Source: Denitrobaculum tricleocarpae (GTDB taxonomy: Bacteria; Pseudomonadota; Alphaproteobacteria; Kiloniellales; Kiloniellaceae). From it: a stretch of 64,000 bases of DNA. The stretch is from assembly GCF_007004665.1 (NCBI RefSeq), contig NZ_ML660055.1:1-64000 (forward strand), written 5' to 3'. The notes beneath the pieces were generated by a model. It was not told the origin of the DNA and made no database searches. It was given only the letters and a program-made list of their open reading frames with translations. Shown here piece by piece: positions 1-64,000 of the stretch (its first letter is position 1; each line of letters begins with the position of its first letter). Position numbers and translations under genes: made by a program.

Positions 1-169
1 CGTATTCTGGTGGGCAGTCGCGCCACCGCGCCCCTATCTTGAGCATATGGACGATCCCGGAGATCACCCGGCGGTCATCAACCCGATGAGCTCCACGCCG
101 ACCGCGCGGAAGATAGGGCTCGATCCGAGACCACTCTTCGTCGCTTAGATAAAATAACTTTCTGCCCAT
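1..169 (-). CDS. IS5-family transposase, N-terminal 56 codons (cut by window edge)
   Basis: The visible N-terminus begins MGRKLFYLSDEEWSRIEPYL and continues with an RRGAHRVDDRRVISGIVH stretch and a RWRDCPPEY segment. This is the typical start of the DDE transposases of the IS5/IS427 group (DUF4096-type helix-turn-helix domain). The ATG is preceded by AGGAGG at a normal distance. Only the DNA-binding N-terminal part is present; the DDE catalytic residues lie beyond the window, so intactness cannot be judged. Some such elements split the transposase into two frames by programmed frameshift; that cannot be tested here. Confidence 0.85.
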   Translation of the reverse strand, partial: MGRKLFYLSDEEWSRIEPYLPRGRRGAHRVDDRRVISGIVHMLKIGARWRDCPPEY

Positions 170-241
170 CCAAACCTCCTATCATCAGAAAGCTTGAATC
201 ACAGTTCCAATGTCACGAAAAGCACCAATTGAGTACAGACC
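1..241 (-). mobile_element. IS5-family insertion sequence, one end only
   Basis: The left edge of the window carries one terminus of an insertion sequence that continues beyond position 1. Reading leftward from 241, the end begins GGTCTGTACTCAATTGG, followed by a short leader, an AGGAGG ribosome site and the transposase start. The four bases next to this end (242-245) are CTAG, the kind of short TA/CTAG target favoured by IS427-group IS5 elements. The other end and the second target copy are outside the window, so the borders are inferred. Confidence 0.7.
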
Positions 242-973
242 CTAGAGCGTCACCCCGCCGATACTGGCGCCGCCACAGACATAGAGCGTCTGGCCGGTGA
301 CATAGCCGTTCAGCGGGTCGGCGAAAAAGAGGATGGCGCGCGCCACGTCGTCCACGGTGCCGATCCGGCCCACCGGCAGGGACTTTGCCAGTTTTTCTTG
401 CCGCTCGCTATCCTTCTCGATGATGCCCCAGAAGTTGTCGGTCAGCACCGGTCCCGGTGCGACCACATTCACCGTCACCCCATGCGGCCCCAGCTCCAGC
501 GCCCAGGTGCGCGCCATGCCGTGCAGACCGGCCTTGGAGTAGGAATAGGCCGTGCGCGTCTGGGCCCCCATGGCGGCCCGCGAGGAATTGAAGATGATCC
601 GCCCGAAACCTCGCGCCTTCATGGCCGGCAGAAAGGCCTTCACGAAGGTTAGCGCGGCGCCTGCGTGAAGCTGAGTCAGCTTGAGCAGGTCGTCGGGTTC
701 CGCCTCTTCGATCAGGTTCGGCAGGATAATCCCCGCGTTGTGAATGAAGTGGGTGACGTTCCCCATCCCGGCGATCTCGTCAGCTGCGCGTTGGGTCTCC
801 GCCGCATCGGTAAGATCCGCCTTCACCACTTTCAGCCGCTCGTGCGACCAGTCCGGCGCGCGCCGGGCAACCGAGATCACCTCGTAATCCAGATCCAGAA
901 GATCGCGGCAAAGACGTTCGCCAATCCCGGCGCTGCCGCCGGTGACAACGGCTGTAAAACGTTCCGTGCTCAC
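242..973 (-). CDS. SDR-family oxidoreductase, last gene of the Rieske/Ior operon
   Basis: This is a 243-residue classical short-chain dehydrogenase. It has the nucleotide-binding TGGSAGIG motif at residues 11-18, an HNAG motif, an active-site Ser in FNSSRAAMG, the YSYSK catalytic Tyr/Lys pair, and the APGPV loop. The GTG start at 973 lies 5 bases after the upstream stop and has GAGGAA before it, so it is chosen over a longer reading frame that would run into the cyclase gene in another phase. The operon context suggests oxidation of a ring cis-diol made by the Rieske dioxygenase, for example to a dioxindole (inference). The TAG stop lies inside the CTAG next to the insertion sequence, so the gene is intact. 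Confidence 0.88.
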   Translation of the reverse strand: MSTERFTAVVTGGSAGIGERLCRDLLDLDYEVISVARRAPDWSHERLKVVKADLTDAAETQRAADEIAGMGNVTHFIHNAGIILPNLIEEAEPDDLLKLTQLHAGAALTFVKAFLPAMKARGFGRIIFNSSRAAMGAQTRTAYSYSKAGLHGMARTWALELGPHGVTVNVVAPGPVLTDNFWGIIEKDSERQEKLAKSLPVGRIGTVDDVARAILFFADPLNGYVTGQTLYVCGGASIGGVTL

Positions 974-978
974 GCGTC

Positions 979-1779
979 TTATTCCTCCACCAGAGCCAGG
1001 ACCCGCAGAGGGCTTCCGGAGCCGTTCTTGATCTTGAGCGGCGGGCAGATCAGCAGCGCGCCGGTGGGCGGCAGCTGGTCGAGATTGGCAAGACACTGCA
1101 GGCCATAGCGCCCGGCGCCATGCAGCAGAAAGTGCGCGGGATAAGGCGGCGAGAGATGTCCGCCCTGTCCGGCGTCGGTACCGACACACTCGGTGCCGAA
1201 GCCGACCACGTTACGCTCCTCGATCAAAAAGGTGATCGCACTGGCATCGGGGCCGGGCGAGTGCGCGCCGTCATCCCGCAGATTGAGGTAGTCCGCCGCG
1301 CTGCGCTTCGACCAGTCGGTGCGCATCAGCACCCAGCAGCCTTCCGGGATTTTTCCGTGTTCGGCTTCCCAGGCGAGGAGGAAATCCCTGGTCATCAGGA
1401 AGTCTTCGTCCGCCGCCGCCTCCTTCACGCAGTCCACCACGCAGACCGCGCGCACGAAACCCTCGACCGGGATCGAGTCCACGCTGGCGTTCGGCAGATC
1501 CTTGCCCGAGACCCAGTGGATCGGCGCGTCGAAATGCGTGCCGGTATGCTCGTTGCAGGTAAAGTTCCGCCAGTACCAGGCGGGTCCGCGCTCGTCGTAG
1601 CGCGAGACCTCCTCGACGCGAAAGCGGGCGCACTGGCCGAACTCCGGCGGCAGGATGATCACTGGAAAATCAGGGTCGAGGGTATGGGTCAGGTCAATGG
1701 TGCGGATCTTGCCCGCCACCAGGGCCTCTGCCAGCGCGGGGAGGACCGTGCCTGGATTTGTGGTCAAATCTGCAGTCAT
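979..1779 (-). CDS. Cyclase-family metal hydrolase, probable isatin hydrolase
   Basis: This 266-residue protein belongs to the cyclase family (PF04199; kynurenine formamidase KynB and isatin hydrolase). The metal-binding signature EHTGTHFDAPIHW lies at residues 77-89 (His78, His82, Asp84, His88). The segments DLTHTLDPDFP, LPPEFGQ, GPAWYW and the C-terminal LPPTGALLICPPLKIKNG closely recall bacterial isatin hydrolases as I remember them, more than KynB. Predicted reaction: Mn-dependent hydrolysis of isatin to isatinate (2-aminophenylglyoxylate) in the cytoplasm. It follows the DUF35-SDR gene by 4 bases and is read with it. Cyclase function is certain at family level; the substrate is inferred from motif resemblance and context. 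Confidence 0.82.
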   Translation of the reverse strand: MTADLTTNPGTVLPALAEALVAGKIRTIDLTHTLDPDFPVIILPPEFGQCARFRVEEVSRYDERGPAWYWRNFTCNEHTGTHFDAPIHWVSGKDLPNASVDSIPVEGFVRAVCVVDCVKEAAADEDFLMTRDFLLAWEAEHGKIPEGCWVLMRTDWSKRSAADYLNLRDDGAHSPGPDASAITFLIEERNVVGFGTECVGTDAGQGGHLSPPYPAHFLLHGAGRYGLQCLANLDQLPPTGALLICPPLKIKNGSGSPLRVLALVEE

Positions 1780-1783
1780 GGCA

Positions 1784-3037
1784 TCAAGCTCCTTCCGGTT
1801 GGGTCAGTTCGCGCGCCAGTACACGGGGGTCCTGCTTCCAGCGCGTCAGGAAGTCTTCGGCGACCGCACCAACGGTCAGCTCTTCCAGCCCCTGCTGCAA
1901 AGCGCCGACAACGGCTTTGGCCAGCCCCTCGGGCGTGACCTTGGGCGGCGGCAGGTGCTGCCGCCAATCCTCCTCCAGCGGGCCGAAGAGCGCATTCAGC
2001 ACCTTGACGCCGGAACCGTGAAACTCGCCGCGCAGGCACTGGCTCAAGGAATAGGCTGCCGCCTGACTGGCCGAGGTCGAACCGTAGGCCGGCCAATTGG
2101 AAAGCGCGTAGACCGAGAGCAGATTGACCCAGGCGCAGGCGCTGTTTACGCCGTCGGCGCCCCTGAATCTCATCCCCGGTCCGAAGGCCTGGATCAGCCG
2201 CAGCGGGCCGAAGTAGTTCACTTCCATCTCGTCCCGCGCCGTGACGATCCCGTCCCGGTCCATCGCCCCACCTGCCCGGACGTACTCCGCCGTATTGATC
2301 AGAATATCGACCTTGCCGCCGATCTCACTGGCCAGTTCATTGACCGAGACCGTATCGGTCACGTCCAGCCCCATGACCTCGACATTGGGAATGGCCGCCA
2401 GCTCGTCGGCGCCTGCAAAGGGCCGCCAGGTTTCGGCAACCCCGACAAAGACCGTCGAGGCCCCGGCGGCGGACAGCGCCCTGGCCATGGCCTGTCCGAG
2501 CTGCGTGCGCCCGTCGGTGATCAGGACGCGGCGATGTTTCGGATCGCAGGTCAATTCCCGCAACTGCTTGTCGTCGGCCATATTTTCCGTCTCCTCCTCC
2601 GGCAGCGCCATGAGAACACCCTGACCCGATTTATCCGTGCGCGCGATCATGCGCACCCGACCGCCCTCGGCGACATCGCCGTGAATATGCGCCAGGACCG
2701 TAATCCCGGCTTCCAGCGCCACCGTCCCGACCCGCCAGGGTGTACGCTCCCGGAAATAGACGTTGGTGCTGGTCTGTATGGTGGTTTCGGCAATCAGCTC
2801 TCCACCCTCGGGCATGTCCCGCCAAGCCAGATTCATCGACAGGCATTTGGGGCAGGCTTCCCGCGGCGGGTAGGTGACCGCGTCGCAATCGTTGCACTTT
2901 TGCAGAACGAAGCGGCCTTCGGCTGCCGCGACGGTGAAGCCCAGGGCCCGGCGGCTGCGTGAAGTCGGCGGCAGGGTCGGCAGCACCGTGCGTTTTTGCG
3001 GATCTTTTCGCCTGGGGCGTTTGATCGCTTCGGTCAT
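1784..3037 (-). CDS. DUF35/OB-fold zinc-ribbon protein fused to a degenerate SDR domain
   Basis: This is a 417-residue two-domain protein. Residues about 35-145 form a DUF35 unit: a rubredoxin-like zinc ribbon with Cys48, Cys51, Cys62 and Cys65, then an OB fold. Such proteins partner with thiolase-like enzymes, for example in steroid side-chain retro-aldolases (Ltp2/ChsH2 type). Residues about 168-400 form an SDR-like Rossmann domain beginning VLITDGRTQLG. In this domain the expected YxxxK motif reads YGSTS (Tyr318, Ser322), so the catalytic Lys is absent, and NAG is replaced by NTA. It overlaps the thiolase-like gene by 4 bases, which supports a shared complex. A CoA-binding or structural role for the OB part is known for the family; the role of the SDR part is unknown. 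Confidence 0.82.
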   Translation of the reverse strand: MTEAIKRPRRKDPQKRTVLPTLPPTSRSRRALGFTVAAAEGRFVLQKCNDCDAVTYPPREACPKCLSMNLAWRDMPEGGELIAETTIQTSTNVYFRERTPWRVGTVALEAGITVLAHIHGDVAEGGRVRMIARTDKSGQGVLMALPEEETENMADDKQLRELTCDPKHRRVLITDGRTQLGQAMARALSAAGASTVFVGVAETWRPFAGADELAAIPNVEVMGLDVTDTVSVNELASEIGGKVDILINTAEYVRAGGAMDRDGIVTARDEMEVNYFGPLRLIQAFGPGMRFRGADGVNSACAWVNLLSVYALSNWPAYGSTSASQAAAYSLSQCLRGEFHGSGVKVLNALFGPLEEDWRQHLPPPKVTPEGLAKAVVGALQQGLEELTVGAVAEDFLTRWKQDPRVLARELTQPEGA

Positions 3038-4221
3038 GCGCCGGGCCCCGCCAGTGCCGCCGCGCCCGAACAGAGGCCGCGGTCGTAATTGATCATGCCG
3101 AAGCCCGAAACCACGGCGGTTTTGGCATCTTCGACCTGCCGCCCCAGGGCCGTTCCGGTCACCTGACGCAGGGCCTCGACCAGTCCCAGATAGCCGCCAG
3201 CGGCACCGGCCTGCCCGACCGAAAGCTGACCGCCGGAGGTGTTGTGCGGGAAGCTGCCGCCGTTGGTCAGATCGTGGCCGCGCACGAAGTCCGCCCCCTC
3301 CCCTTTTTTGCAGAAGCCGAGATCTTCGAACTGCATCATGGAGATCACCGGATAGTCATCGTAGGTCTCCAGCAGATCCACATCGTCCGGCGCAATGCCC
3401 GCCATGGCCCAGAATTCATCCCGGTCCATTTCCCAACCGCCCCGAATCTGAATAGGATCGTCGGGAAAGGCGTTGTGGCGCTCGATCGTCGACAGGACCC
3501 GCACGGCAGGAAGATCGAGGTTCTTTGCGGCGTCTTCGCTCATCACCAGGAAAGCCTCGGCTCCCGCGCAGGGCATGACGCAGTCAAAGAGCGCGATGGG
3601 GTCGGAGATCGGCCGGGCCGAGACGTATTGTTCCAGACTCAATGGCTTCTTCATCAGCGCGTGCGGAAAGCTCAGGGCGTTCTCGCGCTGGGCCATGCAG
3701 ATCTTGCCGAAATCCTCCCGCGTCGCGCCGGTGGTTTTCATGTAGTGATCGGTCATGAGGGCGAAGCTGGCGTTGGGACCGCCCGAGCCGTAGGGATAGG
3801 AAGCATCCTGGGCGAAGCGGCTGAAGCTGGAGAGCATCCGGCGGAAGGAATCCACGTGGTTGGCATCGCCGGAAACGCAGGCCACCATTTCCGCATCGCC
3901 GCACTGAACCGCCCGCGCCGCACGCCGTAAAGACACAACCCCGGACGCGCCCCCCATGGGAATGTGATCGAGCCAGCGCGGCGTAAGACCCAGATGCTGG
4001 GTCAGGCCCACCGCCGTATCGGGAAAGAGCGTGAAGGAGGAGACGCAGAAGCCATCGATATCCTGTGGCGTTATTCCTGCTGCACGCGCCAGATCACCCA
4101 GCGCCCGGGCAATCCACCAGTGCGCCGGTTCAGGAGAGTAACGCTGGTAGGGAACGGTAATCGGCACGGCGGCCACGACACCGTCATAGGCTTGCCGGAT
4201 CCTGGCATCCCGTTTGGTCAT
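3034..4221 (-). CDS. Thiolase-like protein (SCP-2/Ltp2 type), probable retro-aldolase subunit
   Basis: This 395-residue protein has the thiolase fold of the lipid-transfer-protein group. The nucleophile region reads MGGASGVVS with no Cys, and the usual GHP motif near the C-terminus is replaced in SGGQLSVGQAG. It therefore cannot be an ordinary Claisen thiolase. The ETYDDYPVI segment is typical of Ltp2-like proteins, which cleave beta-hydroxyacyl-CoAs by retro-aldol chemistry together with a DUF35 partner. That partner is encoded immediately downstream with a 4-base overlap. Predicted reaction here: release of acetyl-CoA from a tertiary 3-hydroxyacyl-CoA such as dioxindole-3-acetyl-CoA (inference). 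It also overlaps the upstream CoA ligase gene as ATGA. Confidence 0.82.
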   Translation of the reverse strand: MTKRDARIRQAYDGVVAAVPITVPYQRYSPEPAHWWIARALGDLARAAGITPQDIDGFCVSSFTLFPDTAVGLTQHLGLTPRWLDHIPMGGASGVVSLRRAARAVQCGDAEMVACVSGDANHVDSFRRMLSSFSRFAQDASYPYGSGGPNASFALMTDHYMKTTGATREDFGKICMAQRENALSFPHALMKKPLSLEQYVSARPISDPIALFDCVMPCAGAEAFLVMSEDAAKNLDLPAVRVLSTIERHNAFPDDPIQIRGGWEMDRDEFWAMAGIAPDDVDLLETYDDYPVISMMQFEDLGFCKKGEGADFVRGHDLTNGGSFPHNTSGGQLSVGQAGAAGGYLGLVEALRQVTGTALGRQVEDAKTAVVSGFGMINYDRGLCSGAAALAGPGA

Positions 4222-5879
4222 CAGGCGACCGCCCGCTTTTTCAGAGGACGCAGGTCCAGGGTATCTTCCCTGGCCCGAAGCTGTTCAACCAGCGCTTTCA
4301 ACTCGCCGCGCTGCACCTTATTCGTTGACGTCAACGGCAGGCTTTGGACAAAAGCCAGATAACCTGGCGCTTTGTAATAGGCAAGCTGCTCGAGGCACCA
4401 GCGCACGATATCTTCCGCCACTTCCCGTGCCCGTTCAGGTTCAAAGTCTTCAGACGGGACAACGCAGACAAAAACCTCATCTCCGCGAACAGGATCCGGT
4501 GTTGCCGCTACGGCTACGCCGGCGACCTGCGGATGGCGCAGCAACACGCCCTCCACTTCGATCGCGGCAATGTTCTCACCCGAACGGCGAATCACGTTCT
4601 TCTTGCGGTCAACAAAGGCCAGCGTGCCGTCCGCGTTGCGCCTTACGATATCTCCGGTATGGAACCAGCCGCCCCTCCAGGCCTCCTTGGTTGCGTCAGG
4701 GTCTTTCAAATAGCGGTCGAAGAAGCCGTAGCGAGGCTTTTCACCCTTGCGGCGGACCAGCAGTTCGCCGGCTTCGTCAACGCCCGCTTCGCCGCCGTCG
4801 TCCAGTTCGATCCGCACCGCGATATCCTCCTGCGGTTTGCCGAAGCAACGCGTGCCGATGTGACGAGGATCCTGAGATGCGGCCACCACGGCCCCATTGC
4901 CGGTCTCGGTCATCGCCCAGGCTTCGATCAACGGCACGCCGAAGCGTTCCTCGAAGGGCGCATGCAGGCGTTCTTCAACCCCGGCCCCGAAACCGAAGCG
5001 CAGAGTATGATTCTTGTCGTCCGATGATTCCGGCGCCGACATCAGCATGGCCGGCATGACGCCGAGATAATGCATCACGGTCGCTTTCGATTGACGCACC
5101 GAGTCCCACCAGCTCCTCGGGTGGAAACGGTCCAGCACGGTCAGGCAGCCGCCGACAGCAATCATGCCCATGGTCGAGCAAGCCAGGGCATTCATGTGAA
5201 ACAGCGGCAGCGGCGTGATCATCCGCTCGCCCGCCAGGTTCAATGCGCAGTGACCACCGACAAAGCGGTACCAATGACCGCAATTCAGAAAGTAACTGTT
5301 GTTGAGGACGCAACCCTTAGGCAGGCCGGTCGTGCCCGAGGTGTAGAGCAAAGCGGCCTCGTCATTGAAGCCTCCGCTCATCGCCTTGGCCTGCTCCGGT
5401 GCTCTGGGAAAGCTGTCATCAGGCCCCACGACCTGCAGACCGAATTCCGCGCTGGCTTTGGCCACATCCCGCTGGCGTGCTTCCAGAACGACGGCCAGAC
5501 TCATTTCAGAGTGCCCGACCAGGTAGGACAACTCGGCAGCCCTGAGGTCCGGATTGATCGGGACAATGGATACACCAAGACGGTTCAAGGCCAGCCAGTG
5601 GATCAGAAAGCTCGGCCGATTCTCCAGCAACAGGCCGATCCGGTGCCCCTTGCCGTAACCGGCGTGGCGGTAGGCGACGAAGAGGCTTTCGATCAACCCG
5701 GTTGCTTCGCCGTAGGTCAGTTCACCCGAAGTGATCCCGTAGATACCGGCGGTCTCCGGCAGGACATTGAAGAAGGGCCGGTCCGGAAAGGCCTGCGCTG
5801 TCGCCGCAAAGAAGGAATAGACATTGGCGAAACCCGCCGGATCCCGCAGTGCGATCGAAGTTTCCGTTTGGAAGGTCAT
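4221..5879 (-). CDS. AMP-forming acyl-CoA ligase
   Basis: This is a 552-residue adenylate-forming enzyme of the ANL superfamily. It carries the P-loop YTSGTTGLPKG, an AMTETGN acyl-adenylate motif, a WFHTGDI hinge motif and a C-terminal TSTNKVQRGELK region holding the catalytic Lys. The ATG at 5879 is chosen because it begins a normal N-terminus (MTFQTETSIALRD) and follows the dioxygenase small-subunit stop by 10 bases; the longer frame would overlap that gene. Its place between the dioxygenase and the thiolase-like protein suggests it activates the oxygenated carboxylic acid as a CoA thioester before side-chain cleavage. The exact substrate cannot be read from the sequence. Confidence 0.88.
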   Translation of the reverse strand: MTFQTETSIALRDPAGFANVYSFFAATAQAFPDRPFFNVLPETAGIYGITSGELTYGEATGLIESLFVAYRHAGYGKGHRIGLLLENRPSFLIHWLALNRLGVSIVPINPDLRAAELSYLVGHSEMSLAVVLEARQRDVAKASAEFGLQVVGPDDSFPRAPEQAKAMSGGFNDEAALLYTSGTTGLPKGCVLNNSYFLNCGHWYRFVGGHCALNLAGERMITPLPLFHMNALACSTMGMIAVGGCLTVLDRFHPRSWWDSVRQSKATVMHYLGVMPAMLMSAPESSDDKNHTLRFGFGAGVEERLHAPFEERFGVPLIEAWAMTETGNGAVVAASQDPRHIGTRCFGKPQEDIAVRIELDDGGEAGVDEAGELLVRRKGEKPRYGFFDRYLKDPDATKEAWRGGWFHTGDIVRRNADGTLAFVDRKKNVIRRSGENIAAIEVEGVLLRHPQVAGVAVAATPDPVRGDEVFVCVVPSEDFEPERAREVAEDIVRWCLEQLAYYKAPGYLAFVQSLPLTSTNKVQRGELKALVEQLRAREDTLDLRPLKKRAVA

Positions 5880-5889
5880 GGGATCGTCA

Positions 5890-6369
5890 TCACACAAAAA
5901 GCTGGATGTTGCGGTGAGGCGCATCGCAGTTCACCAGATCGACACGCTTGCACTTGATCATCAGTTTGCCCTCGACGACAGCAAGCTTGTGACGCGCCCA
6001 GCCCGCCAGCAGAGTCTGTTCGTCAAAGCGCGTCTCAACGTAATGGAAAGGCGTGTAGGTACGATAGAGATTTTCCTCGTGATTGATCTCATCGATCGCG
6101 GGCATCTGCAGCAGATGCTGACAACGGCTTTTCGGTTTTTGCGAATAGGTCCGCTGCCCTTCCAGCCGTTGAACGCGCGTGCGCAGCAGCAATCTGTCTT
6201 CGTACATCAGCGACGTGGTCAGGTGCTCCTCTTCCTGGTCCGGTTCCAGAGGCATCCAGTAGATCCCGTCTTCCGTGAAGAGGTCGAGCCACTCGGGAAA
6301 GCGGCGCTCGTCAATCATCCGCGCCTCGGCAATCACGAAGTCGATCAGGTCCTGTTCCGTCGGAGTCAT
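5890..6369 (-). CDS. Aromatic-ring-hydroxylating dioxygenase, small (beta) subunit
   Basis: This 159-residue protein has the cone-shaped NTF2-like fold of ring-hydroxylating dioxygenase beta subunits. Recognisable segments are EARMIDERRFPEWLDLF, YWMPLEPDQ, YEDRLLLRTRV and a C-terminal RNIQLFV. The beta subunit is structural, completing an alpha3beta3 hexamer. It overlaps the alpha-subunit gene by 4 bases (ATGA), so the two are translationally coupled. Length and motifs are normal for the family. Confidence 0.92.
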   Translation of the reverse strand: MTPTEQDLIDFVIAEARMIDERRFPEWLDLFTEDGIYWMPLEPDQEEEHLTTSLMYEDRLLLRTRVQRLEGQRTYSQKPKSRCQHLLQMPAIDEINHEENLYRTYTPFHYVETRFDEQTLLAGWARHKLAVVEGKLMIKCKRVDLVNCDAPHRNIQLFV

Positions 6370-7715
6370 GCCGCTGATCCTCGTGCATTGGCGGCTTCAG
6401 CCGCATCGAGGGTCATGAACTTTTCCCAGGCCCGGAATTGATTGCGCATCTGCGCCTCGGTGGTCCCGTTGTATGTCGCGTTGGGCGTCTCGCTTTCTGC
6501 CGGGTCGTAAAGCCGCTGCATATTGACCCACTGGTTGCCGTCACTGGCGAGGCCGGCCTGCGCACGCTCATACATCTCCAGATCGTCATGGCCGACGATG
6601 GAGGTCGGTGCATTAATTAGCCGGTTGTACATCGCAGTGCGGTGCAGCAGTTTGTCCGGCGCGCCAACCAGGCGGAAGATCCAGGACTCCACCAGCGTCT
6701 TGTCGGCCGCGAGTGGCTTGAAGAGGCGCAGGGACTGGATCGGTCCTTTTATCATCATATTGGGAAAGTAAACGGTGTTGTGGCGATTTTCATCGAGGAT
6801 CTCTCTCGCCCGCGCCTCGCCATAGGCCGCAACCATCTTCTCGAAATAGCCCTCTATCGCCGAGTAGTCGGAATGGATAGAGTGATGAACACCGGTATGG
6901 CCGTGACCGTTTTCCCAGGTGCGGATGCCCATATTCTCGAAGAATTCGTAAGGCGACGTGAAAGGCAGAATGCACTCCACTGCCATGGGCTTGGGCCCGT
7001 CGCCGCCTTCCTGCTCCCAGATTTCCCTGACCGTACCCGCCGAAGACTCGTGAGCGACCATGGGGTGGCAGGTGTCGGTCTGGTTCTCGACCAGCATCTT
7101 CCAATTGCAGTGATGCATGTAGCGCAGCGGGCTGCCCACGACCTCGAGACGCCCCTCGGGTGAGCGGTCAATCATGTTGTCCAGGCTGGAGAGCGACTCA
7201 CCGAAAAAGCTGTCGAAGTCCGGGCCGGCATCGTTCATCTTGGCGAAGATAAAGCCGCGGTAGTTTTTGGCGTGCGCCACGGGTGTCATGCCTTTGGCCG
7301 CACAGGATTCCTGCAATCCTGAATCCTCGTAGCCCTTTTTCAGGGGCACCGCCAGCAGGCTGCCGTCGGTCTTGAAAGACCAGGCGTGGTAGGGACAGCG
7401 GAAGAACTTACCGGTATTTCCCTGCCGGTCGATGACCACCTGCGTGCCCTTGTGGGGGCAACGGTTGAAGAGAACACGGATCGAGTCATCGCTATGCCGC
7501 ACCATCAGGATCGGCTGGGTGCCGATCTCGGTCGCAGCATAATCGCCTTTGTTGGGGATTTGGCTTTCGTGACCGACATAGATCCAGGCGTTGCGGAAGA
7601 GATGCGCCATCTCGAGCGCGAAGACTTCGGGACTGCAATAGAGATCCCGGTGTACCTCACCCTCCCGGATTAGGCCCCGGACCTTGTCTTTGAGTTCGCC
7701 GCTTGTCAGGTTCAT
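6366..7715 (-). CDS. Rieske non-heme iron dioxygenase, large (alpha) subunit
   Basis: This 449-residue protein carries a Rieske [2Fe-2S] site with Cys86, His88, Cys107 and His110 (RCPHKG and RCPYHAW). The mononuclear iron site is formed by Asp214, His217 and His222 in DTCHPMVAH. The ATG at 7715 follows AGGGGAG and begins MNLTSGELKD; an upstream ATG in the same frame would overlap the reductase gene. Predicted reaction: NADH-driven dihydroxylation of an aromatic acid. With isatin hydrolase and IorAB in the same operon, an indole-type ring such as indole-3-acetate is the favoured substrate (inference). A benzoate-type substrate is the main alternative. Confidence 0.92.
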   Translation of the reverse strand: MNLTSGELKDKVRGLIREGEVHRDLYCSPEVFALEMAHLFRNAWIYVGHESQIPNKGDYAATEIGTQPILMVRHSDDSIRVLFNRCPHKGTQVVIDRQGNTGKFFRCPYHAWSFKTDGSLLAVPLKKGYEDSGLQESCAAKGMTPVAHAKNYRGFIFAKMNDAGPDFDSFFGESLSSLDNMIDRSPEGRLEVVGSPLRYMHHCNWKMLVENQTDTCHPMVAHESSAGTVREIWEQEGGDGPKPMAVECILPFTSPYEFFENMGIRTWENGHGHTGVHHSIHSDYSAIEGYFEKMVAAYGEARAREILDENRHNTVYFPNMMIKGPIQSLRLFKPLAADKTLVESWIFRLVGAPDKLLHRTAMYNRLINAPTSIVGHDDLEMYERAQAGLASDGNQWVNMQRLYDPAESETPNATYNGTTEAQMRNQFRAWEKFMTLDAAEAANARGSAA

Positions 7716-7728
7716 TTGCCATGCTCCC

Positions 7729-8694
7729 CTAAAGATCGAGAACCAGTTTCGCAGAGTGGGCGCGGGACACACAGATCTGCATCACCTTGCCGCTGGCTTT
7801 CTCGCTATCCGTCAAAACAACGTCACGGTGATCCGGCTCGCCGGAGATCACATCGGTCTGGCAGATCCCACAATCGCCGCGCTGACAGTCGTAGATCAGA
7901 TCCTGTCCGGCGGCCTCGAGCACTTCGATGATGCTTTTTCCGACAGGCACGGTGAAGCTCTCACCGCTCGAAGCGATTTCAACTTCGAAAGGCTTGTCCC
8001 CGGTTTGCGCGACGGGTGGCGTGAAGAGTTCGAAATGAATGCGCTCTTCCGGCCAGCCGCGTTGCCGCGCCGCTGCCTGGACCGCCTCGATCATCGGCTT
8101 CGGTCCGCAGACGTAGAGGTGGCTCTCGGGATCGGCAGCCGATAAGAGGACCCCGGCGTCGAGGTATCCACCGCTGAGATCGTCGTAATGCTCGATCAGT
8201 TTCTCACCGAGAAGCGCGCGCAGCGGCGCGATAAAGGCGAGACTGCCCTGCGCGCGGCCGGAATAATGCAGGATGAAGTCGCGCTTCTGCCGCAACAATG
8301 CGCTGGCCATGGAGGCAATCGGTGTGATCCCGATGCCACCGGCCATCAGAACGACCGGCGCCGGACCGTCAATCAAGGCAAAGTCGTTCTTGGGCAGAGT
8401 CACGGAAAGACGGTCACCCGGTTTTAATCCGTGCATGAAAGAGGAACCGCCCTGGGACGCTTCTTCCAGCCGCACGCCAAGCCTGTATCGGGAACCGCCC
8501 TGCGTTGGCTCGACGCCCGGATCGAGATTGACGAGAGAATAGGGCCGGTCGTCGCCGTTCGGAAGCGACACCCTGATGTGTGATCCCGGGCTGTATCCTG
8601 GAAGGTCGTCTCCGGCGGTTGAGGCGAGTTCGAAAGAACGCACCATCGGCGCTTCCTCCGTTACCGCAATGACTTTAAGTTCGAGCGTGGACAT
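7729..8694 (-). CDS. Dioxygenase reductase (flavin plus C-terminal [2Fe-2S] ferredoxin domain)
   Basis: This 321-residue protein matches the phthalate dioxygenase reductase/VanB layout. A flavin-binding barrel with RPYSLVN (residues 50-56) comes first. A pyridine nucleotide domain with AGGIGITPI follows. A plant-type ferredoxin domain with CQRGDCGICQT and a later Cys in MQICVSRAH is at the C-terminus. It passes electrons from NAD(P)H to the Rieske cluster of the neighbouring alpha subunit. Its start codon lies directly after the upstream stop codon, and the alpha-subunit gene starts 13 bases after its own end, so the whole electron-transfer system is one transcription unit. Confidence 0.92.
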   Translation of the reverse strand: MSTLELKVIAVTEEAPMVRSFELASTAGDDLPGYSPGSHIRVSLPNGDDRPYSLVNLDPGVEPTQGGSRYRLGVRLEEASQGGSSFMHGLKPGDRLSVTLPKNDFALIDGPAPVVLMAGGIGITPIASMASALLRQKRDFILHYSGRAQGSLAFIAPLRALLGEKLIEHYDDLSGGYLDAGVLLSAADPESHLYVCGPKPMIEAVQAAARQRGWPEERIHFELFTPPVAQTGDKPFEVEIASSGESFTVPVGKSIIEVLEAAGQDLIYDCQRGDCGICQTDVISGEPDHRDVVLTDSEKASGKVMQICVSRAHSAKLVLDL

Positions 8695-10245
8695 TCAGGC
8701 GACTTCCGACTTGGATCCGGTGAAACTCCGGATGGTCTTCAAAGCGCCTGCGAGCGCCGTCCCTTCGCTGTCCTGCAGAGCAGCCTCATGCAGACGGCGC
8801 GCCCAATCGGCTGCGTCACTGCGGCCCCGAACCAATTCTATCCCCTGCATGACCTGATCGAACTTGCTGATGGAGCGTTCATGGGTATCGCTGTAGCCCT
8901 TGATCAGGCGGCGGCAACGGGCGATCTCAACCGAGAGATCGTAGTCGTCGCTCGCTGTACGGGTCACATTTGCCAGCCAACGCCGGGTATGTTCGGTCTC
9001 GATTTCGTGGCGCAGCAGCTTCCGGCGCCAGCGGCGCAGGGACGAGAGAAAATAGAGCGAGAGAAAACCGCGCAGACTGTCGCTTCGCACCCGCTTGCTG
9101 CCCGTGAAGAGAGACAGCACCCAGCGAACCAGCTTCTTGCCTTCAATGTTCCGGCCCAGAGAAGCCGGGAGCAAACCGGCCAGTTCCTCGACGCGCGGAT
9201 GCATGAACTCGGTGATGGTGACGACCTGTCCGTCCTGGGCGGAAATGTCGTCGCGCACGCGCGAGAAACGCCGGCTGCGCGATTTCAGATCGGCCACGCG
9301 GATAACATCCTGATAACTCATGGCCGTTGCCAGATATTTGCCGATCGTAACAGTCAAAGCATAGTCTTGCTTTGCGCCATCGAGCCGTTTCTCCAGAGCA
9401 AGAATTTCATCCAGCCGGTCCAGGTACTCCTCGCCGTAGGCAGTGTCCTGAAAATCGATGACACGATTGAGGCCCGCCGTCAGAAGCGGCACGACAGCAT
9501 CGGGGAAAGACGTCTGGGCGCGCTGGGTCAGCGCCGCGTAGTTCTCTTGCTCTTCGGCGGAGCCTCCTTCCAGCTTTGGCAAAGCGGGACGACCGGATGG
9601 AACCTCATCCTGCGCTTCCTCAGTCAGGCACGTGAACGCGGCATCAAAAGCCCGCAAGCTGGCTTCGACACCAACGCCGCCGGAGCGGATCGCATCTTCG
9701 AAGGCCGCGCGCGGAAAGGGCAAAACACCCGAGCTGGCGATGGCGCCGAAGAGACTGGCGGAAATGACACTCCCGTTGGCCGAGGCGACCGCCGCCAGGT
9801 CGGCTTTCAGAAAGCGCTTGGCCGCCAGCGCTGCGGCGACCTCGACCGCTTGCGGGTCATTGATCCCATCTCCAGGCCGGGATTTCTCCGCCACGGCCAG
9901 CGAGCGATGGGTCGAAGCGATCAGGGTCGTACGGTCCGGCGAAACAAGACCACGCTGAATGGCCCGCCCGGCTTCCATCCATTCCGCGGCCACGACGAGA
10001 TCCACGTCCCCCGGCGTCGGCATCAGGGCCAGCACCGGGGCCTGCGCGCCGGCCTTGATCATCTCGAGATAATAGACGGTCGCACCGGTCCGCTGGGCCA
10101 CGCCGGGAACCGAAGTTGCCTGAACCACCCAACCGCAGGATTCTGCCAGTGCCACCAGCCAGTTGGAAACCACGCCGCCGCCCTGTCCGCCGATGGCAAG
10201 GACGGCAATGCAAAGGGGCCGGTCCTGGGACAGCACATCACTCAT
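8695..10245 (-). CDS. Indolepyruvate/2-oxoacid:ferredoxin oxidoreductase, beta (IorB-like) subunit
   Basis: This 516-residue protein starts with the gamma-type 2-oxoacid oxidoreductase domain (IAVLAIGGQGGGVVSNWL; residues about 12-200). It continues with the long C-terminal DUF6537-type extension seen in bacterial IorB homologues. It overlaps the alpha-subunit gene by 4 bases. The pair decarboxylates a 2-oxoacid to an acyl-CoA with ferredoxin as acceptor. In this operon the obvious 2-oxoacid is isatinate (2-aminophenylglyoxylate), the product of the predicted isatin hydrolase; that assignment is inference. The classical substrate indolepyruvate is the alternative. Confidence 0.85.
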   Translation of the reverse strand: MSDVLSQDRPLCIAVLAIGGQGGGVVSNWLVALAESCGWVVQATSVPGVAQRTGATVYYLEMIKAGAQAPVLALMPTPGDVDLVVAAEWMEAGRAIQRGLVSPDRTTLIASTHRSLAVAEKSRPGDGINDPQAVEVAAALAAKRFLKADLAAVASANGSVISASLFGAIASSGVLPFPRAAFEDAIRSGGVGVEASLRAFDAAFTCLTEEAQDEVPSGRPALPKLEGGSAEEQENYAALTQRAQTSFPDAVVPLLTAGLNRVIDFQDTAYGEEYLDRLDEILALEKRLDGAKQDYALTVTIGKYLATAMSYQDVIRVADLKSRSRRFSRVRDDISAQDGQVVTITEFMHPRVEELAGLLPASLGRNIEGKKLVRWVLSLFTGSKRVRSDSLRGFLSLYFLSSLRRWRRKLLRHEIETEHTRRWLANVTRTASDDYDLSVEIARCRRLIKGYSDTHERSISKFDQVMQGIELVRGRSDAADWARRLHEAALQDSEGTALAGALKTIRSFTGSKSEVA

Positions 10246-12404
10246 GACGGGGCTCCCCCGCCGGGTTCCTGGAGGTATCGGGCGTCGCGCCGCTGTTGAA
10301 GCCGCGTCGTGACGGCGTTGCGCAAGCCGGCAAGCCTGCTGTCCCAGAAACTCGGATTATGCACCGCATCGGCACGATAGAAGGACGGACAGAGCACGGC
10401 GGCATCGGCCACTTCACCGCAGTGGCCGCAGGCGACGCAGGAGTTGTCGACAAAGGCCACCGGATCGTCCCGCAACGGATCCTCGGTTTCCTTCAGGGTC
10501 AGCGAGGGGCAGCCCGAGATCCGGATACAGGCGTGGTCGCCGGTGCAGACATCTTCATCGACACCGAACTTCTGCTCGACCACCCGCTTGCCTTCACTAC
10601 GCGCCTTGCGCCGGATCGGGCGTTCGCGGCGCTGACGGTTGAGCATACATTCGCTGGACGCGATCACCACCTTCGGCCCGCGCTCGGGTGTGGTCAGCGC
10701 TTCCTCGATCACATCGCGCATCGCCCCGACATCGTAGGTGTGATCGATCCGCCGGACCCATTTCACCCCAACGCCCTTGACTGCATCCTCGATCGGATGG
10801 CGGGTCGAGCGGCTGACGTTGCCGGCGCGGGACGAGAGGATGTCCTGCCCGCCGGTCGCAGCAGAGTAGTAGTTGTCAACGATCAGAATGACATCGTCGC
10901 TCTTGTTGAAGACCGCGTTGCCGACGCCGCTGACCAGACCGTTATGCCAGAAACCGCCGTCACCCATGATCGAGATCGAGCGCTTGCCCTGCGCCACATT
11001 CAGGCCGGAAGCCGAGGCCGCGCCGAGACCGTACCCCATTGTGCTGGCGCCCAAGTTGAAGGGCGGTAGAATAGAGAAAAGATGGCAGCCGATATCGCAG
11101 GCGATGTGGCGCTCGCCAACCTCCTGCTGCGCCAGGGTCAGCGCGGAGAAAATCGGACGCTCCGGACAGCCTGTGCAGAAGCCGGCCGGGCGCGGCGGCA
11201 CGGCCTCGTTCAGGGCGTCGGTAACCTCGCCGGGCAGAGACGGCCCCAGCGAGACCTCGGCGGGCGCAACGGCGGTGTCATTCAGGGTTTCAAGAAAAGC
11301 GCCGATTCCCTCGATCAGCGCCTTGTTGGTGTATTCGCCGGCCTTCGGCAAAACGTCCTTTCCGTGCAGCGCGGTCGCGACGCCCGCCCGGCGCAGAGTT
11401 GTGCTGACTGCCTGCTCCAGATGATCCGGCTGCCCCTCTTCGACCATCAGGACCGCGCGCTTGTCGCGGCAAAAATCAACGACTTCATCATCGATCAGCG
11501 GATAGGTGACGTTGAGTACATAAAGCGGAATGCGGGTCTTGCCGTAGACATCCGCCAATCCGAGCTGGCGCAACGCGGCGATCACACCGTTGTAGTGGCC
11601 GCCCTGCAGAACGATACCGACGTCTTCGATGTCGCCTTCGAAAAACTCGTTGAGTTTGCGTGACTTGATGAACTCGACCGCCGCCGGCCAGCGTTGGGCC
11701 ACCTTCTCCTGTTCATGAGCGAAGGACGCAGGCGGAAGAACGATCCGGTCCGTCTCGCGCCGGGGGTGGTTACGCGCCTGCTCCAGCGTGAACGCGGGCC
11801 GGACATTGTCGCGGGTCTGAAAGGAACCATGGACATGGCAGGCCCGGATGCGCAATTCCAGCATGACGGGCGTATTGCTCGCCTCGGAAAGCTCAAAACC
11901 GTCCCGTACGGCTTTGACGATCGACTCTGCATTTGGGCGGGGATCCAGCAGCCAGATCTGGGACTTCATGGCAAAAGCGTGCGAGCGCTCCTGCATGATC
12001 GAAGAGCCTTCACCGTAATCCTCGCCGACGATGATCAGCGCACCGCCGGTCACACCGCCGGAAGCCAGATTTGCCAGAGCATCGGAGGCGACGTTTGTAC
12101 CGACCGTCGATTTCCAGGTCGCCGCGCCACGGATCGGATAGTGCATGGAAGCAGACAGCATCGCGGCAGCGGCGGCTTCGCTGGCACTGGCTTCGAAATG
12201 CACGCCAAGCTCGCCCAGAATCTCTTCGGCGTCGGAGAGAACATCCATCAGGTGCGAGATCGGCGCGCCCTGATAGCCGCCGACATACCCGACCCCAGCC
12301 TCAAGCAAGGCCTTGGTCACCGCAAGAATACCTTCGCCCCGAAAGGTCTCTCCTGCACCCAGCCGTAGCGCCTGCACCTCCTGAACAAAAGACCGTTCAG
12401 CCAA
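10242..12404 (-). CDS. Indolepyruvate/2-oxoacid:ferredoxin oxidoreductase, alpha (IorA-like) subunit
   Basis: This protein is about 720 residues from a TTG start. It has an N-terminal pyrimidine-binding domain (GGYQGAPISHLMD), a C-terminal TPP-binding domain (GDGGFWHNG and later DNYY), and two 4Fe-4S motifs near the end (CTGDHAC...GCPSL and CVACGHC). The TTG at 12404 has GGAGG six bases upstream and begins MAERSFVQEVQ. An in-frame ATG at 12461 lacks a ribosome site and would add 19 residues without family resemblance. This is the first gene of the leftward operon and faces marR across a 178-base promoter region. Confidence 0.87.
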   Translation of the reverse strand: MAERSFVQEVQALRLGAGETFRGEGILAVTKALLEAGVGYVGGYQGAPISHLMDVLSDAEEILGELGVHFEASASEAAAAAMLSASMHYPIRGAATWKSTVGTNVASDALANLASGGVTGGALIIVGEDYGEGSSIMQERSHAFAMKSQIWLLDPRPNAESIVKAVRDGFELSEASNTPVMLELRIRACHVHGSFQTRDNVRPAFTLEQARNHPRRETDRIVLPPASFAHEQEKVAQRWPAAVEFIKSRKLNEFFEGDIEDVGIVLQGGHYNGVIAALRQLGLADVYGKTRIPLYVLNVTYPLIDDEVVDFCRDKRAVLMVEEGQPDHLEQAVSTTLRRAGVATALHGKDVLPKAGEYTNKALIEGIGAFLETLNDTAVAPAEVSLGPSLPGEVTDALNEAVPPRPAGFCTGCPERPIFSALTLAQQEVGERHIACDIGCHLFSILPPFNLGASTMGYGLGAASASGLNVAQGKRSISIMGDGGFWHNGLVSGVGNAVFNKSDDVILIVDNYYSAATGGQDILSSRAGNVSRSTRHPIEDAVKGVGVKWVRRIDHTYDVGAMRDVIEEALTTPERGPKVVIASSECMLNRQRRERPIRRKARSEGKRVVEQKFGVDEDVCTGDHACIRISGCPSLTLKETEDPLRDDPVAFVDNSCVACGHCGEVADAAVLCPSFYRADAVHNPSFWDSRLAGLRNAVTTRLQQRRDARYLQEPGGGAPS

Positions 12405-12470
12405 CGCCCACCTCCGATCGATCCAGCCTGCAGAGCCTACCTCAACCCGCACCGCCGGCATTTATATTCT

Positions 12471-12523
12471 TTTTCATATATTCGGCAGGAGACCGGCTGC
12501 TGTCAACTCGATTTATATGAAAA
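12471..12523 (-). promoter_or_regulatory. Promoter of the Ior/Rieske operon with MarR-type operator half-sites
   Basis: On the minus strand a TTGACA -35 box (12506-12501) is followed, after 17-18 bases, by a weak AATATA-like -10 at about 12483-12477. An inverted pair of 9-mers frames this promoter: TTTCATATA (12472-12480) over the -10 and TATATGAAA (12514-12522) just upstream of the -35, 42 bp apart. The second lies in GATTTATATGAAAA, which matches 11 of 14 positions of the perfect palindrome found upstream of the TRAP operon. The divergent MarR protein is the likely binder (inference). Confidence 0.55.
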
Positions 12524-12582
12524 TGCAATTTTTTATGTTTGAAATTATTGATTCCGGAACTGACTTGTGATCACATCGATGC

Positions 12583-13122
12583 ATGACAAGCTTACAGCAG
12601 TTGAAGTTGACCGAAGACAGCGCCGCTCCCTTTGTGGACAGCTATCTCCTGTACCTGCTGGCCGCGGCCAGCCACGCACTCTCGAGTCAATTTCACACTG
12701 AAGTCAAAGCCCAGGGCGTGAAAGTACAGACCTGGCGCGTCCTTGCCTGCCTGATCGACCGCCCCGGACTGATGCTGACCGAACTGGCGCAGTTCGTCCT
12801 GCTGGAGCAATCGCATCTGACCAAGATTATCGACCAGCTCCAAATCTCTGGACTGGTCGACAAGCAGCACGACACGACGGACCGGCGCAAAATCAAAATA
12901 TACATCACAGATCGCGGCCGGGAGCTGGTGGCTCCCCTGATCACCACCGCAAAGTCTCACGAGCGCGAAGCCACTGAAGTCCTTACCCGCGCGGAAGAAA
13001 AGAACCTGAAGGCCATCCTTCACAAGCTGATCCGGCAGCAGCGTCAGGCGAGACGCCGGTCAGATCCGAAGGAAGGCCGTCAACTTGAGCCGATTGGAAC
13101 CCGAAGCGAACGGGAGGCGTGA
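12583..13122 (+). CDS. MarR-family transcriptional regulator
   Basis: This 179-residue protein has the MarR winged helix. The recognition region runs through MLTELAQFVLLEQSHLTKII, followed by the wing DTTDRRKIKIYITDRG with the conserved DxR motif. It is transcribed away from the IorA operon and sits between that operon and the TRAP transporter. MarR proteins usually repress divergent catabolic genes and release DNA when bound by the aromatic substrate or its CoA ester. Shared TTTCATAT half-sites at both flanking promoters support control of both units. MarR regulators are a known partner of auxin-degradation loci; the ligand here is not proven. Confidence 0.92.
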   Translation: MTSLQQLKLTEDSAAPFVDSYLLYLLAAASHALSSQFHTEVKAQGVKVQTWRVLACLIDRPGLMLTELAQFVLLEQSHLTKIIDQLQISGLVDKQHDTTDRRKIKIYITDRGRELVAPLITTAKSHEREATEVLTRAEEKNLKAILHKLIRQQRQARRRSDPKEGRQLEPIGTRSEREA

Positions 13123-13536
13123 ACAAAGGCTGGAAGACTCAGCCCACAGAGAAAGTCTCAGAGCTTTGGCGCAGGCTCAAAGCCCTGGAAACACTTGCAT
13201 GACGGACGGTCCGATACAGTGGCTGCTTGACAGTAGTTTCATATGAAACCATTTTGAGCGCGATCTGAAGGGCCAGATGATCGCTGAAAAAAGCAGTGAG
13301 GAAGGGCCCGGAAAGACGGCACGGCAAGACGGGTCCAAAGAAGGCCCGCACATAGAATCCGGGAAGTCGGGATAATCATTGACCGACTGGTCGGTTTTTA
13401 TTAGCCTAATCCAATACGCCATGACTGAACCTTGGCGAAAGAGTTGGATCTCCGCGTTTGAACGCGGTGTGGGTTCGAATGAATAAAGTCGCCCTTAAAA
13501 AATGGGCGCTGACGGCAAACGATAGGGAGAAGCATT
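13123..13536. other. Intergenic region between marR and the TRAP operon
   Basis: These 414 bases contain no coding region I can support; short open frames here show no family resemblance. The middle holds the TRAP promoter and operator at 13227-13255. The last 30 bases carry the GATAGGGAGAAG ribosome site for the substrate-binding protein gene. The remaining bases show no clear structure. Confidence 0.6.
13227..13255 (+). promoter_or_regulatory. TRAP operon promoter with perfect palindromic operator GTTTCATATGAAAC
   Basis: A TTGACA -35 box (13227-13232) is followed by a 17-base spacer and a weak CATTTT -10 (13250-13255). The spacer contains the perfect 14-bp palindrome GTTTCATATGAAAC (13236-13249). 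A regulator bound there would block polymerase, a classic repressor layout. The same TTTCATAT half-site occurs at the promoter of the Ior/Rieske operon, so the neighbouring MarR protein is the likely regulator of both. Confidence 0.6.
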
Positions 13537-14559
13537 ATGAATTTTTTCAAACCGGTTGCGGCCGTTGCTCTGGGCGCGGCCCTCTCGGCATCGACGGCGA
13601 TCACCGCCTTTGCTGCGGATACAACCCTGGTCATTTCGAGCTGGGCGCCGCCGACACATGGCATGAACGCCAAAATGTGGCCGAAGCTTACCAAGATGAT
13701 CGAAGAGGCCACTGAAGGACGGGTCACAGCAGAAATCAAGTACAAGCTGGCGCCGCCCCCTGCGCAGTTTGATCTGATTCAGGACGGTGCCGCCGATCTC
13801 ACCTGGATTTTCCACGGATACAACCCTGGCCGCTTCGTCGCCACGCAGCTGATCGAACTGCCGGGTTATCAGGGGTCTGCCGAAGCCGCTTCCGTCGCTT
13901 ATTGGCGCGCTTACGAAAAGTACCTGAAGTCAGCCAACGAGCACAGGGGCGTGAAACTGGTGGCCCTGCACACACACGGCCCGGGACAGCTGCACAGCTC
14001 AACGAAAGTGACTGAGCTGGATCAGATCAAAGGCATGAAGCTGCGCCTCGGCGGCGGCGTGTCGGGCGCGGTCGGCGATGCCCTGGGCGCAACCGGCATC
14101 CGGGTCCCCGCCCCCAAGGTATACGAGACGCTGGCCTCGAACGCCGCCGACGGTGTCATGATGCCCATGGAAGGCAAGAAAGGCTTTAAGCTCACCGAAG
14201 TGGCACAGCACAGCTATGTCATGCCGGGCGGCTTTTATCGCGGCTCTTTCGCGCTGATCATGAACCAGGAAAAGTTCGAGTCTCTTTCCAAAGCTGACCA
14301 GGACGCCCTGATGACGGTGTTCGGCGAGCCCGCTTCACGCATGGCCGGCCAGGTGTGGGATGAGATCGACGCCATCGGTGTCGAGGCCACCGAGTCGACG
14401 GCAGACAATTCCCTGAACACGGCAAGTGAAGCCGATCGGAAGGCCTATGATGCCATCGCGGCGCCAATCATCGAAGCTGCCATCAAGGCGGCAACGGACA
14501 AAGGCGTCGATGCCAAAGCCGCGGTCGAATTTATCGCCAGCGACATGGCGGCAAACTAG
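13537..14559 (+). CDS. TRAP transporter substrate-binding protein (DctP family)
   Basis: This 340-residue periplasmic protein has a signal peptide (MNFFKPVAAVALGAALSAS, cleavage near AFA-AD). The mature part is DctP-like, with VISSWAPPTHGMN at the start and MKLRLGGGVSGAVG in the ligand region, where DctP proteins normally place an Arg that binds a carboxylate. AGGGAGAAG precedes the ATG. Together with the two membrane subunits downstream it should import an organic acid by a sodium or proton gradient. Shared MarR-type operator sequences point to the aromatic acid degraded by the adjacent operon. Confidence 0.92.
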   Translation: MNFFKPVAAVALGAALSASTAITAFAADTTLVISSWAPPTHGMNAKMWPKLTKMIEEATEGRVTAEIKYKLAPPPAQFDLIQDGAADLTWIFHGYNPGRFVATQLIELPGYQGSAEAASVAYWRAYEKYLKSANEHRGVKLVALHTHGPGQLHSSTKVTELDQIKGMKLRLGGGVSGAVGDALGATGIRVPAPKVYETLASNAADGVMMPMEGKKGFKLTEVAQHSYVMPGGFYRGSFALIMNQEKFESLSKADQDALMTVFGEPASRMAGQVWDEIDAIGVEATESTADNSLNTASEADRKAYDAIAAPIIEAAIKAATDKGVDAKAAVEFIASDMAAN

Positions 14560-14607
14560 AGCGCGGCGGGTCGCAAAACGAAAACTGCCGTTCGAGTTCG
14601 TTTCTCT

Positions 14608-15132
14608 ATGAACACAAACTCTCGATCACAAGAAGGCGCGTGGGCCCGTCACGCACTGGCTCATGCGCCCTCTTATCTCGCCGCGACGGCACTCTTCGCC
14701 CTCATGGCCATGACCTTTGCGGACGTGGTGCTGCGCAGCGTCTTTAACAGCCCGATCTCCGCGGCCACGGAGCTCACCCGGCTTTTCATGGCGATCACGG
14801 TCTTTTCGTCGCTTCCAGTCATAAGCTGGCGTGGTGAACATATTGTGGTGGATCTACTTGACCCCTTCGTTCGGGGCCGCGCGGCGCAAGTCCGTGACGT
14901 GCTGATCGACGCTCTGGCGGGGATCGTCATCTTCTGGCCGGCCATTCGCGTATACGAATTGGCCGAACGGGCCAAGCAATACGGCGACACCACCGAATAT
15001 CTCCAGATCCCGCAGTTTTACATCGCGTACTTCATTGCTTTCAGCACCTTCGTTACAGCGTTGATCCTGTTGCTGCGTGCGGTTATCCGCGCCGTGGCGC
15101 CGGACTATCTGGCTACGATCAAAAACGCATGA
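14608..15132 (+). CDS. TRAP transporter small permease (DctQ family)
   Basis: This 174-residue membrane protein has four predicted transmembrane helices. Typical DctQ features are FADVVLRSVFNSPISAATELTR in the first half and TEYLQIPQFYIAYFI in the last part. It scaffolds the large permease subunit. It lies 48 bases after the substrate-binding protein gene and 67 bases before the chosen start of the large permease. Length and topology are normal for the family. Confidence 0.9.
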   Translation: MNTNSRSQEGAWARHALAHAPSYLAATALFALMAMTFADVVLRSVFNSPISAATELTRLFMAITVFSSLPVISWRGEHIVVDLLDPFVRGRAAQVRDVLIDALAGIVIFWPAIRVYELAERAKQYGDTTEYLQIPQFYIAYFIAFSTFVTALILLLRAVIRAVAPDYLATIKNA

Positions 15133-15199
15133 AGTCTTCCCGCAGAAAGCCCCTGGCGGAAAAACCAGGCGCCGCGCCCGTTTCCATGAGGCCCTCTTC

Positions 15200-16513
15200 A
15201 TGCTAGCCGCATCACTTGGTTTTGCCGCCGTCCTGGTTCTCGTCATGCTGCGCATGCCCATCGCCATTGCCATGGGACTGGTGGGCATTATCGGCTACGC
15301 CATGGAGACCTCCATGCGCGCGGCCATCTCCATGGGCAGCCGCCTGATCATCGATACCTCTCAGGACTACGGCCTCTCGGTCGTCCCCCTCTTCATTCTA
15401 ATGGGTCTCTTCGTCAACAAGGGCGGACTTTCGCGCGAACTCTACCAGGTATCCTACGTCTTTCTGGGCCATCTGCGCGGCGGCCTGGCCATGGCCACAA
15501 TCGTCGCCTGCGGTGGCTTCTCCGCGATCTGCGGTTCTTCGCTGGCGACCGCCGCCACCATGTCCAAGGTGGCCATGCCCCAGATGCGCAAGTTCGGTTA
15601 CTCCGACGGTCTCTCGACGGCATCGATCGCTGCGGGTGGCACTCTGGGCATCCTGATTCCGCCCAGCGTCATCCTGGTGATTTATGGCCTGCTGACCGAG
15701 ACAAGTATCGGTAAACTTTTCATTGCCGGCGTCATCCCAGGCTTCATCGGCATCCTCTTTTACCTGGCCGCCGTCCGCTATACCGTGTTCCGCGACCCGA
15801 AATCGGGACCGGCCGGCGAACGTTCGAGCTGGCGAGACCGTATGGCTGCACTGCGCGACGTCTGGGCCGTGCTGGGGCTTTTCGTGCTGGTGATCGGGGG
15901 GCTTTACGGATTACTCGATTTCTGGCCCCTGCATCTCACTTTTTCACCGACCGAGGCCGCCGGTATGGGCGCGGCGGGCGCATTTCTCATCGCACTCTCA
16001 AGGAAGACCCTCAACTTCAAGGCAATCCGGGAGGTTCTTTTCGAAACTGCCCGCACGACCGCAAGTCTCTTTGCCGTGCTCATCGGTGCCTGGATCTTCT
16101 CGAACTTTGTCAACTTTGCGGGTCTGCCTCAAGCCTTGGTCGAACTGGTGACCGGCTGGGGCGTCAGCCCCATGGTCGTCCTGCTGATGATCCTGGCAAT
16201 CTACATCATTCTCGGCTGCGTCTTCGAGAGCCTCTCGATGCTGTTGCTGACGGTGCCGGTGTTCTTTCCGCTCGTCACCAGCCTCGGTTTCGATCCGATC
16301 TGGTTTGGTATCGTGGTTGTGGTCGTCACCGAAATCAGCCTGATCACGCCGCCGGTCGGACTGAACGTCTTTGTTCTGAAAGGCGTTGTGCGAGACGTCT
16401 CGACCGCAACGATTTTCGCCGGCGTCACGCCCTTCTGGATTGTCGATATCCTGCGTCTTGCGCTGCTGGTCTTCGTGCCCTGGCTGGTCCTGGTCCTGCC
16501 CAACAGCATGTGA
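15200..16513 (+). CDS. TRAP transporter large permease (DctM family)
   Basis: This protein of about 437 residues is very hydrophobic and has roughly 12 transmembrane segments. Characteristic stretches include GLFVNKGGLSRELY, GGTLGILIPPSVILVIYG and TEISLITPPVGLNVFVLKG. The ATG at 15200 is preferred because it starts directly before the first helix (MLAASLGFAAVLVLVML); an upstream start would add a basic non-conserved stretch overlapping dctQ. It forms the transport channel with the small permease. The next gene, a thioesterase, begins 10 bases later, so the four genes form one unit. Confidence 0.9.
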   Translation: MLAASLGFAAVLVLVMLRMPIAIAMGLVGIIGYAMETSMRAAISMGSRLIIDTSQDYGLSVVPLFILMGLFVNKGGLSRELYQVSYVFLGHLRGGLAMATIVACGGFSAICGSSLATAATMSKVAMPQMRKFGYSDGLSTASIAAGGTLGILIPPSVILVIYGLLTETSIGKLFIAGVIPGFIGILFYLAAVRYTVFRDPKSGPAGERSSWRDRMAALRDVWAVLGLFVLVIGGLYGLLDFWPLHLTFSPTEAAGMGAAGAFLIALSRKTLNFKAIREVLFETARTTASLFAVLIGAWIFSNFVNFAGLPQALVELVTGWGVSPMVVLLMILAIYIILGCVFESLSMLLLTVPVFFPLVTSLGFDPIWFGIVVVVVTEISLITPPVGLNVFVLKGVVRDVSTATIFAGVTPFWIVDILRLALLVFVPWLVLVLPNSM

Positions 16514-16523
16514 GGTTCCGGTC

Positions 16524-16958
16524 ATGACTGAATCAGATGAACAGAGCTTCGGCGTTCCGGAGATGCAGGCGCTTCTGACCGAGATGTTCGCGCCCTGGAT
16601 TCAGCTCCTCCAGATCAAGCCGATCGAGGTCACGACACAGGGTGGCCGCTTCGAGCTACCCGAAAATGCGGATCTCTCCCGAGAGGGCGGGATCATTTGC
16701 GGCCAGGCAGTCGCTGCCGTCGCGGACACGGTTGGTGTGCTGTGTCTCTCGGCCCACAATGGTCGTTTCCGGCAAGTCACGACCGTCGACATGACGACCC
16801 ATTTCCTGCGCCCCCTTATGAAAGGCGCGGTCGAAGCAGAGGTCACCATCCTGTCCAACGGCAGGCGCATGGCCACTCTGCGGGTTGATTTCCGCCAGAC
16901 CGGAAAAGACAAGATCTGTGCCGGAGCCACCTGCGCCTATGCTTATCTCGACGGATAA
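16524..16958 (+). CDS. Hotdog-fold thioesterase, PaaI-like
   Basis: This is a 144-residue single hotdog domain. The segment GGIICGQAVAAVADTVGVLC resembles the catalytic helix of PaaI-type thioesterases with the active-site Asp, and VDMTTHFLRPLMKGAVEAEV is the usual following strand. It begins 10 bases after the TRAP large permease and ends the TRAP operon. A likely role is releasing CoA from dead-end aromatic acyl-CoA esters formed in the adjacent pathway, which protects the free CoA pool. The substrate is unknown. Confidence 0.82.
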   Translation: MTESDEQSFGVPEMQALLTEMFAPWIQLLQIKPIEVTTQGGRFELPENADLSREGGIICGQAVAAVADTVGVLCLSAHNGRFRQVTTVDMTTHFLRPLMKGAVEAEVTILSNGRRMATLRVDFRQTGKDKICAGATCAYAYLDG

Positions 16959-17110
16959 GGACTAGCCCCACACACCAGGGCTTTGACTTGAAACGACCCT
17001 GAATGGATCGCTAGATGTCGCATATGCGGCAGAAGCCTCGATGCCTCACCTGTAAGACCTTTCTTTCAGGGAATTCCGCGGTACGGCGGTTTCAGGTGTG
17101 GGTTTGCGTC

Positions 17111-18499
17111 ATGTTTATCAGCGTCTTCGATGTTTTCAAAATCGGTATCGGCCCCTCGAGTTCGCACACCATGGGCCCGATGGTCGCCGCCAGCCGCTTT
17201 CTGAATGAACTGCGCGAGCGTTCTGAAAAGAAGGTGACGCGTGTCCGCGCCAGTCTGTATGGCTCGCTTGCATTCACCGGGAAGGGTCACGCGACCGACC
17301 GCGCGGTCTACCTCGGACTGATGGGCTTTACGCCCGACACGCTCGATGCCGATCTGGCGAAACAATCCGAAGCAGATCTTCGGCGCGACAAATGCATCGC
17401 GCCGGCCGGGCTGCCGGTCTTCATCTTCGATCCTGAAACCGATCTCATCTACAACTACGGGCCGCCGCTCGAGGGCCACGCCAACGGCCTGAAGTTCGTC
17501 GCCCTGGACAAGGAGGGCGAGACCCTGCTGGAGCGAATCTACTATTCGATCGGCGGCGGCTTCGTCGTGGAAGAGGCAGAACTGGAGGCCATCAACCAGG
17601 GCTACGAGTCCGCGGAAGCACCCTGCAGCGCGCCCTATCCCTTTGCCACGGCCAATGAAATGATGGAGATGGGCGCCCGCAGCAGACTCTCGCTTGCCGA
17701 GATGAAGCGCGCCAACGAACTGCAGCACATGGAAGCTGCCGAGCTGGACCGCCGTCTCGATCAGATCTGGGATATCATGAATGATTGCATCGAACGCGGA
17801 TTGAAGTTCGAGGGCGAACTGCCGGGCGGTCTGAAGGTGAAACGGCGCGCCGCCGATCTGCGGCGTCAACTGGAGAACGAACGCGAGTCCAACTCGGCAC
17901 ACTTTGAGTCCGCCAATGAGTGGCTCGCTGTCTATGCCATGGCCGTGAACGAGGAGAATGCCGCAGGCGGTCAAGTGGTGACGGCACCGACGAATGGCGC
18001 GGCAGGCGTGATCCCCGCAGTCCTGCGGTTTTACCTGGACTTCTATCCGGGCGTTGACCGCGAGGACATCCGGACCTTTTTGCTCACGGCGTCGGGCATC
18101 GGCGGGATCATAAAGAAGAACGCATCGATCTCCGGGGCGGAAGTCGGATGCCAGGGCGAAGTCGGGTCGGCGGCAGCCATGGCGGCGGCGGGTCTTTGCG
18201 CGGTGCGCGGCGGCACCAACGAACAAATCGAGAATGCCGCCGAGATTGCCATGGAACATCACCTTGGAATGACCTGCGATCCGGTCAACGGTCTGGTTCA
18301 GGTGCCTTGCATCGAGCGCAACGGCCTGGGCGCCGTGAAGGCCGTCACCGCAGCCGCTCTAGCTCTGCGGGGCGACGGCAAACACTTCATGCCGCTGGAC
18401 AACTGCATCGAGGCGATGCGCCAGACCGGCATCGATATGTCGACCAAATACAAGGAAACCAGCACAGGCGGGCTCTCGGTCAACCTGCCCGAATGCTGA
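17111..18499 (+). CDS. sdaA: L-serine ammonia-lyase (iron-sulfur, single-chain)
   Basis: This 462-residue protein matches one-chain bacterial L-serine dehydratases, which deaminate serine to pyruvate with a 4Fe-4S cluster. The N-terminal domain starts MFISVFDVFKIGIGPSSSHT. The C-terminal domain has TAPTNGAAGVIPAVLRFY, GAEVGCQGEVGSA and HHLGMTCDPVNGLVQVPCIERN, which supply the cluster Cys residues. The ATG at 17111 fits the family start; a longer frame from 17015 is not conserved. It sits alone between the two catabolic clusters. A CGCATATGCG palindrome (17019-17028) lies 82 bases upstream. A link to the catabolic genes is not evident. Confidence 0.93.
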   Translation: MFISVFDVFKIGIGPSSSHTMGPMVAASRFLNELRERSEKKVTRVRASLYGSLAFTGKGHATDRAVYLGLMGFTPDTLDADLAKQSEADLRRDKCIAPAGLPVFIFDPETDLIYNYGPPLEGHANGLKFVALDKEGETLLERIYYSIGGGFVVEEAELEAINQGYESAEAPCSAPYPFATANEMMEMGARSRLSLAEMKRANELQHMEAAELDRRLDQIWDIMNDCIERGLKFEGELPGGLKVKRRAADLRRQLENERESNSAHFESANEWLAVYAMAVNEENAAGGQVVTAPTNGAAGVIPAVLRFYLDFYPGVDREDIRTFLLTASGIGGIIKKNASISGAEVGCQGEVGSAAAMAAAGLCAVRGGTNEQIENAAEIAMEHHLGMTCDPVNGLVQVPCIERNGLGAVKAVTAAALALRGDGKHFMPLDNCIEAMRQTGIDMSTKYKETSTGGLSVNLPEC

Positions 18500-18536
18500 T
18501 GATAAACAGCCCCGCATTACTGGACCGTCAAAATAT

Positions 18537-18623
18537 GTGAATCCGTCTTTAGTCTTGTAGTTAGATCAGATTCACAAGGTCGAGTGATCGCCTTCGGCGA
18601 TTCCATCTAAACCTGATCTGATC
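18537..18623 (+). repeat. Dispersed palindromic repeat, copy A (87 bp)
   Basis: This copy is the same length as copy B at 35132-35218 and about 85 percent identical by my count (13 differences). It contains three nested foldbacks: GTGAATC with GATTCAC, GATCAGAT with ATCTGATC, and the tight hairpin ATCGCC-ttc-GGCGAT. It lies shortly after the sdaA stop codon. Confidence 0.85.
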
Positions 18624-18721
18624 CGAGATAATGGAACCGCAGCAGCAAGTCTTAAGCACCCCGACAACGGATAGAGATCGCCAAACCGGCCAACCTCCGT
18701 ACGCGAAAAGCTCTTTACTAA

Positions 18722-18788
18722 AAAATGCATTATAATACATAAAAAACGAAATATTGAAATTGACATGTATCAAATTGCATGTAACGCT
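18722..18788 (+). promoter_or_regulatory. ABC transporter promoter region with candidate BoxR operator
   Basis: The 13-mer AAAATGCATTATA (18722-18734) occurs again, identically, upstream of boxC (26866-26878). A further TGCA (18776-18779, in ATTGCATGTAA) follows 50 bp away. A TTGACA -35 box lies between them (18760-18765); the -10 is weak (AACGCT at about 18783). BzdR/BoxR regulators are known to bind TGCA-containing repeats, and a BoxR homologue is encoded at the end of this cluster. Joint regulation of uptake and catabolism is the natural reading. Confidence 0.55.
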
Positions 18789-18841
18789 TTGAGCTTAAGA
18801 ACAAAAATAAACGCGCATATCCTATAGGGAGGAGAGAAGAA

Positions 18842-20011
18842 ATGAGGACTCGGGTCAAACTCGGAGTCGCCGTCGCTGCTGGGCTGTTGCTCGCCGGCGG
18901 CCAGGCCATGGCAAAAGAATACAAGGTCGGCGTACTGCTGCCATTTTCCGGCGTTTACGCCGGTCTCGGTTCACACATCGAAAACGGATTTAAGCTGGGC
19001 CTGGAGCACTATGGTGCAGATCTGGGCGAAAACAGCGTCACGATAGTGCGTTCGGATACAGAAGCCAAACCGGCCGCAAGTCTCGCAAAAGCCAAGAAAA
19101 TGGTCCTGCAGGATAAGGTTGATGTTCTGATGGGCGTGGTGTCGTCTGCTGTCCTGGGCGGCATGCGCGACTTTGTGCACAATTCAGGCACGCCGCTGAT
19201 CGTGGCCAACGCCGGCAATGATCACATGACCGGCGAGAAGTGCAGCCCCAACATCATCCGGGTTTCATTCTCCAACAGTCAGATCAACCGACCAGTCGGC
19301 ACCTGGCTTGCTAATCAGGGCGTCAAGAGCGCGTACCTGATGGCGCCGGATTACGCCGCAGGCCACCAGATGATGGAGGCCTTCAAGTCGACCTTCACCG
19401 CCGCAGGCGGCAAGATCGTCGGTGAGGCCTACCCGCCGCTGAAGGGCACCAAGGATTACGGCCCCTACATCACAGCGGCCAAGGCGGCACAGCCGGATGC
19501 GATCTACACTTTCTTCGCGGGCGGGGCAGCGATCACTTTCGTGAAGCAGTACCATGATTTCGGCGTCAAAAAGGACATCCCGCTCTACGGTGCAGGCTTC
19601 CTGACCTCTGCTGCCTATGTCCATGTTCAGGGTGAAGCGGCGGACGGCACTGTGGCAGCACTTCACTATGTGCCGGCGATCGACACGCCAGAGAACAAAA
19701 AGTTTCAGGACGCCTATCAGGCGGCTCACGGAAAGACCGGGTCCGAGTTTGCCGTCGCGGGTTATGACGCGGCGCATCTGATCGTCCAGGCCATTAAGCA
19801 GGCAGACGGTGATGAGGAAGCCTTCAAAGCCGCCCTTTCGAAAGTCCAGTTCAACGGCCCGCGCGGTCCGCTGCGGATCGATCCCGCCACCAACAACGTC
19901 GTTCAGAACATCTATCTCTTCAAGAACGAGTTCAAGGACGGCAAGGTGGTCCAGACGATTCTGGATACCATCCCGGACGTACAGGACGCCCCGAACGGCT
20001 GCAGCATGTAA
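18842..20011 (+). CDS. ABC transporter substrate-binding protein, branched-chain/aromatic acid type
   Basis: This 389-residue periplasmic binding protein of the LivK/type 1 family has an N-terminal signal peptide (MRTRVKLGVAVAAGLLLAG, mature part starting near KEYKVGVLLPFSG). The body has the two-lobe pattern with ENGFKLGLEHYG, IVANAGNDHMTGEKCSPNIIR and DYAAGHQMMEAF. Position directly upstream of permease and ATPase genes and of the box pathway suggests benzoate or a related aromatic acid as ligand rather than leucine. GGGAGGAGAGAAG precedes the ATG. Confidence 0.9.
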   Translation: MRTRVKLGVAVAAGLLLAGGQAMAKEYKVGVLLPFSGVYAGLGSHIENGFKLGLEHYGADLGENSVTIVRSDTEAKPAASLAKAKKMVLQDKVDVLMGVVSSAVLGGMRDFVHNSGTPLIVANAGNDHMTGEKCSPNIIRVSFSNSQINRPVGTWLANQGVKSAYLMAPDYAAGHQMMEAFKSTFTAAGGKIVGEAYPPLKGTKDYGPYITAAKAAQPDAIYTFFAGGAAITFVKQYHDFGVKKDIPLYGAGFLTSAAYVHVQGEAADGTVAALHYVPAIDTPENKKFQDAYQAAHGKTGSEFAVAGYDAAHLIVQAIKQADGDEEAFKAALSKVQFNGPRGPLRIDPATNNVVQNIYLFKNEFKDGKVVQTILDTIPDVQDAPNGCSM

Positions 20012-20026
20012 GCTGCTGTTTCCCGC

Positions 20027-20055
20027 CCCGGCCGGAGGCACAGCCTCCGGCCGGG
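20027..20055 (+). terminator. Strong hairpin between the binding-protein and permease genes
   Basis: CCCGGCCGGAGGC (20027-20039) pairs perfectly with GCCTCCGGCCGGG (20043-20055) around the loop ACA. No T-run follows, so complete termination is unlikely. Such hairpins after binding-protein genes usually protect the upstream mRNA from 3' decay and lower expression of the downstream membrane components. Confidence 0.7.
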
Positions 20056-20189
20056 TAAACGTCTGCTTTGCTTCCTCTTGTGATAAAGCACAGGGAACCT
20101 GGTACCGGGCCGCAATTGCAGCGCCCGCGGAAAACCGATCCCGTACACGAAATTCGCCAAGATTCCCCGCCGGGGTGTGAGAGAAAAAC

Positions 20190-21062
20190 GTGCTGACAGA
20201 TAGCGGATTTTGGTTCGTTCAGTTGCTGAACAGTCTTCAGCTTTCCATGTTGCTGTTCCTGCTTTCGGTTGGTCTGACCGTGATTTTCGGCCTGATGAAC
20301 TTCGTCAACCTGGCGCATGGTTCGCTCTATGCGCTGGGCGCGCTGTTCGGTTACTCCGTCGCGCAGGCGACCGGGAACATGTGGCTGGCTTTCCTGATTG
20401 CCCCGATCTGCGTCATGGCGGTCGGCGCGCTGATTTACGTTCTCATTATCGACCGGATGCGCAAGGCCGGTCCCATGAAGCAGGTCCTGGTGACCTTCGG
20501 GCTGATCTTCGTGTTCCTGGATGCGCAGCGTTACTTCTGGGGCACAGATCAACTCGGCGTCACCAGCGGTATCCCTTTTGCGGGAAGCTTCGAGCTCTTC
20601 GGCGAGATCTATCCAAGTTACCGCCTCTTCATTATCTGCGTTGGTCTTCTGGTCTTCGCAGCGCTCTACCTGTTGCTTGAACATACGCGTTTGGGCGCCG
20701 AGGTCCGCGCGGGAGTCGACGACCCGGAGACCGCGAGCTGCCTGGGCGTCAATGTCGAGCGCACATTCTTTGTCGTTTTCCTGATCGGCAGCGCCCTGGC
20801 CGGCCTGGCGGGCGTGGTGGCCCTGCCCGCCTTCTCAGCCGAGGCAGGTATGGGGGTCTCGATCCTGGTGCCGACCCTGGTGGTCGTTGTGGTCGGCGGC
20901 CTGGGCAGCCTGAAAGGTGCCTTCGCCGGATCATTACTCATTGGGACAACGCTTACCTTTGGGCAGGTTCTCTTCCCGAGCTTCGCCAGCATGCTGATGT
21001 ACGCCCTGCTGGTGGCGGTGCTCCTGATCCGGCCTTCCGGCCTCTTCCCGGCGAGAGGTTAG
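20190..21062 (+). CDS. ABC transporter permease, LivH family
   Basis: This 290-residue inner-membrane protein has about eight hydrophobic segments. Family hallmarks are FGLMNFVNLAHGSLYALGA near the N-terminus and VVVVVGGLGSLKGAFAGSLL, including the EAA-like loop, near the C-terminus. It pairs with the LivM-type permease whose gene starts 3 bases after its stop. Together they form the channel of a high-affinity uptake system fed by the upstream binding protein. Confidence 0.92.
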   Translation: MLTDSGFWFVQLLNSLQLSMLLFLLSVGLTVIFGLMNFVNLAHGSLYALGALFGYSVAQATGNMWLAFLIAPICVMAVGALIYVLIIDRMRKAGPMKQVLVTFGLIFVFLDAQRYFWGTDQLGVTSGIPFAGSFELFGEIYPSYRLFIICVGLLVFAALYLLLEHTRLGAEVRAGVDDPETASCLGVNVERTFFVVFLIGSALAGLAGVVALPAFSAEAGMGVSILVPTLVVVVVGGLGSLKGAFAGSLLIGTTLTFGQVLFPSFASMLMYALLVAVLLIRPSGLFPARG

Positions 21063-21065
21063 GCC

Positions 21066-22064
21066 ATGCGCAACCTGATAAACTTCCGTTCGCTGCTCGC
21101 CGCCCTCACACTGGCTGCCCTGCTGATTTCCTGGCTGAATGCCGGTTATTTCGGCATGGAGATTCTGGCGGAGATCGCGATCCTGGCCCTCCTGGCCATG
21201 AGCCTCGACCTGCTCGCGGGCTACACCGGTCTCGTCAGTCTGGGGCACGCCGCCTTGTTCGGCTGCGGCGCCTACGCCTTTGCTGTTTTCACCGCCTTTT
21301 GGGGCTGGCCGCCTTCACTGTCGATGGCCGCCGCGACCCTGCTGACGGGTTTGATCGCGTTGATCGTCGGGTCAGTGGTCACCCGGGTGCAGGGCATCTT
21401 CTTCATCATGATCACCCTGGCCATTGGAGAGATGGGCTACGAGCTGGTCTTCAAAACACGCGCGCTCGGCGGAGATGATGGCCTGGCGGGTATTCCCCGA
21501 CTGGACCTCTCGGCCATTGGCGTGAACCTGAACGACCCGGATGTCTTCGCGCTCTTCCTCATTCTCCTGGTTGCGGTCTGCTACCTGTTGCTGAAACGTC
21601 TGCTCGGCTCGCCCTACGGCGCGGTCCTTGTCGGCCTGCACGACAACGCAGGGCGTATGCGCGCGCTGGGGCTGCCGGTTCAGCGCTACCAGACCAGTAT
21701 CTTCGCGTTTTCCGGCGCGATCGCGGGCTTCGCCGGAACGCTCAGCGCGCAGCACACCATGTTCATCTCGCCGCAACTTCTGCACTGGACCACCTCGGGC
21801 GAGGTTCTGGTGATGGGCATCCTCGGCGGGTTGGGCACACTGATCGGGCCGGTGATCGGCGCCGTGCTGATTACGCTGCTGCGCCATGAGTTGAGCGACC
21901 TCACCGACTACTGGGGTCTCTGGCTCGGCGTGTTTCTCATACTCGCCGTGATGGGAGGCAAGAACGGTGTCGTCGGGTGGCTCGAGGCTGGTTGGAAGCT
22001 GATCGCGCGCGGGAGCCGGAAAACGGAACCATCGGACCGGAGTGCGAACGATGCTGCGGGCTGA
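21066..22064 (+). CDS. ABC transporter permease, LivM family
   Basis: This 332-residue membrane protein of the LivM type has the AGYTGLVSLGHAALFGCGAY signature near the start and GILGGLGTLIGPVIGAVLI near the end. It ends with a short hydrophilic tail rather than a fused ATPase domain, so the ATPases are the two separate genes downstream. Its last codons overlap the first LivG-type ATPase gene by 14 bases. Confidence 0.92.
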   Translation: MRNLINFRSLLAALTLAALLISWLNAGYFGMEILAEIAILALLAMSLDLLAGYTGLVSLGHAALFGCGAYAFAVFTAFWGWPPSLSMAAATLLTGLIALIVGSVVTRVQGIFFIMITLAIGEMGYELVFKTRALGGDDGLAGIPRLDLSAIGVNLNDPDVFALFLILLVAVCYLLLKRLLGSPYGAVLVGLHDNAGRMRALGLPVQRYQTSIFAFSGAIAGFAGTLSAQHTMFISPQLLHWTTSGEVLVMGILGGLGTLIGPVIGAVLITLLRHELSDLTDYWGLWLGVFLILAVMGGKNGVVGWLEAGWKLIARGSRKTEPSDRSANDAAG

Positions 22065-22791
22065 GAACCTCTTCAAGACTTTCGGCGCCTTCCAGGTGAC
22101 CAAAGGCGTATCGCTGGAAATTCCGACCGGCTTAAGGCACGCAATCATCGGCCCGAACGGAGCAGGCAAGACAACTCTCTTCAACATTCTGGCGGGCGAA
22201 CTGAAGCCGGATGAGGGCCGCATTCTAATCGACGGTCAGGACGTCACCTCTTTCGCACCGGATCGCCGCGCGCGGCGCGGGCTTTCGCGCAGTTTCCAGA
22301 AGAACAACCTTTTCCTGAGCGGCACGGTCCGCGACAATCTCATGGTCGCGGACATCGTCGCCCGGGGATATGGATCTCATTTCTGGACGCGTCTGTCGGA
22401 CAATCGGCGCGCGCGTGAGAAGACCTCGGCTGTTGCCGAACAGGTAGGTCTGGCCGAACTGCTCGATCGCGGCGTCTCTGAACTCTCCTACGGTGCGCAG
22501 CGCCAGCTGGAAGTCGGCCTGGCTCTGATGCCCGACCCCAAGGTCCTGCTGCTGGATGAGCCGACGTCAGGGATGAGTCCGGAAGAGACCGGCCGCATGC
22601 TGCAGCTCATCGACGACCTGCCCCGCGATCTGGCGGTCCTCCTGATCGAGCACGACATGGATCTGGTCTTCTCTCATGCCGACCGCATTACGGTTTTGAA
22701 CTATGGTGAGATCCTGATGGAGGGGACGCCCCAGGAGGTGCGTGGCTCGGACATCGTTCAGGAAACCTACCTGGGCGGAAAGGCGCAATGA
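22051..22791 (+). CDS. ABC transporter ATP-binding protein, LivG family
   Basis: This 246-residue ATPase has Walker A GPNGAGKT, the ABC signature in LSYGAQRQLEVG, and Walker B VLLLDEPTSGMSPEE. The ATG at 22051 follows CGGAG and begins MLRAENLFKTFG; a GTG nine bases upstream is a less likely start. It forms a heterodimer with the LivF-type ATPase encoded next, with which it overlaps by 4 bases. Confidence 0.92.
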   Translation: MLRAENLFKTFGAFQVTKGVSLEIPTGLRHAIIGPNGAGKTTLFNILAGELKPDEGRILIDGQDVTSFAPDRRARRGLSRSFQKNNLFLSGTVRDNLMVADIVARGYGSHFWTRLSDNRRAREKTSAVAEQVGLAELLDRGVSELSYGAQRQLEVGLALMPDPKVLLLDEPTSGMSPEETGRMLQLIDDLPRDLAVLLIEHDMDLVFSHADRITVLNYGEILMEGTPQEVRGSDIVQETYLGGKAQ

Positions 22792-23486
22792 AGATGTTAA
22801 GCGTCGAGAACATTCACAGCTATTACGGGGCCAGCCATATCCTGCACGGCGTCTCCCTGGAGGTGAATCAGGGCGAGGTCGTTGCGCTTTTGGGCCGCAA
22901 CGGTGCCGGCAAGACAACGACGCTCAGATCTATCATCGGACTGACGCCGCCAAAGCAAGGACAGATCCATCTGAAGGGCAAGGAAACCACAGGGCATAAA
23001 CCTCATGCCATGGCGCGCGTGGGGGTATCCTATATGCCCGAGACGCGCGGTATTTTTCCCTCGCTCACAGTCTACGAGAATCTCACTCTTGCAGCCGGAC
23101 GGCGCCCAGGTCCCTGGACCATCGCGCGGATATTCGAGATCTTTCCGCGCCTGGAAGCCCGGCGCACGAACGGGGGCGCACAGCTCTCCGGCGGCGAACA
23201 GCAGATGCTGGCGATCGCACGCACCCTGTTACTCAACCCTGATCTGCTGCTGCTCGACGAACCGACCGAAGGTCTGGCGCCAATCATCGTGCAAGACATC
23301 GAGGAACGTCTGGAAGCCATCAAGCGCGAGGGGATGACCATCCTGCTTGTCGAGCAGAATTTCCGCTTCGCGACCAATTTGGCGGACCGGGTCTACGTGC
23401 TGGGCAAGGGTGAGATTCAATGGTCGGGCACGGCCGGGGAAATACTGGCTGACGATCATACGCAAAAAACCTGGCTGGGTGTTTGA
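22788..23486 (+). CDS. ABC transporter ATP-binding protein, LivF family
   Basis: This 232-residue ATPase has Walker A GRNGAGKT, the signature LSGGEQQMLAIAR, and Walker B LLLLDEPTEGLAP. The start overlaps the LivG-type gene as ATGA. It completes the five-gene uptake system. The next gene is an enzyme of the aromatic cluster 50 bases downstream in the same direction, consistent with one long transcript for uptake and CoA activation. Confidence 0.92.
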   Translation: MKMLSVENIHSYYGASHILHGVSLEVNQGEVVALLGRNGAGKTTTLRSIIGLTPPKQGQIHLKGKETTGHKPHAMARVGVSYMPETRGIFPSLTVYENLTLAAGRRPGPWTIARIFEIFPRLEARRTNGGAQLSGGEQQMLAIARTLLLNPDLLLLDEPTEGLAPIIVQDIEERLEAIKREGMTILLVEQNFRFATNLADRVYVLGKGEIQWSGTAGEILADDHTQKTWLGV

Positions 23487-23536
23487 CGCCCCGGATACAG
23501 AAGACAGGGAACTGCGACGACAGAGAGGAGAGAGCA

Positions 23537-24004
23537 ATGGCACGCGCAGACTTCGAGCGGATTATGAATGACATCGCGGCGGCAATCGGCGAACGGACCC
23601 TCGACGACGGACTGACGGCCTTTCTCAACGACACCTATCCCGTCAACAGCGCTGTCTTTCAAGCCGTCGAGGCTCTGTGCCGCGAGGGCGAGACCGAGGG
23701 CTGGCTCTGCGCCCGCGAGATGGGCGGCATCCGCTTCGGACGCGTGATTAAACCCGGCACCCAGGCCGGGCGCTTCTCCGTCGATGTCGTGCGCATGGCT
23801 GACATCAAGGGACCGCATCACGTTCATACCCAGGGTGAAATCGGCATGATCATGCCGATTGAAAGCGACGCGGAGTTCGATGACATGCCGCGCGGCTGGT
23901 ACGTCTATCCGGCAGGCAGCGACCACTGGCCGACAGTGACGAAGGGTGACGCCTATATCCTTTATCTCTTGCCCGACGGCGCTATTGAATTTACCGGAAA
24001 ATAG
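23537..24004 (+). CDS. DUF4863 protein, 4-hydroxylaminobenzoate-lyase-like
   Basis: This 155-residue protein has the conserved core REMGGIRFGRVIKPG, VDVVRMADIKGPHHVHTQGE and GSDHWPTVT typical of DUF4863. From memory this family includes the 4-hydroxylaminobenzoate lyases of nitrobenzoate degraders (PnbB type). The His-rich segment suggests a cupin-like metal site. GAGAGGAGAGAG precedes the ATG. It sits between the transporter and the benzoate-CoA-ligase-like gene, so a role in handling an aromatic acid is likely. Whether it acts on a hydroxylamino compound is not shown by the sequence. Confidence 0.72.
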   Translation: MARADFERIMNDIAAAIGERTLDDGLTAFLNDTYPVNSAVFQAVEALCREGETEGWLCAREMGGIRFGRVIKPGTQAGRFSVDVVRMADIKGPHHVHTQGEIGMIMPIESDAEFDDMPRGWYVYPAGSDHWPTVTKGDAYILYLLPDGAIEFTGK

Positions 24005-24024
24005 GACGCGCGGAAGGATCGAAA

Positions 24025-25560
24025 ATGGATTACCCGAGACACTACAACGCCGCCACCGACTTTATTGACCGGAACATCGCGAAGGGTCTAAGCGAAAAGA
24101 CCGCCTTTATCGATCCGGTCCGCAGTCTGACCTATGGGGATCTCGGCAGGGAAAGCTGCCGCGCGGCAAATTTGATGATCTCGCACGGCTTGGGATTGGA
24201 AGACCGGGTCGCGATGCTGGTGCACGACACCGTGGACTTCCCGGTCATCTTCTGGGGAGCGATCAAGGCCGGTATTGTTCCTGTCGCGCTGAACACCCTG
24301 CTCTCGACAGACCAGTACCACTACATCCTCGAGGACTCGCGCGCGAAAGTGCTGTTCATCTCGGCGGCGCTCCTGGAGACCCTGAAACCCGCCCTGGCAA
24401 AGCTTCCGCGCCTGAAACACATCTTCGTGGTCGGCGGCGACAGCGGCGATCACATCGACTTTGCAAAAAGCCTCGCAGCGGAATCCGACCAATTTGAAAC
24501 CGTCGAGACCTGCGCCGATGAGACGGCTTTCTGGCTCTACTCTTCAGGCTCGACCGGCATGCCCAAGGGCGTGCCACACATTCACAGCAGCCTGATGGAG
24601 ACCGCGCGGCTTTTCGGGCAGGGCGTACTCGGCATTCAGGAAGACGACATGGTCTACTCGGCCGCGAAACTCTTCTTCGCCTACGGCCTGGGCAACGGCA
24701 TGTCTTTTCCCTTGTCGGTCGGCGCGACCACGATCCTCTTTCCCGGCCGCCCGACACCGGACGCCGTGCTGGGTCTTCTGAAAGAACATCAGCCCAGCAT
24801 CTATTGCGGTGTCCCGACACTCTACGCCGCGCTGCTCGCACATCCGGACTGCAACCGTGAAAAGACATCGGCCCGATTGCGCATTTGCCTTTCCGCCGGC
24901 GAAGCACTGCCCGAGGATGTGGGAACGTCCTGGCGGAAAACCATGGGCGTTGACATTCTGGATGGCGTGGGCTCGACCGAGATGCTGCACATCTTTCTCT
25001 CCAACCGTCCCGGCGACATCGTTTACGGCACGTCAGGTATCGCCGTTCCGGGCTACGACCTGCGGCTGGTCGACGAAGAGGGCCAGGACATCACTGAAGA
25101 TGACGTGGGCGAATTGCTGGTCCGCGGCAGTTCGGCGGCAAGCGGGTACTGGAACCAGCGGGAAAAAACCCGGCGCACCTTCGAAGGCGAGTGGACCCGG
25201 ACCGGCGACAAGTACACCCGCGACAGCGACGGCCGATACCACTACTGCGGCCGCACGGACGACATGTTCAAGGTCAGCGGTATCTGGGTGTCGCCCTTCG
25301 AAGTGGAATCCGCCCTGATCTCTCACGAAAGCGTTCTCGAAGCCGCCGTGGTCCCCTTTGAAGATCCCGATGGCCTGACCAAACCCAAAGCCTTCGTGAT
25401 CCTGCAAGAGGGCGCATCATCCGATGGCATGTTCGAAGTCTTGAAAGATCATGTCCAGACCAGTGTCGGGAAATGGAAGTATCCGCGCGAGATTGTCTTC
25501 GTGGACTCTCTGCCGAAAACCGCCACCGGTAAGATCCAACGTTTCAAGCTCAGGGATTGA
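24025..25560 (+). CDS. Benzoate-CoA ligase family protein
   Basis: This 511-residue AMP-forming ligase resembles bacterial benzoate-CoA ligases (BadA/BclA type). It has P-loop YSSGSTGMPKG, an ILDGVGSTEMLHIF acyl-adenylate motif, WTRTGDKY at the hinge, and PKTATGKIQRFKLRD with the catalytic Lys at the C-terminus. It should form benzoyl-CoA or a substituted analogue, the substrate of the BoxAB epoxidase encoded downstream. It is only 20 bases after the DUF4863 gene. Halo-, hydroxy- or aminobenzoate are possible alternative substrates. Confidence 0.9.
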   Translation: MDYPRHYNAATDFIDRNIAKGLSEKTAFIDPVRSLTYGDLGRESCRAANLMISHGLGLEDRVAMLVHDTVDFPVIFWGAIKAGIVPVALNTLLSTDQYHYILEDSRAKVLFISAALLETLKPALAKLPRLKHIFVVGGDSGDHIDFAKSLAAESDQFETVETCADETAFWLYSSGSTGMPKGVPHIHSSLMETARLFGQGVLGIQEDDMVYSAAKLFFAYGLGNGMSFPLSVGATTILFPGRPTPDAVLGLLKEHQPSIYCGVPTLYAALLAHPDCNREKTSARLRICLSAGEALPEDVGTSWRKTMGVDILDGVGSTEMLHIFLSNRPGDIVYGTSGIAVPGYDLRLVDEEGQDITEDDVGELLVRGSSAASGYWNQREKTRRTFEGEWTRTGDKYTRDSDGRYHYCGRTDDMFKVSGIWVSPFEVESALISHESVLEAAVVPFEDPDGLTKPKAFVILQEGASSDGMFEVLKDHVQTSVGKWKYPREIVFVDSLPKTATGKIQRFKLRD

Positions 25561-25566
25561 AGCACC

Positions 25567-26388
25567 ATGCCGCTTGAGGATGCCGGGCACATTGAAATCG
25601 AAGGCGCGAATCTCGAGTACCGGATGATCGGTCCCCGCCCTGAGGAAGCACCCACCATCGTACTTCTGCACGAAGGCCTGGGATGCGCGGCTCTGTGGCG
25701 TGATTTCCCGGAGCAGCTGGCGAAATCGACCGGCCTGGGTGTGTTCATCTATTCGCGCCAGGGATATGGCGGTTCCTCGTCCTGCGAGGTGCCGCGCCCG
25801 CTGACCTATATGCATCATGAAGCGATCGATGTTTTGCCTGATCTGCTGGATGCCATCGCTTTTCGCAGCGGTGTACTGGTGGGACATTCCGACGGTGCAT
25901 CGATTGCCGCGATTCATGCCGGCGACATTGCCGACCCGCGCGTGAAAGGCCTGGTCCTGATGGCGCCGCATTTCTTCACGGAAGACGAGGGCATCGCCGC
26001 CATCGCGGAGACCAAGATCACCTTCGAGACCACCGACCTGCGCGATCGACTGAAAAAATATCACGGCGAAAATGTCGACTGCGCCTTTTGGGGCTGGAAC
26101 CGCGCCTGGCTCGACCCGGAGTTCCGCAACTGGGACCTCAGGGAATATCTGCCGCAGATTACGATACCGGTCATCGCTCTGCAGGGCTTGGAGGATCAAT
26201 ACGGCACAGCCGCCCAGATCGGCTGCATCGAAGAACTCTGCGGCGGCGAATTCGAGAGCCTCTTCCTGTCAAATTGCGCCCACACCCCCTTTCGCGAGCA
26301 GCCGGAGCAGACCCTGGCGGCCACCAGCCGCTTCGTTGCGAGTCTCTTCGAGGCCGGCACCGCGGTCGGCAACCGGCAGCAAGGATGA
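25567..26388 (+). CDS. Alpha/beta-fold hydrolase
   Basis: This 273-residue hydrolase has an N-terminal strand pattern with LLHEGLGCAALWRDFP (oxyanion region), a nucleophile elbow VGHSDGAS (Ser), a likely acidic residue in LQGLEDQYG and a His in NCAHTPFREQ. It begins 6 bases after the CoA ligase gene and is followed 4 bases later by the DUF309 gene. Hydrolases of this kind recur in benzoyl-CoA gene clusters, but the substrate (ester, lactone or thioester) is unknown. Confidence 0.82.
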   Translation: MPLEDAGHIEIEGANLEYRMIGPRPEEAPTIVLLHEGLGCAALWRDFPEQLAKSTGLGVFIYSRQGYGGSSSCEVPRPLTYMHHEAIDVLPDLLDAIAFRSGVLVGHSDGASIAAIHAGDIADPRVKGLVLMAPHFFTEDEGIAAIAETKITFETTDLRDRLKKYHGENVDCAFWGWNRAWLDPEFRNWDLREYLPQITIPVIALQGLEDQYGTAAQIGCIEELCGGEFESLFLSNCAHTPFREQPEQTLAATSRFVASLFEAGTAVGNRQQG

Positions 26389-26392
26389 TGCG

Positions 26393-26860
26393 ATGACAGC
26401 CCTCCAGGCAACGAGCCCACTCCCGACACTGCCCGGAGACGTCGTTGCCCTGCCCGCACGCCCACATCACCCGGGGACGGGAAGCGTCGCGGACATGGCG
26501 CTGCTGGAAGAGGTCAAGCAAGCCTGTCCCGAAAGAACTGACCCCGGGAAATGGCGCCAGAACCGGACCTACCGATATGGCTGGTCTCTGTTCGAAGCGG
26601 GGTTTTATTGGGAAGCCCACGAGGTTTGGGAGCCGGTTTGGCTAGCGTGCCGACCCAACAGCCTGGAAAAGTCATTTCTGCGAGCGGCGATTCAATTGAC
26701 CAACGCCTGTCTGAAAGACGCGATGGGCAAGACGAACGCGGCCCGGCGGTTGTTTGATGAAGTCGAGGGGCTGGTGAGTGAACTGAAAACAGCATTGGGA
26801 GCCGAGAACACATCCTACATGGGTGTCGATATGACGAGGTTCGCTCGACGGGAGAGCTGA
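26393..26860 (+). CDS. DUF309 family protein
   Basis: This 155-residue protein carries the DUF309 signature FEAGFYWEAHEVWEPVWLACR near residues 60-80, with the usual His/Glu pair. The N-terminal 45 residues are Pro-rich and not conserved. It is the last gene before the boxC promoter. The molecular role of DUF309 is not established; its place at the end of the ligase/hydrolase unit suggests an accessory role in the same pathway, but nothing stronger. Confidence 0.78.
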   Translation: MTALQATSPLPTLPGDVVALPARPHHPGTGSVADMALLEEVKQACPERTDPGKWRQNRTYRYGWSLFEAGFYWEAHEVWEPVWLACRPNSLEKSFLRAAIQLTNACLKDAMGKTNAARRLFDEVEGLVSELKTALGAENTSYMGVDMTRFARRES

Positions 26861-26864
26861 GAAG

Positions 26865-26951
26865 TAAAATGCATTATATTGCGTTTATTGATAAATTTAA
26901 CGTCTTATTATGCATTTTACAGCTTGACCATACCCCCGACCGCACTAGACT
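26865..26951 (+). promoter_or_regulatory. boxC promoter with paired ATGCAT operators
   Basis: TAAAATGCATTATA (26865-26878) and its near-perfect inverted copy ATTATGCATTTTA (26907-26919) are spaced 41 bp between centres, about four helical turns. A TTGACC -35 box (26924-26929) and TAGACT -10 (26946-26951, 16-base spacer) follow immediately. The same 13-mer lies upstream of the ABC transporter. The BoxR-type regulator at the end of the operon is the likely binder, and looping or cooperative binding of two dimers is plausible. Confidence 0.62.
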
Positions 26952-27036
26952 TCTAATCAAGAGCTCGGCAGAGCCAACTCGATACCGGTGACCGCTGCAA
27001 CGGTGGACAGGCCGGATAAAGGGACGAAAAAGAGAG

Positions 27037-28686
27037 ATGATCGATTTTCAAACCGACCCCGCGCGGTACCGGCATTGGCGCATTGAAACCGATGGCCCGG
27101 TTGCGAACCTCATCATGGACGTCGACGAAAAAGGCGGCCTCTTCGAAGGTTATGAGCTGAAGCTCAACTCCTACGACCTGAGTGTCGATATCGAGCTCGC
27201 CGACGCGATCCAGCGCCTGCGCTTCGAGCATCCCGAGGTCAAGGTGGTTGTCCTGCGCTCCGGCAAGGACAAGGTCTTTTGCGCGGGCGCCAACATCCGG
27301 ATGCTGGCCGGAGCTGCCCATGCGCACAAGGTGAACTTCTGCAAGTTCACCAACGAGACCCGGAATTCCATGGAGGACGCGAGCCACCATTCCGGCCAGC
27401 AGTATATCAGCGCGGTGAATGGCGCCTGCGCGGGCGGCGGGTACGAACTCGCGCTCTCGACCGAATACATCCTGCTGACCGATGACGGATCTTCCTCCGT
27501 CGCGCTGCCTGAGGTTCCTCTGCTCGCGGTCTTGCCCGGCACCGGGGGCCTCACCCGGGTCACGGACAAGCGCAAGGTGCGCCGCGATCTGGCTGACGTT
27601 TTCTGCTCGATCGAAGAAGGCATCAAAGGAAAGAAAGCCGTCACCTGGCGGCTGGTCGACGAGACCGTTCCCAACTCCCGTTTCGAGGAAGCCATCGCGG
27701 CCAAGACCGGGGAGCTTGCGAAAAAATCGGATCGCCCTGACGGCGTGAGTGGGATCACGCTCGGGCCTCTGGCGCGAAGCTTCACCCAGAACAGCGTGAC
27801 CTACTCCAGCGTCCAGGTCGAGTTGGACCGCGAGAGGAAACTCGCCACCGTGACCATCAAGGGTCCGGAAGATATGCCCCCTGCCTCGGCGGAAGAAATG
27901 TCCGCGCAGGGTGACGCTTTCTGGCCGCTCCGGGCGGCGCGCGAGCTGGACGACGCCATTCTTCATCTGCGCTTGAACGAGATGGAACTGGGTGTCATTC
28001 AGTTCAAAACACTGGGCGACAGCGCCAGGGCCCTGGCTTACGACGACTTCCTGGAAGCTCACCAGGAGAACTGGCTGGCCAAAGAAATCCTGCTCTACTG
28101 GCGCCGGGTTTTAAAGCGGGTCGATATGACCTCACGCTCACTGGTGGCGCTGATCGAGCCGGGCAGCTGCTTCGCCGGAACGCTGGCGGAATTGGTCTGG
28201 GCCTGCGACCGTTCCTATATGGCGGTCGGTGCCTTCGAAGGCGACAACCGCCCCGAAGCCACCCTCATGCTCTCAGCCGCCAACTTCGGCCGCCACCCCA
28301 TGTCGAACGGGCTCAGCCGCCTGGAGACCCGTTTCCTTGGTGAGCCGGACAGTGTGACAAAAATCGAAGCGCGCAAGGGCGAACCCCTCACCGCGGAAGA
28401 GGCCGAAGAACTGGGCCTCGTCACCTTCGCCTACGACGACATCGACTGGGAAGACGAAGTCCGCATCTTCCTCGAGGAACGCACGAGCTTCTCACCTGAT
28501 GCAATGACCGGCATGGAAGCCAACCTGCGCTTTGCCGGCCCTGAAACCATGGAAACCAGAATCTTCGGGCGCCTGACCGCCTGGCAGAACTGGATCTTCC
28601 AGCGGCCGAACGCGGTCGGGGATGACGGCGCGCTGCGCCGCTACGGTTCCGGTCAAAAGGCCGACTACAACATGGAACGGGTTTGA
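27037..28686 (+). CDS. boxC: 2,3-epoxybenzoyl-CoA dihydrolase (BoxC)
   Basis: This 549-residue protein is a double crotonase-fold enzyme of full BoxC length. The first half has SGKDKVFCAGANIRML and VNGACAGGGYELALSTEYI, the CoA oxyanion-hole segments. The second half carries SLVALIEPGSCFAGTLAELVWACDR. BoxC hydrolytically opens the 2,3-epoxybenzoyl-CoA ring to 3,4-dehydroadipyl-CoA semialdehyde and formate. AGGGACGAAAAAGAGAG lies before the ATG. It heads a boxC-boxB-boxA order with short gaps. boxD, which oxidises the product aldehyde, is not in the window. Confidence 0.95.
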   Translation: MIDFQTDPARYRHWRIETDGPVANLIMDVDEKGGLFEGYELKLNSYDLSVDIELADAIQRLRFEHPEVKVVVLRSGKDKVFCAGANIRMLAGAAHAHKVNFCKFTNETRNSMEDASHHSGQQYISAVNGACAGGGYELALSTEYILLTDDGSSSVALPEVPLLAVLPGTGGLTRVTDKRKVRRDLADVFCSIEEGIKGKKAVTWRLVDETVPNSRFEEAIAAKTGELAKKSDRPDGVSGITLGPLARSFTQNSVTYSSVQVELDRERKLATVTIKGPEDMPPASAEEMSAQGDAFWPLRAARELDDAILHLRLNEMELGVIQFKTLGDSARALAYDDFLEAHQENWLAKEILLYWRRVLKRVDMTSRSLVALIEPGSCFAGTLAELVWACDRSYMAVGAFEGDNRPEATLMLSAANFGRHPMSNGLSRLETRFLGEPDSVTKIEARKGEPLTAEEAEELGLVTFAYDDIDWEDEVRIFLEERTSFSPDAMTGMEANLRFAGPETMETRIFGRLTAWQNWIFQRPNAVGDDGALRRYGSGQKADYNMERV

Positions 28687-28719
28687 GGTCTCGCAAGGCC
28701 GCAAAAAAAGGAACGACCG

Positions 28720-30168
28720 ATGATCGATGCAATGACCGTCAACTACGACACTATGATCCCGAACAACGTCGGCCTGTCGGAAGACCGCCGGGTGCTGAAA
28801 GCCCTGGAACGCTGGCATCCGGGCTACATCGACTGGTGGAAGGATATGGGCCCGGACGGCTTTCAGGATGCCATGGTCTACCTGCGCACGGCGGTCGGCG
28901 TCGACCCCAAGGGCTGGGCAAAGTTCGACTACGTGAAAATGCCGGAATACCGCTGGGGCGTGCTGCTTGCGCCGCAGGAGGAAGGCCGCACGATCCCCTT
29001 TGGCGAGCACCTGGGTGAACTGGCCTGGCAGGAAGTGCCGGGCGAATATCGCGCGCTCATGCGGCGGCTGGTTGTCATCCAGGGCGATACCGAACCCGCC
29101 TCGGTCGAGCAACAGCGGCATCTGGGCAAGACCGCGCCCTCGCTCTACGACATGCGCAACCTCTTCCAGGTCAACGTCGAGGAAGGCCGGCACCTCTGGG
29201 CCATGGTCTACCTGCTGCAGAAATACTTCGGCGCGGACGGCCGCGAGGAAGCGAACGAATTGCTGCGCAGGCGCTCCGGCGACGGCGACGCACCGCGTAT
29301 GTTGGGGGCCTTTAACGAGACGACCGGCGACTGGCTGTCCTTCTTTATGTTCACCTTCTTCACCGACCGGGACGGCAAGATGCAGCTTGAGAGCCTCGCG
29401 CAATCCGGTTTTGATCCGCTTTCGCGCACATGCCGCTTCATGCTGACCGAAGAGGCCCACCACATGTTCGTCGGAGAATCCGGTATCGGCCGTGTGATCC
29501 AGCGGACCTGCGAAGCGATGAAAGCGGCCGGCATTGAAGACCCCAACGACATCGCCAAGATCCGCGCGCTCGGTGTCATCGACCTGCCGACCCTGCAGAA
29601 GAAAGCAAATCTGCATTACTCACTGTCGTTGGACCTCTTCGGGTCCGAGGTCTCCACCAATGCCGCCAATGCCTTCAATGCAGGCATCAAGGGGCGTTTT
29701 CACGAAACCAAGATCGACGACGATCACCGCTTGCTGAACGACACCTATCCTGTGCTGAAGCATGTCGACGGCGAATTCAAACTGATCGATGAGCCCGCGC
29801 TCTCTGCCCTGAACATGCGCCTGCGGGACGATTACGTCACCGACTGTGCCAAGGGCATCAAGCGCTGGAACAAAATCATCGAAAAAACAGGCGTCGACTT
29901 CGCCCTGACCCTGCCGCACGCGGCCTTCCACCGGCAGATCGGTGAGTTCGCCAACATCTCCGTGACGCCGTCGGGCATCATCCTGTCCGACAGTGAGTGG
30001 AACCAGCGCAAGAGCGAGTGGCTGCCGTCGGGCGATGACGGCGACTTCATCCAGTCGCTGATGGTTCCGGCCACCGGTATCGGCGAATACGCCGGCTGGA
30101 TCGCGCCGCCGAAGATCGGGATCGACAACCAGCCCGGCAACTTCGAGTACGTTCAGATCGCCGCATGA
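28720..30168 (+). CDS. boxB: Benzoyl-CoA 2,3-epoxidase, oxygenase component (BoxB)
   Basis: This 482-residue protein is a class I diiron epoxidase. Iron ligands are visible in NVEEGRHLWAM and TEEAHHMFVGE, each giving an ExxH motif, with flanking Glu residues in the same helices. BoxB binds benzoyl-CoA and inserts one oxygen atom to form the 2,3-epoxide, using electrons from BoxA. The gene overlaps boxA by 4 bases. Length and motifs are normal. If an anthraniloyl-CoA made by the first cluster were a substrate, this would be the step to test; nothing in the sequence shows it. Confidence 0.95.
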   Translation: MIDAMTVNYDTMIPNNVGLSEDRRVLKALERWHPGYIDWWKDMGPDGFQDAMVYLRTAVGVDPKGWAKFDYVKMPEYRWGVLLAPQEEGRTIPFGEHLGELAWQEVPGEYRALMRRLVVIQGDTEPASVEQQRHLGKTAPSLYDMRNLFQVNVEEGRHLWAMVYLLQKYFGADGREEANELLRRRSGDGDAPRMLGAFNETTGDWLSFFMFTFFTDRDGKMQLESLAQSGFDPLSRTCRFMLTEEAHHMFVGESGIGRVIQRTCEAMKAAGIEDPNDIAKIRALGVIDLPTLQKKANLHYSLSLDLFGSEVSTNAANAFNAGIKGRFHETKIDDDHRLLNDTYPVLKHVDGEFKLIDEPALSALNMRLRDDYVTDCAKGIKRWNKIIEKTGVDFALTLPHAAFHRQIGEFANISVTPSGIILSDSEWNQRKSEWLPSGDDGDFIQSLMVPATGIGEYAGWIAPPKIGIDNQPGNFEYVQIAA

Positions 30169-31385
30169 GCGCGTCCCCGAACCCACAGGCGGGGTCGCAG
30201 CCGCTCAAACAGCATCTGATCGATCCGGAGATCTGCATTCGTTGCGGAACCTGCGAAGAGACCTGTCCGATCGATGCCATCACCCACAACGACGACAACT
30301 ACGTTGTCGATGCAGAGATTTGTAACTACTGCATGGACTGCATCGGGCCCTGCCCGACCGGCTCGATCGATAACTGGCGTCTCGTGATGACGGCCTATTC
30401 TCTCGAGGAACAGTTTGAGTGGGAAGAGCTGCCGGAGCAGGAAGAACTTGAGAGCGGCGAACAAGGGTCGGTGAGTCTGGAAGCCTTGGAAGATGAGATC
30501 GATGCACTGCTCGCCAAAGCGCACGAAGGCACCGGCGGCAAGGCCGTGGTGCCTGCCTCGGCATCCAAGCCCAGCGTCAATCTCTTCCGCCGCGACCATC
30601 CCGCTGTCGCCACGGTGCAGGGAAACTTCCGGCTGACCAAGGACAACGTTGAGAACGATGTCCGTCACATCATCCTGGATTTCGGCGATACGGTCTTTCC
30701 GGTCCTCGAAGGCCAATCGATTGCCATCACCCCGCCGGGAAGTGATAAAGACGGTAAGCCGCATGAGTCACGGCTCTACTCCATCGCCAGCCCGCGTGAC
30801 GGCGAGCGACCGAACACCAACAATGTCGCCCTGACGGTCAAACGCGAACCGGAAGGTCTGTGTTCGAACTATATTTGCGATCTGAAAAAGGGCGACCAGG
30901 TACAGGTCACCGGCCCGTTCGGCGCGACCTTCCTGATGCCCGGCGATCCTCTGGCCAACATCATCATGATCTGCACGGGAACCGGCTCGGCCCCGTTCCG
31001 GGCTTTCACCGAACGCCGCCGCCGTGCCATGCCGGATGCACCTGGCAAAATGCTGCTCTTCTTTGGGGCACGCCAACCCGATGAGCTGCCGTACTTCGGC
31101 CCTCTCATGAAAGTACCTGAAGATCTGCTTGCCAAGCACCTGGTTTACTCCCGTCTTCCAGACCAACCGAAGGAGTATGTTCAGGACCGCATGCGGGATT
31201 GCGCGGGTGAATTTTCGGAACTGCTGAAGGACGAACGCACCCATATCTACATCTGCGGCCTGAAAGGCATGGAGACCGGTGTCGACGAAGCCCTGGCCGA
31301 CATCTGCCGCAGCGAGAATCTCGACTGGGCGAGCCTCAAACCAACACTGCGCACGACAGGGCGGTATCATGTCGAAACCTATTGA
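30165..31385 (+). CDS. boxA: Benzoyl-CoA 2,3-epoxidase, reductase component (BoxA)
   Basis: This 406-residue reductase begins with two 4Fe-4S motifs (CIRCGTCEETCP and CNYCMDCIGPCP). After an acidic linker rich in Glu, a ferredoxin-NADP reductase module follows with RLYSIASP (flavin), GTGSAPFRAF and YICGLKGME (NADPH). It transfers electrons from NADPH to BoxB. The gene overlaps both its neighbours, by 4 bases with boxB and by 17 with the thioesterase. Length is normal for BoxA. Confidence 0.95.
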   Translation: MSASPNPQAGSQPLKQHLIDPEICIRCGTCEETCPIDAITHNDDNYVVDAEICNYCMDCIGPCPTGSIDNWRLVMTAYSLEEQFEWEELPEQEELESGEQGSVSLEALEDEIDALLAKAHEGTGGKAVVPASASKPSVNLFRRDHPAVATVQGNFRLTKDNVENDVRHIILDFGDTVFPVLEGQSIAITPPGSDKDGKPHESRLYSIASPRDGERPNTNNVALTVKREPEGLCSNYICDLKKGDQVQVTGPFGATFLMPGDPLANIIMICTGTGSAPFRAFTERRRRAMPDAPGKMLLFFGARQPDELPYFGPLMKVPEDLLAKHLVYSRLPDQPKEYVQDRMRDCAGEFSELLKDERTHIYICGLKGMETGVDEALADICRSENLDWASLKPTLRTTGRYHVETY

Positions 31386-31887
31386 GCCGCGCGGCATGAA
31401 AGCACCGCCTGAGGCCCGCGATATTGCCGCGCCGCGCGAGCTGCCGCCCGGCCCGTTCGAACATGACATCACCATCCGCTGGGGCGATTGCGACCCTGCG
31501 CAGATCGCCTATACCGCAAACATCCCGGCCTGGGGGCTGCGGGCGATTGAGGCCTGGTATGAAGCCTGCCTCGGCGTCGACTGGTATGCGATCAACATCG
31601 ACAACGGTATGGGAACGCCCTTCGTCCATCTGGATTTCGACATGGTGTCGCCGGTCACACCGCGTGCCGTGCTCTCCTGCAAGGTCTATGTCCGCTCCAT
31701 AGGACGCTCTTCCCTGGCCCATCGGGTCGAGTGCTTTCAAGACGGAGAGCTGTGCTTTACCGGTCAGACCGTCTCGGCGTTTGTCGCCGCGACAAAGATG
31801 AAACCCATTTCGATCCCGGCCAATATGCGGGCCTCGATCCAACGCTATGCCGAGCAACAGGGACGGCCGTTGGAGACGGCAGCTTGA
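31369..31887 (+). CDS. 4-hydroxybenzoyl-CoA-thioesterase-like hotdog protein
   Basis: This 172-residue hotdog protein of the 4-HBT type carries the signature ITIRWGDCDPAQIAYTANIPAW, containing the catalytic Asp and Tyr region. The ATG at 31369 lies inside the end of boxA, giving a 17-base overlap. Thioesterases in box clusters are thought to hydrolyse trapped non-metabolisable benzoyl-CoA analogues. It is the second aromatic thioesterase in the window, of a different subfamily from the one behind the TRAP genes. Confidence 0.85.
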   Translation: MSKPIEPRGMKAPPEARDIAAPRELPPGPFEHDITIRWGDCDPAQIAYTANIPAWGLRAIEAWYEACLGVDWYAINIDNGMGTPFVHLDFDMVSPVTPRAVLSCKVYVRSIGRSSLAHRVECFQDGELCFTGQTVSAFVAATKMKPISIPANMRASIQRYAEQQGRPLETAA

Positions 31888-31956
31888 CACAAGGCGCTGT
31901 CTCCCGCATGCAGCTGAAGTTTGCAGCAAGAAACGAAACACGATCCAGAGAGCACG

Positions 31957-32886
31957 ATGGCGTCAGACAGCGATAGCCTGGTTACGGAAAATGATCCGCC
32001 CCCGAGCCGCCTTGGATCCCAGGATCAGGGATTCCTGCAGGAGGTCGGAAACCGGGTGCGCAGTGCGCGGAAACGACACGGCATGTCGCGTAAGGTGCTG
32101 GCGCGGGAGTCGGGAGTTTCGGAGCGCTATCTCGCGCAACTGGAAACCGGCAGCGGCAACATCTCGATCCTTCTCTTGCGCCAGGTTGCTGCGGCGACAG
32201 GTATGAAACTGCGGGATCTGGTGTCTGAATCCCAGGAAGACGCCCCCGAAATCCTCTCGATTCTCGAGCTGGCACGCCGTGCGAGCCCCGCACAGCGCGA
32301 AGACATCATCAACAGTCTTACCGGCATGCTGGATCAGTCCGGCACCAACCTCAAGGCGTCCCGGATTGCCCTGATCGGCTTGCGCGGCGCCGGAAAGTCG
32401 ACGCTGGGAAAACTCATCGCGGAAGATCTCAAGATTCCCTTCATCGAACTGAACCGCGAAATCGAGCTGGACAGCGGCCTCGCCATCGCCGAGATCTTCG
32501 CGCTCTACGGTCAGGACGGGTACCGGCGTCTGGAACAGCGCTGCCTGCGATCGGTCATCGACCGCCATAGCGAGGTCGTGCTGGCCGTGGCCGGCGGCAT
32601 TGTCGCAGAGGCCAACACCTACGAGATGCTGCTGAGGTCTTTCCACAGCGTTTGGCTGCAGGCTAGGCCGGAAGAACATATGGAACGCGTGCGGGCGCAG
32701 GGCGACCGTCGGCCGATGGCGGGTAACCCGGCGGCCATGAACGACCTGCGCTCGATCCTGGAGAGCCGCCAGCAGCTCTACGCCAACGCGGAAATGACCT
32801 TCAACACCAGTGGGAAAACGGTGGCACAGTGCAGAGATGAACTGAGTGGCCTTCTGGTCAGCCGCGTGACCGGCAGCCATTCGTGA
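31957..32886 (+). CDS. boxR: BoxR/BzdR-type regulator (HTH plus shikimate-kinase-like domain)
   Basis: This 309-residue protein has an XRE-type helix-turn-helix at about residues 25-80 (RSARKRHGMSRKVLARESG...ERYLAQLE). After a linker a shikimate-kinase-like domain follows, with P-loop IGLRGAGKST. This architecture is that of BzdR and BoxR, repressors that bind benzoyl-CoA in the kinase-like domain. The ATG at 31957 follows AGAGAG; an upstream TTG is less likely. It is expected to bind the paired ATGCAT sites upstream of boxC and of the ABC transporter (inference). Confidence 0.92.
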   Translation: MASDSDSLVTENDPPPSRLGSQDQGFLQEVGNRVRSARKRHGMSRKVLARESGVSERYLAQLETGSGNISILLLRQVAAATGMKLRDLVSESQEDAPEILSILELARRASPAQREDIINSLTGMLDQSGTNLKASRIALIGLRGAGKSTLGKLIAEDLKIPFIELNREIELDSGLAIAEIFALYGQDGYRRLEQRCLRSVIDRHSEVVLAVAGGIVAEANTYEMLLRSFHSVWLQARPEEHMERVRAQGDRRPMAGNPAAMNDLRSILESRQQLYANAEMTFNTSGKTVAQCRDELSGLLVSRVTGSHS

Positions 32887-32959
32887 TTGAGACCTGTCCG
32901 ATCCCGCAACGACACCAACCGCACTCGCCACCGAGCCCGCTGACAAGCATTTCTTTTGA

Positions 32960-33442
32960 CTAGCGGGTCGCGCGTTTGAGGTAGGTGATGAGATCTAGGC
33001 GGTCAGCGTCGTTCAAGCGGGCATGGTTTAGGATCCAGTAGTCCAGATCCGCATCGGTCCAGACCGGGCTCTCCGTTTCCAGGGTAATCCTGTAGGGGAA
33101 GCCCTTCACCGCACCCGGCGGCCGTCCGAAGAGGCCCTTCAGGTGCGGACCACGCTTATCTTCACCAATCTCGACTGACCAATCGACATCGGGCTCGCGC
33201 GCGGCCTCGCGCTCGAAAACCTGCCCTCTCGCAGGTTCGGCCAGCTTCGGCCCCATCTGCGGCGAGAGGCTGTGGCAATAGGAGCACTTTTCATTGAAGA
33301 GTTGGCCGCCACGATCAAAGTCCTGGGCGAGAGCCGGAAACAGGCTGGCAAAGAAGATCAGGGCCAGAATCGCCAGAAACAGCTGAAGTGTCAGCAGTCT
33401 GATCACCCCTGCGCAGATATCCAAGTTACCTCTTGACCGCAT
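32960..33442 (-). CDS. Small membrane-anchored or periplasmic c-type cytochrome
   Basis: This 160-residue protein has an N-terminal hydrophobic segment (LLTLQLFLAILALIFFASLF) followed by ALAQ, consistent with a signal peptide or anchor. A single haem-binding CSYCH motif follows shortly after. A Met that could be the sixth ligand is in SPQMGPKL; the central GPHLKGLFGRP segment is typical of class I cytochrome c. The ATG at 33442 follows AGGAAGG; a TTG 51 bases upstream is rejected. It converges with boxR and has no clear partner. Function is unknown beyond electron transfer. Confidence 0.8.
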   Translation of the reverse strand: MRSRGNLDICAGVIRLLTLQLFLAILALIFFASLFPALAQDFDRGGQLFNEKCSYCHSLSPQMGPKLAEPARGQVFEREAAREPDVDWSVEIGEDKRGPHLKGLFGRPPGAVKGFPYRITLETESPVWTDADLDYWILNHARLNDADRLDLITYLKRATR

Positions 33443-33696
33443 CCGCTCAACCTTCCTGCCCGGCAAGCCGCAACGCAATGAATTGAACTTCAAGACTCAG
33501 AATAAGCCTCAGGTATCATCAAATCCTTGACGCAGATCAGGCTTCACTTCGCCGCTGGAGGACAAAGAAGCACCGGAACTTCTGAGATGAATAATGGTCA
33601 GTCAAAGGAATGATACAACAGGGGCTCTCGTCATTTCTGCGAGACGACTGCCGCCTATTGCAGACGTAGATGGCGTTTCGCCCGGCAAAACGCTTG

Positions 33697-33786
33697 TGGC
33701 GGAGGGGGTGGGATTCGAACCCACGGTACCCGCAAAGGCACAACGGTTTTCGAGACCGTCCCGTTCGACCACTCCGGCACCCCTCC
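33697..33786 (-). tRNA. tRNA-Ser (anticodon CGA)
   Basis: Read on the minus strand, a 7-bp acceptor stem GGAGGGG pairs with CCCCTCC. The anticodon stem ACGGT/ACCGT encloses the loop CTCGAAA with anticodon CGA, for UCG codons. A long variable arm follows, as expected for serine tRNAs, then the T-arm with GGTTCGAATCC. A discriminator G and an encoded CCA end the gene. Confidence 0.96.
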
Positions 33787-33974
33787 GATCCGCGGAACCT
33801 GGGTCGAAACGGTCCTTCCGCGAAGCGGCGGGACATTAGCGTAACACCTGCGCGCCTGCAAGCGGGCAAATGACCTGCTGATTCTGAATCCCAGGACACT
33901 ATATATAGAGACAACGCGAGGATGGTGAGGCAAGACTGGGCCCTGAATGATAAGCAGAACGAGGCACCGCCAAA

Positions 33975-35084
33975 GTGCCGGATGACCCCCCAATCCAAAC
34001 ACAAAACGCCAAAACCTTGGACCCCAAACCCAATGGGCTGCCGGCGATACCGGTGCATGAGCTCGGCGCGCAATGGCCGGAACAACTCTTCGATCTGGAG
34101 ATCGAAAGGGCGAAATCCCTGCTGGAGTCCGGGAGCGGGCACTTTCCTGGCTTCGCAGTCAAACAGGTAGACCGCCTTTCGCGCAGTTGGCTGCAGCGCG
34201 CGGGCAACCCCTATCTGGCCGAAATCGACGCCATGAACGACAGGCTGGCGGCACCCGGGGTTTACTTTCTCAACATTAACTACGAGTGGGGCTGCACGTC
34301 CGGCGTGAGCGCGGCTGCAGAGGGCGGAAACCTCTTGCGCCGGGTGCTGGACTGGCCGCTCGACGGCCTGGGCGCCGAGATCGTGGCGGCACGCTGCGAG
34401 TCCGCAGCCGGCCATTGGGTCAACCTGACCTGGCCGGGCTTTACCGGGTCGATCCAGGGCATAGCGGCAGGCCGGTTTTCAGCCGCGATCCATCAAGCCC
34501 CCATGCCGCGCAGAACCCCGATCATGCCCCTGGACTGGGTGATGAACCGCAAGCGCGTCTGGAACAGCCGGGCCATTCCGCCGGCCCATTTGCTGCGGCA
34601 GGTCTTTGAGACCTGTGAGACCTACGCCGACGCCAAACGGATTCTGAGCGAAACGGAGCTTGCCCTGCCCGCGATCTTCCTGCTCAGCGGAATTGAGAGC
34701 CACGAAGGCTGTGTGATCGAACGCAGTCCGACCGAAGCCTTCCTGCGCGAGAGTCCGGCTGCGGCAGCGAACCACTGGCAATCCCAGTCCTCCAAAGCCA
34801 GCGCGCGCGGACAACTGAGCCATGAACGCAGCGCGGCCATGCTGGAGCCGCAAATCGACAGCCGGCTCGAAAACCCCGGCCATCCAGCCTTCAACTGGCT
34901 CAAACCGCCGATTCTCAACGATACCACCCGGTTGGTTATGACCGCGAACGCCGCCAGCGGCGAGCTCTTCGTCCAAGGCTTTGAAAAACCCACGGCTGCG
35001 GGGCGGAAAAATGCCGAAAGTGACGTCGCTGTTGCCGCAACGGCAATACTGTATCTTGGGCCTGACATAAGCCCCGAACACTAG
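33975..35084 (+). CDS. Ntn-hydrolase-like protein, acid ceramidase/NAAA-related
   Basis: This protein is about 369 residues from a GTG start. The segment NINYEWGCTSGV (about residues 99-110) resembles the Cys-Thr-Ser autoprocessing site of acid ceramidase and N-acylethanolamine amidase. The following LLRRVLDWPLDGLGAEIV recalls the RxLDW strand of that fold, and GHWVNLTWPGFTGSIQGI a later conserved stretch. If so, Cys106 would be the N-terminal nucleophile after cleavage. No signal peptide is evident. It lies alone between tRNA-Ser and rplU. The family assignment is tentative and the substrate unknown. Confidence 0.6.
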   Translation: MPDDPPIQTQNAKTLDPKPNGLPAIPVHELGAQWPEQLFDLEIERAKSLLESGSGHFPGFAVKQVDRLSRSWLQRAGNPYLAEIDAMNDRLAAPGVYFLNINYEWGCTSGVSAAAEGGNLLRRVLDWPLDGLGAEIVAARCESAAGHWVNLTWPGFTGSIQGIAAGRFSAAIHQAPMPRRTPIMPLDWVMNRKRVWNSRAIPPAHLLRQVFETCETYADAKRILSETELALPAIFLLSGIESHEGCVIERSPTEAFLRESPAAAANHWQSQSSKASARGQLSHERSAAMLEPQIDSRLENPGHPAFNWLKPPILNDTTRLVMTANAASGELFVQGFEKPTAAGRKNAESDVAVAATAILYLGPDISPEH

Positions 35085-35091
35085 AACAGAT

Positions 35092-35132
35092 CGCCTTTTG
35101 ACGAAGCCACGAGGCGGTTTCGTCAAAAGGCG
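35092..35132 (+). terminator. Hairpin after the Ntn-hydrolase-like gene
   Basis: CGCCTTTTGACGAA (35092-35105) pairs perfectly with TTCGTCAAAAGGCG (35119-35132). No T-run follows, so it may act as an mRNA-end stabiliser or a weak terminator. It directly abuts repeat copy B. Confidence 0.55.
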
Positions 35133-35218
35133 TGAATCCGTTCTAAATCTTAGTGTTAGATCAGATTCACAAGCACAGGTGATCGCCTCCGGCGATTCCA
35201 TCTAAACTTGATCTGATC
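35132..35218 (+). repeat. Dispersed palindromic repeat, copy B (87 bp)
   Basis: This copy aligns without gaps to copy A (18537-18623), about 85 percent identical by eye. It has the same three foldbacks, including ATCGCC-tcc-GGCGAT. The changed positions cluster in loop segments, while the stem sequences are kept. Confidence 0.85.
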
Positions 35219-35290
35219 GTGGGAAAGCCTCTGTTCGGGGCATTCCCAACACCTCGCTGAAGGGACTCCGAAAATCCAGCGGGAAAAGCG

Positions 35291-35318
35291 TTGACAGAGC
35301 GTTCGCCATAGCTATATT
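35291..35318 (+). promoter_or_regulatory. Strong sigma-70-type promoter of rplU-rpmA
   Basis: TTGACA (35291-35296) and TATATT (35313-35318) are separated by 16 bases, giving a near-consensus promoter about 70 bases upstream of the rplU start codon. This is expected for a ribosomal protein operon. Confidence 0.7.
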
Positions 35319-35390
35319 CCGCGGGTCCGGCGGGGCTGCATCTGCGGCGCCCGCCCATCTGTTCACGAAAAAAAGCCGGTAAATACCGAC

Positions 35391-35831
35391 ATGTTCGCAG
35401 TCATCAAAACAGGCGGCAAGCAATACAAGGTCGCCAAAGACGATATTGTTGTCGTCGAAAAGCTCGAAGGTGAGGCTGGCGCCTCCGTTGCCCTCGATTC
35501 GGTCCTCATGCTGGGCGACGACAAGTCCGTCACCACAGGCGCTCCCTTCGTCGAGGGTGCATCTGTCGCCGCCGAAGTGGTCGAGCAGACCCGGGGCGAC
35601 AAGGTCATTGTCTTCAAAAAGCAGCGCCGTCAGAACTACCGCCGCAAGAACGGCCATCGCCAGGACCTTACGGTTCTCAAGGTGACGGACATTCTGACCG
35701 ACGGTAAGAAGGCCGCGAAGGCAGCGCCGAAGAAAAAGGCCGCTCCGAAGGCAAAAGACGAAGACGCCGACGCACCTAAAAAGGCTCCGGCCAAGAAGAA
35801 AGCGGCCCCCAAGGCCAAAGAAGAGGAGTAG
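35391..35831 (+). CDS. rplU: 50S ribosomal protein L21 with Lys/Ala-rich C-terminal extension
   Basis: This 146-residue protein has the L21 core in its first 103 residues: [18 protein letters not shown] at the start, then [16 protein letters not shown] and VLKVTDI. The last ~43 residues are an extension built of repeated [12 protein letters not shown]-type units with acidic interruptions. L21 binds 23S rRNA in the large subunit. The extension resembles histone-like basic tails and probably stays disordered. rpmA follows after 6 bases. Confidence 0.97.
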
Positions 35832-35837
35832 GACTCC

Positions 35838-36098
35838 ATGGCACATAAAAAAGCAGGCGGTAGCTCCCGCAACGGCCGCGACTCGGCCGGCCGGCGCCTC
35901 GGCGTCAAAAAATACGGCGGTGAGCTGGTCATCCCCGGCAATATCGTCATCCGTCAGCGCGGCACGCAGTACCACCCCGGCGACAACGTCGGCATGGGTA
36001 AAGACCACACGATCTTCGCGAAGATCGAAGGCCACGTCAGCTTCCGGCAGAAAGCCGGTGGCCGGACCTATGTGTCGGTAGAGCCGAAGGCCTCTTAA
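35838..36098 (+). CDS. rpmA: 50S ribosomal protein L27
   Basis: This 86-residue protein begins [16 protein letters not shown], the mature-type L27 N-terminus that reaches the peptidyl transferase centre. [21 protein letters not shown] and the C-terminal GRTYVSVEP are standard. It is co-transcribed with rplU, and a strong terminator follows at 36140. Confidence 0.98.
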
Positions 36099-36139
36099 GG
36101 CCCCGCCTCTCGGTCTGCATCCGAGGGTGATAGAATTCA

Positions 36140-36168
36140 GGGGGAATGGCATGCCATTCCCCCTTTTT
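36140..36168 (+). terminator. Rho-independent terminator after rpmA
   Basis: The perfect palindrome GGGGGAATGGCATGCCATTCCCCC (24 bases, split here as GGGGGAATGG and CCATTCCCCC around CATG) is followed by TTTTT. It separates the ribosomal protein genes from obgE. Confidence 0.9.
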
Positions 36169-36209
36169 CGTGTTCGATTTATGAAATGCACCGGCAACAC
36201 CCGGTCTAA

Positions 36210-38476
<2,267 letters not shown>

Positions 38477-38525
38477 GGACGATTGGGTCGTCAGAATAGC
38501 GAACCAGAAGCCTGAGGACCGGAAG

Positions 38526-39815
38526 ATGACTGCCGAAACCGCTGTATTGCGAGACGACCTTGTCAGCGAAATGAACGACCTGGGACGCGCGGCCCGTGCC
38601 GCCGCGGCTGAGCTCGCCATGGCTGGTCCGGAACAGCGGAATGACGCCCTACAGGCTGCAGCTGAGGCCCTGCGCGATCAATCCGATAAAATCATCGCCG
38701 CCAACGCCGTGGATATGTCTGCGGCGGAGGCCAAGGGTCTGTCGGCGGCCATGCTCGACCGCCTCCTGCTTGATAGCGATCGTGTCGAGGCTATGGCCCT
38801 GGGCCTGGAAGCCATCGCGGACTTTCCCGATCCCCTGGGCCGCGTACTCGAGGAACGCAGCCGGCCCAACGGTCTTCAGATCGCCAAGATCGCGGTGCCC
38901 CTCGGTGTGATCGGCATCATCTACGAGAGCCGGCCCAACGTAACGGCCGACGCAGGCGGGCTCTGCCTCAAATCCGGGAACGCGGCAATCCTGCGCGGTG
39001 GTTCCGAATCCGCGAATTCGTCGGGCGCAATCCTGGAATGCCTGCAGGCCGGCTTGCGAAAAGCCGGTCTGCCGGAGGCCGCCCTTCAGCGGCTGCCGAC
39101 GACGGACCGCGCAGCCGTCGGAATCATGCTGACAATGAGTGAGGACATCGACCTGATCGTGCCGCGCGGCGGCCGCGGACTGATCGAACGCGTCCAGCAG
39201 GAGAGCCGGATCCCGGTCATGGCTCACCTGGACGGCCTCTGCCATACCTACATTCACGGCGACGCCGACAAGGAAATGGCGACGGAGATTGCGGTCAATG
39301 CGAAGATGCGCCGGACCGGCATCTGCGGAGCGACCGAGACCCTGCTGGTGGACCGTTCAGCCGTCGAGAGTCATCTGCCCGACGTGCTGAAAGCGCTGGT
39401 ATCGGCGGGCTGCGAGATCCGGGGCGACGAGACGGTTCAAGCCATGGAGATCGGAACGAGCGTCAAGGAGGCAGTTGCTCAGGACTGGGACACCGAGTAT
39501 CTGGACTCCATTATCTCGGTGAAGGTTGTCGACGGGCTCGATGATGCCGTTTCGCATATCAACCAGCATGGCTCTCACCACACCGAAGCCATCGTGACCG
39601 AAGACCAGACAGCTGCTCAAGCCTTCCTAAACCGCGTGGATGCCGCGATCGTCATGCACAACGCCTCGACCCAATACGCGGACGGCGGCGAGTTCGGTAT
39701 GGGTGCCGAAATCGGTATCTCGACCGGAAAGCTTCATGCACGCGGCCCCGTTGGTGCTGACCAGTTAACGAGCTACAAGTACCTGGTGCGCGGAAGAGGT
39801 CAGGTCCGGCCGTAA
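38526..39815 (+). CDS. proA: Gamma-glutamyl phosphate reductase
   Basis: This 429-residue NADPH-dependent reductase of the aldehyde dehydrogenase superfamily has VPLGVIGIIYESRPNVTADA and LCLKSGNAAILRGG. The catalytic Cys lies in RRTGICGATETLLVD, and a FGMGAEIGISTGKLHARGP tail is present. It converts gamma-glutamyl phosphate to glutamate semialdehyde for proline synthesis. GAGGACCGGAAG precedes the ATG. Confidence 0.97.
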   Translation: MTAETAVLRDDLVSEMNDLGRAARAAAAELAMAGPEQRNDALQAAAEALRDQSDKIIAANAVDMSAAEAKGLSAAMLDRLLLDSDRVEAMALGLEAIADFPDPLGRVLEERSRPNGLQIAKIAVPLGVIGIIYESRPNVTADAGGLCLKSGNAAILRGGSESANSSGAILECLQAGLRKAGLPEAALQRLPTTDRAAVGIMLTMSEDIDLIVPRGGRGLIERVQQESRIPVMAHLDGLCHTYIHGDADKEMATEIAVNAKMRRTGICGATETLLVDRSAVESHLPDVLKALVSAGCEIRGDETVQAMEIGTSVKEAVAQDWDTEYLDSIISVKVVDGLDDAVSHINQHGSHHTEAIVTEDQTAAQAFLNRVDAAIVMHNASTQYADGGEFGMGAEIGISTGKLHARGPVGADQLTSYKYLVRGRGQVRP

Positions 39816-39949
39816 TTGAGCCCTACAGCCATGCCGAAACAGCTTCGTCGTGAGCGCAATGCCAGACCCCGCGATCAAGGTGGGAAGAACAGATAAAACT
39901 AAAAGTGTATCGTAGAAATTCATACTAAAAGTTGTGAATAGAGCAAAAA

Positions 39950-40654
39950 ATGCCCGTGATTTTTAAGCACCCGGTGCGACGCCCCGGTCTGGCGCGCATC
40001 GGTCGTATGCTTGACGGTCACCTACCGGCAGCAGGGCAGCGCATCGGGTTGCTCGGCGGCTCCTTCAATCCAGCCCACGACGGTCATTTGGCCATCAGCG
40101 AGGAGGCCCTGCGCCGTCTTGATCTCGATGAGATCTGGTGGCTGGTATCACCGCAAAATCCGCTGAAATCCGCCGATGAAATGGCGCCCCAGGCGATGCG
40201 GGCAGAGCGCGCCGCGGTCCAGGTCGGAACCCCTAAGATCCGCGTGACCATGCTGGAACGGGAGTTCGGTACCGCCTACACGGCAGAAACCTTGCAGCTG
40301 CTCGTGGCGCGTTTTCCGCGCGTTCGTTTCGTATGGTTAATGGGGGCGGATAACCTGATTCAGATCGACCGTTGGCAGGATTGGCACAAAATCTTTAACA
40401 CCATGGCCATTGCGATTTTTGATCGCCCAACCTATTCTCTAAGGGCACTGGCTTCCAAGGCGGCCAGGCATTTTGCCCGGTTCCGCAAGCGTGAGAGCGA
40501 ACTAAAGCGTTTTGCGGACTCCGCGCCACCCGCTTGGGTATTCCTCCATAACAGGCTGAATGCCCAGTCATCCACAGCGATGCGGGCGGCTGAGGAACGG
40601 GCACCCACGCGCGTCCGGAGTGCAGACTGCATCCCGGATGCAGACAAGGACTGA
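39950..40654 (+). CDS. nadD: Nicotinate-nucleotide adenylyltransferase
   Basis: This 234-residue protein has the nucleotidyltransferase motif GGSFNPAHDGHL (residues about 36-47), the LMGADNLIQIDRWQDW substrate loop, and an SSTAMR end motif (ISSTxIR type). It makes deamido-NAD in NAD synthesis. The N-terminal ~30 residues before the core are longer than in many bacteria but common in Rhodospirillales. The AT-rich stretch upstream has two ACTAAAAGT copies (39898 and 39924) of unknown meaning. Confidence 0.95.
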   Translation: MPVIFKHPVRRPGLARIGRMLDGHLPAAGQRIGLLGGSFNPAHDGHLAISEEALRRLDLDEIWWLVSPQNPLKSADEMAPQAMRAERAAVQVGTPKIRVTMLEREFGTAYTAETLQLLVARFPRVRFVWLMGADNLIQIDRWQDWHKIFNTMAIAIFDRPTYSLRALASKAARHFARFRKRESELKRFADSAPPAWVFLHNRLNAQSSTAMRAAEERAPTRVRSADCIPDADKD

Positions 40655-41078
40655 GAAACGGAGAGATAAGACCATACTAAGCGAAAACAAGGCCTCCAAG
40701 GCCGGCAAGCAGGACGCACTGGCGTCCAGCAAGCATCTGCTCCAAGTGGTCCAGTCTTCCCTCGAAGACGACAAAGCGGAAGATCTTGTCGTTATCGAGC
40801 TCGCCGACAAATCCAGCATCGCCGACTACATGGTTATTGCCAGTGGCCGTTCACAACGACAAGTGGGCGCCATGGCGGATCATTTGAGCCGCGCGTTGAA
40901 GTCGGCTGGAGTGACTGGCGCCAAGGTTGAAGGTGCCGAACGTTGTGACTGGGTGTTGATCGACGGCGGTGACGTCATCGTTCATCTCTTCCGTCCGGAA
41001 GTGCGTGCGTTCTACAATCTTGAAAAGATGTGGGGCGTTGATCTGCCGGAAAACGTCGCGAACGCCGGCACGGCCTGA
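40638..41078 (+). CDS. rsfS: Ribosomal silencing factor RsfS
   Basis: This protein is about 146 residues. The conserved RsfS core is LEDDKAEDLVVIELADKSSIADYMVIASG, here split as the DKSSIADYMVIASGRSQRQV segment, followed by CDWVLIDGGDVIVHLFRPEVR and YNLEKMWG. It binds L14 and blocks subunit joining in stationary phase. The ATG at 40638 lies within the last codons of nadD (17-base overlap) and has no clear ribosome site; the true start may be a few codons later. The nadD-rsfS-rlmH order is conserved. Confidence 0.93.
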   Translation: MQTRTEKRRDKTILSENKASKAGKQDALASSKHLLQVVQSSLEDDKAEDLVVIELADKSSIADYMVIASGRSQRQVGAMADHLSRALKSAGVTGAKVEGAERCDWVLIDGGDVIVHLFRPEVRAFYNLEKMWGVDLPENVANAGTA

Positions 41079-41177
41079 CAAGCCGACTGTGCTTTTGGGA
41101 GCGGGACTGACTGCCTCTGCGTGAATGTACCGTGGACGCAGTGACGATTCTGAGAGCGCGAGCGCAGGAAGCAAGAC

Positions 41178-41203
41178 CTTTCGCCCGTCAAAGCGGGCGA
41201 AAG
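41178..41203. other. Perfect hairpin between rsfS and rlmH
   Basis: CTTTCGCCCG (41178-41187) pairs with CGGGCGAAAG (41194-41203) around TCAAAG. No T-run follows on either strand, so it is not a classic terminator. It may stabilise rsfS mRNA or be part of a small processed RNA; I see no more support. Confidence 0.5.
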
Positions 41204-41290
41204 AAGGCGCTTTGTAAACTTCAGCAAGTGCGACACATCGCTCTGCCCGGCAACCGGCAGCGAGTATTTAAACTGCAGCACGAGTAGAAC

Positions 41291-41749
41291 ATGCGCATAA
41301 CCCTGGCTGCGGTCGGTAGAGGTAAGCCCGGACCTGTACGCGATGTCTATCAGCACTACATCAAGCGCCTGAACTGGCATTTTGACCTGCGCGAGGTCGA
41401 GGAACGCAAGGCCCTGCCGCCGGCGCAACTGAAACGCCGGGAGGCCGAGATGCTGCTGGATGCGATACCCAAGGGTGCAGCACTGGTGGCTTTAGACGAA
41501 CGCGGCAAAAACCTCTCAAGCGCCGAGTTCGCGCAAATGATCGGGCAGTGGCGAGACAATTCCGTGCAGGACATCGCGTTTGTCATCGGGGGCGCGGATG
41601 GACTTGAGGAGCGCGTGCGGAGCGCAGCAACGCGCAGCATTTCCTTCGGGCGGATGACCTGGCCACATATGATGGTCAGAGCTCTGCTGGCGGAACAGCT
41701 TTACCGGGCGCAGTCAATCCTGGCTGGGCATCCTTATCACCGGGAATAG
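41291..41749 (+). CDS. rlmH: 23S rRNA pseudouridine-1915 N3-methyltransferase RlmH
   Basis: This 152-residue SPOUT methyltransferase has LVALDERGKNLSSAEFA, FVIGGADGLEERV (SAM-binding knot), and the C-terminal LLAEQLYRAQSILAGHPYHRE that is diagnostic for RlmH. It modifies pseudouridine 1915 in helix 69 of 23S rRNA on intact ribosomes. The length is as usual. Confidence 0.97.
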   Translation: MRITLAAVGRGKPGPVRDVYQHYIKRLNWHFDLREVEERKALPPAQLKRREAEMLLDAIPKGAALVALDERGKNLSSAEFAQMIGQWRDNSVQDIAFVIGGADGLEERVRSAATRSISFGRMTWPHMMVRALLAEQLYRAQSILAGHPYHRE

Positions 41750-41871
41750 ACTTCCCGAAGCAAGGTTTGTTAACCGTATTGCAAAGACCTGTGTTCATAC
41801 TCGCCGGACCACACAGTTTACTCGTGCAAAAACACTGTAGATCCAACTGAAATGAGCCTATAACTCCCTCT

Positions 41872-43446
41872 ATGAGTAGCCAGAAACCGCCTCGCCCCGT
41901 CGTCCTCTGCATCCTCGATGGCTGGGGCCACCGAGAGATCTGCGAAAACAATGCGATCTGCATCGGCAAAACGCCGGTTCTCGACCGCCTGACGAAATCC
42001 TGTCCCCATGCCCTGATCGACGCGTCGGAACTGGAAGTCGGCCTGCCCGAAGGTCAGATGGGCAATTCGGAAGTGGGTCACATGAACATCGGCGCCGGTC
42101 GGGTGGTGATGCAGGACCTGCCCAGGATCGACAGTGCTATCGCGGATGGTTCCTTTGCGCGCTCACCGCGCCTGATCGAGTTCGCCGGGGCCGTGAAAGC
42201 CAAAGGCGGCAAAGCCCACATCATGGGACTGCTCTCCCCCGGCGGGGTCCATTCACACCAGAAACATATCGTGCAGTTGGTTGAAACGCTGCATGGTTTG
42301 GGCGTCCAAAGCGTCATCCATGCCTTTCTGGACGGTCGGGACACACCACCGCGCTCAGCGCTCGGGTTTCTTGAGACCTTCCTGGCGGATGCTCCGCACG
42401 CGGAAATAGGAACCGTGTCGGGCCGCTACTACGCCATGGATCGGGATCAGCGCTGGAATCGCGTCACCAAAGCCTATCACGCCATTGTCGATGGCGGGAA
42501 CGATCACGACAGCGAGCGCGCGGATAGCGCCCTTGCCGCCGTTGAACAGGGCTACGCCCGGGACGAGAACGATGAATTCGTCCTGCCGACCGTTGTCGGC
42601 GGCTATGCCGGCATGGCGGATGGCGATGGGCTGCTGATGGCTAATTTCCGCGCTGATCGCGCACGAGAGATTCTCACCGCGCTCCTGGATCCGGAATTTG
42701 ACGGGTTTGAGCGGAAGCGAAGCGTCGCGTTCTCGGCTGCCGCCGGCATGGTGGAATACGCCAGTCAGCTCAACGCCTTCATGTCGACCGTCTTTCCCTC
42801 CGAGGAATTGACCGCCACCCTGGGCGAAGTTGTCTCCAATGCCGGGCAGAAACAGCTCCGGATTGCTGAAACGGAAAAGTACGCCCACGTCACCTTCTTC
42901 TTTAACGGCGGACGCGAAGAAGTGTTCGAGGGGGAAGAGCGTATCCTGGTTCCCTCGCCGGACGTCGCGACTTACGACCTGAAGCCAGAAATGTCGGCGC
43001 CCGAAGTGACCGATAAGCTATGCGCAGCGATTGAGTCCGGCGAATTCGGCCTGATTGTCGTCAATTACGCCAACGGCGATATGGTTGGGCATACAGGCGA
43101 TTTGGCCGCGGCGGTCAAAGCTGTTGAGACCGTGGATGCCTCTGTGGCCAGGCTTGAAGAAACAATCACCCGCGCCGGTGGTGCGATGCTGGTCACCGCA
43201 GACCACGGCAACGCGGAACTCATGGTCGATCCCGAGACCGGTCAGCCGCACACGGCCCACACCATGAACAAGGTACCGCTGATACTGGTGAATGGTCCTG
43301 CTGGGGTCAAAAACCTCAAGAACGGCCGTCTGGCAGACCTGGCACCAAGCGTCCTTTCACTCATGCAGCTGCCGCTTCCCGCGGAAATGACCGGCCGCTC
43401 GCTGATCGGTATGGCCACGGCGACGTCCGACGCGGCGGCCGAATGA
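41872..43446 (+). CDS. gpmI: 2,3-bisphosphoglycerate-independent phosphoglycerate mutase
   Basis: This 524-residue enzyme interconverts 3- and 2-phosphoglycerate. It has the metal site CILDGWGHRE, the phosphoserine nucleophile Ser66 in MGNSEVGH, FLDGRDTPPRS, SGRYYAMDRDQRW, NFRADRARE and a TADHGNAELM metal motif at the end. Two Mn ions are expected. Its stop codon overlaps the EnvC-like gene start (ATGA), so envelope genes are translated behind it. Confidence 0.97.
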   Translation: MSSQKPPRPVVLCILDGWGHREICENNAICIGKTPVLDRLTKSCPHALIDASELEVGLPEGQMGNSEVGHMNIGAGRVVMQDLPRIDSAIADGSFARSPRLIEFAGAVKAKGGKAHIMGLLSPGGVHSHQKHIVQLVETLHGLGVQSVIHAFLDGRDTPPRSALGFLETFLADAPHAEIGTVSGRYYAMDRDQRWNRVTKAYHAIVDGGNDHDSERADSALAAVEQGYARDENDEFVLPTVVGGYAGMADGDGLLMANFRADRAREILTALLDPEFDGFERKRSVAFSAAAGMVEYASQLNAFMSTVFPSEELTATLGEVVSNAGQKQLRIAETEKYAHVTFFFNGGREEVFEGEERILVPSPDVATYDLKPEMSAPEVTDKLCAAIESGEFGLIVVNYANGDMVGHTGDLAAAVKAVETVDASVARLEETITRAGGAMLVTADHGNAELMVDPETGQPHTAHTMNKVPLILVNGPAGVKNLKNGRLADLAPSVLSLMQLPLPAEMTGRSLIGMATATSDAAAE

Positions 43447-44912
43447 TGGCGGTCTCGTTCGCACTCGGGCGGACGAAAACGATCTCAATGATCGTGGCCA
43501 CGACGGCTGCTATTCTGATATCGGACCATCCTGCAGCGGCCCAGTCCGCTGATCAGACGAAACCCAACCTGAACGAAATTCAGCGCGACCTCGAGCGCAG
43601 CAAAGCCGACACAGAAGATCTGGCACGCAAATCCGAAGAAGTCCGAATTGAGCTGCGCCTCTTGAAAGGCCGCATGATCAATGTCGCGCGTAAAACCCTG
43701 GATCTTGAGTCCGAACTTTCAGCGATCGAAGAGACCCTTGTCAGCCTGGTTGAAGAGGAAAGCGCCAAATCGGCGGCACTGCAGCGCCAGCGGCAAAAGT
43801 TGGGCCGCACGCTGGGCGCGCTGCAGCGTATTGCCCTACTGCCGCCTGAGGCTCTGGTCGCCGCACCGGGATCTCCTGTAGATGCGGTGCGCTCTGCAAC
43901 CTTGCTGAGGGTTGCGGTTCCGGCTTTGGAGCAGGAAGCAGACCGGTTGAAACAAGATCTGGACGAACTGGAGCATCTGCGCGTCAGGATCGAGCGCGAG
44001 CGCGTTGACGTCAGCGCCGCCAGCGACCTCCTCAGCAATGAACGCAAGACGCTGACTGCGTTGATCGATCAGAAACGCCGCCTTCAGTCTCAAACCACAG
44101 AACAACAGGCCGCTTCAGAGCGTAAGATGGCCCGTCTGGCCCGTGAAGCCGGGAACTTGCGCGATTTGCTGCGCAAAATCGAGCGCGAAGCGGCGGAGCA
44201 GGAGCGTCTGGCGCGCGAGGCCGAACAGCGTGACAAGGAACGCCGGCTGGCGCTGCAAAGGGAACAAAAGCGACAGCTGGAACTTGAACAGGCCAAAAGA
44301 GAGGCCGAAGCTCGGGAACAGCAGCGTCTGGCTGAAACCGCGCAGCGTCAGGGCGAGCTCGAGAGCCGGCTGCTGACCAAGCCGCCGGTCACCGCACAGG
44401 CGCCAGAGCCCCCTCCCGCGGATCAGCGACAGGTTGCGTCAGCGGGGACGCGGCCAGCGATAAACGGCAGTCTTTCGAAGCCGGCCAACATCCGTGCCTT
44501 CCCCTCGGTCGCGCGTAACGAACTTTTGATGCCGGCGCACGGCCGGCTTTTGAGACGCTATGGGCAGCAGGGCAAAAACGGCAGTCCAGCGTCAAAAGGC
44601 ATAACCATAGCAACACGCGAGGGGGCTCAGGTAATTGCCCCCTTTGACGGAAAAGTGGTCTATGCTGGGGAGTTCCGCGGCTATGGCCTCATCTTGATCA
44701 TAGAGCACGGCAAACGATATCATACATTACTGGCTGGCGTTGAACGCGTAGACGCGGTTGTCGGCCAGTGGATACTAGCGGGAGAGCCGATCGGCGTAAT
44801 GACCGACGACGGGGTTCGAAAACCAGAACTTTATTTGGAACTCCGGAGAAACGGACAAGCGATCAATCCGCTGCCTTGGTTGGCGGCAACTGGCGATAAG
44901 GTACGAGGTTAA
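43443..44912 (+). CDS. EnvC-like murein hydrolase activator (coiled coil plus degenerate LytM)
   Basis: This 489-residue protein has an N-terminal hydrophobic signal. Long Arg/Glu/Gln-rich coiled coils follow (about residues 45-310), then a Pro-rich linker and a C-terminal M23/LytM domain (about 355-485). The LytM part has GAQVIAPFDGKVVYAGEFRG, but the usual HxH zinc motif (as in YAHL) is replaced by YHTLLAG. It is therefore probably catalytically inactive and acts, as EnvC does, by activating amidases at the division site. It overlaps gpmI and ctpA by 4 bases and 1 base. Confidence 0.9.
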   Translation: MMAVSFALGRTKTISMIVATTAAILISDHPAAAQSADQTKPNLNEIQRDLERSKADTEDLARKSEEVRIELRLLKGRMINVARKTLDLESELSAIEETLVSLVEEESAKSAALQRQRQKLGRTLGALQRIALLPPEALVAAPGSPVDAVRSATLLRVAVPALEQEADRLKQDLDELEHLRVRIERERVDVSAASDLLSNERKTLTALIDQKRRLQSQTTEQQAASERKMARLAREAGNLRDLLRKIEREAAEQERLAREAEQRDKERRLALQREQKRQLELEQAKREAEAREQQRLAETAQRQGELESRLLTKPPVTAQAPEPPPADQRQVASAGTRPAINGSLSKPANIRAFPSVARNELLMPAHGRLLRRYGQQGKNGSPASKGITIATREGAQVIAPFDGKVVYAGEFRGYGLILIIEHGKRYHTLLAGVERVDAVVGQWILAGEPIGVMTDDGVRKPELYLELRRNGQAINPLPWLAATGDKVRG

Positions 44913-46219
44913 TGCACAAATTGCAGAAGGCGGCCATCCTGGCCGCAGTGGTACTTATGTTCCCGCTCGGCGGCTCCGTTGCGCAGGATAATGAACAGCA
45001 CTCCGAAACATACCGGCAGCTCAAGCTCTTCGGCGACGTCTTCGAGAGAGTCAGAACCGATTATGTTGAGGAAGCGACGGATGAGGAGCTGATCGAGTCT
45101 GCGATCCAGGGTATGCTCTCGCATCTCGACCCTCATTCCAGCTACCTGAATGAAAAGTCCTTCAAGGACATGCGGGTTCAGACACGCGGCGAGTTCGGTG
45201 GTCTCGGGATCGAAGTCACCATGGAGAACGGTTACGTCAAGGTCGTCTCTCCGATTGACGATACGCCAGCCTTCCGCGCCGGAGTCGAAGCCGGTGACTA
45301 CATTACCCACCTGGACGGCGAGGCCGTTCAGGGTCTGACGCTTGCCGAGGCCGTCGAGCGCATGCGCGGACTGGTCGATACGGACCTGAAAGTTACGATC
45401 CGACGCGAGGGCGTTGATCCCTTTGACCTGGTCATCACCCGTGACGTCATCAAGGTCCGGTCGGTCCGCAGCCGTCTGGAAGGGAATGTGGGCTATGTGC
45501 GCGTGACTTCCTTCAACGAGCAGTCGACGCCAGGCGTTGAAAACGCCATTGCGGACATCAAGAAAGAACTCGGCAACAAGCTGGTGGGACTGGTGCTTGA
45601 TTTGCGCAACAATCCCGGCGGCCTCTTGACCGAAGCCATCTCGATTTCCGATGCCTTTCTCGACCAGGGTGAAATTGTCTCGACCCGAGGCCGTGAGTCC
45701 GAGGACACCCAGCGCTACAACGCACGTTCAGGCGATCTGGTGGATGGTCTTCCGATTGTCGTACTGATCAATGGTGGCTCCGCCTCGGCTTCGGAAATTG
45801 TCGCTGGCGCCCTTCAGGATCATCGCCGGGCGATCATCCTGGGCACAAAGTCCTTCGGCAAGGGTTCGGTCCAGACGATCATTCCGCTTGCAGGACATGG
45901 TGCCATGCGCCTGACCACGGCACGTTATTTCACGCCTTCGGGGGGATCAATCCAGGCTACTGGTATCGTCCCGGATATTGAAGTTGAACAGGCTCGCGTC
46001 GAAGAAGTCAGCGGCGATCCCCAGCGAAGCGAAGCCGATCTGCGCGGCGCTTTGGCAAATCCGGGTACAGACGGCGGCGGCGAGGACAACCGGCCCGCCA
46101 ACAGCACCGTGCCCGAGGGAGAGGCAGAGGAAGACGCCGAGCCGATAGACTATCAGCTGTCTCGCGCAATCGATCTGTTGCGCGGCCTTTCGCTCTTCAG
46201 CGAGCGCGTCACGAATTGA
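44912..46219 (+). CDS. ctpA: Carboxy-terminal processing protease (S41A family)
   Basis: This 435-residue periplasmic protease has an N-terminal signal (KAAILAAVVLMFPLGGSVAQ). The PDZ domain spans about residues 85-170 (GEFGGLGIEVTMENGYVKVV). The S41 core carries LDLRNNPGGLL, the catalytic Ser in NGGSASASEIVAGALQD and the Lys in GTKSFGKGSVQT. It trims or degrades envelope proteins. The C-terminal ~60 residues are acidic and variable. The EnvC-like/CtpA pairing is conserved in alphaproteobacteria. Confidence 0.95.
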   Translation: MHKLQKAAILAAVVLMFPLGGSVAQDNEQHSETYRQLKLFGDVFERVRTDYVEEATDEELIESAIQGMLSHLDPHSSYLNEKSFKDMRVQTRGEFGGLGIEVTMENGYVKVVSPIDDTPAFRAGVEAGDYITHLDGEAVQGLTLAEAVERMRGLVDTDLKVTIRREGVDPFDLVITRDVIKVRSVRSRLEGNVGYVRVTSFNEQSTPGVENAIADIKKELGNKLVGLVLDLRNNPGGLLTEAISISDAFLDQGEIVSTRGRESEDTQRYNARSGDLVDGLPIVVLINGGSASASEIVAGALQDHRRAIILGTKSFGKGSVQTIIPLAGHGAMRLTTARYFTPSGGSIQATGIVPDIEVEQARVEEVSGDPQRSEADLRGALANPGTDGGGEDNRPANSTVPEGEAEEDAEPIDYQLSRAIDLLRGLSLFSERVTN

Positions 46220-46699
46220 GAGCTACGGTTTCCACAGAGAACCCGTAAACATCTGCGCGCTTCATCGGAGGCTGTAGCAAACGCGCTGCAGCCTCCGAAG
46301 CTCATTCCAGGCGATAGAGGCCCAGAGTCCTCTGGGATTTTGCGGTCCTTCACAAGCAATCTGTTTGCGAACAGAGCAAGATCCCGCAAAAAAGGCGTGC
46401 CTGCCCGGACCATGAGCAACACGAAGTTTCTGCAAAAGCTTGATGTCCTGCACCTTGCATCAATTTAACTTATTGAATTCACTATCGATTCAGAGTGTTC
46501 GCATCATAACGGCAAGGCATTGACACCAGGATCCGTCAAATTCTCTCAGACGCGCAGAATTAAGTAACTGTTTTGCTTTATGCTTTGCGTTTTTTAACCA
46601 TCAACGACGCCCCTACCTCTGCGAAGTCCCGCAACGAGGTGTTTCGGAGGCGGGCAAAAAGTAACCGGGAAAGGGTCCAGAACTCTGTCACGCAGTAGG
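46220..46699. other. Long intergenic region after ctpA
   Basis: These 480 bases show no supportable gene. A near-perfect hairpin (CGGAGGCTGTAGC at 46266-46278 with GCTGCAGCCTCCG at 46285-46297) and a smaller foldback CCCAGAG/CTCTGGG followed by ATTTT (46321-46340) are candidate terminators for the ctpA transcript. An AT-rich part (about 46455-46600) may hold the promoter of the next gene. Confidence 0.55.
46266..46297 (+). terminator. Hairpin downstream of ctpA
   Basis: A 13-bp stem with one mismatch encloses the loop AAACGC, 47 bases after the ctpA stop. There is no T-run directly after it, so it may stabilise the mRNA end rather than terminate by itself. Confidence 0.5.
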
Positions 46700-48136
46700 T
46701 TGGCTCTGATCTTTGCATGGTTCTGCCTGATCGGCGTTGTCGCCGGTGGGATTGGTTACGTATACCTCTCTGAACCGCCCGCGCAGGTGGCCGAGGATCC
46801 TGCGGCCCCGTCGAAGGAGCCAGAGACCGGGCAAGAGCCAGAGACCGGAAAAACTGAGTCTGAGATGGCCGGGTCTGAGATGGCAGAGAGCGGCACGGCT
46901 GCTGGCGAAATGGCTGAGAACGAGGCAAGCAAAGCCGAAGAGCCTCAGAATTCACCTGACAGGCCGGAAACCGCACCCGACGCACAAGCCGCATCAAAGA
47001 CTGAAGATCAGGCCTCATCCGGCCAGTCTGATCCCGAACCGGTTACAGCCGAGGACGGGGCGAAAACGCCCGCCGCAGCTGAGACTCAGGTAACTGCCGA
47101 CAGTGCCGAAGAAAACAAAAGCGCTGAGGCGGCAGAGACCAAGAACGGCGCAGCAGACATCGCTGTACGCCCTGACGACCAAACGGCAACGGCCAAGGTC
47201 GCCGATCCCACGAAACAGCAGAACCCTTCCGGCTCTTCCAAGCCCGTTCAGCAAGCCGCCCTGCCCAAGGTCGCGGCTCCCGACTACAACAGTTTGCCTC
47301 TATGGCAGCGCAACCGGCAGAACATCGACCAACGCTGGTTAAAAGATGCGGATGGCAATCCCAAACCGCGTATCGCTTTCGTCCTCTCCGAGCTCGGTCA
47401 TGCCAGCATTGCGGCTGAGGAGATCATCAAGAAGCTCCCGCCTGCCATCACACTTTCCTTCAGTCCCTATGCCAAGCCGCGCTCGCTGGAATACCTCAGT
47501 GCTCTGGCCCGCGCCAACGGCCACGAGGTCATGCTCGACCTTCCGCTGGAGCCGATAGACTTTCCGCAGCGGGATCCCGGTCCAAATGCACTGCTGACCG
47601 CACTAGAGCCCGAGGAGAACCTCGCACGGCTCGCCTGGTCTCTCGAACGCACCACCGGATATGTCGGTGTGGCCGTCTGGATGGGGTCGCGCTTCGTCGG
47701 ATCGCCACGTCAGATGCGTCCTCTGTTCAAGGCGATCGAGGAGCGGGGCATTATCCTGCTGGATAACGCCGAACGGGAAAACAGCCTGTCTATGGAGTTG
47801 GCGGGCGAATTCAGCGTACCCACCCTGATCAGCCACCGTTACGTAGACGTTCCTCTTGCCAGCCGGGATGCGATCGATGCCCGCCTGGCTCAGGTTGAAC
47901 GCATTGCCCTGCAGTTCGGCAGCGCGATTGCCATGGGCCGGCCCTTCCCGGTCACTGTAGAACGCCTGGCCGAGTGGAGTACCGAAATCGAGAAACGAGG
48001 CATCGTCCTCGTTCCGATTTCGGTTTTGGCCGAAGAAGCTGTCAGCAAGCAGGAGCTCGCCCAGAGAGCACCCGTGAACGCAGACAAAACGAAAGCAAAG
48101 AACAGCTCATCGGGTTCCGAGGTCCCCAGCAACTGA
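46700..48136 (+). CDS. Divergent polysaccharide deacetylase family protein (DUF610/YibQ)
   Basis: This protein is about 478 residues. An N-terminal membrane anchor (LIFAWFCLIGVVAGGIGYVYL) is followed by ~170 residues of low-complexity Glu/Ala/Pro/Ser sequence. The last ~250 residues match the divergent polysaccharide deacetylase family: RIAFVLSELGHA, LPPAITLSFSPYA, GHEVMLDLPLEP, YVGVAVWMGSRFV and LLDNAE. The TTG at 46700 has no good ribosome site; a CTG at 46685 lies 9 bases after AAAGGG and would give a basic MSRSRLALIF start. The family acts in the envelope, usually next to envC and ctpA as here. Confidence 0.85.
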   Translation: MALIFAWFCLIGVVAGGIGYVYLSEPPAQVAEDPAAPSKEPETGQEPETGKTESEMAGSEMAESGTAAGEMAENEASKAEEPQNSPDRPETAPDAQAASKTEDQASSGQSDPEPVTAEDGAKTPAAAETQVTADSAEENKSAEAAETKNGAADIAVRPDDQTATAKVADPTKQQNPSGSSKPVQQAALPKVAAPDYNSLPLWQRNRQNIDQRWLKDADGNPKPRIAFVLSELGHASIAAEEIIKKLPPAITLSFSPYAKPRSLEYLSALARANGHEVMLDLPLEPIDFPQRDPGPNALLTALEPEENLARLAWSLERTTGYVGVAVWMGSRFVGSPRQMRPLFKAIEERGIILLDNAERENSLSMELAGEFSVPTLISHRYVDVPLASRDAIDARLAQVERIALQFGSAIAMGRPFPVTVERLAEWSTEIEKRGIVLVPISVLAEEAVSKQELAQRAPVNADKTKAKNSSSGSEVPSN

Positions 48137-48200
48137 CCGGAAAGCATGCATTGGCATGCAGTTCTTTCTTGACGAAAGTCGCCAAGACCGTAAACCCTTA

Positions 48201-48255
48201 GATCAGATCAAGTTTGGATGGAATCGCCGAAGGCGACACATCGTGCTTGTGAATC
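48201..48255 (-). repeat. Dispersed palindromic repeat, copy C (partial, inverted orientation)
   Basis: On the minus strand this copy matches the right two-thirds of copies A and B: GATTCACAAGCAC, TCGCC-ttc-GGCGATTCCATC and AAACTTGATCTGATC. The left arm is replaced: GATTCAC is preceded by GAACG, which is the inverse of the GTGAATCCGTTC arm of copy B. It lies between the deacetylase-like gene and rppH. Confidence 0.8.
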
Positions 48256-48342
48256 CGTTCCAGCACGCTCTCACGTGACCCACCTGATTGACATATCGCA
48301 CCTCTGTCGGCAAGTCATGAGCCTCTGAAAACCAAGAACCAG

Positions 48343-48849
48343 ATGTCCAGGAAAAAAATCCAAAAATCGCTCAGCGACGCCGATATCGACGCGCTTCCCT
48401 ATCGGCCCTGTGTCGGTCTGATGGTCCTCAACGCGCAAGGTCATGTTTTTGTCGCGCAGCGCAATGATATGAGCAATCCGGCCTGGCAGATGCCGCAGGG
48501 AGGCGTCGACAAGGGCGAGGCGCCACGCGACGCGGCACTCCGGGAACTGGAAGAAGAGATCGGCACCGGCGATGCGGAAATACTGGCAGAGAGTGCGGCT
48601 TGGCACAGTTACGACCTGCCGCGCGAGCTGATCGGCAAGCTCTGGAGAGGCCGATATCGGGGACAAAGCCAAAAATGGTTCGCCCTGCGTCTGCGCGGCG
48701 GCGATGAAACCATCAATATCGAGACCGAGCATCCTGAGTTCTCAGCCTGGAGATGGGTCGATATCGGTCAGGTCGTTGATCTGGCCGTCCCCTTTAAGCG
48801 AGACCTCTATCGCAAGATTATCGAGGAGTTCCGGCATCTGGCCGGATAG
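48343..48849 (+). CDS. rppH: RNA pyrophosphohydrolase
   Basis: This 168-residue Nudix hydrolase has RPCVGLMVLNAQGHVFVAQR and the Nudix box GGVDKGEAPRDAALRELEEE followed by IG. It ends with FKRDLYRKIIEEF. It removes pyrophosphate from 5'-triphosphate mRNA and starts RNase E decay; it may also hydrolyse dinucleoside polyphosphates. Its position after the envC-ctpA-deacetylase group is typical for alphaproteobacteria. Confidence 0.95.
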   Translation: MSRKKIQKSLSDADIDALPYRPCVGLMVLNAQGHVFVAQRNDMSNPAWQMPQGGVDKGEAPRDAALRELEEEIGTGDAEILAESAAWHSYDLPRELIGKLWRGRYRGQSQKWFALRLRGGDETINIETEHPEFSAWRWVDIGQVVDLAVPFKRDLYRKIIEEFRHLAG

Positions 48850-48884
48850 GACGCGCGAACCCAGCGCTACTCGGCGAAACTCGC

Positions 48885-49703
48885 TCAAGCAGCCTGCTTA
48901 AGCCCCTTCGCCTTACGTTTTACGGCCCAGTAGCCGGCACGTGCCGCCCACCCCGCCAAGCGACCACGAGGGTTTAAGCCGGCGGCTTTGAAGGTCATAG
49001 CCACCCCCAGGTCGAGATGCTTTGGCCGGTAATACCCGGCGGCACGCTGGATGTAGGCTTGAGACCAACGCTTGCGATCGTAATCCTGCCCGTCACCATT
49101 CGCGGCGAAATAGGCATACGCAAGCTCATCGTCCTCGGTCTCGGTAATACGGCTGAGGGCAATCAGCGCCCGCCGGATCTTACCGATCTTTTCAGATGCC
49201 AGATAGCGGTTCAGGTGCGTATAGAAAAGCTTGTAGTGACGCAGTTCGTCGGCGGCGATCAGCTTGCAGATCTTGACGAGAACCGGCTCGTCCGTCGCAT
49301 CCGCGAGGGCTGAATAGTAGGACGAGGTCCCGACTTCGACGATACAGCGGGCAACCAGTTCGCCCGATCGCGTGCCGCGTACGGAGGTCGAGGCGTCCAG
49401 AGGCAGGCTGTAGCCGTCTTTGAATTTCTGGAAACTGCCTTCAAAATCAAAGTTAGGATCGGCCAGTTCAGCCCAACGCGCCAAGGCGGCACCATGCTGG
49501 ATTTCCTCCTCGGCCCAGACCTTAACGACCTCCTGAAACTGGGCGTCATCGGGAAAGACGTTGCAGAGATAGGTCGCATAGTCAGCACCGTTGTACTCGA
49601 CCATGCTGGCAGCCTTGATGATCTTCAGGATTTCGGGATCGACTTTCGCCGGGTCGAAAGCGGACCAGTCAATATCATCCAGGGTCCAATGCTCGTAAGC
49701 CAT
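48885..49703 (-). CDS. Ferritin-like diiron domain protein
   Basis: This 272-residue mostly helical protein shows two likely diiron helices: VWAEEEIQHGAALARW (ExxH) and LIAADELRHYKLFYTH (ExxH), with Glu residues in preceding helices such as KAASMVEYNGADY. This pattern occurs in acyl-ACP-desaturase-like and rubrerythrin-like proteins. The C-terminal ~70 residues are basic. It is transcribed toward rppH, downstream of the atp operon terminator. The substrate or role is unknown. Confidence 0.75.
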   Translation of the reverse strand: MAYEHWTLDDIDWSAFDPAKVDPEILKIIKAASMVEYNGADYATYLCNVFPDDAQFQEVVKVWAEEEIQHGAALARWAELADPNFDFEGSFQKFKDGYSLPLDASTSVRGTRSGELVARCIVEVGTSSYYSALADATDEPVLVKICKLIAADELRHYKLFYTHLNRYLASEKIGKIRRALIALSRITETEDDELAYAYFAANGDGQDYDRKRWSQAYIQRAAGYYRPKHLDLGVAMTFKAAGLNPRGRLAGWAARAGYWAVKRKAKGLKQAA

Positions 49704-49835
49704 CTTTACTACCCACTCTTATGACTGAACGCGCCGAATTCAGTCTGCCGCAAATTCAAGTGCCGAATCCTGCTTGTAGCATTGATTCCATTAACGAATC
49801 GGCCAGCAGTTTCGATGTCACCGGAACGTAACATA

Positions 49836-49863
49836 AGAAAAATGGGGGCGAAACGCCCCCATT
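49836..49863 (-). terminator. Rho-independent terminator of the atp operon
   Basis: On the minus strand AATGGGGGCG and CGCCCCCATT form a 10-bp stem around TTT, followed by TTTTTCTT. It lies 70 bases after the atpC stop. Confidence 0.92.
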
Positions 49864-49932
49864 CAACATAACACTCGAAAATCCCAGGCCATTGATTCAC
49901 GTCAATGGCTTACACCCCGACGGAAGACCGCT

Positions 49933-50337
49933 TCAGGCGCTCGCGCGGATCATCGCTGTGCTGACCGCGATCTGGCGCTCCGCCACTTTGCGCTCAACAT
50001 CCGTTTTTGCAGCAGCAAGATCTTCCTGCGCGTCCTGGAGCGATTGACGGGCCGCGGCCGGATCGATCTCCGAAACCGGCTGTGCCTGCTCTGCCAGAAC
50101 GGTGCAGCGTGTGGGCGTTACCTCGGCAACACCACCGGCAATGAAGATCCGCTCGGAGACGGTCTTGCCCTCGTAGATCGAGATCACGCCGGGCCGGACC
50201 GTAGAGATCATCGGCGCGTGGCGTGGCAGCACGCCGAAGTCACCTTCTTCGCCTGGGACCACGACCATGTCAGTGTCCTTGGAAACGAGGAGCTTTTCCG
50301 GCGAGACCAGCTCAAATTCAACCTTGTCTTCAGGCAT
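49933..50337 (-). CDS. atpC: ATP synthase F1, epsilon subunit
   Basis: This 134-residue protein has the beta-sandwich N-terminus (VEFELVSPEKLLVSKD, VVPGEEGDFGVLPRHAPMI) and a short helical C-terminal hairpin. It is part of the central stalk and an inhibitor of ATP hydrolysis. It is last in the leftward F1 operon. F0 genes are elsewhere, as usual in alphaproteobacteria. Confidence 0.96.
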   Translation of the reverse strand: MPEDKVEFELVSPEKLLVSKDTDMVVVPGEEGDFGVLPRHAPMISTVRPGVISIYEGKTVSERIFIAGGVAEVTPTRCTVLAEQAQPVSEIDPAAARQSLQDAQEDLAAAKTDVERKVAERQIAVSTAMIRASA

Positions 50338-50379
50338 CAGCCAGTTCCAACTTCGCTATTTCTTCTGCGGCCGCCGCCC

Positions 50380-51816
<1,437 letters not shown>

Positions 51817-51859
51817 TCAATGCCTCTCGCACCACCAGGATAACGGTTGGTTAGACCCG

Positions 51860-52756
51860 TTACATTGCTTCCTTGGCGGAAATAATCTCAATAAGTTCGT
51901 TGGTGATGACCGCCTGACGGGTCCGGTTGTAGATCCGGTTCAGGTTACCGATCATCTCGCCGGCGTTCCGTGTGGCGTTATCCATAGCGGACATCCGCGC
52001 ACCCTGCTCACTGGCGTTGTTTTCCAAAAGTGCCTTGAAGATCTGCACCGCCAGATTGCGCGGCAGGAGATCAGCAAGAATTTTCTCTTCTTCAGGCTCG
52101 TAATCGTAAACCAGCTTGTCGTTGTTCGTGTCCGCTTTCGCCTCGCCCTCGTCTTTTGCTGAGGCGACAAAGGGAATCAGCTGCTGGGTCGTCACGATCT
52201 GGCTGATCACCGATTTGAACTCGGCATAGACAATCGTACAGACGTCGATTTCACCGGCTTCGAACATCGCGATCACACGTTCCGAAATCTCATGTGCGCT
52301 GTCGAATTTCAATGCCGGCTTGGCGATATCTTCGATGGTATCGATGATCAGGTCCGAAAACTCGCGGCGCAGCTGATCACGCCCCTTACGGCCGACGCAA
52401 AGGACCTTAACGGTCTTTCCCGCTGCCTTCAGCGCGTTGATCTGATTGCGGCTTTCGCGTGCAATCGAGCTGTTGAAGCCGCCGCAAAGTCCGCGGTCAG
52501 CCGTGCCGACGATGATCAGATGCACATCGTCCTTGCCGCTGCCGGCCAGCAGAGCCGGTGCACCAGCCTTGCCGGCAACCGAAGCCGCCAGAGAGCCCAG
52601 CATCCGGTCCATGCGCTCCGCATAGGGGCGCGAGGCTTCCGCCTGCTCCTGCGCCCGGCGCAGTTTTGCCGCGGCCACCATCTTCATGGCCGAAGTGATC
52701 TTCTGCGTCGACTTAACGCTCGAGATCCGGTTTCTTAGGTCCTTAAGACTCGCCAT
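51860..52756 (-). CDS. atpG: ATP synthase F1, gamma subunit
   Basis: This 298-residue rotor subunit has N-terminal [24 protein letters not shown] and C-terminal [19 protein letters not shown] followed by [16 protein letters not shown], which form the long coiled coil inside the alpha/beta ring. The insert near residues 195-215 ([14 protein letters not shown]) is typical of alphaproteobacteria. Confidence 0.97.
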
Positions 52757-52804
52757 ATCGCCGTTACGCTTCCTGGTTCGCGGGTCCGCTGATTACGAAT
52801 GCCG

Positions 52805-54337
52805 TCAGACGTAAGTCTTGGTGAAGCTGTCCATGAAGGCTTTCAGCTTCTCTTCAGTCTCACCCGACAACGCTTTCTCGGTCCGGATAGTCTCCAGAAG
52901 ATCGGCGCCTTTGCCGCGGATCTCGGAGAGCAGCTTCTGCTCAAAGTCACCGATCTGCTTGACTTCGATGCCATCGAGGTAACCGCGTACACCTGCGAAG
53001 ATCACGACCACCTGCTCTTCAACCGTCAGCGGCTTGTACTGCGGCTGCTTCAAAAGTTCGGTCAGACGCGCACCACGGGCCAGCAGGCGCTGGGTCGAGG
53101 CATCGAGGTCGGACGCGAACTGAGAGAAGGCCTCCATCTCACGATACTGAGCCAGCTCAAGCTTAATCGAGCCGGCAACCTGCTTCATGGCCTTGATCTG
53201 CGCCGAGGAGCCCACGCGGGACACCGACAGACCGACGTTCACAGCCGGACGGATACCTTTGTTGAAAAGGTTGGTCTCAAGGAAGATCTGACCGTCGGTG
53301 ATCGAAATCACGTTGGTGGGAATGTAGGCCGAGACGTCACCTGCCTGGGTTTCAATAACCGGGAGCGCAGTCAGGGAACCATTGCCAGCATCGTCGCCCA
53401 TCTTGGCGGCACGTTCGAGAAGGCGTGAGTGAAGATAGAAGACGTCACCCGGGAAAGCTTCACGTCCCGGCGGACGGCGAAGCAACAGGGACATCTGACG
53501 ATAGGCAACAGCCTGCTTGGAAAGATCGTCATAGGTGATCACGGCGTGCATGCCGTTATCCCGGAAGTACTCGCCCATGGCGCAACCGGCGTAAGGCGCC
53601 AGGAACTGCAGCGGGGCAGGCTCCGAAGCGGTCGCGGCCACAACGATGGAGTACTCCAGAGCACCGGCGTCTTCGAGGGTCTTCACGAACTTCGCGACGC
53701 TCGAGCGCTTCTGACCGACGGCAACATAGATACAGAAGAGCTTTTTCGTATCGTCGTCGCCCTGGTTGCTCGACTTCTGATTGATGATGGTGTCCAGGGC
53801 GATCGCGGTTTTACCGGTCTGACGGTCACCGATGATCAGCTCACGCTGGCCACGTCCAATCGGGATCAGGCTGTCGACGGACTTCAGACCGGTCTGCATC
53901 GGCTCGTGCACGGATTTCCGTGGGATGATGCCGGGAGCCTTCACTTCAACACGGCTGCGGACGACGTCCTGAAGAGGACCCTTGCCGTCGATGGGATTGC
54001 CCAGCGCGTCCACGACGCGGCCCAGCAGACCTTTACCAACCGGCACGTCAACGATGGCGCCGGTCCGCTTGACCGTGTCGCCTTCTTTAATGCCGCGGTC
54101 GTCGCCGAACAGCACGATACCGACGTTGTCGACTTCGAGGTTCAGCACCATTCCCTTAATACCGCCCGGGAACTCGACCAGCTCACCGGCCTGCACATTG
54201 TCGAGCCCGTAAGCACGGGCAACACCGTCACCCACAGAGAGTACCTGGCCGACTTCGGCGACATCCGCCTCGGTTCCAAAGTTCTCAATCTGGTCTTTCA
54301 GGATGGAGGAGATTTCAGCGGCGCGGATGTCCATCAT
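52805..54337 (-). CDS. atpA: ATP synthase F1, alpha subunit
   Basis: This 510-residue non-catalytic nucleotide-binding subunit has the P-loop [29 protein letters not shown] and the [10 protein letters not shown] segment. Two adjacent ATG codons start it. The first (54337) overlaps the atpH stop as ATGA and is taken as the start. The atpH-A-G-D-C order is standard. Confidence 0.98.
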
Positions 54338-54894
54338 CCAACCCCTTTCATGGCGAGTTGTAATCTTTGTAATTTGCTGCGCAGCGAGCTGTCGATCATA
54401 CGGCTGCCAACCTTGACGATCATGCCGCCGATCAGGCTCGGATCAACGGTGACGTCGACCTGCACCTTACTGCCCATGGACTTTTTCAAGGCCTCGGTCA
54501 GAGCTTGCTGTTGTGTATCGGACAGATCTTGTGCGCTGGTCACCTTGGCGGTCACTTCGCCCCGGCGCCGCGAAAGTTCGGCCAGGTAAACGTCGATCAT
54601 GTCGGAGAGCACGAACAGGCGCCGGTTCTCCGTAACGACCAGAACGAAACGGCGCGTCAGCTCATTCACCGACGCTTTTTTGAGAATAGCGGAAATCGCC
54701 TTGCTCTGCTGCTCGCGCGAGTAGAGCGGACTGTCAACCAGCCGGCGCAAGTCTTCGCTTTCAACCAGAATCTGCTTCAAACCACGCAGATCCCCGGCAA
54801 CGGTGTCGAGCTCGTTTTTGTCGTCGGCAAGTTCAAGCAACGCTAATGCGTAACGCCCTGCCAAGCCACTCAAGCTCGTGTCTTCGCCAGCCAA
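54334..54894 (-). CDS. atpH: ATP synthase F1, delta subunit
   Basis: This peripheral stalk protein is about 186 residues: [16 protein letters not shown] at the start, then [11 protein letters not shown] and [22 protein letters not shown] at the end. The TTG at 54894 is chosen because GGGGG lies 8 bases upstream and the product [16 protein letters not shown] is the usual alphaproteobacterial N-terminus. A TTG at 54909 lacks a ribosome site. It is the first gene of the operon. Confidence 0.93.
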
Positions 54895-55092
54895 GCCAGA
54901 TGCCCCCAAAGAAAAGCGGAAAAACTGACCCTGCCCGTTGGGTCATTCCTGACGTACAAAATCGTTAAGAGCAGGTTACCCCGCCCCGAGCGCGCGTTTG
55001 GTATCATAGTCACCGGGGCGTTGCAAGACGAGTCGGATGAAACCCGGGAGGCCTTGTGCAAGGCATTGTATTTCAAGCATCTGATTGGGTCG

Positions 55093-55117
55093 TTTTCCCT
55101 CTTCGGACGAGGGAAAA
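55093..55117. terminator. Hairpin between priA and the atp operon
   Basis: TTTTCCCTC (55093-55101) pairs with GAGGGAAAA (55109-55117), loop TTCGGAC. It lies 38 bases after the priA stop, so it is a candidate priA terminator before the atp promoter region. A T-run is lacking beyond the stem on the minus strand, so strength is uncertain. Confidence 0.5.
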
Positions 55118-55154
55118 ATCGCTGAAATTCCACAAAAAATTGGCGTTTTTTTGA

Positions 55155-57497
55155 TCAAAAGAAGCTGTAGGGGTCGATATCGATCTGCAGGCGAAGGCGG
55201 CTCGGCAACCTGATCCCCGCTGTCCACTCCCGTATCACGGCCTGAGGCGAGAGATCACGGCGGGTTTTCAACAGGAAACGGCGCCGATGGCGGCCACGCA
55301 GCAATGCCATCGGTGCGGGCGCCGGGCCGAGAATTTCGATACCTTCCTGCCCGGGTGCCCGCTTGGCGAGATTCCTGCAAAAGCCGTCCGCATCGGCCTC
55401 CACCGGGCTCGAGATGATCAAAGCCGCCAGACGCCCGAAGGGTGGCAGGTAGGAGCGCTGGCGCATCTGCGATTCCATCTCGAAGAAGCTGTCCCGGTCT
55501 CCCGACCGCAAGGCCTGCATGACCGGATGATCCGGATCGGACGTCTGCAGAACCACCCGGCCCGGGCGACCGGCACGTCCGGCGCGCCCGGCCACCTGGT
55601 GGAGAAGCTGATAACTGCGCTCGGAGGCTCTGAGATCGCCACCGAACAATCCCAAATCCGCATCCACCACCCCAACCAGGGTCAGATCGGGAAAGTGGTG
55701 CCCCTTCGCGACGACCTGAGTCCCGATCAAGAGGTTGATTTCCCCGTCCTGGACGGCCTGAATCATTTTCGCTGCCGCATTGGGTCCTGTCAGAGTGTCA
55801 CTCGCCATCACAGCGCGGCACGCATCGGGAAAGAGCGCCGCGGCCTCCTCGGCGATACGCTCCACGCCGGGGCCGCAGGCGGCGAAGGAATCGCTATCCC
55901 CGCATTCCAGGCAGCACTCAGGCCGCCGGGCCCGGTAGCCGCAATGGTGGCACTGCAAATCGCCCGCCGGACCCTCGCCCTCGACTGAGAAACTCCGGCC
56001 CCGGTGCTCAACCAGCCAGGCTGTACAGTGCGGACAGCGCAGCCGGTGACCGCAGGTCCGGCATAGAGTCAGGGGCGCGTAACCGCGGCGATTGAGGAAC
56101 AGCATGGCCTGCTGTCCTTGCGCAAGGGTCTCGGCAATGGCGGCGCGCAGCGACGGCGCCAGCCAGCTCTGGCCCAGGCCCTCGATCCGGGTCGGTTTAT
56201 CCTTGCGCAGATCCAGAAGTTCGATTGATGGCAATTCGGCACCGCCGTGCCGTTTATGCAGCTTCAGGCAGCCATAGCGGCCACTCTTCACGTTGGTCAG
56301 AGTTTCCAAAGACGGTGTCGCGGACGCCAGAACGATGGGAAAACTGCCGAGTCGCGCACGCACAACGGCCATATCACGGGCATGATAGCAGACCACGTCC
56401 TCCTGCTTGAACGCGGATTCATGCTCTTCATCGACAACGATCAGACCAAGCTCACCGTAAGGCAGAAACAACGCGGAGCGGGCCCCCACGACAACCCTCG
56501 CTTCTCCCTCGGCCACCGACCGCCAGGTGTCACGGCGCTGTGCCGGCGTCAAATCGGAGTGCCATTGGGCCGGCGCGACCCCGAAACGGCGCCGAAAACG
56601 TTCGAGCCACTGTCCCGACAATGCGATTTCAGGCAAGAGAACCAGCGCCTGCCGACCCGCCGCGAGGCACTCGGCAACAGCTTCCAGGTAAACCTCCGTC
56701 TTTCCGGAGCCCGTCACGCCATCCAGCAGACTGACCGAAAAGGCGCCGTCCTGCACCGAAGCCCGAAGTCTTTGGACAGCATCGGCCTGATCCCCGAAAA
56801 ACTCCGGTGACGGCAGATCCAGATCGGGTGTTTCGAAACGCCGGGGCGACGCAACCTCAACCTGCTCAAGCAAGCCAATCTTGATCATCCCGCGCACGAC
56901 AGAAGCACCGACTCCGCCGGCCAATGCAAGATCCGCAGGTGAACGGGCGACGCCGTCCTTCGCCTCTTCAAACACGCGCCGGCGTGCCGCCGTCCATTTG
57001 ATGTCAGCGTCTGCTGCTTCGCCGTTTTTCTCTCTCGATGCCGGAAGCCGCACGGCGAGAGACGGCTTGGGCGCCTGCAGTGCATCGGGCACGGACAACG
57101 CCATCCTGAGCACCGCGCCCTGCGGCGCCATGGTGTAATCCGCCACCCACTCCACGAAGCGCCGCAGCAGCGGGGTCATGGGCGGCGCGGCACAGAGACG
57201 CAGGATCGGCCGCAGGCGATCTTCAACAATGTCAGCTTCAACGTCGGACGTGCTGTTTTCAGGCTCGCGCTCCGCCGGGTCCCAGACCACAGCGGTCAAC
57301 TCGCGTTTACCCAGTGGCACCAAAACGATGTCACCCGGCCGAACGTCCAGCCCGGGCGGGACTTTATAGTCGTAAGGGTGATCCAGAGGCAGCGGCAGAA
57401 GGACCGCAACCCGATTCGGAGCCTCGAGCAATCCCGGCAAGACGCCATTTTCGCCGGTCTGGGACGGCCGGGCAGATCTGGCATGGCGGTCGGGCAT
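55155..57497 (-). CDS. priA: Primosomal protein N' (replication restart helicase PriA)
   Basis: This 780-residue protein has an N-terminal DNA-binding domain ([18 protein letters not shown]). The helicase core has Walker [23 protein letters not shown] and SATPSLE. A zinc-binding insertion carries paired Cys motifs ([13 protein letters not shown] and [17 protein letters not shown]-type spacing). A C-terminal domain with [15 protein letters not shown] and [12 protein letters not shown] completes it. It restarts stalled replication forks. It is divergent from the aldolase gene, whose start lies 128 bases away. Confidence 0.96.
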
Positions 57498-57624
57498 GGG
57501 CTACACTCTGGACGTACCGCCCGTAAGCGGCTATCACGCGGTTGGAGACAACAATTTTGCGCGTCGAAGAAGCCATGACAAGCTCCCTCGCCGCGTATCT
57601 ATACAGAAAGGTGCGCAGCGGAGC

Positions 57625-58281
57625 ATGAAGTTCTTCATCGATACGGCAGACGTCGCGGAAATCCGCGAACTTGCCGCTACCGGCCTGGTCGACGGGATCA
57701 CGACCAATCCCTCTCTGGTGGCCAAGACCGGCCGCGATTTCCTCGAGGTCGTGGCGGAAATCTGCGATATTGTTCCGGGACCGGTCAGTGCCGAAGTGAC
57801 TGCGACGGATCACGAAACCATGCTGACGGAGGGCCGGAAACTGGCCGCCATCGCGCCGAACGTGGCGGTCAAGGTGCCCCTGACCCCGGACGGCCTGAAA
57901 ACCTGCAAGGTTCTCTCCGACGCCGGGACCGAGGTCAACGTAACGCTGTGTTTCTCCGCAGCTCAGGCACTGCTCGCGGCGAAGGCCGGCGCGACCTACA
58001 TTTCCCCTTTCGTTGGCCGCCTGGACGACATCGGGATTGATGGACTGGAGCTTATTTCGGATATCGTCGAGATCTACGACGCCTATCCCACAATTGACAC
58101 TCAGGTCCTGGTTGCTTCGGTACGTGGCCCAGCCCATGTGATCGAAGCGGCCAAGATGGGCGCGCATGTTGCCACCATCCCGCCCGGTGTCCTCAAAGCC
58201 ATGTTCAATCACCCGCTGACCGATAAAGGCCTATCTGCCTTTCTGGCAGACTGGGCCAAGACCGGTCAGTCAATCTTGTGA
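57625..58281 (+). CDS. fsa: Fructose-6-phosphate aldolase / small transaldolase
   Basis: This 218-residue protein of the TalC/FSA group begins [17 protein letters not shown], has [13 protein letters not shown], the Schiff-base Lys83 in [11 protein letters not shown], and [18 protein letters not shown]. The chosen ATG matches the family start; the longer frame upstream runs into the priA promoter. It may act as a transaldolase in the pentose phosphate pathway rather than as an aldolase; the sequence alone does not decide. Confidence 0.93.
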
Positions 58282-58388
58282 TAAGCTGGCTGTGAACTGA
58301 TCGGTTGATTCCGCGGGAAGCTGGGAGGCAACCCGCAAGATCCACCGCGCAGAAAGAATTCGGCTCGAACAGAATGAAGCGGAGCAAA

Positions 58389-59147
58389 ATGACCGGTAAC
58401 CCACGCGACGCGGCCCCAAAAAAGGGTACAGAGGAGAAAACCGCCTCTGAGAAAGCCGCCGAGAACGCGCCGCTGACGGCTGCCCGGGTGGCGCAGTACC
58501 TGCGCCAACACCCAGAATTTCTCGCCCGCAATCCGGCCTTACTGGAAAAAATCGAGGTTCCCGGCAGAGACCAGGGTGACGGAGTCGTCGACCTTCAGCG
58601 CTTTATGGTCGAACGTCTGCGCAGCGAATTGGCTGAGATGGAAGCGAGCCGCGACGAACTGGTCGCCAATGTCCGCAACAATATGGCCACCCAGAGCCGC
58701 ACGCATGAAGCCATTGTCTCGCTCCTGGCGGCACGCAGCTTCGAACACTTCGTCGAGACGGTAACCACCGACCTTGCGATCGTTCTGGATCTCGACGTGG
58801 TCGCCTTGGGAGTCGAACACACCCAGGGCGAAGGCCAGAACCAACCGCCGGCCGGCGTGCGGAGCCTGCAATCCGGCATAGTCAACGAGATCTTCGGACC
58901 GACTCAAAACATCCTGCTGCGTAACGATATCGACGGTGATCCCTCGATTTTCGGCGCGGGAGCGGGGCTGGTGCGTTCCGACGCGCTGATCAGGCTCAAC
59001 ATCAGTTCCGAAGCGCCGCCCGCCCTCTTGGCCTTGGGATCCCGGCAATCGGATCAATTCGACCCGGGACAGGGAACCGAACTTCTGCGCTTTCTGGCTC
59101 AGGTGATCGAACACACCTTCAGGGCATGGCTGAGCCTGCCGGAATAA
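58389..59147 (+). CDS. DUF484 family protein
   Basis: This 252-residue protein has the DUF484 entry motif VAQYLRQHPEFLARNPALLEK, then VDLQRFMVERLRSELAEM and a GAF-like C-terminal half (LDVVALGVEH, LLALGSRQSDQFDPGQGTELL). The ATG at 58389 follows GCGGAGC; one at 58374 is an alternative. It overlaps xerC by 22 bases. DUF484-xerC pairing is conserved in proteobacteria; the molecular role is not established. Confidence 0.9.
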   Translation: MTGNPRDAAPKKGTEEKTASEKAAENAPLTAARVAQYLRQHPEFLARNPALLEKIEVPGRDQGDGVVDLQRFMVERLRSELAEMEASRDELVANVRNNMATQSRTHEAIVSLLAARSFEHFVETVTTDLAIVLDLDVVALGVEHTQGEGQNQPPAGVRSLQSGIVNEIFGPTQNILLRNDIDGDPSIFGAGAGLVRSDALIRLNISSEAPPALLALGSRQSDQFDPGQGTELLRFLAQVIEHTFRAWLSLPE

Positions 59148-60148
59148 CCGGCGTCAAAGCCGGAAAGCCCGACGCATCCGAGTTATATGCTCTCGTGCGC
59201 GCGCAGGCCGCACGGCTTGACGTCGCCGCCGATCTGCGGGCCGCTTATGAGTCCTGGGTTGGATTCTTGAGCGAAGAAAAGCGTTTCTCGGCCCATACGG
59301 TCAGCGCCTACGCCGCCGATCTCGCCCATTTCCTGAACTTTCAGGCGGCGCACCATGGCGAGTTGCCGAACCTGCGCAGATTGAGCGCACTGACCACGGC
59401 CGACTTCCGCGCGTGGCTGGCACAGCGCGTTGGCGGAGGCATCAAAGCGTCTTCGAACGCCCGCGCCGTCTCCGTGATCCGCAGCTTCTTCCGCTGGCTC
59501 AAAAAAGAAGATCTGGCCGACAATACCGCCGCGGCCCTGTTGCGCCGTCCCAAGGTTCCAAAATCGATTCCAAAAGCCTTGAGCGCCAGCGAGGCGCAGG
59601 ACACGCTGAACACGATCGGCGAACTCTCCGACGAACCTTGGGTGGCCCGCCGGGACGTCGCCCTGTTGCTGCTGCTCTACGGCTGCGGACTGCGAATCGG
59701 CGAAGCCTTGAGTTTGACTTTTGCCGACGCGCCGGGACGCGGTCAGGACACCATGGTCATCACCGGCAAAGGCAACAAACAGCGCATGGTGCCGTTGTTG
59801 CCCGTCGTGACCGAGGCGATCGCGGATTACCTCAGGTCCTGTCCCTTTGAGTTCACCGGCAATGACTCTTTGTTCCGGGGCGTGCGCGGCGGTCCCATGA
59901 GCGCGCGCGTGATCCAGAAACGCATTCAATCCTTGCGCGGCCTGCTCGGACTGCCGAGCACCGCCACGCCACACGCATTGCGGCACAGCTTTGCCACCCA
60001 CCTTCTGGCGGGCGGTGGCGACCTGCGCGCGATCCAGGAACTCCTGGGACACGCCTCGCTCTCGACCACCCAGCGCTACACCGATGTCGACGTCGAGAGT
60101 CTTCTGGCAACCTATGATCAGGCCCACCCGAGAGCACAGAAGAAATAG
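59126..60148 (+). CDS. xerC: Tyrosine recombinase XerC
   Basis: This 340-residue recombinase has a SAM-like N-terminal DNA-binding domain (EEKRFSAHTVSAYAADLAHF). The catalytic domain has Arg in GCGLRIGEALSL, Lys in ITGKGNKQRMVPLL, HALRHSFATHLL, LLGHASLSTTQRYTDVD with the nucleophile Tyr. With XerD it resolves chromosome dimers at dif. Its place directly after a DUF484 gene marks it as the housekeeping XerC, not a phage or island integrase. Confidence 0.94.
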   Translation: MAEPAGITGVKAGKPDASELYALVRAQAARLDVAADLRAAYESWVGFLSEEKRFSAHTVSAYAADLAHFLNFQAAHHGELPNLRRLSALTTADFRAWLAQRVGGGIKASSNARAVSVIRSFFRWLKKEDLADNTAAALLRRPKVPKSIPKALSASEAQDTLNTIGELSDEPWVARRDVALLLLLYGCGLRIGEALSLTFADAPGRGQDTMVITGKGNKQRMVPLLPVVTEAIADYLRSCPFEFTGNDSLFRGVRGGPMSARVIQKRIQSLRGLLGLPSTATPHALRHSFATHLLAGGGDLRAIQELLGHASLSTTQRYTDVDVESLLATYDQAHPRAQKK

Positions 60149-60156
60149 AGTTAGGG

Positions 60157-61368
60157 TCAGGCAGGCGATGGAGCCTGCCGCGTCAGGCGGAGCAGAACAA
60201 GAGGTCCAAGGGCGGCCCCCAATCCGAGAAGCCCAAAGGCAAGACCCCAGGCCAGGATCTCACCCGTTCCTCCCGCAAGATCGAGTACAACGCCAAAAGC
60301 CAGGGGCGCAATCGCGCCCACACCAAAGCCCAAAAGGGATTGCAGGGCCATGGTTGCCCCTTTGCGCGACCCTTCGGCGTTCTGAATCACCCCGGTCGTC
60401 AGCGACGCGGATTCGCCCGTGACCGTCAGGCCGTAGAGCCCACACAAGAGAACGACAAACCCGAAGGGCAGGGCCGCCGTGAACCCAAGTGTGCAAGCAA
60501 GCGCTGCGGAGCAGAGCATGATGACCGTGATCACCCGGCGCCGGCCGAATCGCAAGGACAGTTCGTTTCCGATAACGCTTGCGGGCAGTCCCAGCAAAAG
60601 GACCACGGTCGCCACCTGTGTGGCATTGAATCCCCAGGTCTGGTCCGGCTGCAGCGAGATCGAAAAAGCCAGGAACACCACGATCCAGTTGCGAAAACCG
60701 AAGAGTTCCCAGATGTGCGCAGCGTAGCCCAGGATGTAACCGAAAGCGGGCCGGTTCCTCACGACAGGCCGGACATCGAGAATATCGCGCAATTTCTGCT
60801 GTCCGCGCGGCTGAGCGGATGGACCCACGGTCAAAAACACCAGCAGAAACGCGATGACACTTCCCGCCGCCGCCGCGCCGAAAGCCCAGGACCAGCCGGC
60901 CAGGAGCGTGACCTCGCCGGCCATCAGAACGGACAGGCTGTTTCCAATGGCAAAGTGCGCCGTATAGAGGGAAATGGCCCGGCTTTGAAGCCTTCCTGAA
61001 ATGCGGTCGGTCAGGATCTTCAGTCCGACCATGTAGGTCCCGGCCAGGCTCACGCCAGCCAGGGCACGCAAAGCCATCGCCGTCCAGAAGCCTTCCGCCC
61101 AAAGGGCAAAGGCCAGAGCCGAGATGGCGCTGAGCGCGGTGGAATAGAGATAGATGGAACGGGCATCTTCGCGATCGGTCAGGCTGACCAGAAACGGCAC
61201 AGCCGCCGCGTAGCCGGCGTAGTATATGCCGCTGATCCACCCGGCTTCAGTATTGGAGAGACGCCATTCCGCTTGAAAGGTCGGGATCAAGGCCGGAAAG
61301 CTCGCGTTGCTCAGCATGACCAGCACGAGCGAAACGACGAAGACCGCGATCAGTCCAACCGGACTCAT
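60157..61368 (-). CDS. Major facilitator superfamily transporter
   Basis: This 403-residue protein has about 12 transmembrane helices. Typical MFS features include FPALIPTFQAEWRLSNTEAGWISG in helices 1-2 and loop 2-3 SLTDREDARSIYL. The second half begins near VRNRPAFGYILGY. It converges with xerC (8 bases apart). The substrate cannot be told; nitrate and cyanate-type MFS proteins share the layout only distantly. Confidence 0.88.
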   Translation of the reverse strand: MSPVGLIAVFVVSLVLVMLSNASFPALIPTFQAEWRLSNTEAGWISGIYYAGYAAAVPFLVSLTDREDARSIYLYSTALSAISALAFALWAEGFWTAMALRALAGVSLAGTYMVGLKILTDRISGRLQSRAISLYTAHFAIGNSLSVLMAGEVTLLAGWSWAFGAAAAGSVIAFLLVFLTVGPSAQPRGQQKLRDILDVRPVVRNRPAFGYILGYAAHIWELFGFRNWIVVFLAFSISLQPDQTWGFNATQVATVVLLLGLPASVIGNELSLRFGRRRVITVIMLCSAALACTLGFTAALPFGFVVLLCGLYGLTVTGESASLTTGVIQNAEGSRKGATMALQSLLGFGVGAIAPLAFGVVLDLAGGTGEILAWGLAFGLLGLGAALGPLVLLRLTRQAPSPA

Positions 61369-61432
61369 TTCGTATCAAGCAGGCTGTCGGCCCGCTGATT
61401 GGCCAGCCACTTGGCCCACTGACAAGCCAGCC

Positions 61433-62842
61433 TCAAATGTGGATCGGTCTGCCATCGACCGCAAGCGCGGCTTCCTTGACGGCTTCGCCCATCCCGGGAT
61501 GTGAATGACAGGTCCGGGCGATGTCTTCTGCGGAAGCGCCGAATTCCATGGCAATCACAGCCTCGGCGAGGATATCACCGGCAAGAGGGCCAAGGATGTG
61601 AACGCCCAGAACCCGGTCCGTGACCTTGTCGGCCAGGACCTTGACCAGTCCGTCGGTATCGCCGATGGCCTGGGCACGGCTGTTGGCCGTAAAAGGAAAC
61701 TTTCCGACCCGGTAGTCCACGCCGTCTTCTTTCAACTGCTCCTCGGTTTTGCCGACCGAGGCGACTTCGGGCCAAGTGTAAACGACGCCGGGTACGAGAT
61801 TGTAATCGATATGTCCGCTTTGACCGGCCATCATTTCCACGCAAATCGTGCCCTCTTCCTCCGCCTTGTGGGCGAGCATAGGGCCGGGCACACAGTCGCC
61901 GATCGCATAAATGCCCGGCACATTGGTTTCGAAGGATTCATTCACCTGGATGATGCCGCGATTATCCTTGTTCACACCCAGTTCTTCCAGCCCCAGGCCA
62001 TCCGTGTAGGGCCGGCGGCCAATGGAAACCAGCACCACATCGGCTTTGATTTCCTCGGCATCGCCGCCCTTTGCGGGCTCGACGGTCAAGGTCACGGCGG
62101 TCTTGGTTTTCTTCGCGCCGGTCACTTTTTTACCAAGCTTGAACTTCAAACCCTGTTTCGTGAGCACCCGTTGGGTCTGCTTGGCGATATCGCCATCCAT
62201 GCCCGGCAGGATCCGGTCGAGGAACTCGACCACGGTAACCTCGGCCCCCAGGCGCGACCAGACCGATCCGAGTTCCAGACCGATGACCCCGGCACCGACC
62301 ACCACCATGGATTTCGGCACCTTGCCGAGTTCCAGTGCGCCGGTCGAGGTTACGATCTGCTTTTCATCGATGTCGAGACCGGGCAGAGGCGTGCTTTCGG
62401 AACCGGTTGCGATCAGGATCTTCTTGGCCTTCAGCGTTTCGTTGCCGCCGTCCGTCAACTTGACAGCCACCTCACCAGCCTTGGGGATGGAGCCTTCGCC
62501 TTTGATGTAGGTGATCTTGTTTTTCTTGAACAGGAACTCGATACCGCCGGTCAGATTGCTAACCACCTTATCCTTACGTCCCATCATGGCCTTGAGATCG
62601 AGTTCGATTTTACCCAGCTTCACGCCATGCTCGGCAAAATGCTTGTTCGCATCTGCAAACTTTTCAGAGGATTGGAGCAGAGCCTTCGAGGGAATGCAGC
62701 CGACGTTCAGGCAGGTTCCGCCCAATGCACCGCGTTTTTCGACACAGGCCGTCTTCATGCCGAGTTGTGCCGCACGGATGGCCGCAACATATCCACCCGG
62801 ACCGCCGCCAATGACGACAAGATCGTATTCCTGATCACTCAT
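61433..62842 (-). CDS. lpd: Dihydrolipoyl dehydrogenase (E3)
   Basis: This 469-residue FAD disulfide oxidoreductase has [17 protein letters not shown] (FAD), redox Cys44 and Cys49 in [30 protein letters not shown] (NAD) and a C-terminal [15 protein letters not shown] with the catalytic His. It reoxidises lipoyl groups of the 2-oxoglutarate dehydrogenase E2 encoded two genes upstream. Confidence 0.97.
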
Positions 62843-62870
62843 GACTCTTGGCTTCCTCTCAACAACTCAT

Positions 62871-63242
62871 TCAGTCTTCCGGTTCTGAACCGACGGGTTC
62901 AGGATCCGAAGCAGTTTCTTCCCTGGGCGCTTTACCAGCAGGCAACTCGACCCGAAACCCACCGCCATCGATATTGGCAATCGGACGGGTCTTTGCAACG
63001 AGGCCTTTTTTCATCAGCTCGACAAGATGGCGTCCAATCGGTCCGAAGAGAGTCTCGCCGCTTCCGGCGCTGGCGGGCTCAAGTCCGATCCGCACGGACC
63101 TGGCATCATCACGAAAACGCTGCCGCTCCACCATCCGGTCGATCGAGGCCACACTATGAGGCAGATCCAGGCCACGCAGGTCCAGTTCGTATTCCGCATC
63201 GCTATTGACGTCTAAAAAGCGCGTCAGCTTTCTCTCATCCAT
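62871..63242 (-). CDS. Small protein of unknown function between odhB and lpd
   Basis: This is a 123-residue protein. The middle (YELDLRGLDLPHSVASIDRM, then SVRIGLEPASAGSGETLFGPIG and HLVELMKKGLVA) has a faint resemblance to Smr/MutS2 C-terminal domains (DxRG at the start of a helix), but the HGxG motif is not clear. The last ~30 residues are acidic and disordered-looking. It lies in the same direction as odhB and lpd, with gaps of 56 and 28 bases, so it is probably co-transcribed. I do not recognise its function. Confidence 0.6.
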   Translation of the reverse strand: MDERKLTRFLDVNSDAEYELDLRGLDLPHSVASIDRMVERQRFRDDARSVRIGLEPASAGSGETLFGPIGRHLVELMKKGLVAKTRPIANIDGGGFRVELPAGKAPREETASDPEPVGSEPED

Positions 63243-63298
63243 CGCCGCTGACCTACTCTCCGGGGCGCAAAGCTTTTATTTTCACAACGCAACCTGCG

Positions 63299-64000
63299 TC
63301 ACATATCCAACAAAAGCCGCTGCGGATCTTCGATGGCTTCCTTCACCTTCACCAGGAAGGTCACGGCTTCACGGCCATCAATAATGCGATGATCGTAGCT
63401 GAGTGCCAGATACATCATCGGCCGGATTTCCACCTGGCCATTGACCGCCATGGGGCGCTCCTGGATTTTGTGCAGGCCCAGGATTGCTGACTGTGGCATA
63501 TTCAGGATCGGTGTCGACATCATGGACCCGAAGACACCGCCGTTGGTGATGGTAAAGGTCCCGCCGCTCATCTCATCCATCGAGAGTTTGCCGTCGCGGC
63601 CCTTCTTGGCCAGTTCGCCCAGGCTCTTCTCGATATCTGCGAAAGACTTCTGATCGCAGTCACGCATGACCGGAACCATCAGGCCGTTCGGCGTCGAGAC
63701 CGCCATGCCTACATCATAGAAGTGATTGTAGACGATTTCCTCGCCGTCGATCCGTGCATTTACTGCAGGTAAGGCTTGCAAGGCTGCCACAACAGCCTTG
63801 GTGAAGAAGGAGGAAAAGCCCAGCTTCACGCCATGCTTTTTCTCGAAACCTTCCTTGTATTGAGCCCGCAGCGCCATCACGGCGCTCATGTCGACTTCGT
63901 TGAAGGTCGTCAGCATGGCAGCCGTGTTCTGCGCATCCTTCAAACGCCGCGCAATGGTCTTGCGCAGCTTGGTCATCTTGACCCGCTCCTCGCGGGCTCC
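63299..64000 (-). CDS. sucB: 2-oxoglutarate dehydrogenase E2, dihydrolipoyl succinyltransferase (3' part)
   Basis: This is the C-terminal catalytic domain only; the gene runs past the window end. [33 protein letters not shown] and [24 protein letters not shown] mark the 2-oxoglutarate dehydrogenase type. The catalytic His and Asp are in [12 protein letters not shown] near the end. It transfers succinyl groups to CoA in the citric acid cycle. The lipoyl and E1/E3-binding domains are outside the window. Confidence 0.95.

Follow-up and report, generated by a model that had tools for sequence, protein, structure and literature searches.

With the iad pathway, Variovorax and Bradyrhizobium can relieve plant roots of excess auxin, and work to engineer the pathway into inoculants is under way. 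How it breaks a carbon–carbon bond on the way from dioxindole-3-acetate to isatin is the question raised by two neighbouring genes in the window, that is, the whole stretch of 64,000 nucleotides of Denitrobaculum tricleocarpae contig NZ_ML660055.1 analysed here. Assignments for this step have so far been annotation-based only. The two open reading frames, which encode 417 and 395 amino acids, lie on the reverse strand; they overlap by 4 bases, as a preliminary description of the same DNA had stated. We propose, from sequence comparisons and structure models, that their products IadH and IadG form a DUF35-coupled thiolase-fold aldolase with a Tyr–Asp site and a pseudo-SDR partner, which is the new element here. 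In this main reading, to which we give a probability of roughly 70%, the thiolase-fold protein IadG acts as a retro-aldolase, with IadH as a DUF35 partner that carries a pseudo-SDR; both are encoded in a complete iad operon, and isatin and acetyl-CoA are released from dioxindole-3-acetyl-CoA.

The operon and its genes are already known, and the published annotation, ‘ketothiolase + alcohol dehydrogenase’, is probably to be corrected by the retro-aldolase assignment; in the papers searched, no retro-aldol step was found for the iad pathway. If the assignment is correct, the cleavage would be explained without thiolysis or a reductant, the pathway would yield acetyl-CoA and isatin, and the isatin hydrolase would receive its proper substrate. 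It would also bring an indole-derived substrate and a Tyr–Asp active site into a small family of enzymes known from steroid metabolism. IadH is, moreover, a clear example of an SDR that stays conserved although its cofactor and catalytic residues have been lost.

The iad operon and its conservation

Profile and PDB matches of the window genes give the content and order iadR-iadA-B-C-D-E-F-G-H-I-J (Table 1), so that the locus is, by predicted function, a complete iad operon for the degradation of indole-3-acetate (auxin). This identity had been missed by the preliminary description. The Rieske, cyclase and MarR matches, together with the gene order, identify the pair as IadG and IadH. For the Rieske α subunit, the next family after the IadD structures appears only at E 5.6e-41 in the PDB sequence search. 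The best match of the regulator, 3cdh, is the IAA-binding MarR of Ruegeria pomeroyi according to Conway et al. (PMC9613470), who also report that IAA is degraded by R. pomeroyi, B. japonicum and Variovorax. The iad operons of Variovorax paradoxus CL14, Bradyrhizobium and R. pomeroyi have the same genes in the same order, although the roles published for IadG and IadH differ from the retro-aldolase reading, and the order C-D-E-F-G-H-I-J is identical on R. pomeroyi and Labrenzia plasmids.

Table 1. Genes of the iad locus and sequence features of IadG and IadH, with their positions in the window
Feature	Position	Strand	Remark
iadJ	242..988	-	Standalone SDR, intact TGGSAGIG and YSYSK; active-SDR control
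iadI, isatin hydrolase	979..1779	-	PDB 5nna/5nnb isatin hydrolase A, E 4e-130
iadH, fusion of DUF35 (zinc ribbon and OB fold) with a catalytically degenerate SDR	1784..3037	-	417 aa
IadH SDR (Rossmann) domain, residues 165-412, pseudo-enzyme	1802..2545	-	Fold match to 5u4s_B
IadH YxxxK column, T321-SAS-Q325 (Tyr to Thr, Lys to Gln)	2063..2077	-	Alignment with 5u4s and 16 standalone SDRs
IadH YGSTS, Y318-S322	2072..2086	-	Starts 3 residues before the YxxxK column
IadH degenerate cofactor motif, TDGRTQLG at the TGxxxGxG site	2495..2518	-	Alignment
IadH OB fold OB_ChsH2_C	2600..2830	-	E 1.5e-9
IadH zinc ribbon zf-ChsH2, C48-x2-C51-x10-C62-x2-C65	2831..2929	-	Usual C4 spacing
iadG, thiolase-fold, without nucleophilic Cys, proposed retro-aldolase	3034..4221	-	395 aa
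IadG Y287-D-D289-Y290 motif	3352..3363	-	Equivalent to CtSal Y302-D-C304-Y and TcLtp2 YDHF
IadG nucleophile loop G90-G91-A92-S93	3943..3954	-	G91 aligns with CtSal Gly89
iadF, AMP-forming acyl-CoA ligase	4221..5924	-	Domain match
iadE, ring-hydroxylating oxygenase β subunit	5890..6369	-	Domain match
iadD, Rieske oxygenase α subunit	6366..7772	-	PDB 7yls/8h2t E 2.8e-184, 9o71 E 1e-183
iadC, ferredoxin reductase component	7729..8694	-	Domain match
iadB/iorB, indolepyruvate oxidoreductase β family	8695..10245	-	NF006179, above cut-off
iadA, indolepyruvate ferredoxin oxidoreductase α-like	10242..12461	-	TIGR03336 E 4e-84, below cut-off
iadR, MarR-type regulator, oriented divergently to iadA	12583..13122	+	Best PDB match 3cdh, E 1e-35

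For the family analysis we collected 43 full-length IadH and 41 IadG sequences from public genomes of Alpha-, Beta- and Gammaproteobacteria. At every long-enough locus with a full-length IadH, iadG adjoins iadH; iadI does so at nearly all long-enough loci.

The active site of IadG

IadG carries a C-terminal thiolase domain (Pfam), and the preliminary description had seen in it a thiolase-like protein without the nucleophilic Cys or the GHP motif. Both absences are borne out: the nucleophile loop reads GGAS, with the two glycines present in 40 of 40 IadG sequences of the family alignment and a Cys in none of them, and GQA stands at the position of the thiolase GHP. In the bile-acid side-chain aldolase CtSal, a Gly in the Cys position excludes thiolysis, and Tyr302 and Cys304 of the YDCY motif are catalytic (PMC12329534).

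CtSal and Ltp2 entered the residue mapping as sequence segments, the Ltp2 residues being taken from the Sal paper (PMC12329534). The CtSal residues Tyr302, Cys304, Gln347, Gln352, Arg216, Asn162 and Gly89 correspond to Y287, D289, Q332, Q337, R203, N150 and G91 of IadG, respectively, and the CtSal oxyanion residues Gln161 and Gly391 to Pro149 (as in Ltp2) and Met376. The YDDY motif is invariant (41/41 IadG). A class-wide search gave 28 further thiolase-like relatives, in which the third position of the motif is Ala, Ser, Cys, Asn or His and never Asp. Since the CtSal variants C304A, C304S and C304H are all inactive (PMC12329534) and IadG has an Asp there, its proton donor must differ; this, like the two changed oxyanion residues, counts against the retro-aldolase reading. 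The known donors, Cys304 of Sal and Tyr344 of Ltp2, are indeed Asp289 and Gln337 in IadG, and we therefore name it a variant that would work like these enzymes, not a Sal or an Ltp2.

The structure model of IadG (19 sequences, mean pLDDT 75.8, pTM 0.83) matches CtSal first among PDB entries (9myr, TM 0.83) and TcLtp2 next (6ok1); Sal and Ltp2 structures occupy ranks 1–3, above all true thiolases. The loop 329–341, which holds Q332 and Q337, has pLDDT values below 50 in this model. The sequence profile ranking likewise places CtSal first, with Ltp2 third. A DUF35-coupled, Cys-less retro-aldolase acting on a tertiary 3-hydroxyacyl-CoA had been suggested in the preliminary description, and this role of IadG, together with IadH, is now well supported as a prediction from sequence and model: the fold search ranks the two aldolases highest, the catalytic Tyr does not vary and the operon would supply dioxindole-3-acetyl-CoA.

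IadH and its degenerate SDR domain

Pfam recognizes zf-ChsH2 (E 8e-14) and OB_ChsH2_C in the N-terminal half of IadH, both above the cut-offs, and adh_short (E 1.4e-15) in the C-terminal half, in agreement with the four-Cys zinc ribbon, OB fold and SDR domain previously read in this 417-residue protein. The four cysteines are conserved in all 43 IadH. From the precedents of Sal–Shy(DUF35) and Ltp2–ChsH2(DUF35), the OB fold is expected to be the docking module for IadG. The DUF35–SDR fusion forms one clade apart from the standalone SDRs (support 100/100), with a single origin. A PF12172 search of 115 alphaproteobacterial genomes, in which the long ORFs of 30 zf-ChsH2 loci were screened by a CxxC...CxxC filter, recognized no such fusion outside iad; the long zf-ChsH2 ORFs considered as further fusions turned out to be upstream read-through, except for that of the window and one other, itself another IadH.

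The IadH model has a mean pLDDT of 79.5, and its SDR domain superposes on 5u4s_B with Z 29.6 and an rmsd of 2.4 Å over 235 residues, an SDR fold; a fold search with the whole of IadH returned SDRs throughout and is uninformative for the DUF35 half. IadH also shares sequence with 5u4s and the PRK08264 subfamily (29–32% identity). However, 5u4s is an NADP-binding protein in which the Gly motif and the Lys are intact and the Tyr column holds a Leu, whereas IadH has no Gly motif and the window IadH no Lys either.

The cofactor site is degenerate throughout the family. The first Gly of TGxxxGxG is replaced by Asp or Asn in 43 of 43 IadH, and none of them has Gly at the second site. All standalone relatives carry an Arg just after β2, where the 43 IadH have Ala, Ser or Cys. 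NNAG, which reads NTAE in the window protein, has lost its Gly in 41 of 43. The idea that the Rossmann domain may bind a nucleotide is thus not supported for the canonical site; neither the TDGRTQLG nor the NTAE sequence figured in the preliminary description. The latter had read YxxxK as YGSTS, without the Lys. The Lys is gone, but the register was wrong: the column falls at T321 and Q325, so that the catalytic Tyr and Lys are both replaced. Across the family these two columns show 13 combinations (for example T-Q, F-K, Y-Q, H-H and A-A). The Lys is retained only in a betaproteobacterial clade, 11 of whose 12 sequences have Phe in place of the Tyr. The fusion is common, but within the sample it occurs only inside iad loci, and the picture is therefore not that of a common fusion with a conserved Lys, which had been named as the finding that would count against the original claim. 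Tyr and Lys occur together in a single IadH of the 43 (L061), also betaproteobacterial. We considered functional retention for this protein and rejected it: L061 is nested inside the Phe–Lys clade and looks like a single Phe-to-Tyr reversal. The rest of the SDR tetrad is better kept, Asn274 in 37 and Ser308 in 40 of the 43.

As the motif states are consistent across 43 relatives, the degeneracy in the window is not due to chance. The SDR domain has dN/dS values of 0.02–0.07 in four close pairs, similar to those of the DUF35 half and of IadG. Such strong purifying selection, combined with the loss of the motifs, indicates that the domain is under selection for something other than classical redox work; among its conserved positions, 28 are IadH-specific, including D175, A201, W204, R292, D295 and W358. 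The plainest guess is that the domain performs no NAD(P)H chemistry and is kept as a structural or ligand-handling module, by analogy with the MaoC domain of ChsH2, which is inert (PMC11321319). A more daring and rather doubtful proposal is that the dinucleotide cleft, rebuilt with conserved residues peculiar to the family (D175, R/K177, A201 and W204), may hold CoA, dioxindole-3-acetyl-CoA or isatin and pass the reactive isatin from IadG to IadI, alongside a YDDY Tyr–Asp aldolase site absent from the other thiolase-fold enzymes examined.

The carbon–carbon cleavage step

The conversion of IAA to dioxindole-3-acetate by IadCDE and IadJ has been demonstrated in Variovorax by others, and dioxindole, isatin and isatinic acid were detected in Variovorax cultures (PMC9613470). 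According to a 2025 preprint (PMC12633357), deletion of iadF, iadG, iadH or iadI leads to a build-up of C10H9NO4, assigned as dioxindole-3-acetic acid, and deletion of iadF, iadG or iadH lowers anthranilate. In deuterium tracing, C10H9NO4 is short of one deuterium and the downstream compounds keep only the four aromatic ones (PMC12633357). The labels of IadG as a ketothiolase and IadH as an alcohol dehydrogenase come from annotation alone in that work; C8H7NO2 accumulates without iadI, from which its authors infer a reductive removal involving IadH (PMC12633357).

In the retro-aldol mechanism that we propose, IadF would make the CoA thioester of dioxindole-3-acetate, and the resulting dioxindole-3-acetyl-CoA would be a tertiary 3-hydroxyacyl-CoA. 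A tertiary alcohol β to the thioester is not oxidizable to a 3-ketoacyl-CoA, so that thiolysis is chemically closed. Tyr287 of IadG would take the proton of the C3 hydroxyl and the C3–CH2 bond would break; the acetyl-CoA enolate would then be protonated with the help of Asp289, acting as a relay or acid beside the Tyr287 base, to give isatin and acetyl-CoA. The isatin hydrolase IadI would open isatin to isatinate. The gene product next after IadH is this isatin hydrolase, which fits isatin as the cleavage product.

The published annotation instead combines a ketothiolase IadG with an NAD(P)H-dependent alcohol dehydrogenase IadH in a reductive removal of the acetyl group that gives C8H7NO2. Both the iadI mutant and strains with iadCDEFGH_JK2 accumulate this compound (PMC12633357), the generic model PRK06158 labels IadG relatives acetyl-CoA acetyltransferase and YxxxK is present in L061. 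We nevertheless consider this route unlikely: the nucleophilic Cys is missing from every aligned IadG, dioxindole-3-acetyl-CoA has no 3-keto group, Tyr and/or Lys are gone in 42 of 43 IadH, and both glycines and the Arg after β2 are replaced in all of them, L061 included. Dioxindole (C8H7NO2) can also form by unspecific reduction of isatin, which counts against the reductive route. C8H7NO2 is isatin plus two H and, as its authors read it, counts against a retro-aldol step; dioxindole formed by isatin reduction would fit the compound seen in the iadI mutant.

The same accumulation could be accommodated by an IadG–IadH aldolase whose SDR domain has an atypical redox role, such as the reduction of isatin to dioxindole. 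The retained Asn274 and Ser308 and the strong purifying selection would agree with such a role, but a cofactor motif lost in 43 of 43 proteins and 13 Tyr/Lys combinations, unlike a catalytic dyad, make it quite improbable. Least probable of all, and very much so, is a ring-opened route in which IadG–IadH thiolyse 2-formamidobenzoylacetyl-CoA and IadI is a formamidase. The free acid of that compound is also C10H9NO4, the anaerobic IAA pathway terminates in 2-aminobenzoyl-CoA, and IadI falls within the cyclase/kynurenine formamidase superfamily. However, IadI matches isatin hydrolase A far better than arylformamidase (E 4e-130 versus 9e-6), IadG has no Cys, downstream compounds that retain four aromatic deuteriums only leave no formyl deuterium, and N-formylanthranilate has been excluded as the identity of C8H7NO3 (PMC12633357).

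The retro-aldolase reading places IadGH beside two known systems. Sal–Shy(DUF35) of Comamonas testosteroni (PDB entry 9myr; PMC12329534) has in common with it the Cys-less thiolase fold, the Tyr of YDxY, the equivalents of Gln347 and Gln352, a separate partner in which DUF35 is joined to a second domain and the cleavage of a β-hydroxyacyl-CoA, predicted in the case of IadGH. The two differ in the motif (YDCY versus YDDY), in the zinc ribbon (Cys3His in Shy, canonical C4 in IadH), in the second domain (an active MaoC hydratase versus a degenerate SDR) and in the substrate (a steroid versus the proposed oxindole). Ltp2–ChsH2(DUF35), the C3 steroid side-chain aldolase (6ok1), resembles IadGH in fold, in its DUF35 partner with C4 zinc, in the YDx(F/Y) motif, in cleaving a tertiary-alcohol acyl-CoA (proposed for IadGH) and in a partner that carries a catalytically inert domain, which is however a MaoC in ChsH2 and an SDR in IadH. 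Ltp2 has YDHF where IadG has YDDY, and its second catalytic Tyr344 is Gln337 in IadG. BbsAB benzoylsuccinyl-CoA thiolase, the archaeal thiolase/HMG-CoA synthase–DUF35 complex and PhlABC also pair a thiolase fold with a DUF35 partner, but they have no SDR fusion, and their fold and profile matches to IadG rank below both aldolases. Ltp2 solves the same tertiary-alcohol problem in steroid side chains, likewise on a DUF35 domain.

Oxygenase variation among the iad loci

Among the auxin-degradation (iad) loci gathered from public genomes, L015, L016, L020, L022, L023, L030, L031 and L032 encode more distant subunits of the Rieske oxygenase (42-46% identity for IadD and 31-37% for IadE), whose genes, in those loci where we checked their position, sit after the standalone SDR gene iadJ and not before the acyl-CoA ligase gene iadF. 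The thiolase-fold protein IadG, the DUF35-SDR fusion IadH and the isatin hydrolase IadI are still about 59-77% identical in these loci. The oxygenase thus seems to have been exchanged there and the cleavage module retained.

The SDR branch of IadH and a possible role for iadAB

The closest solved SDR to the SDR domain of IadH (1802-2545) is PDB entry 5u4s, in which the column of the catalytic tyrosine holds a leucine (LSASK), yet which is NADP-bound according to the entry title. Outside IadH, the tyrosine has therefore been lost in this SDR branch without loss of the cofactor.

The iadAB genes (8695-12461) encode a pair resembling indolepyruvate ferredoxin oxidoreductase. Since isatinate is an aryl 2-oxoacid, its conversion to anthraniloyl-CoA by oxidative decarboxylation would be a plausible role for this pair.

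Genes surrounding the iad operon

An aerobic benzoyl-CoA (box) cluster lies at 24025-31385, about 11 kb from iadR. The TRAP and ABC transporters are candidate uptake systems for aromatic acids. Directly downstream of iadJ, a transposase start is interrupted by the contig end.

Features flanking the iad operon (window coordinates)
Feature	Position	Strand	Remark
IS4/5-family transposase start, truncated	1-175	-	DUF4096, E 3.9e-15
TRAP transporter, DctP	13537-14559	+	downstream of iadR
TRAP transporter, DctM	15077-16513	+	downstream of iadR
ABC transporter, urea/branched-chain type	18842-23486		ahead of box genes
Benzoate-CoA ligase family protein	24025-25560		
Alpha/beta hydrolase	25567-26388		
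BoxC	27037-28686		above NCBIfam cut-off
BoxB	28720-30168		above NCBIfam cut-off
BoxA	30165-31385		above NCBIfam cut-off
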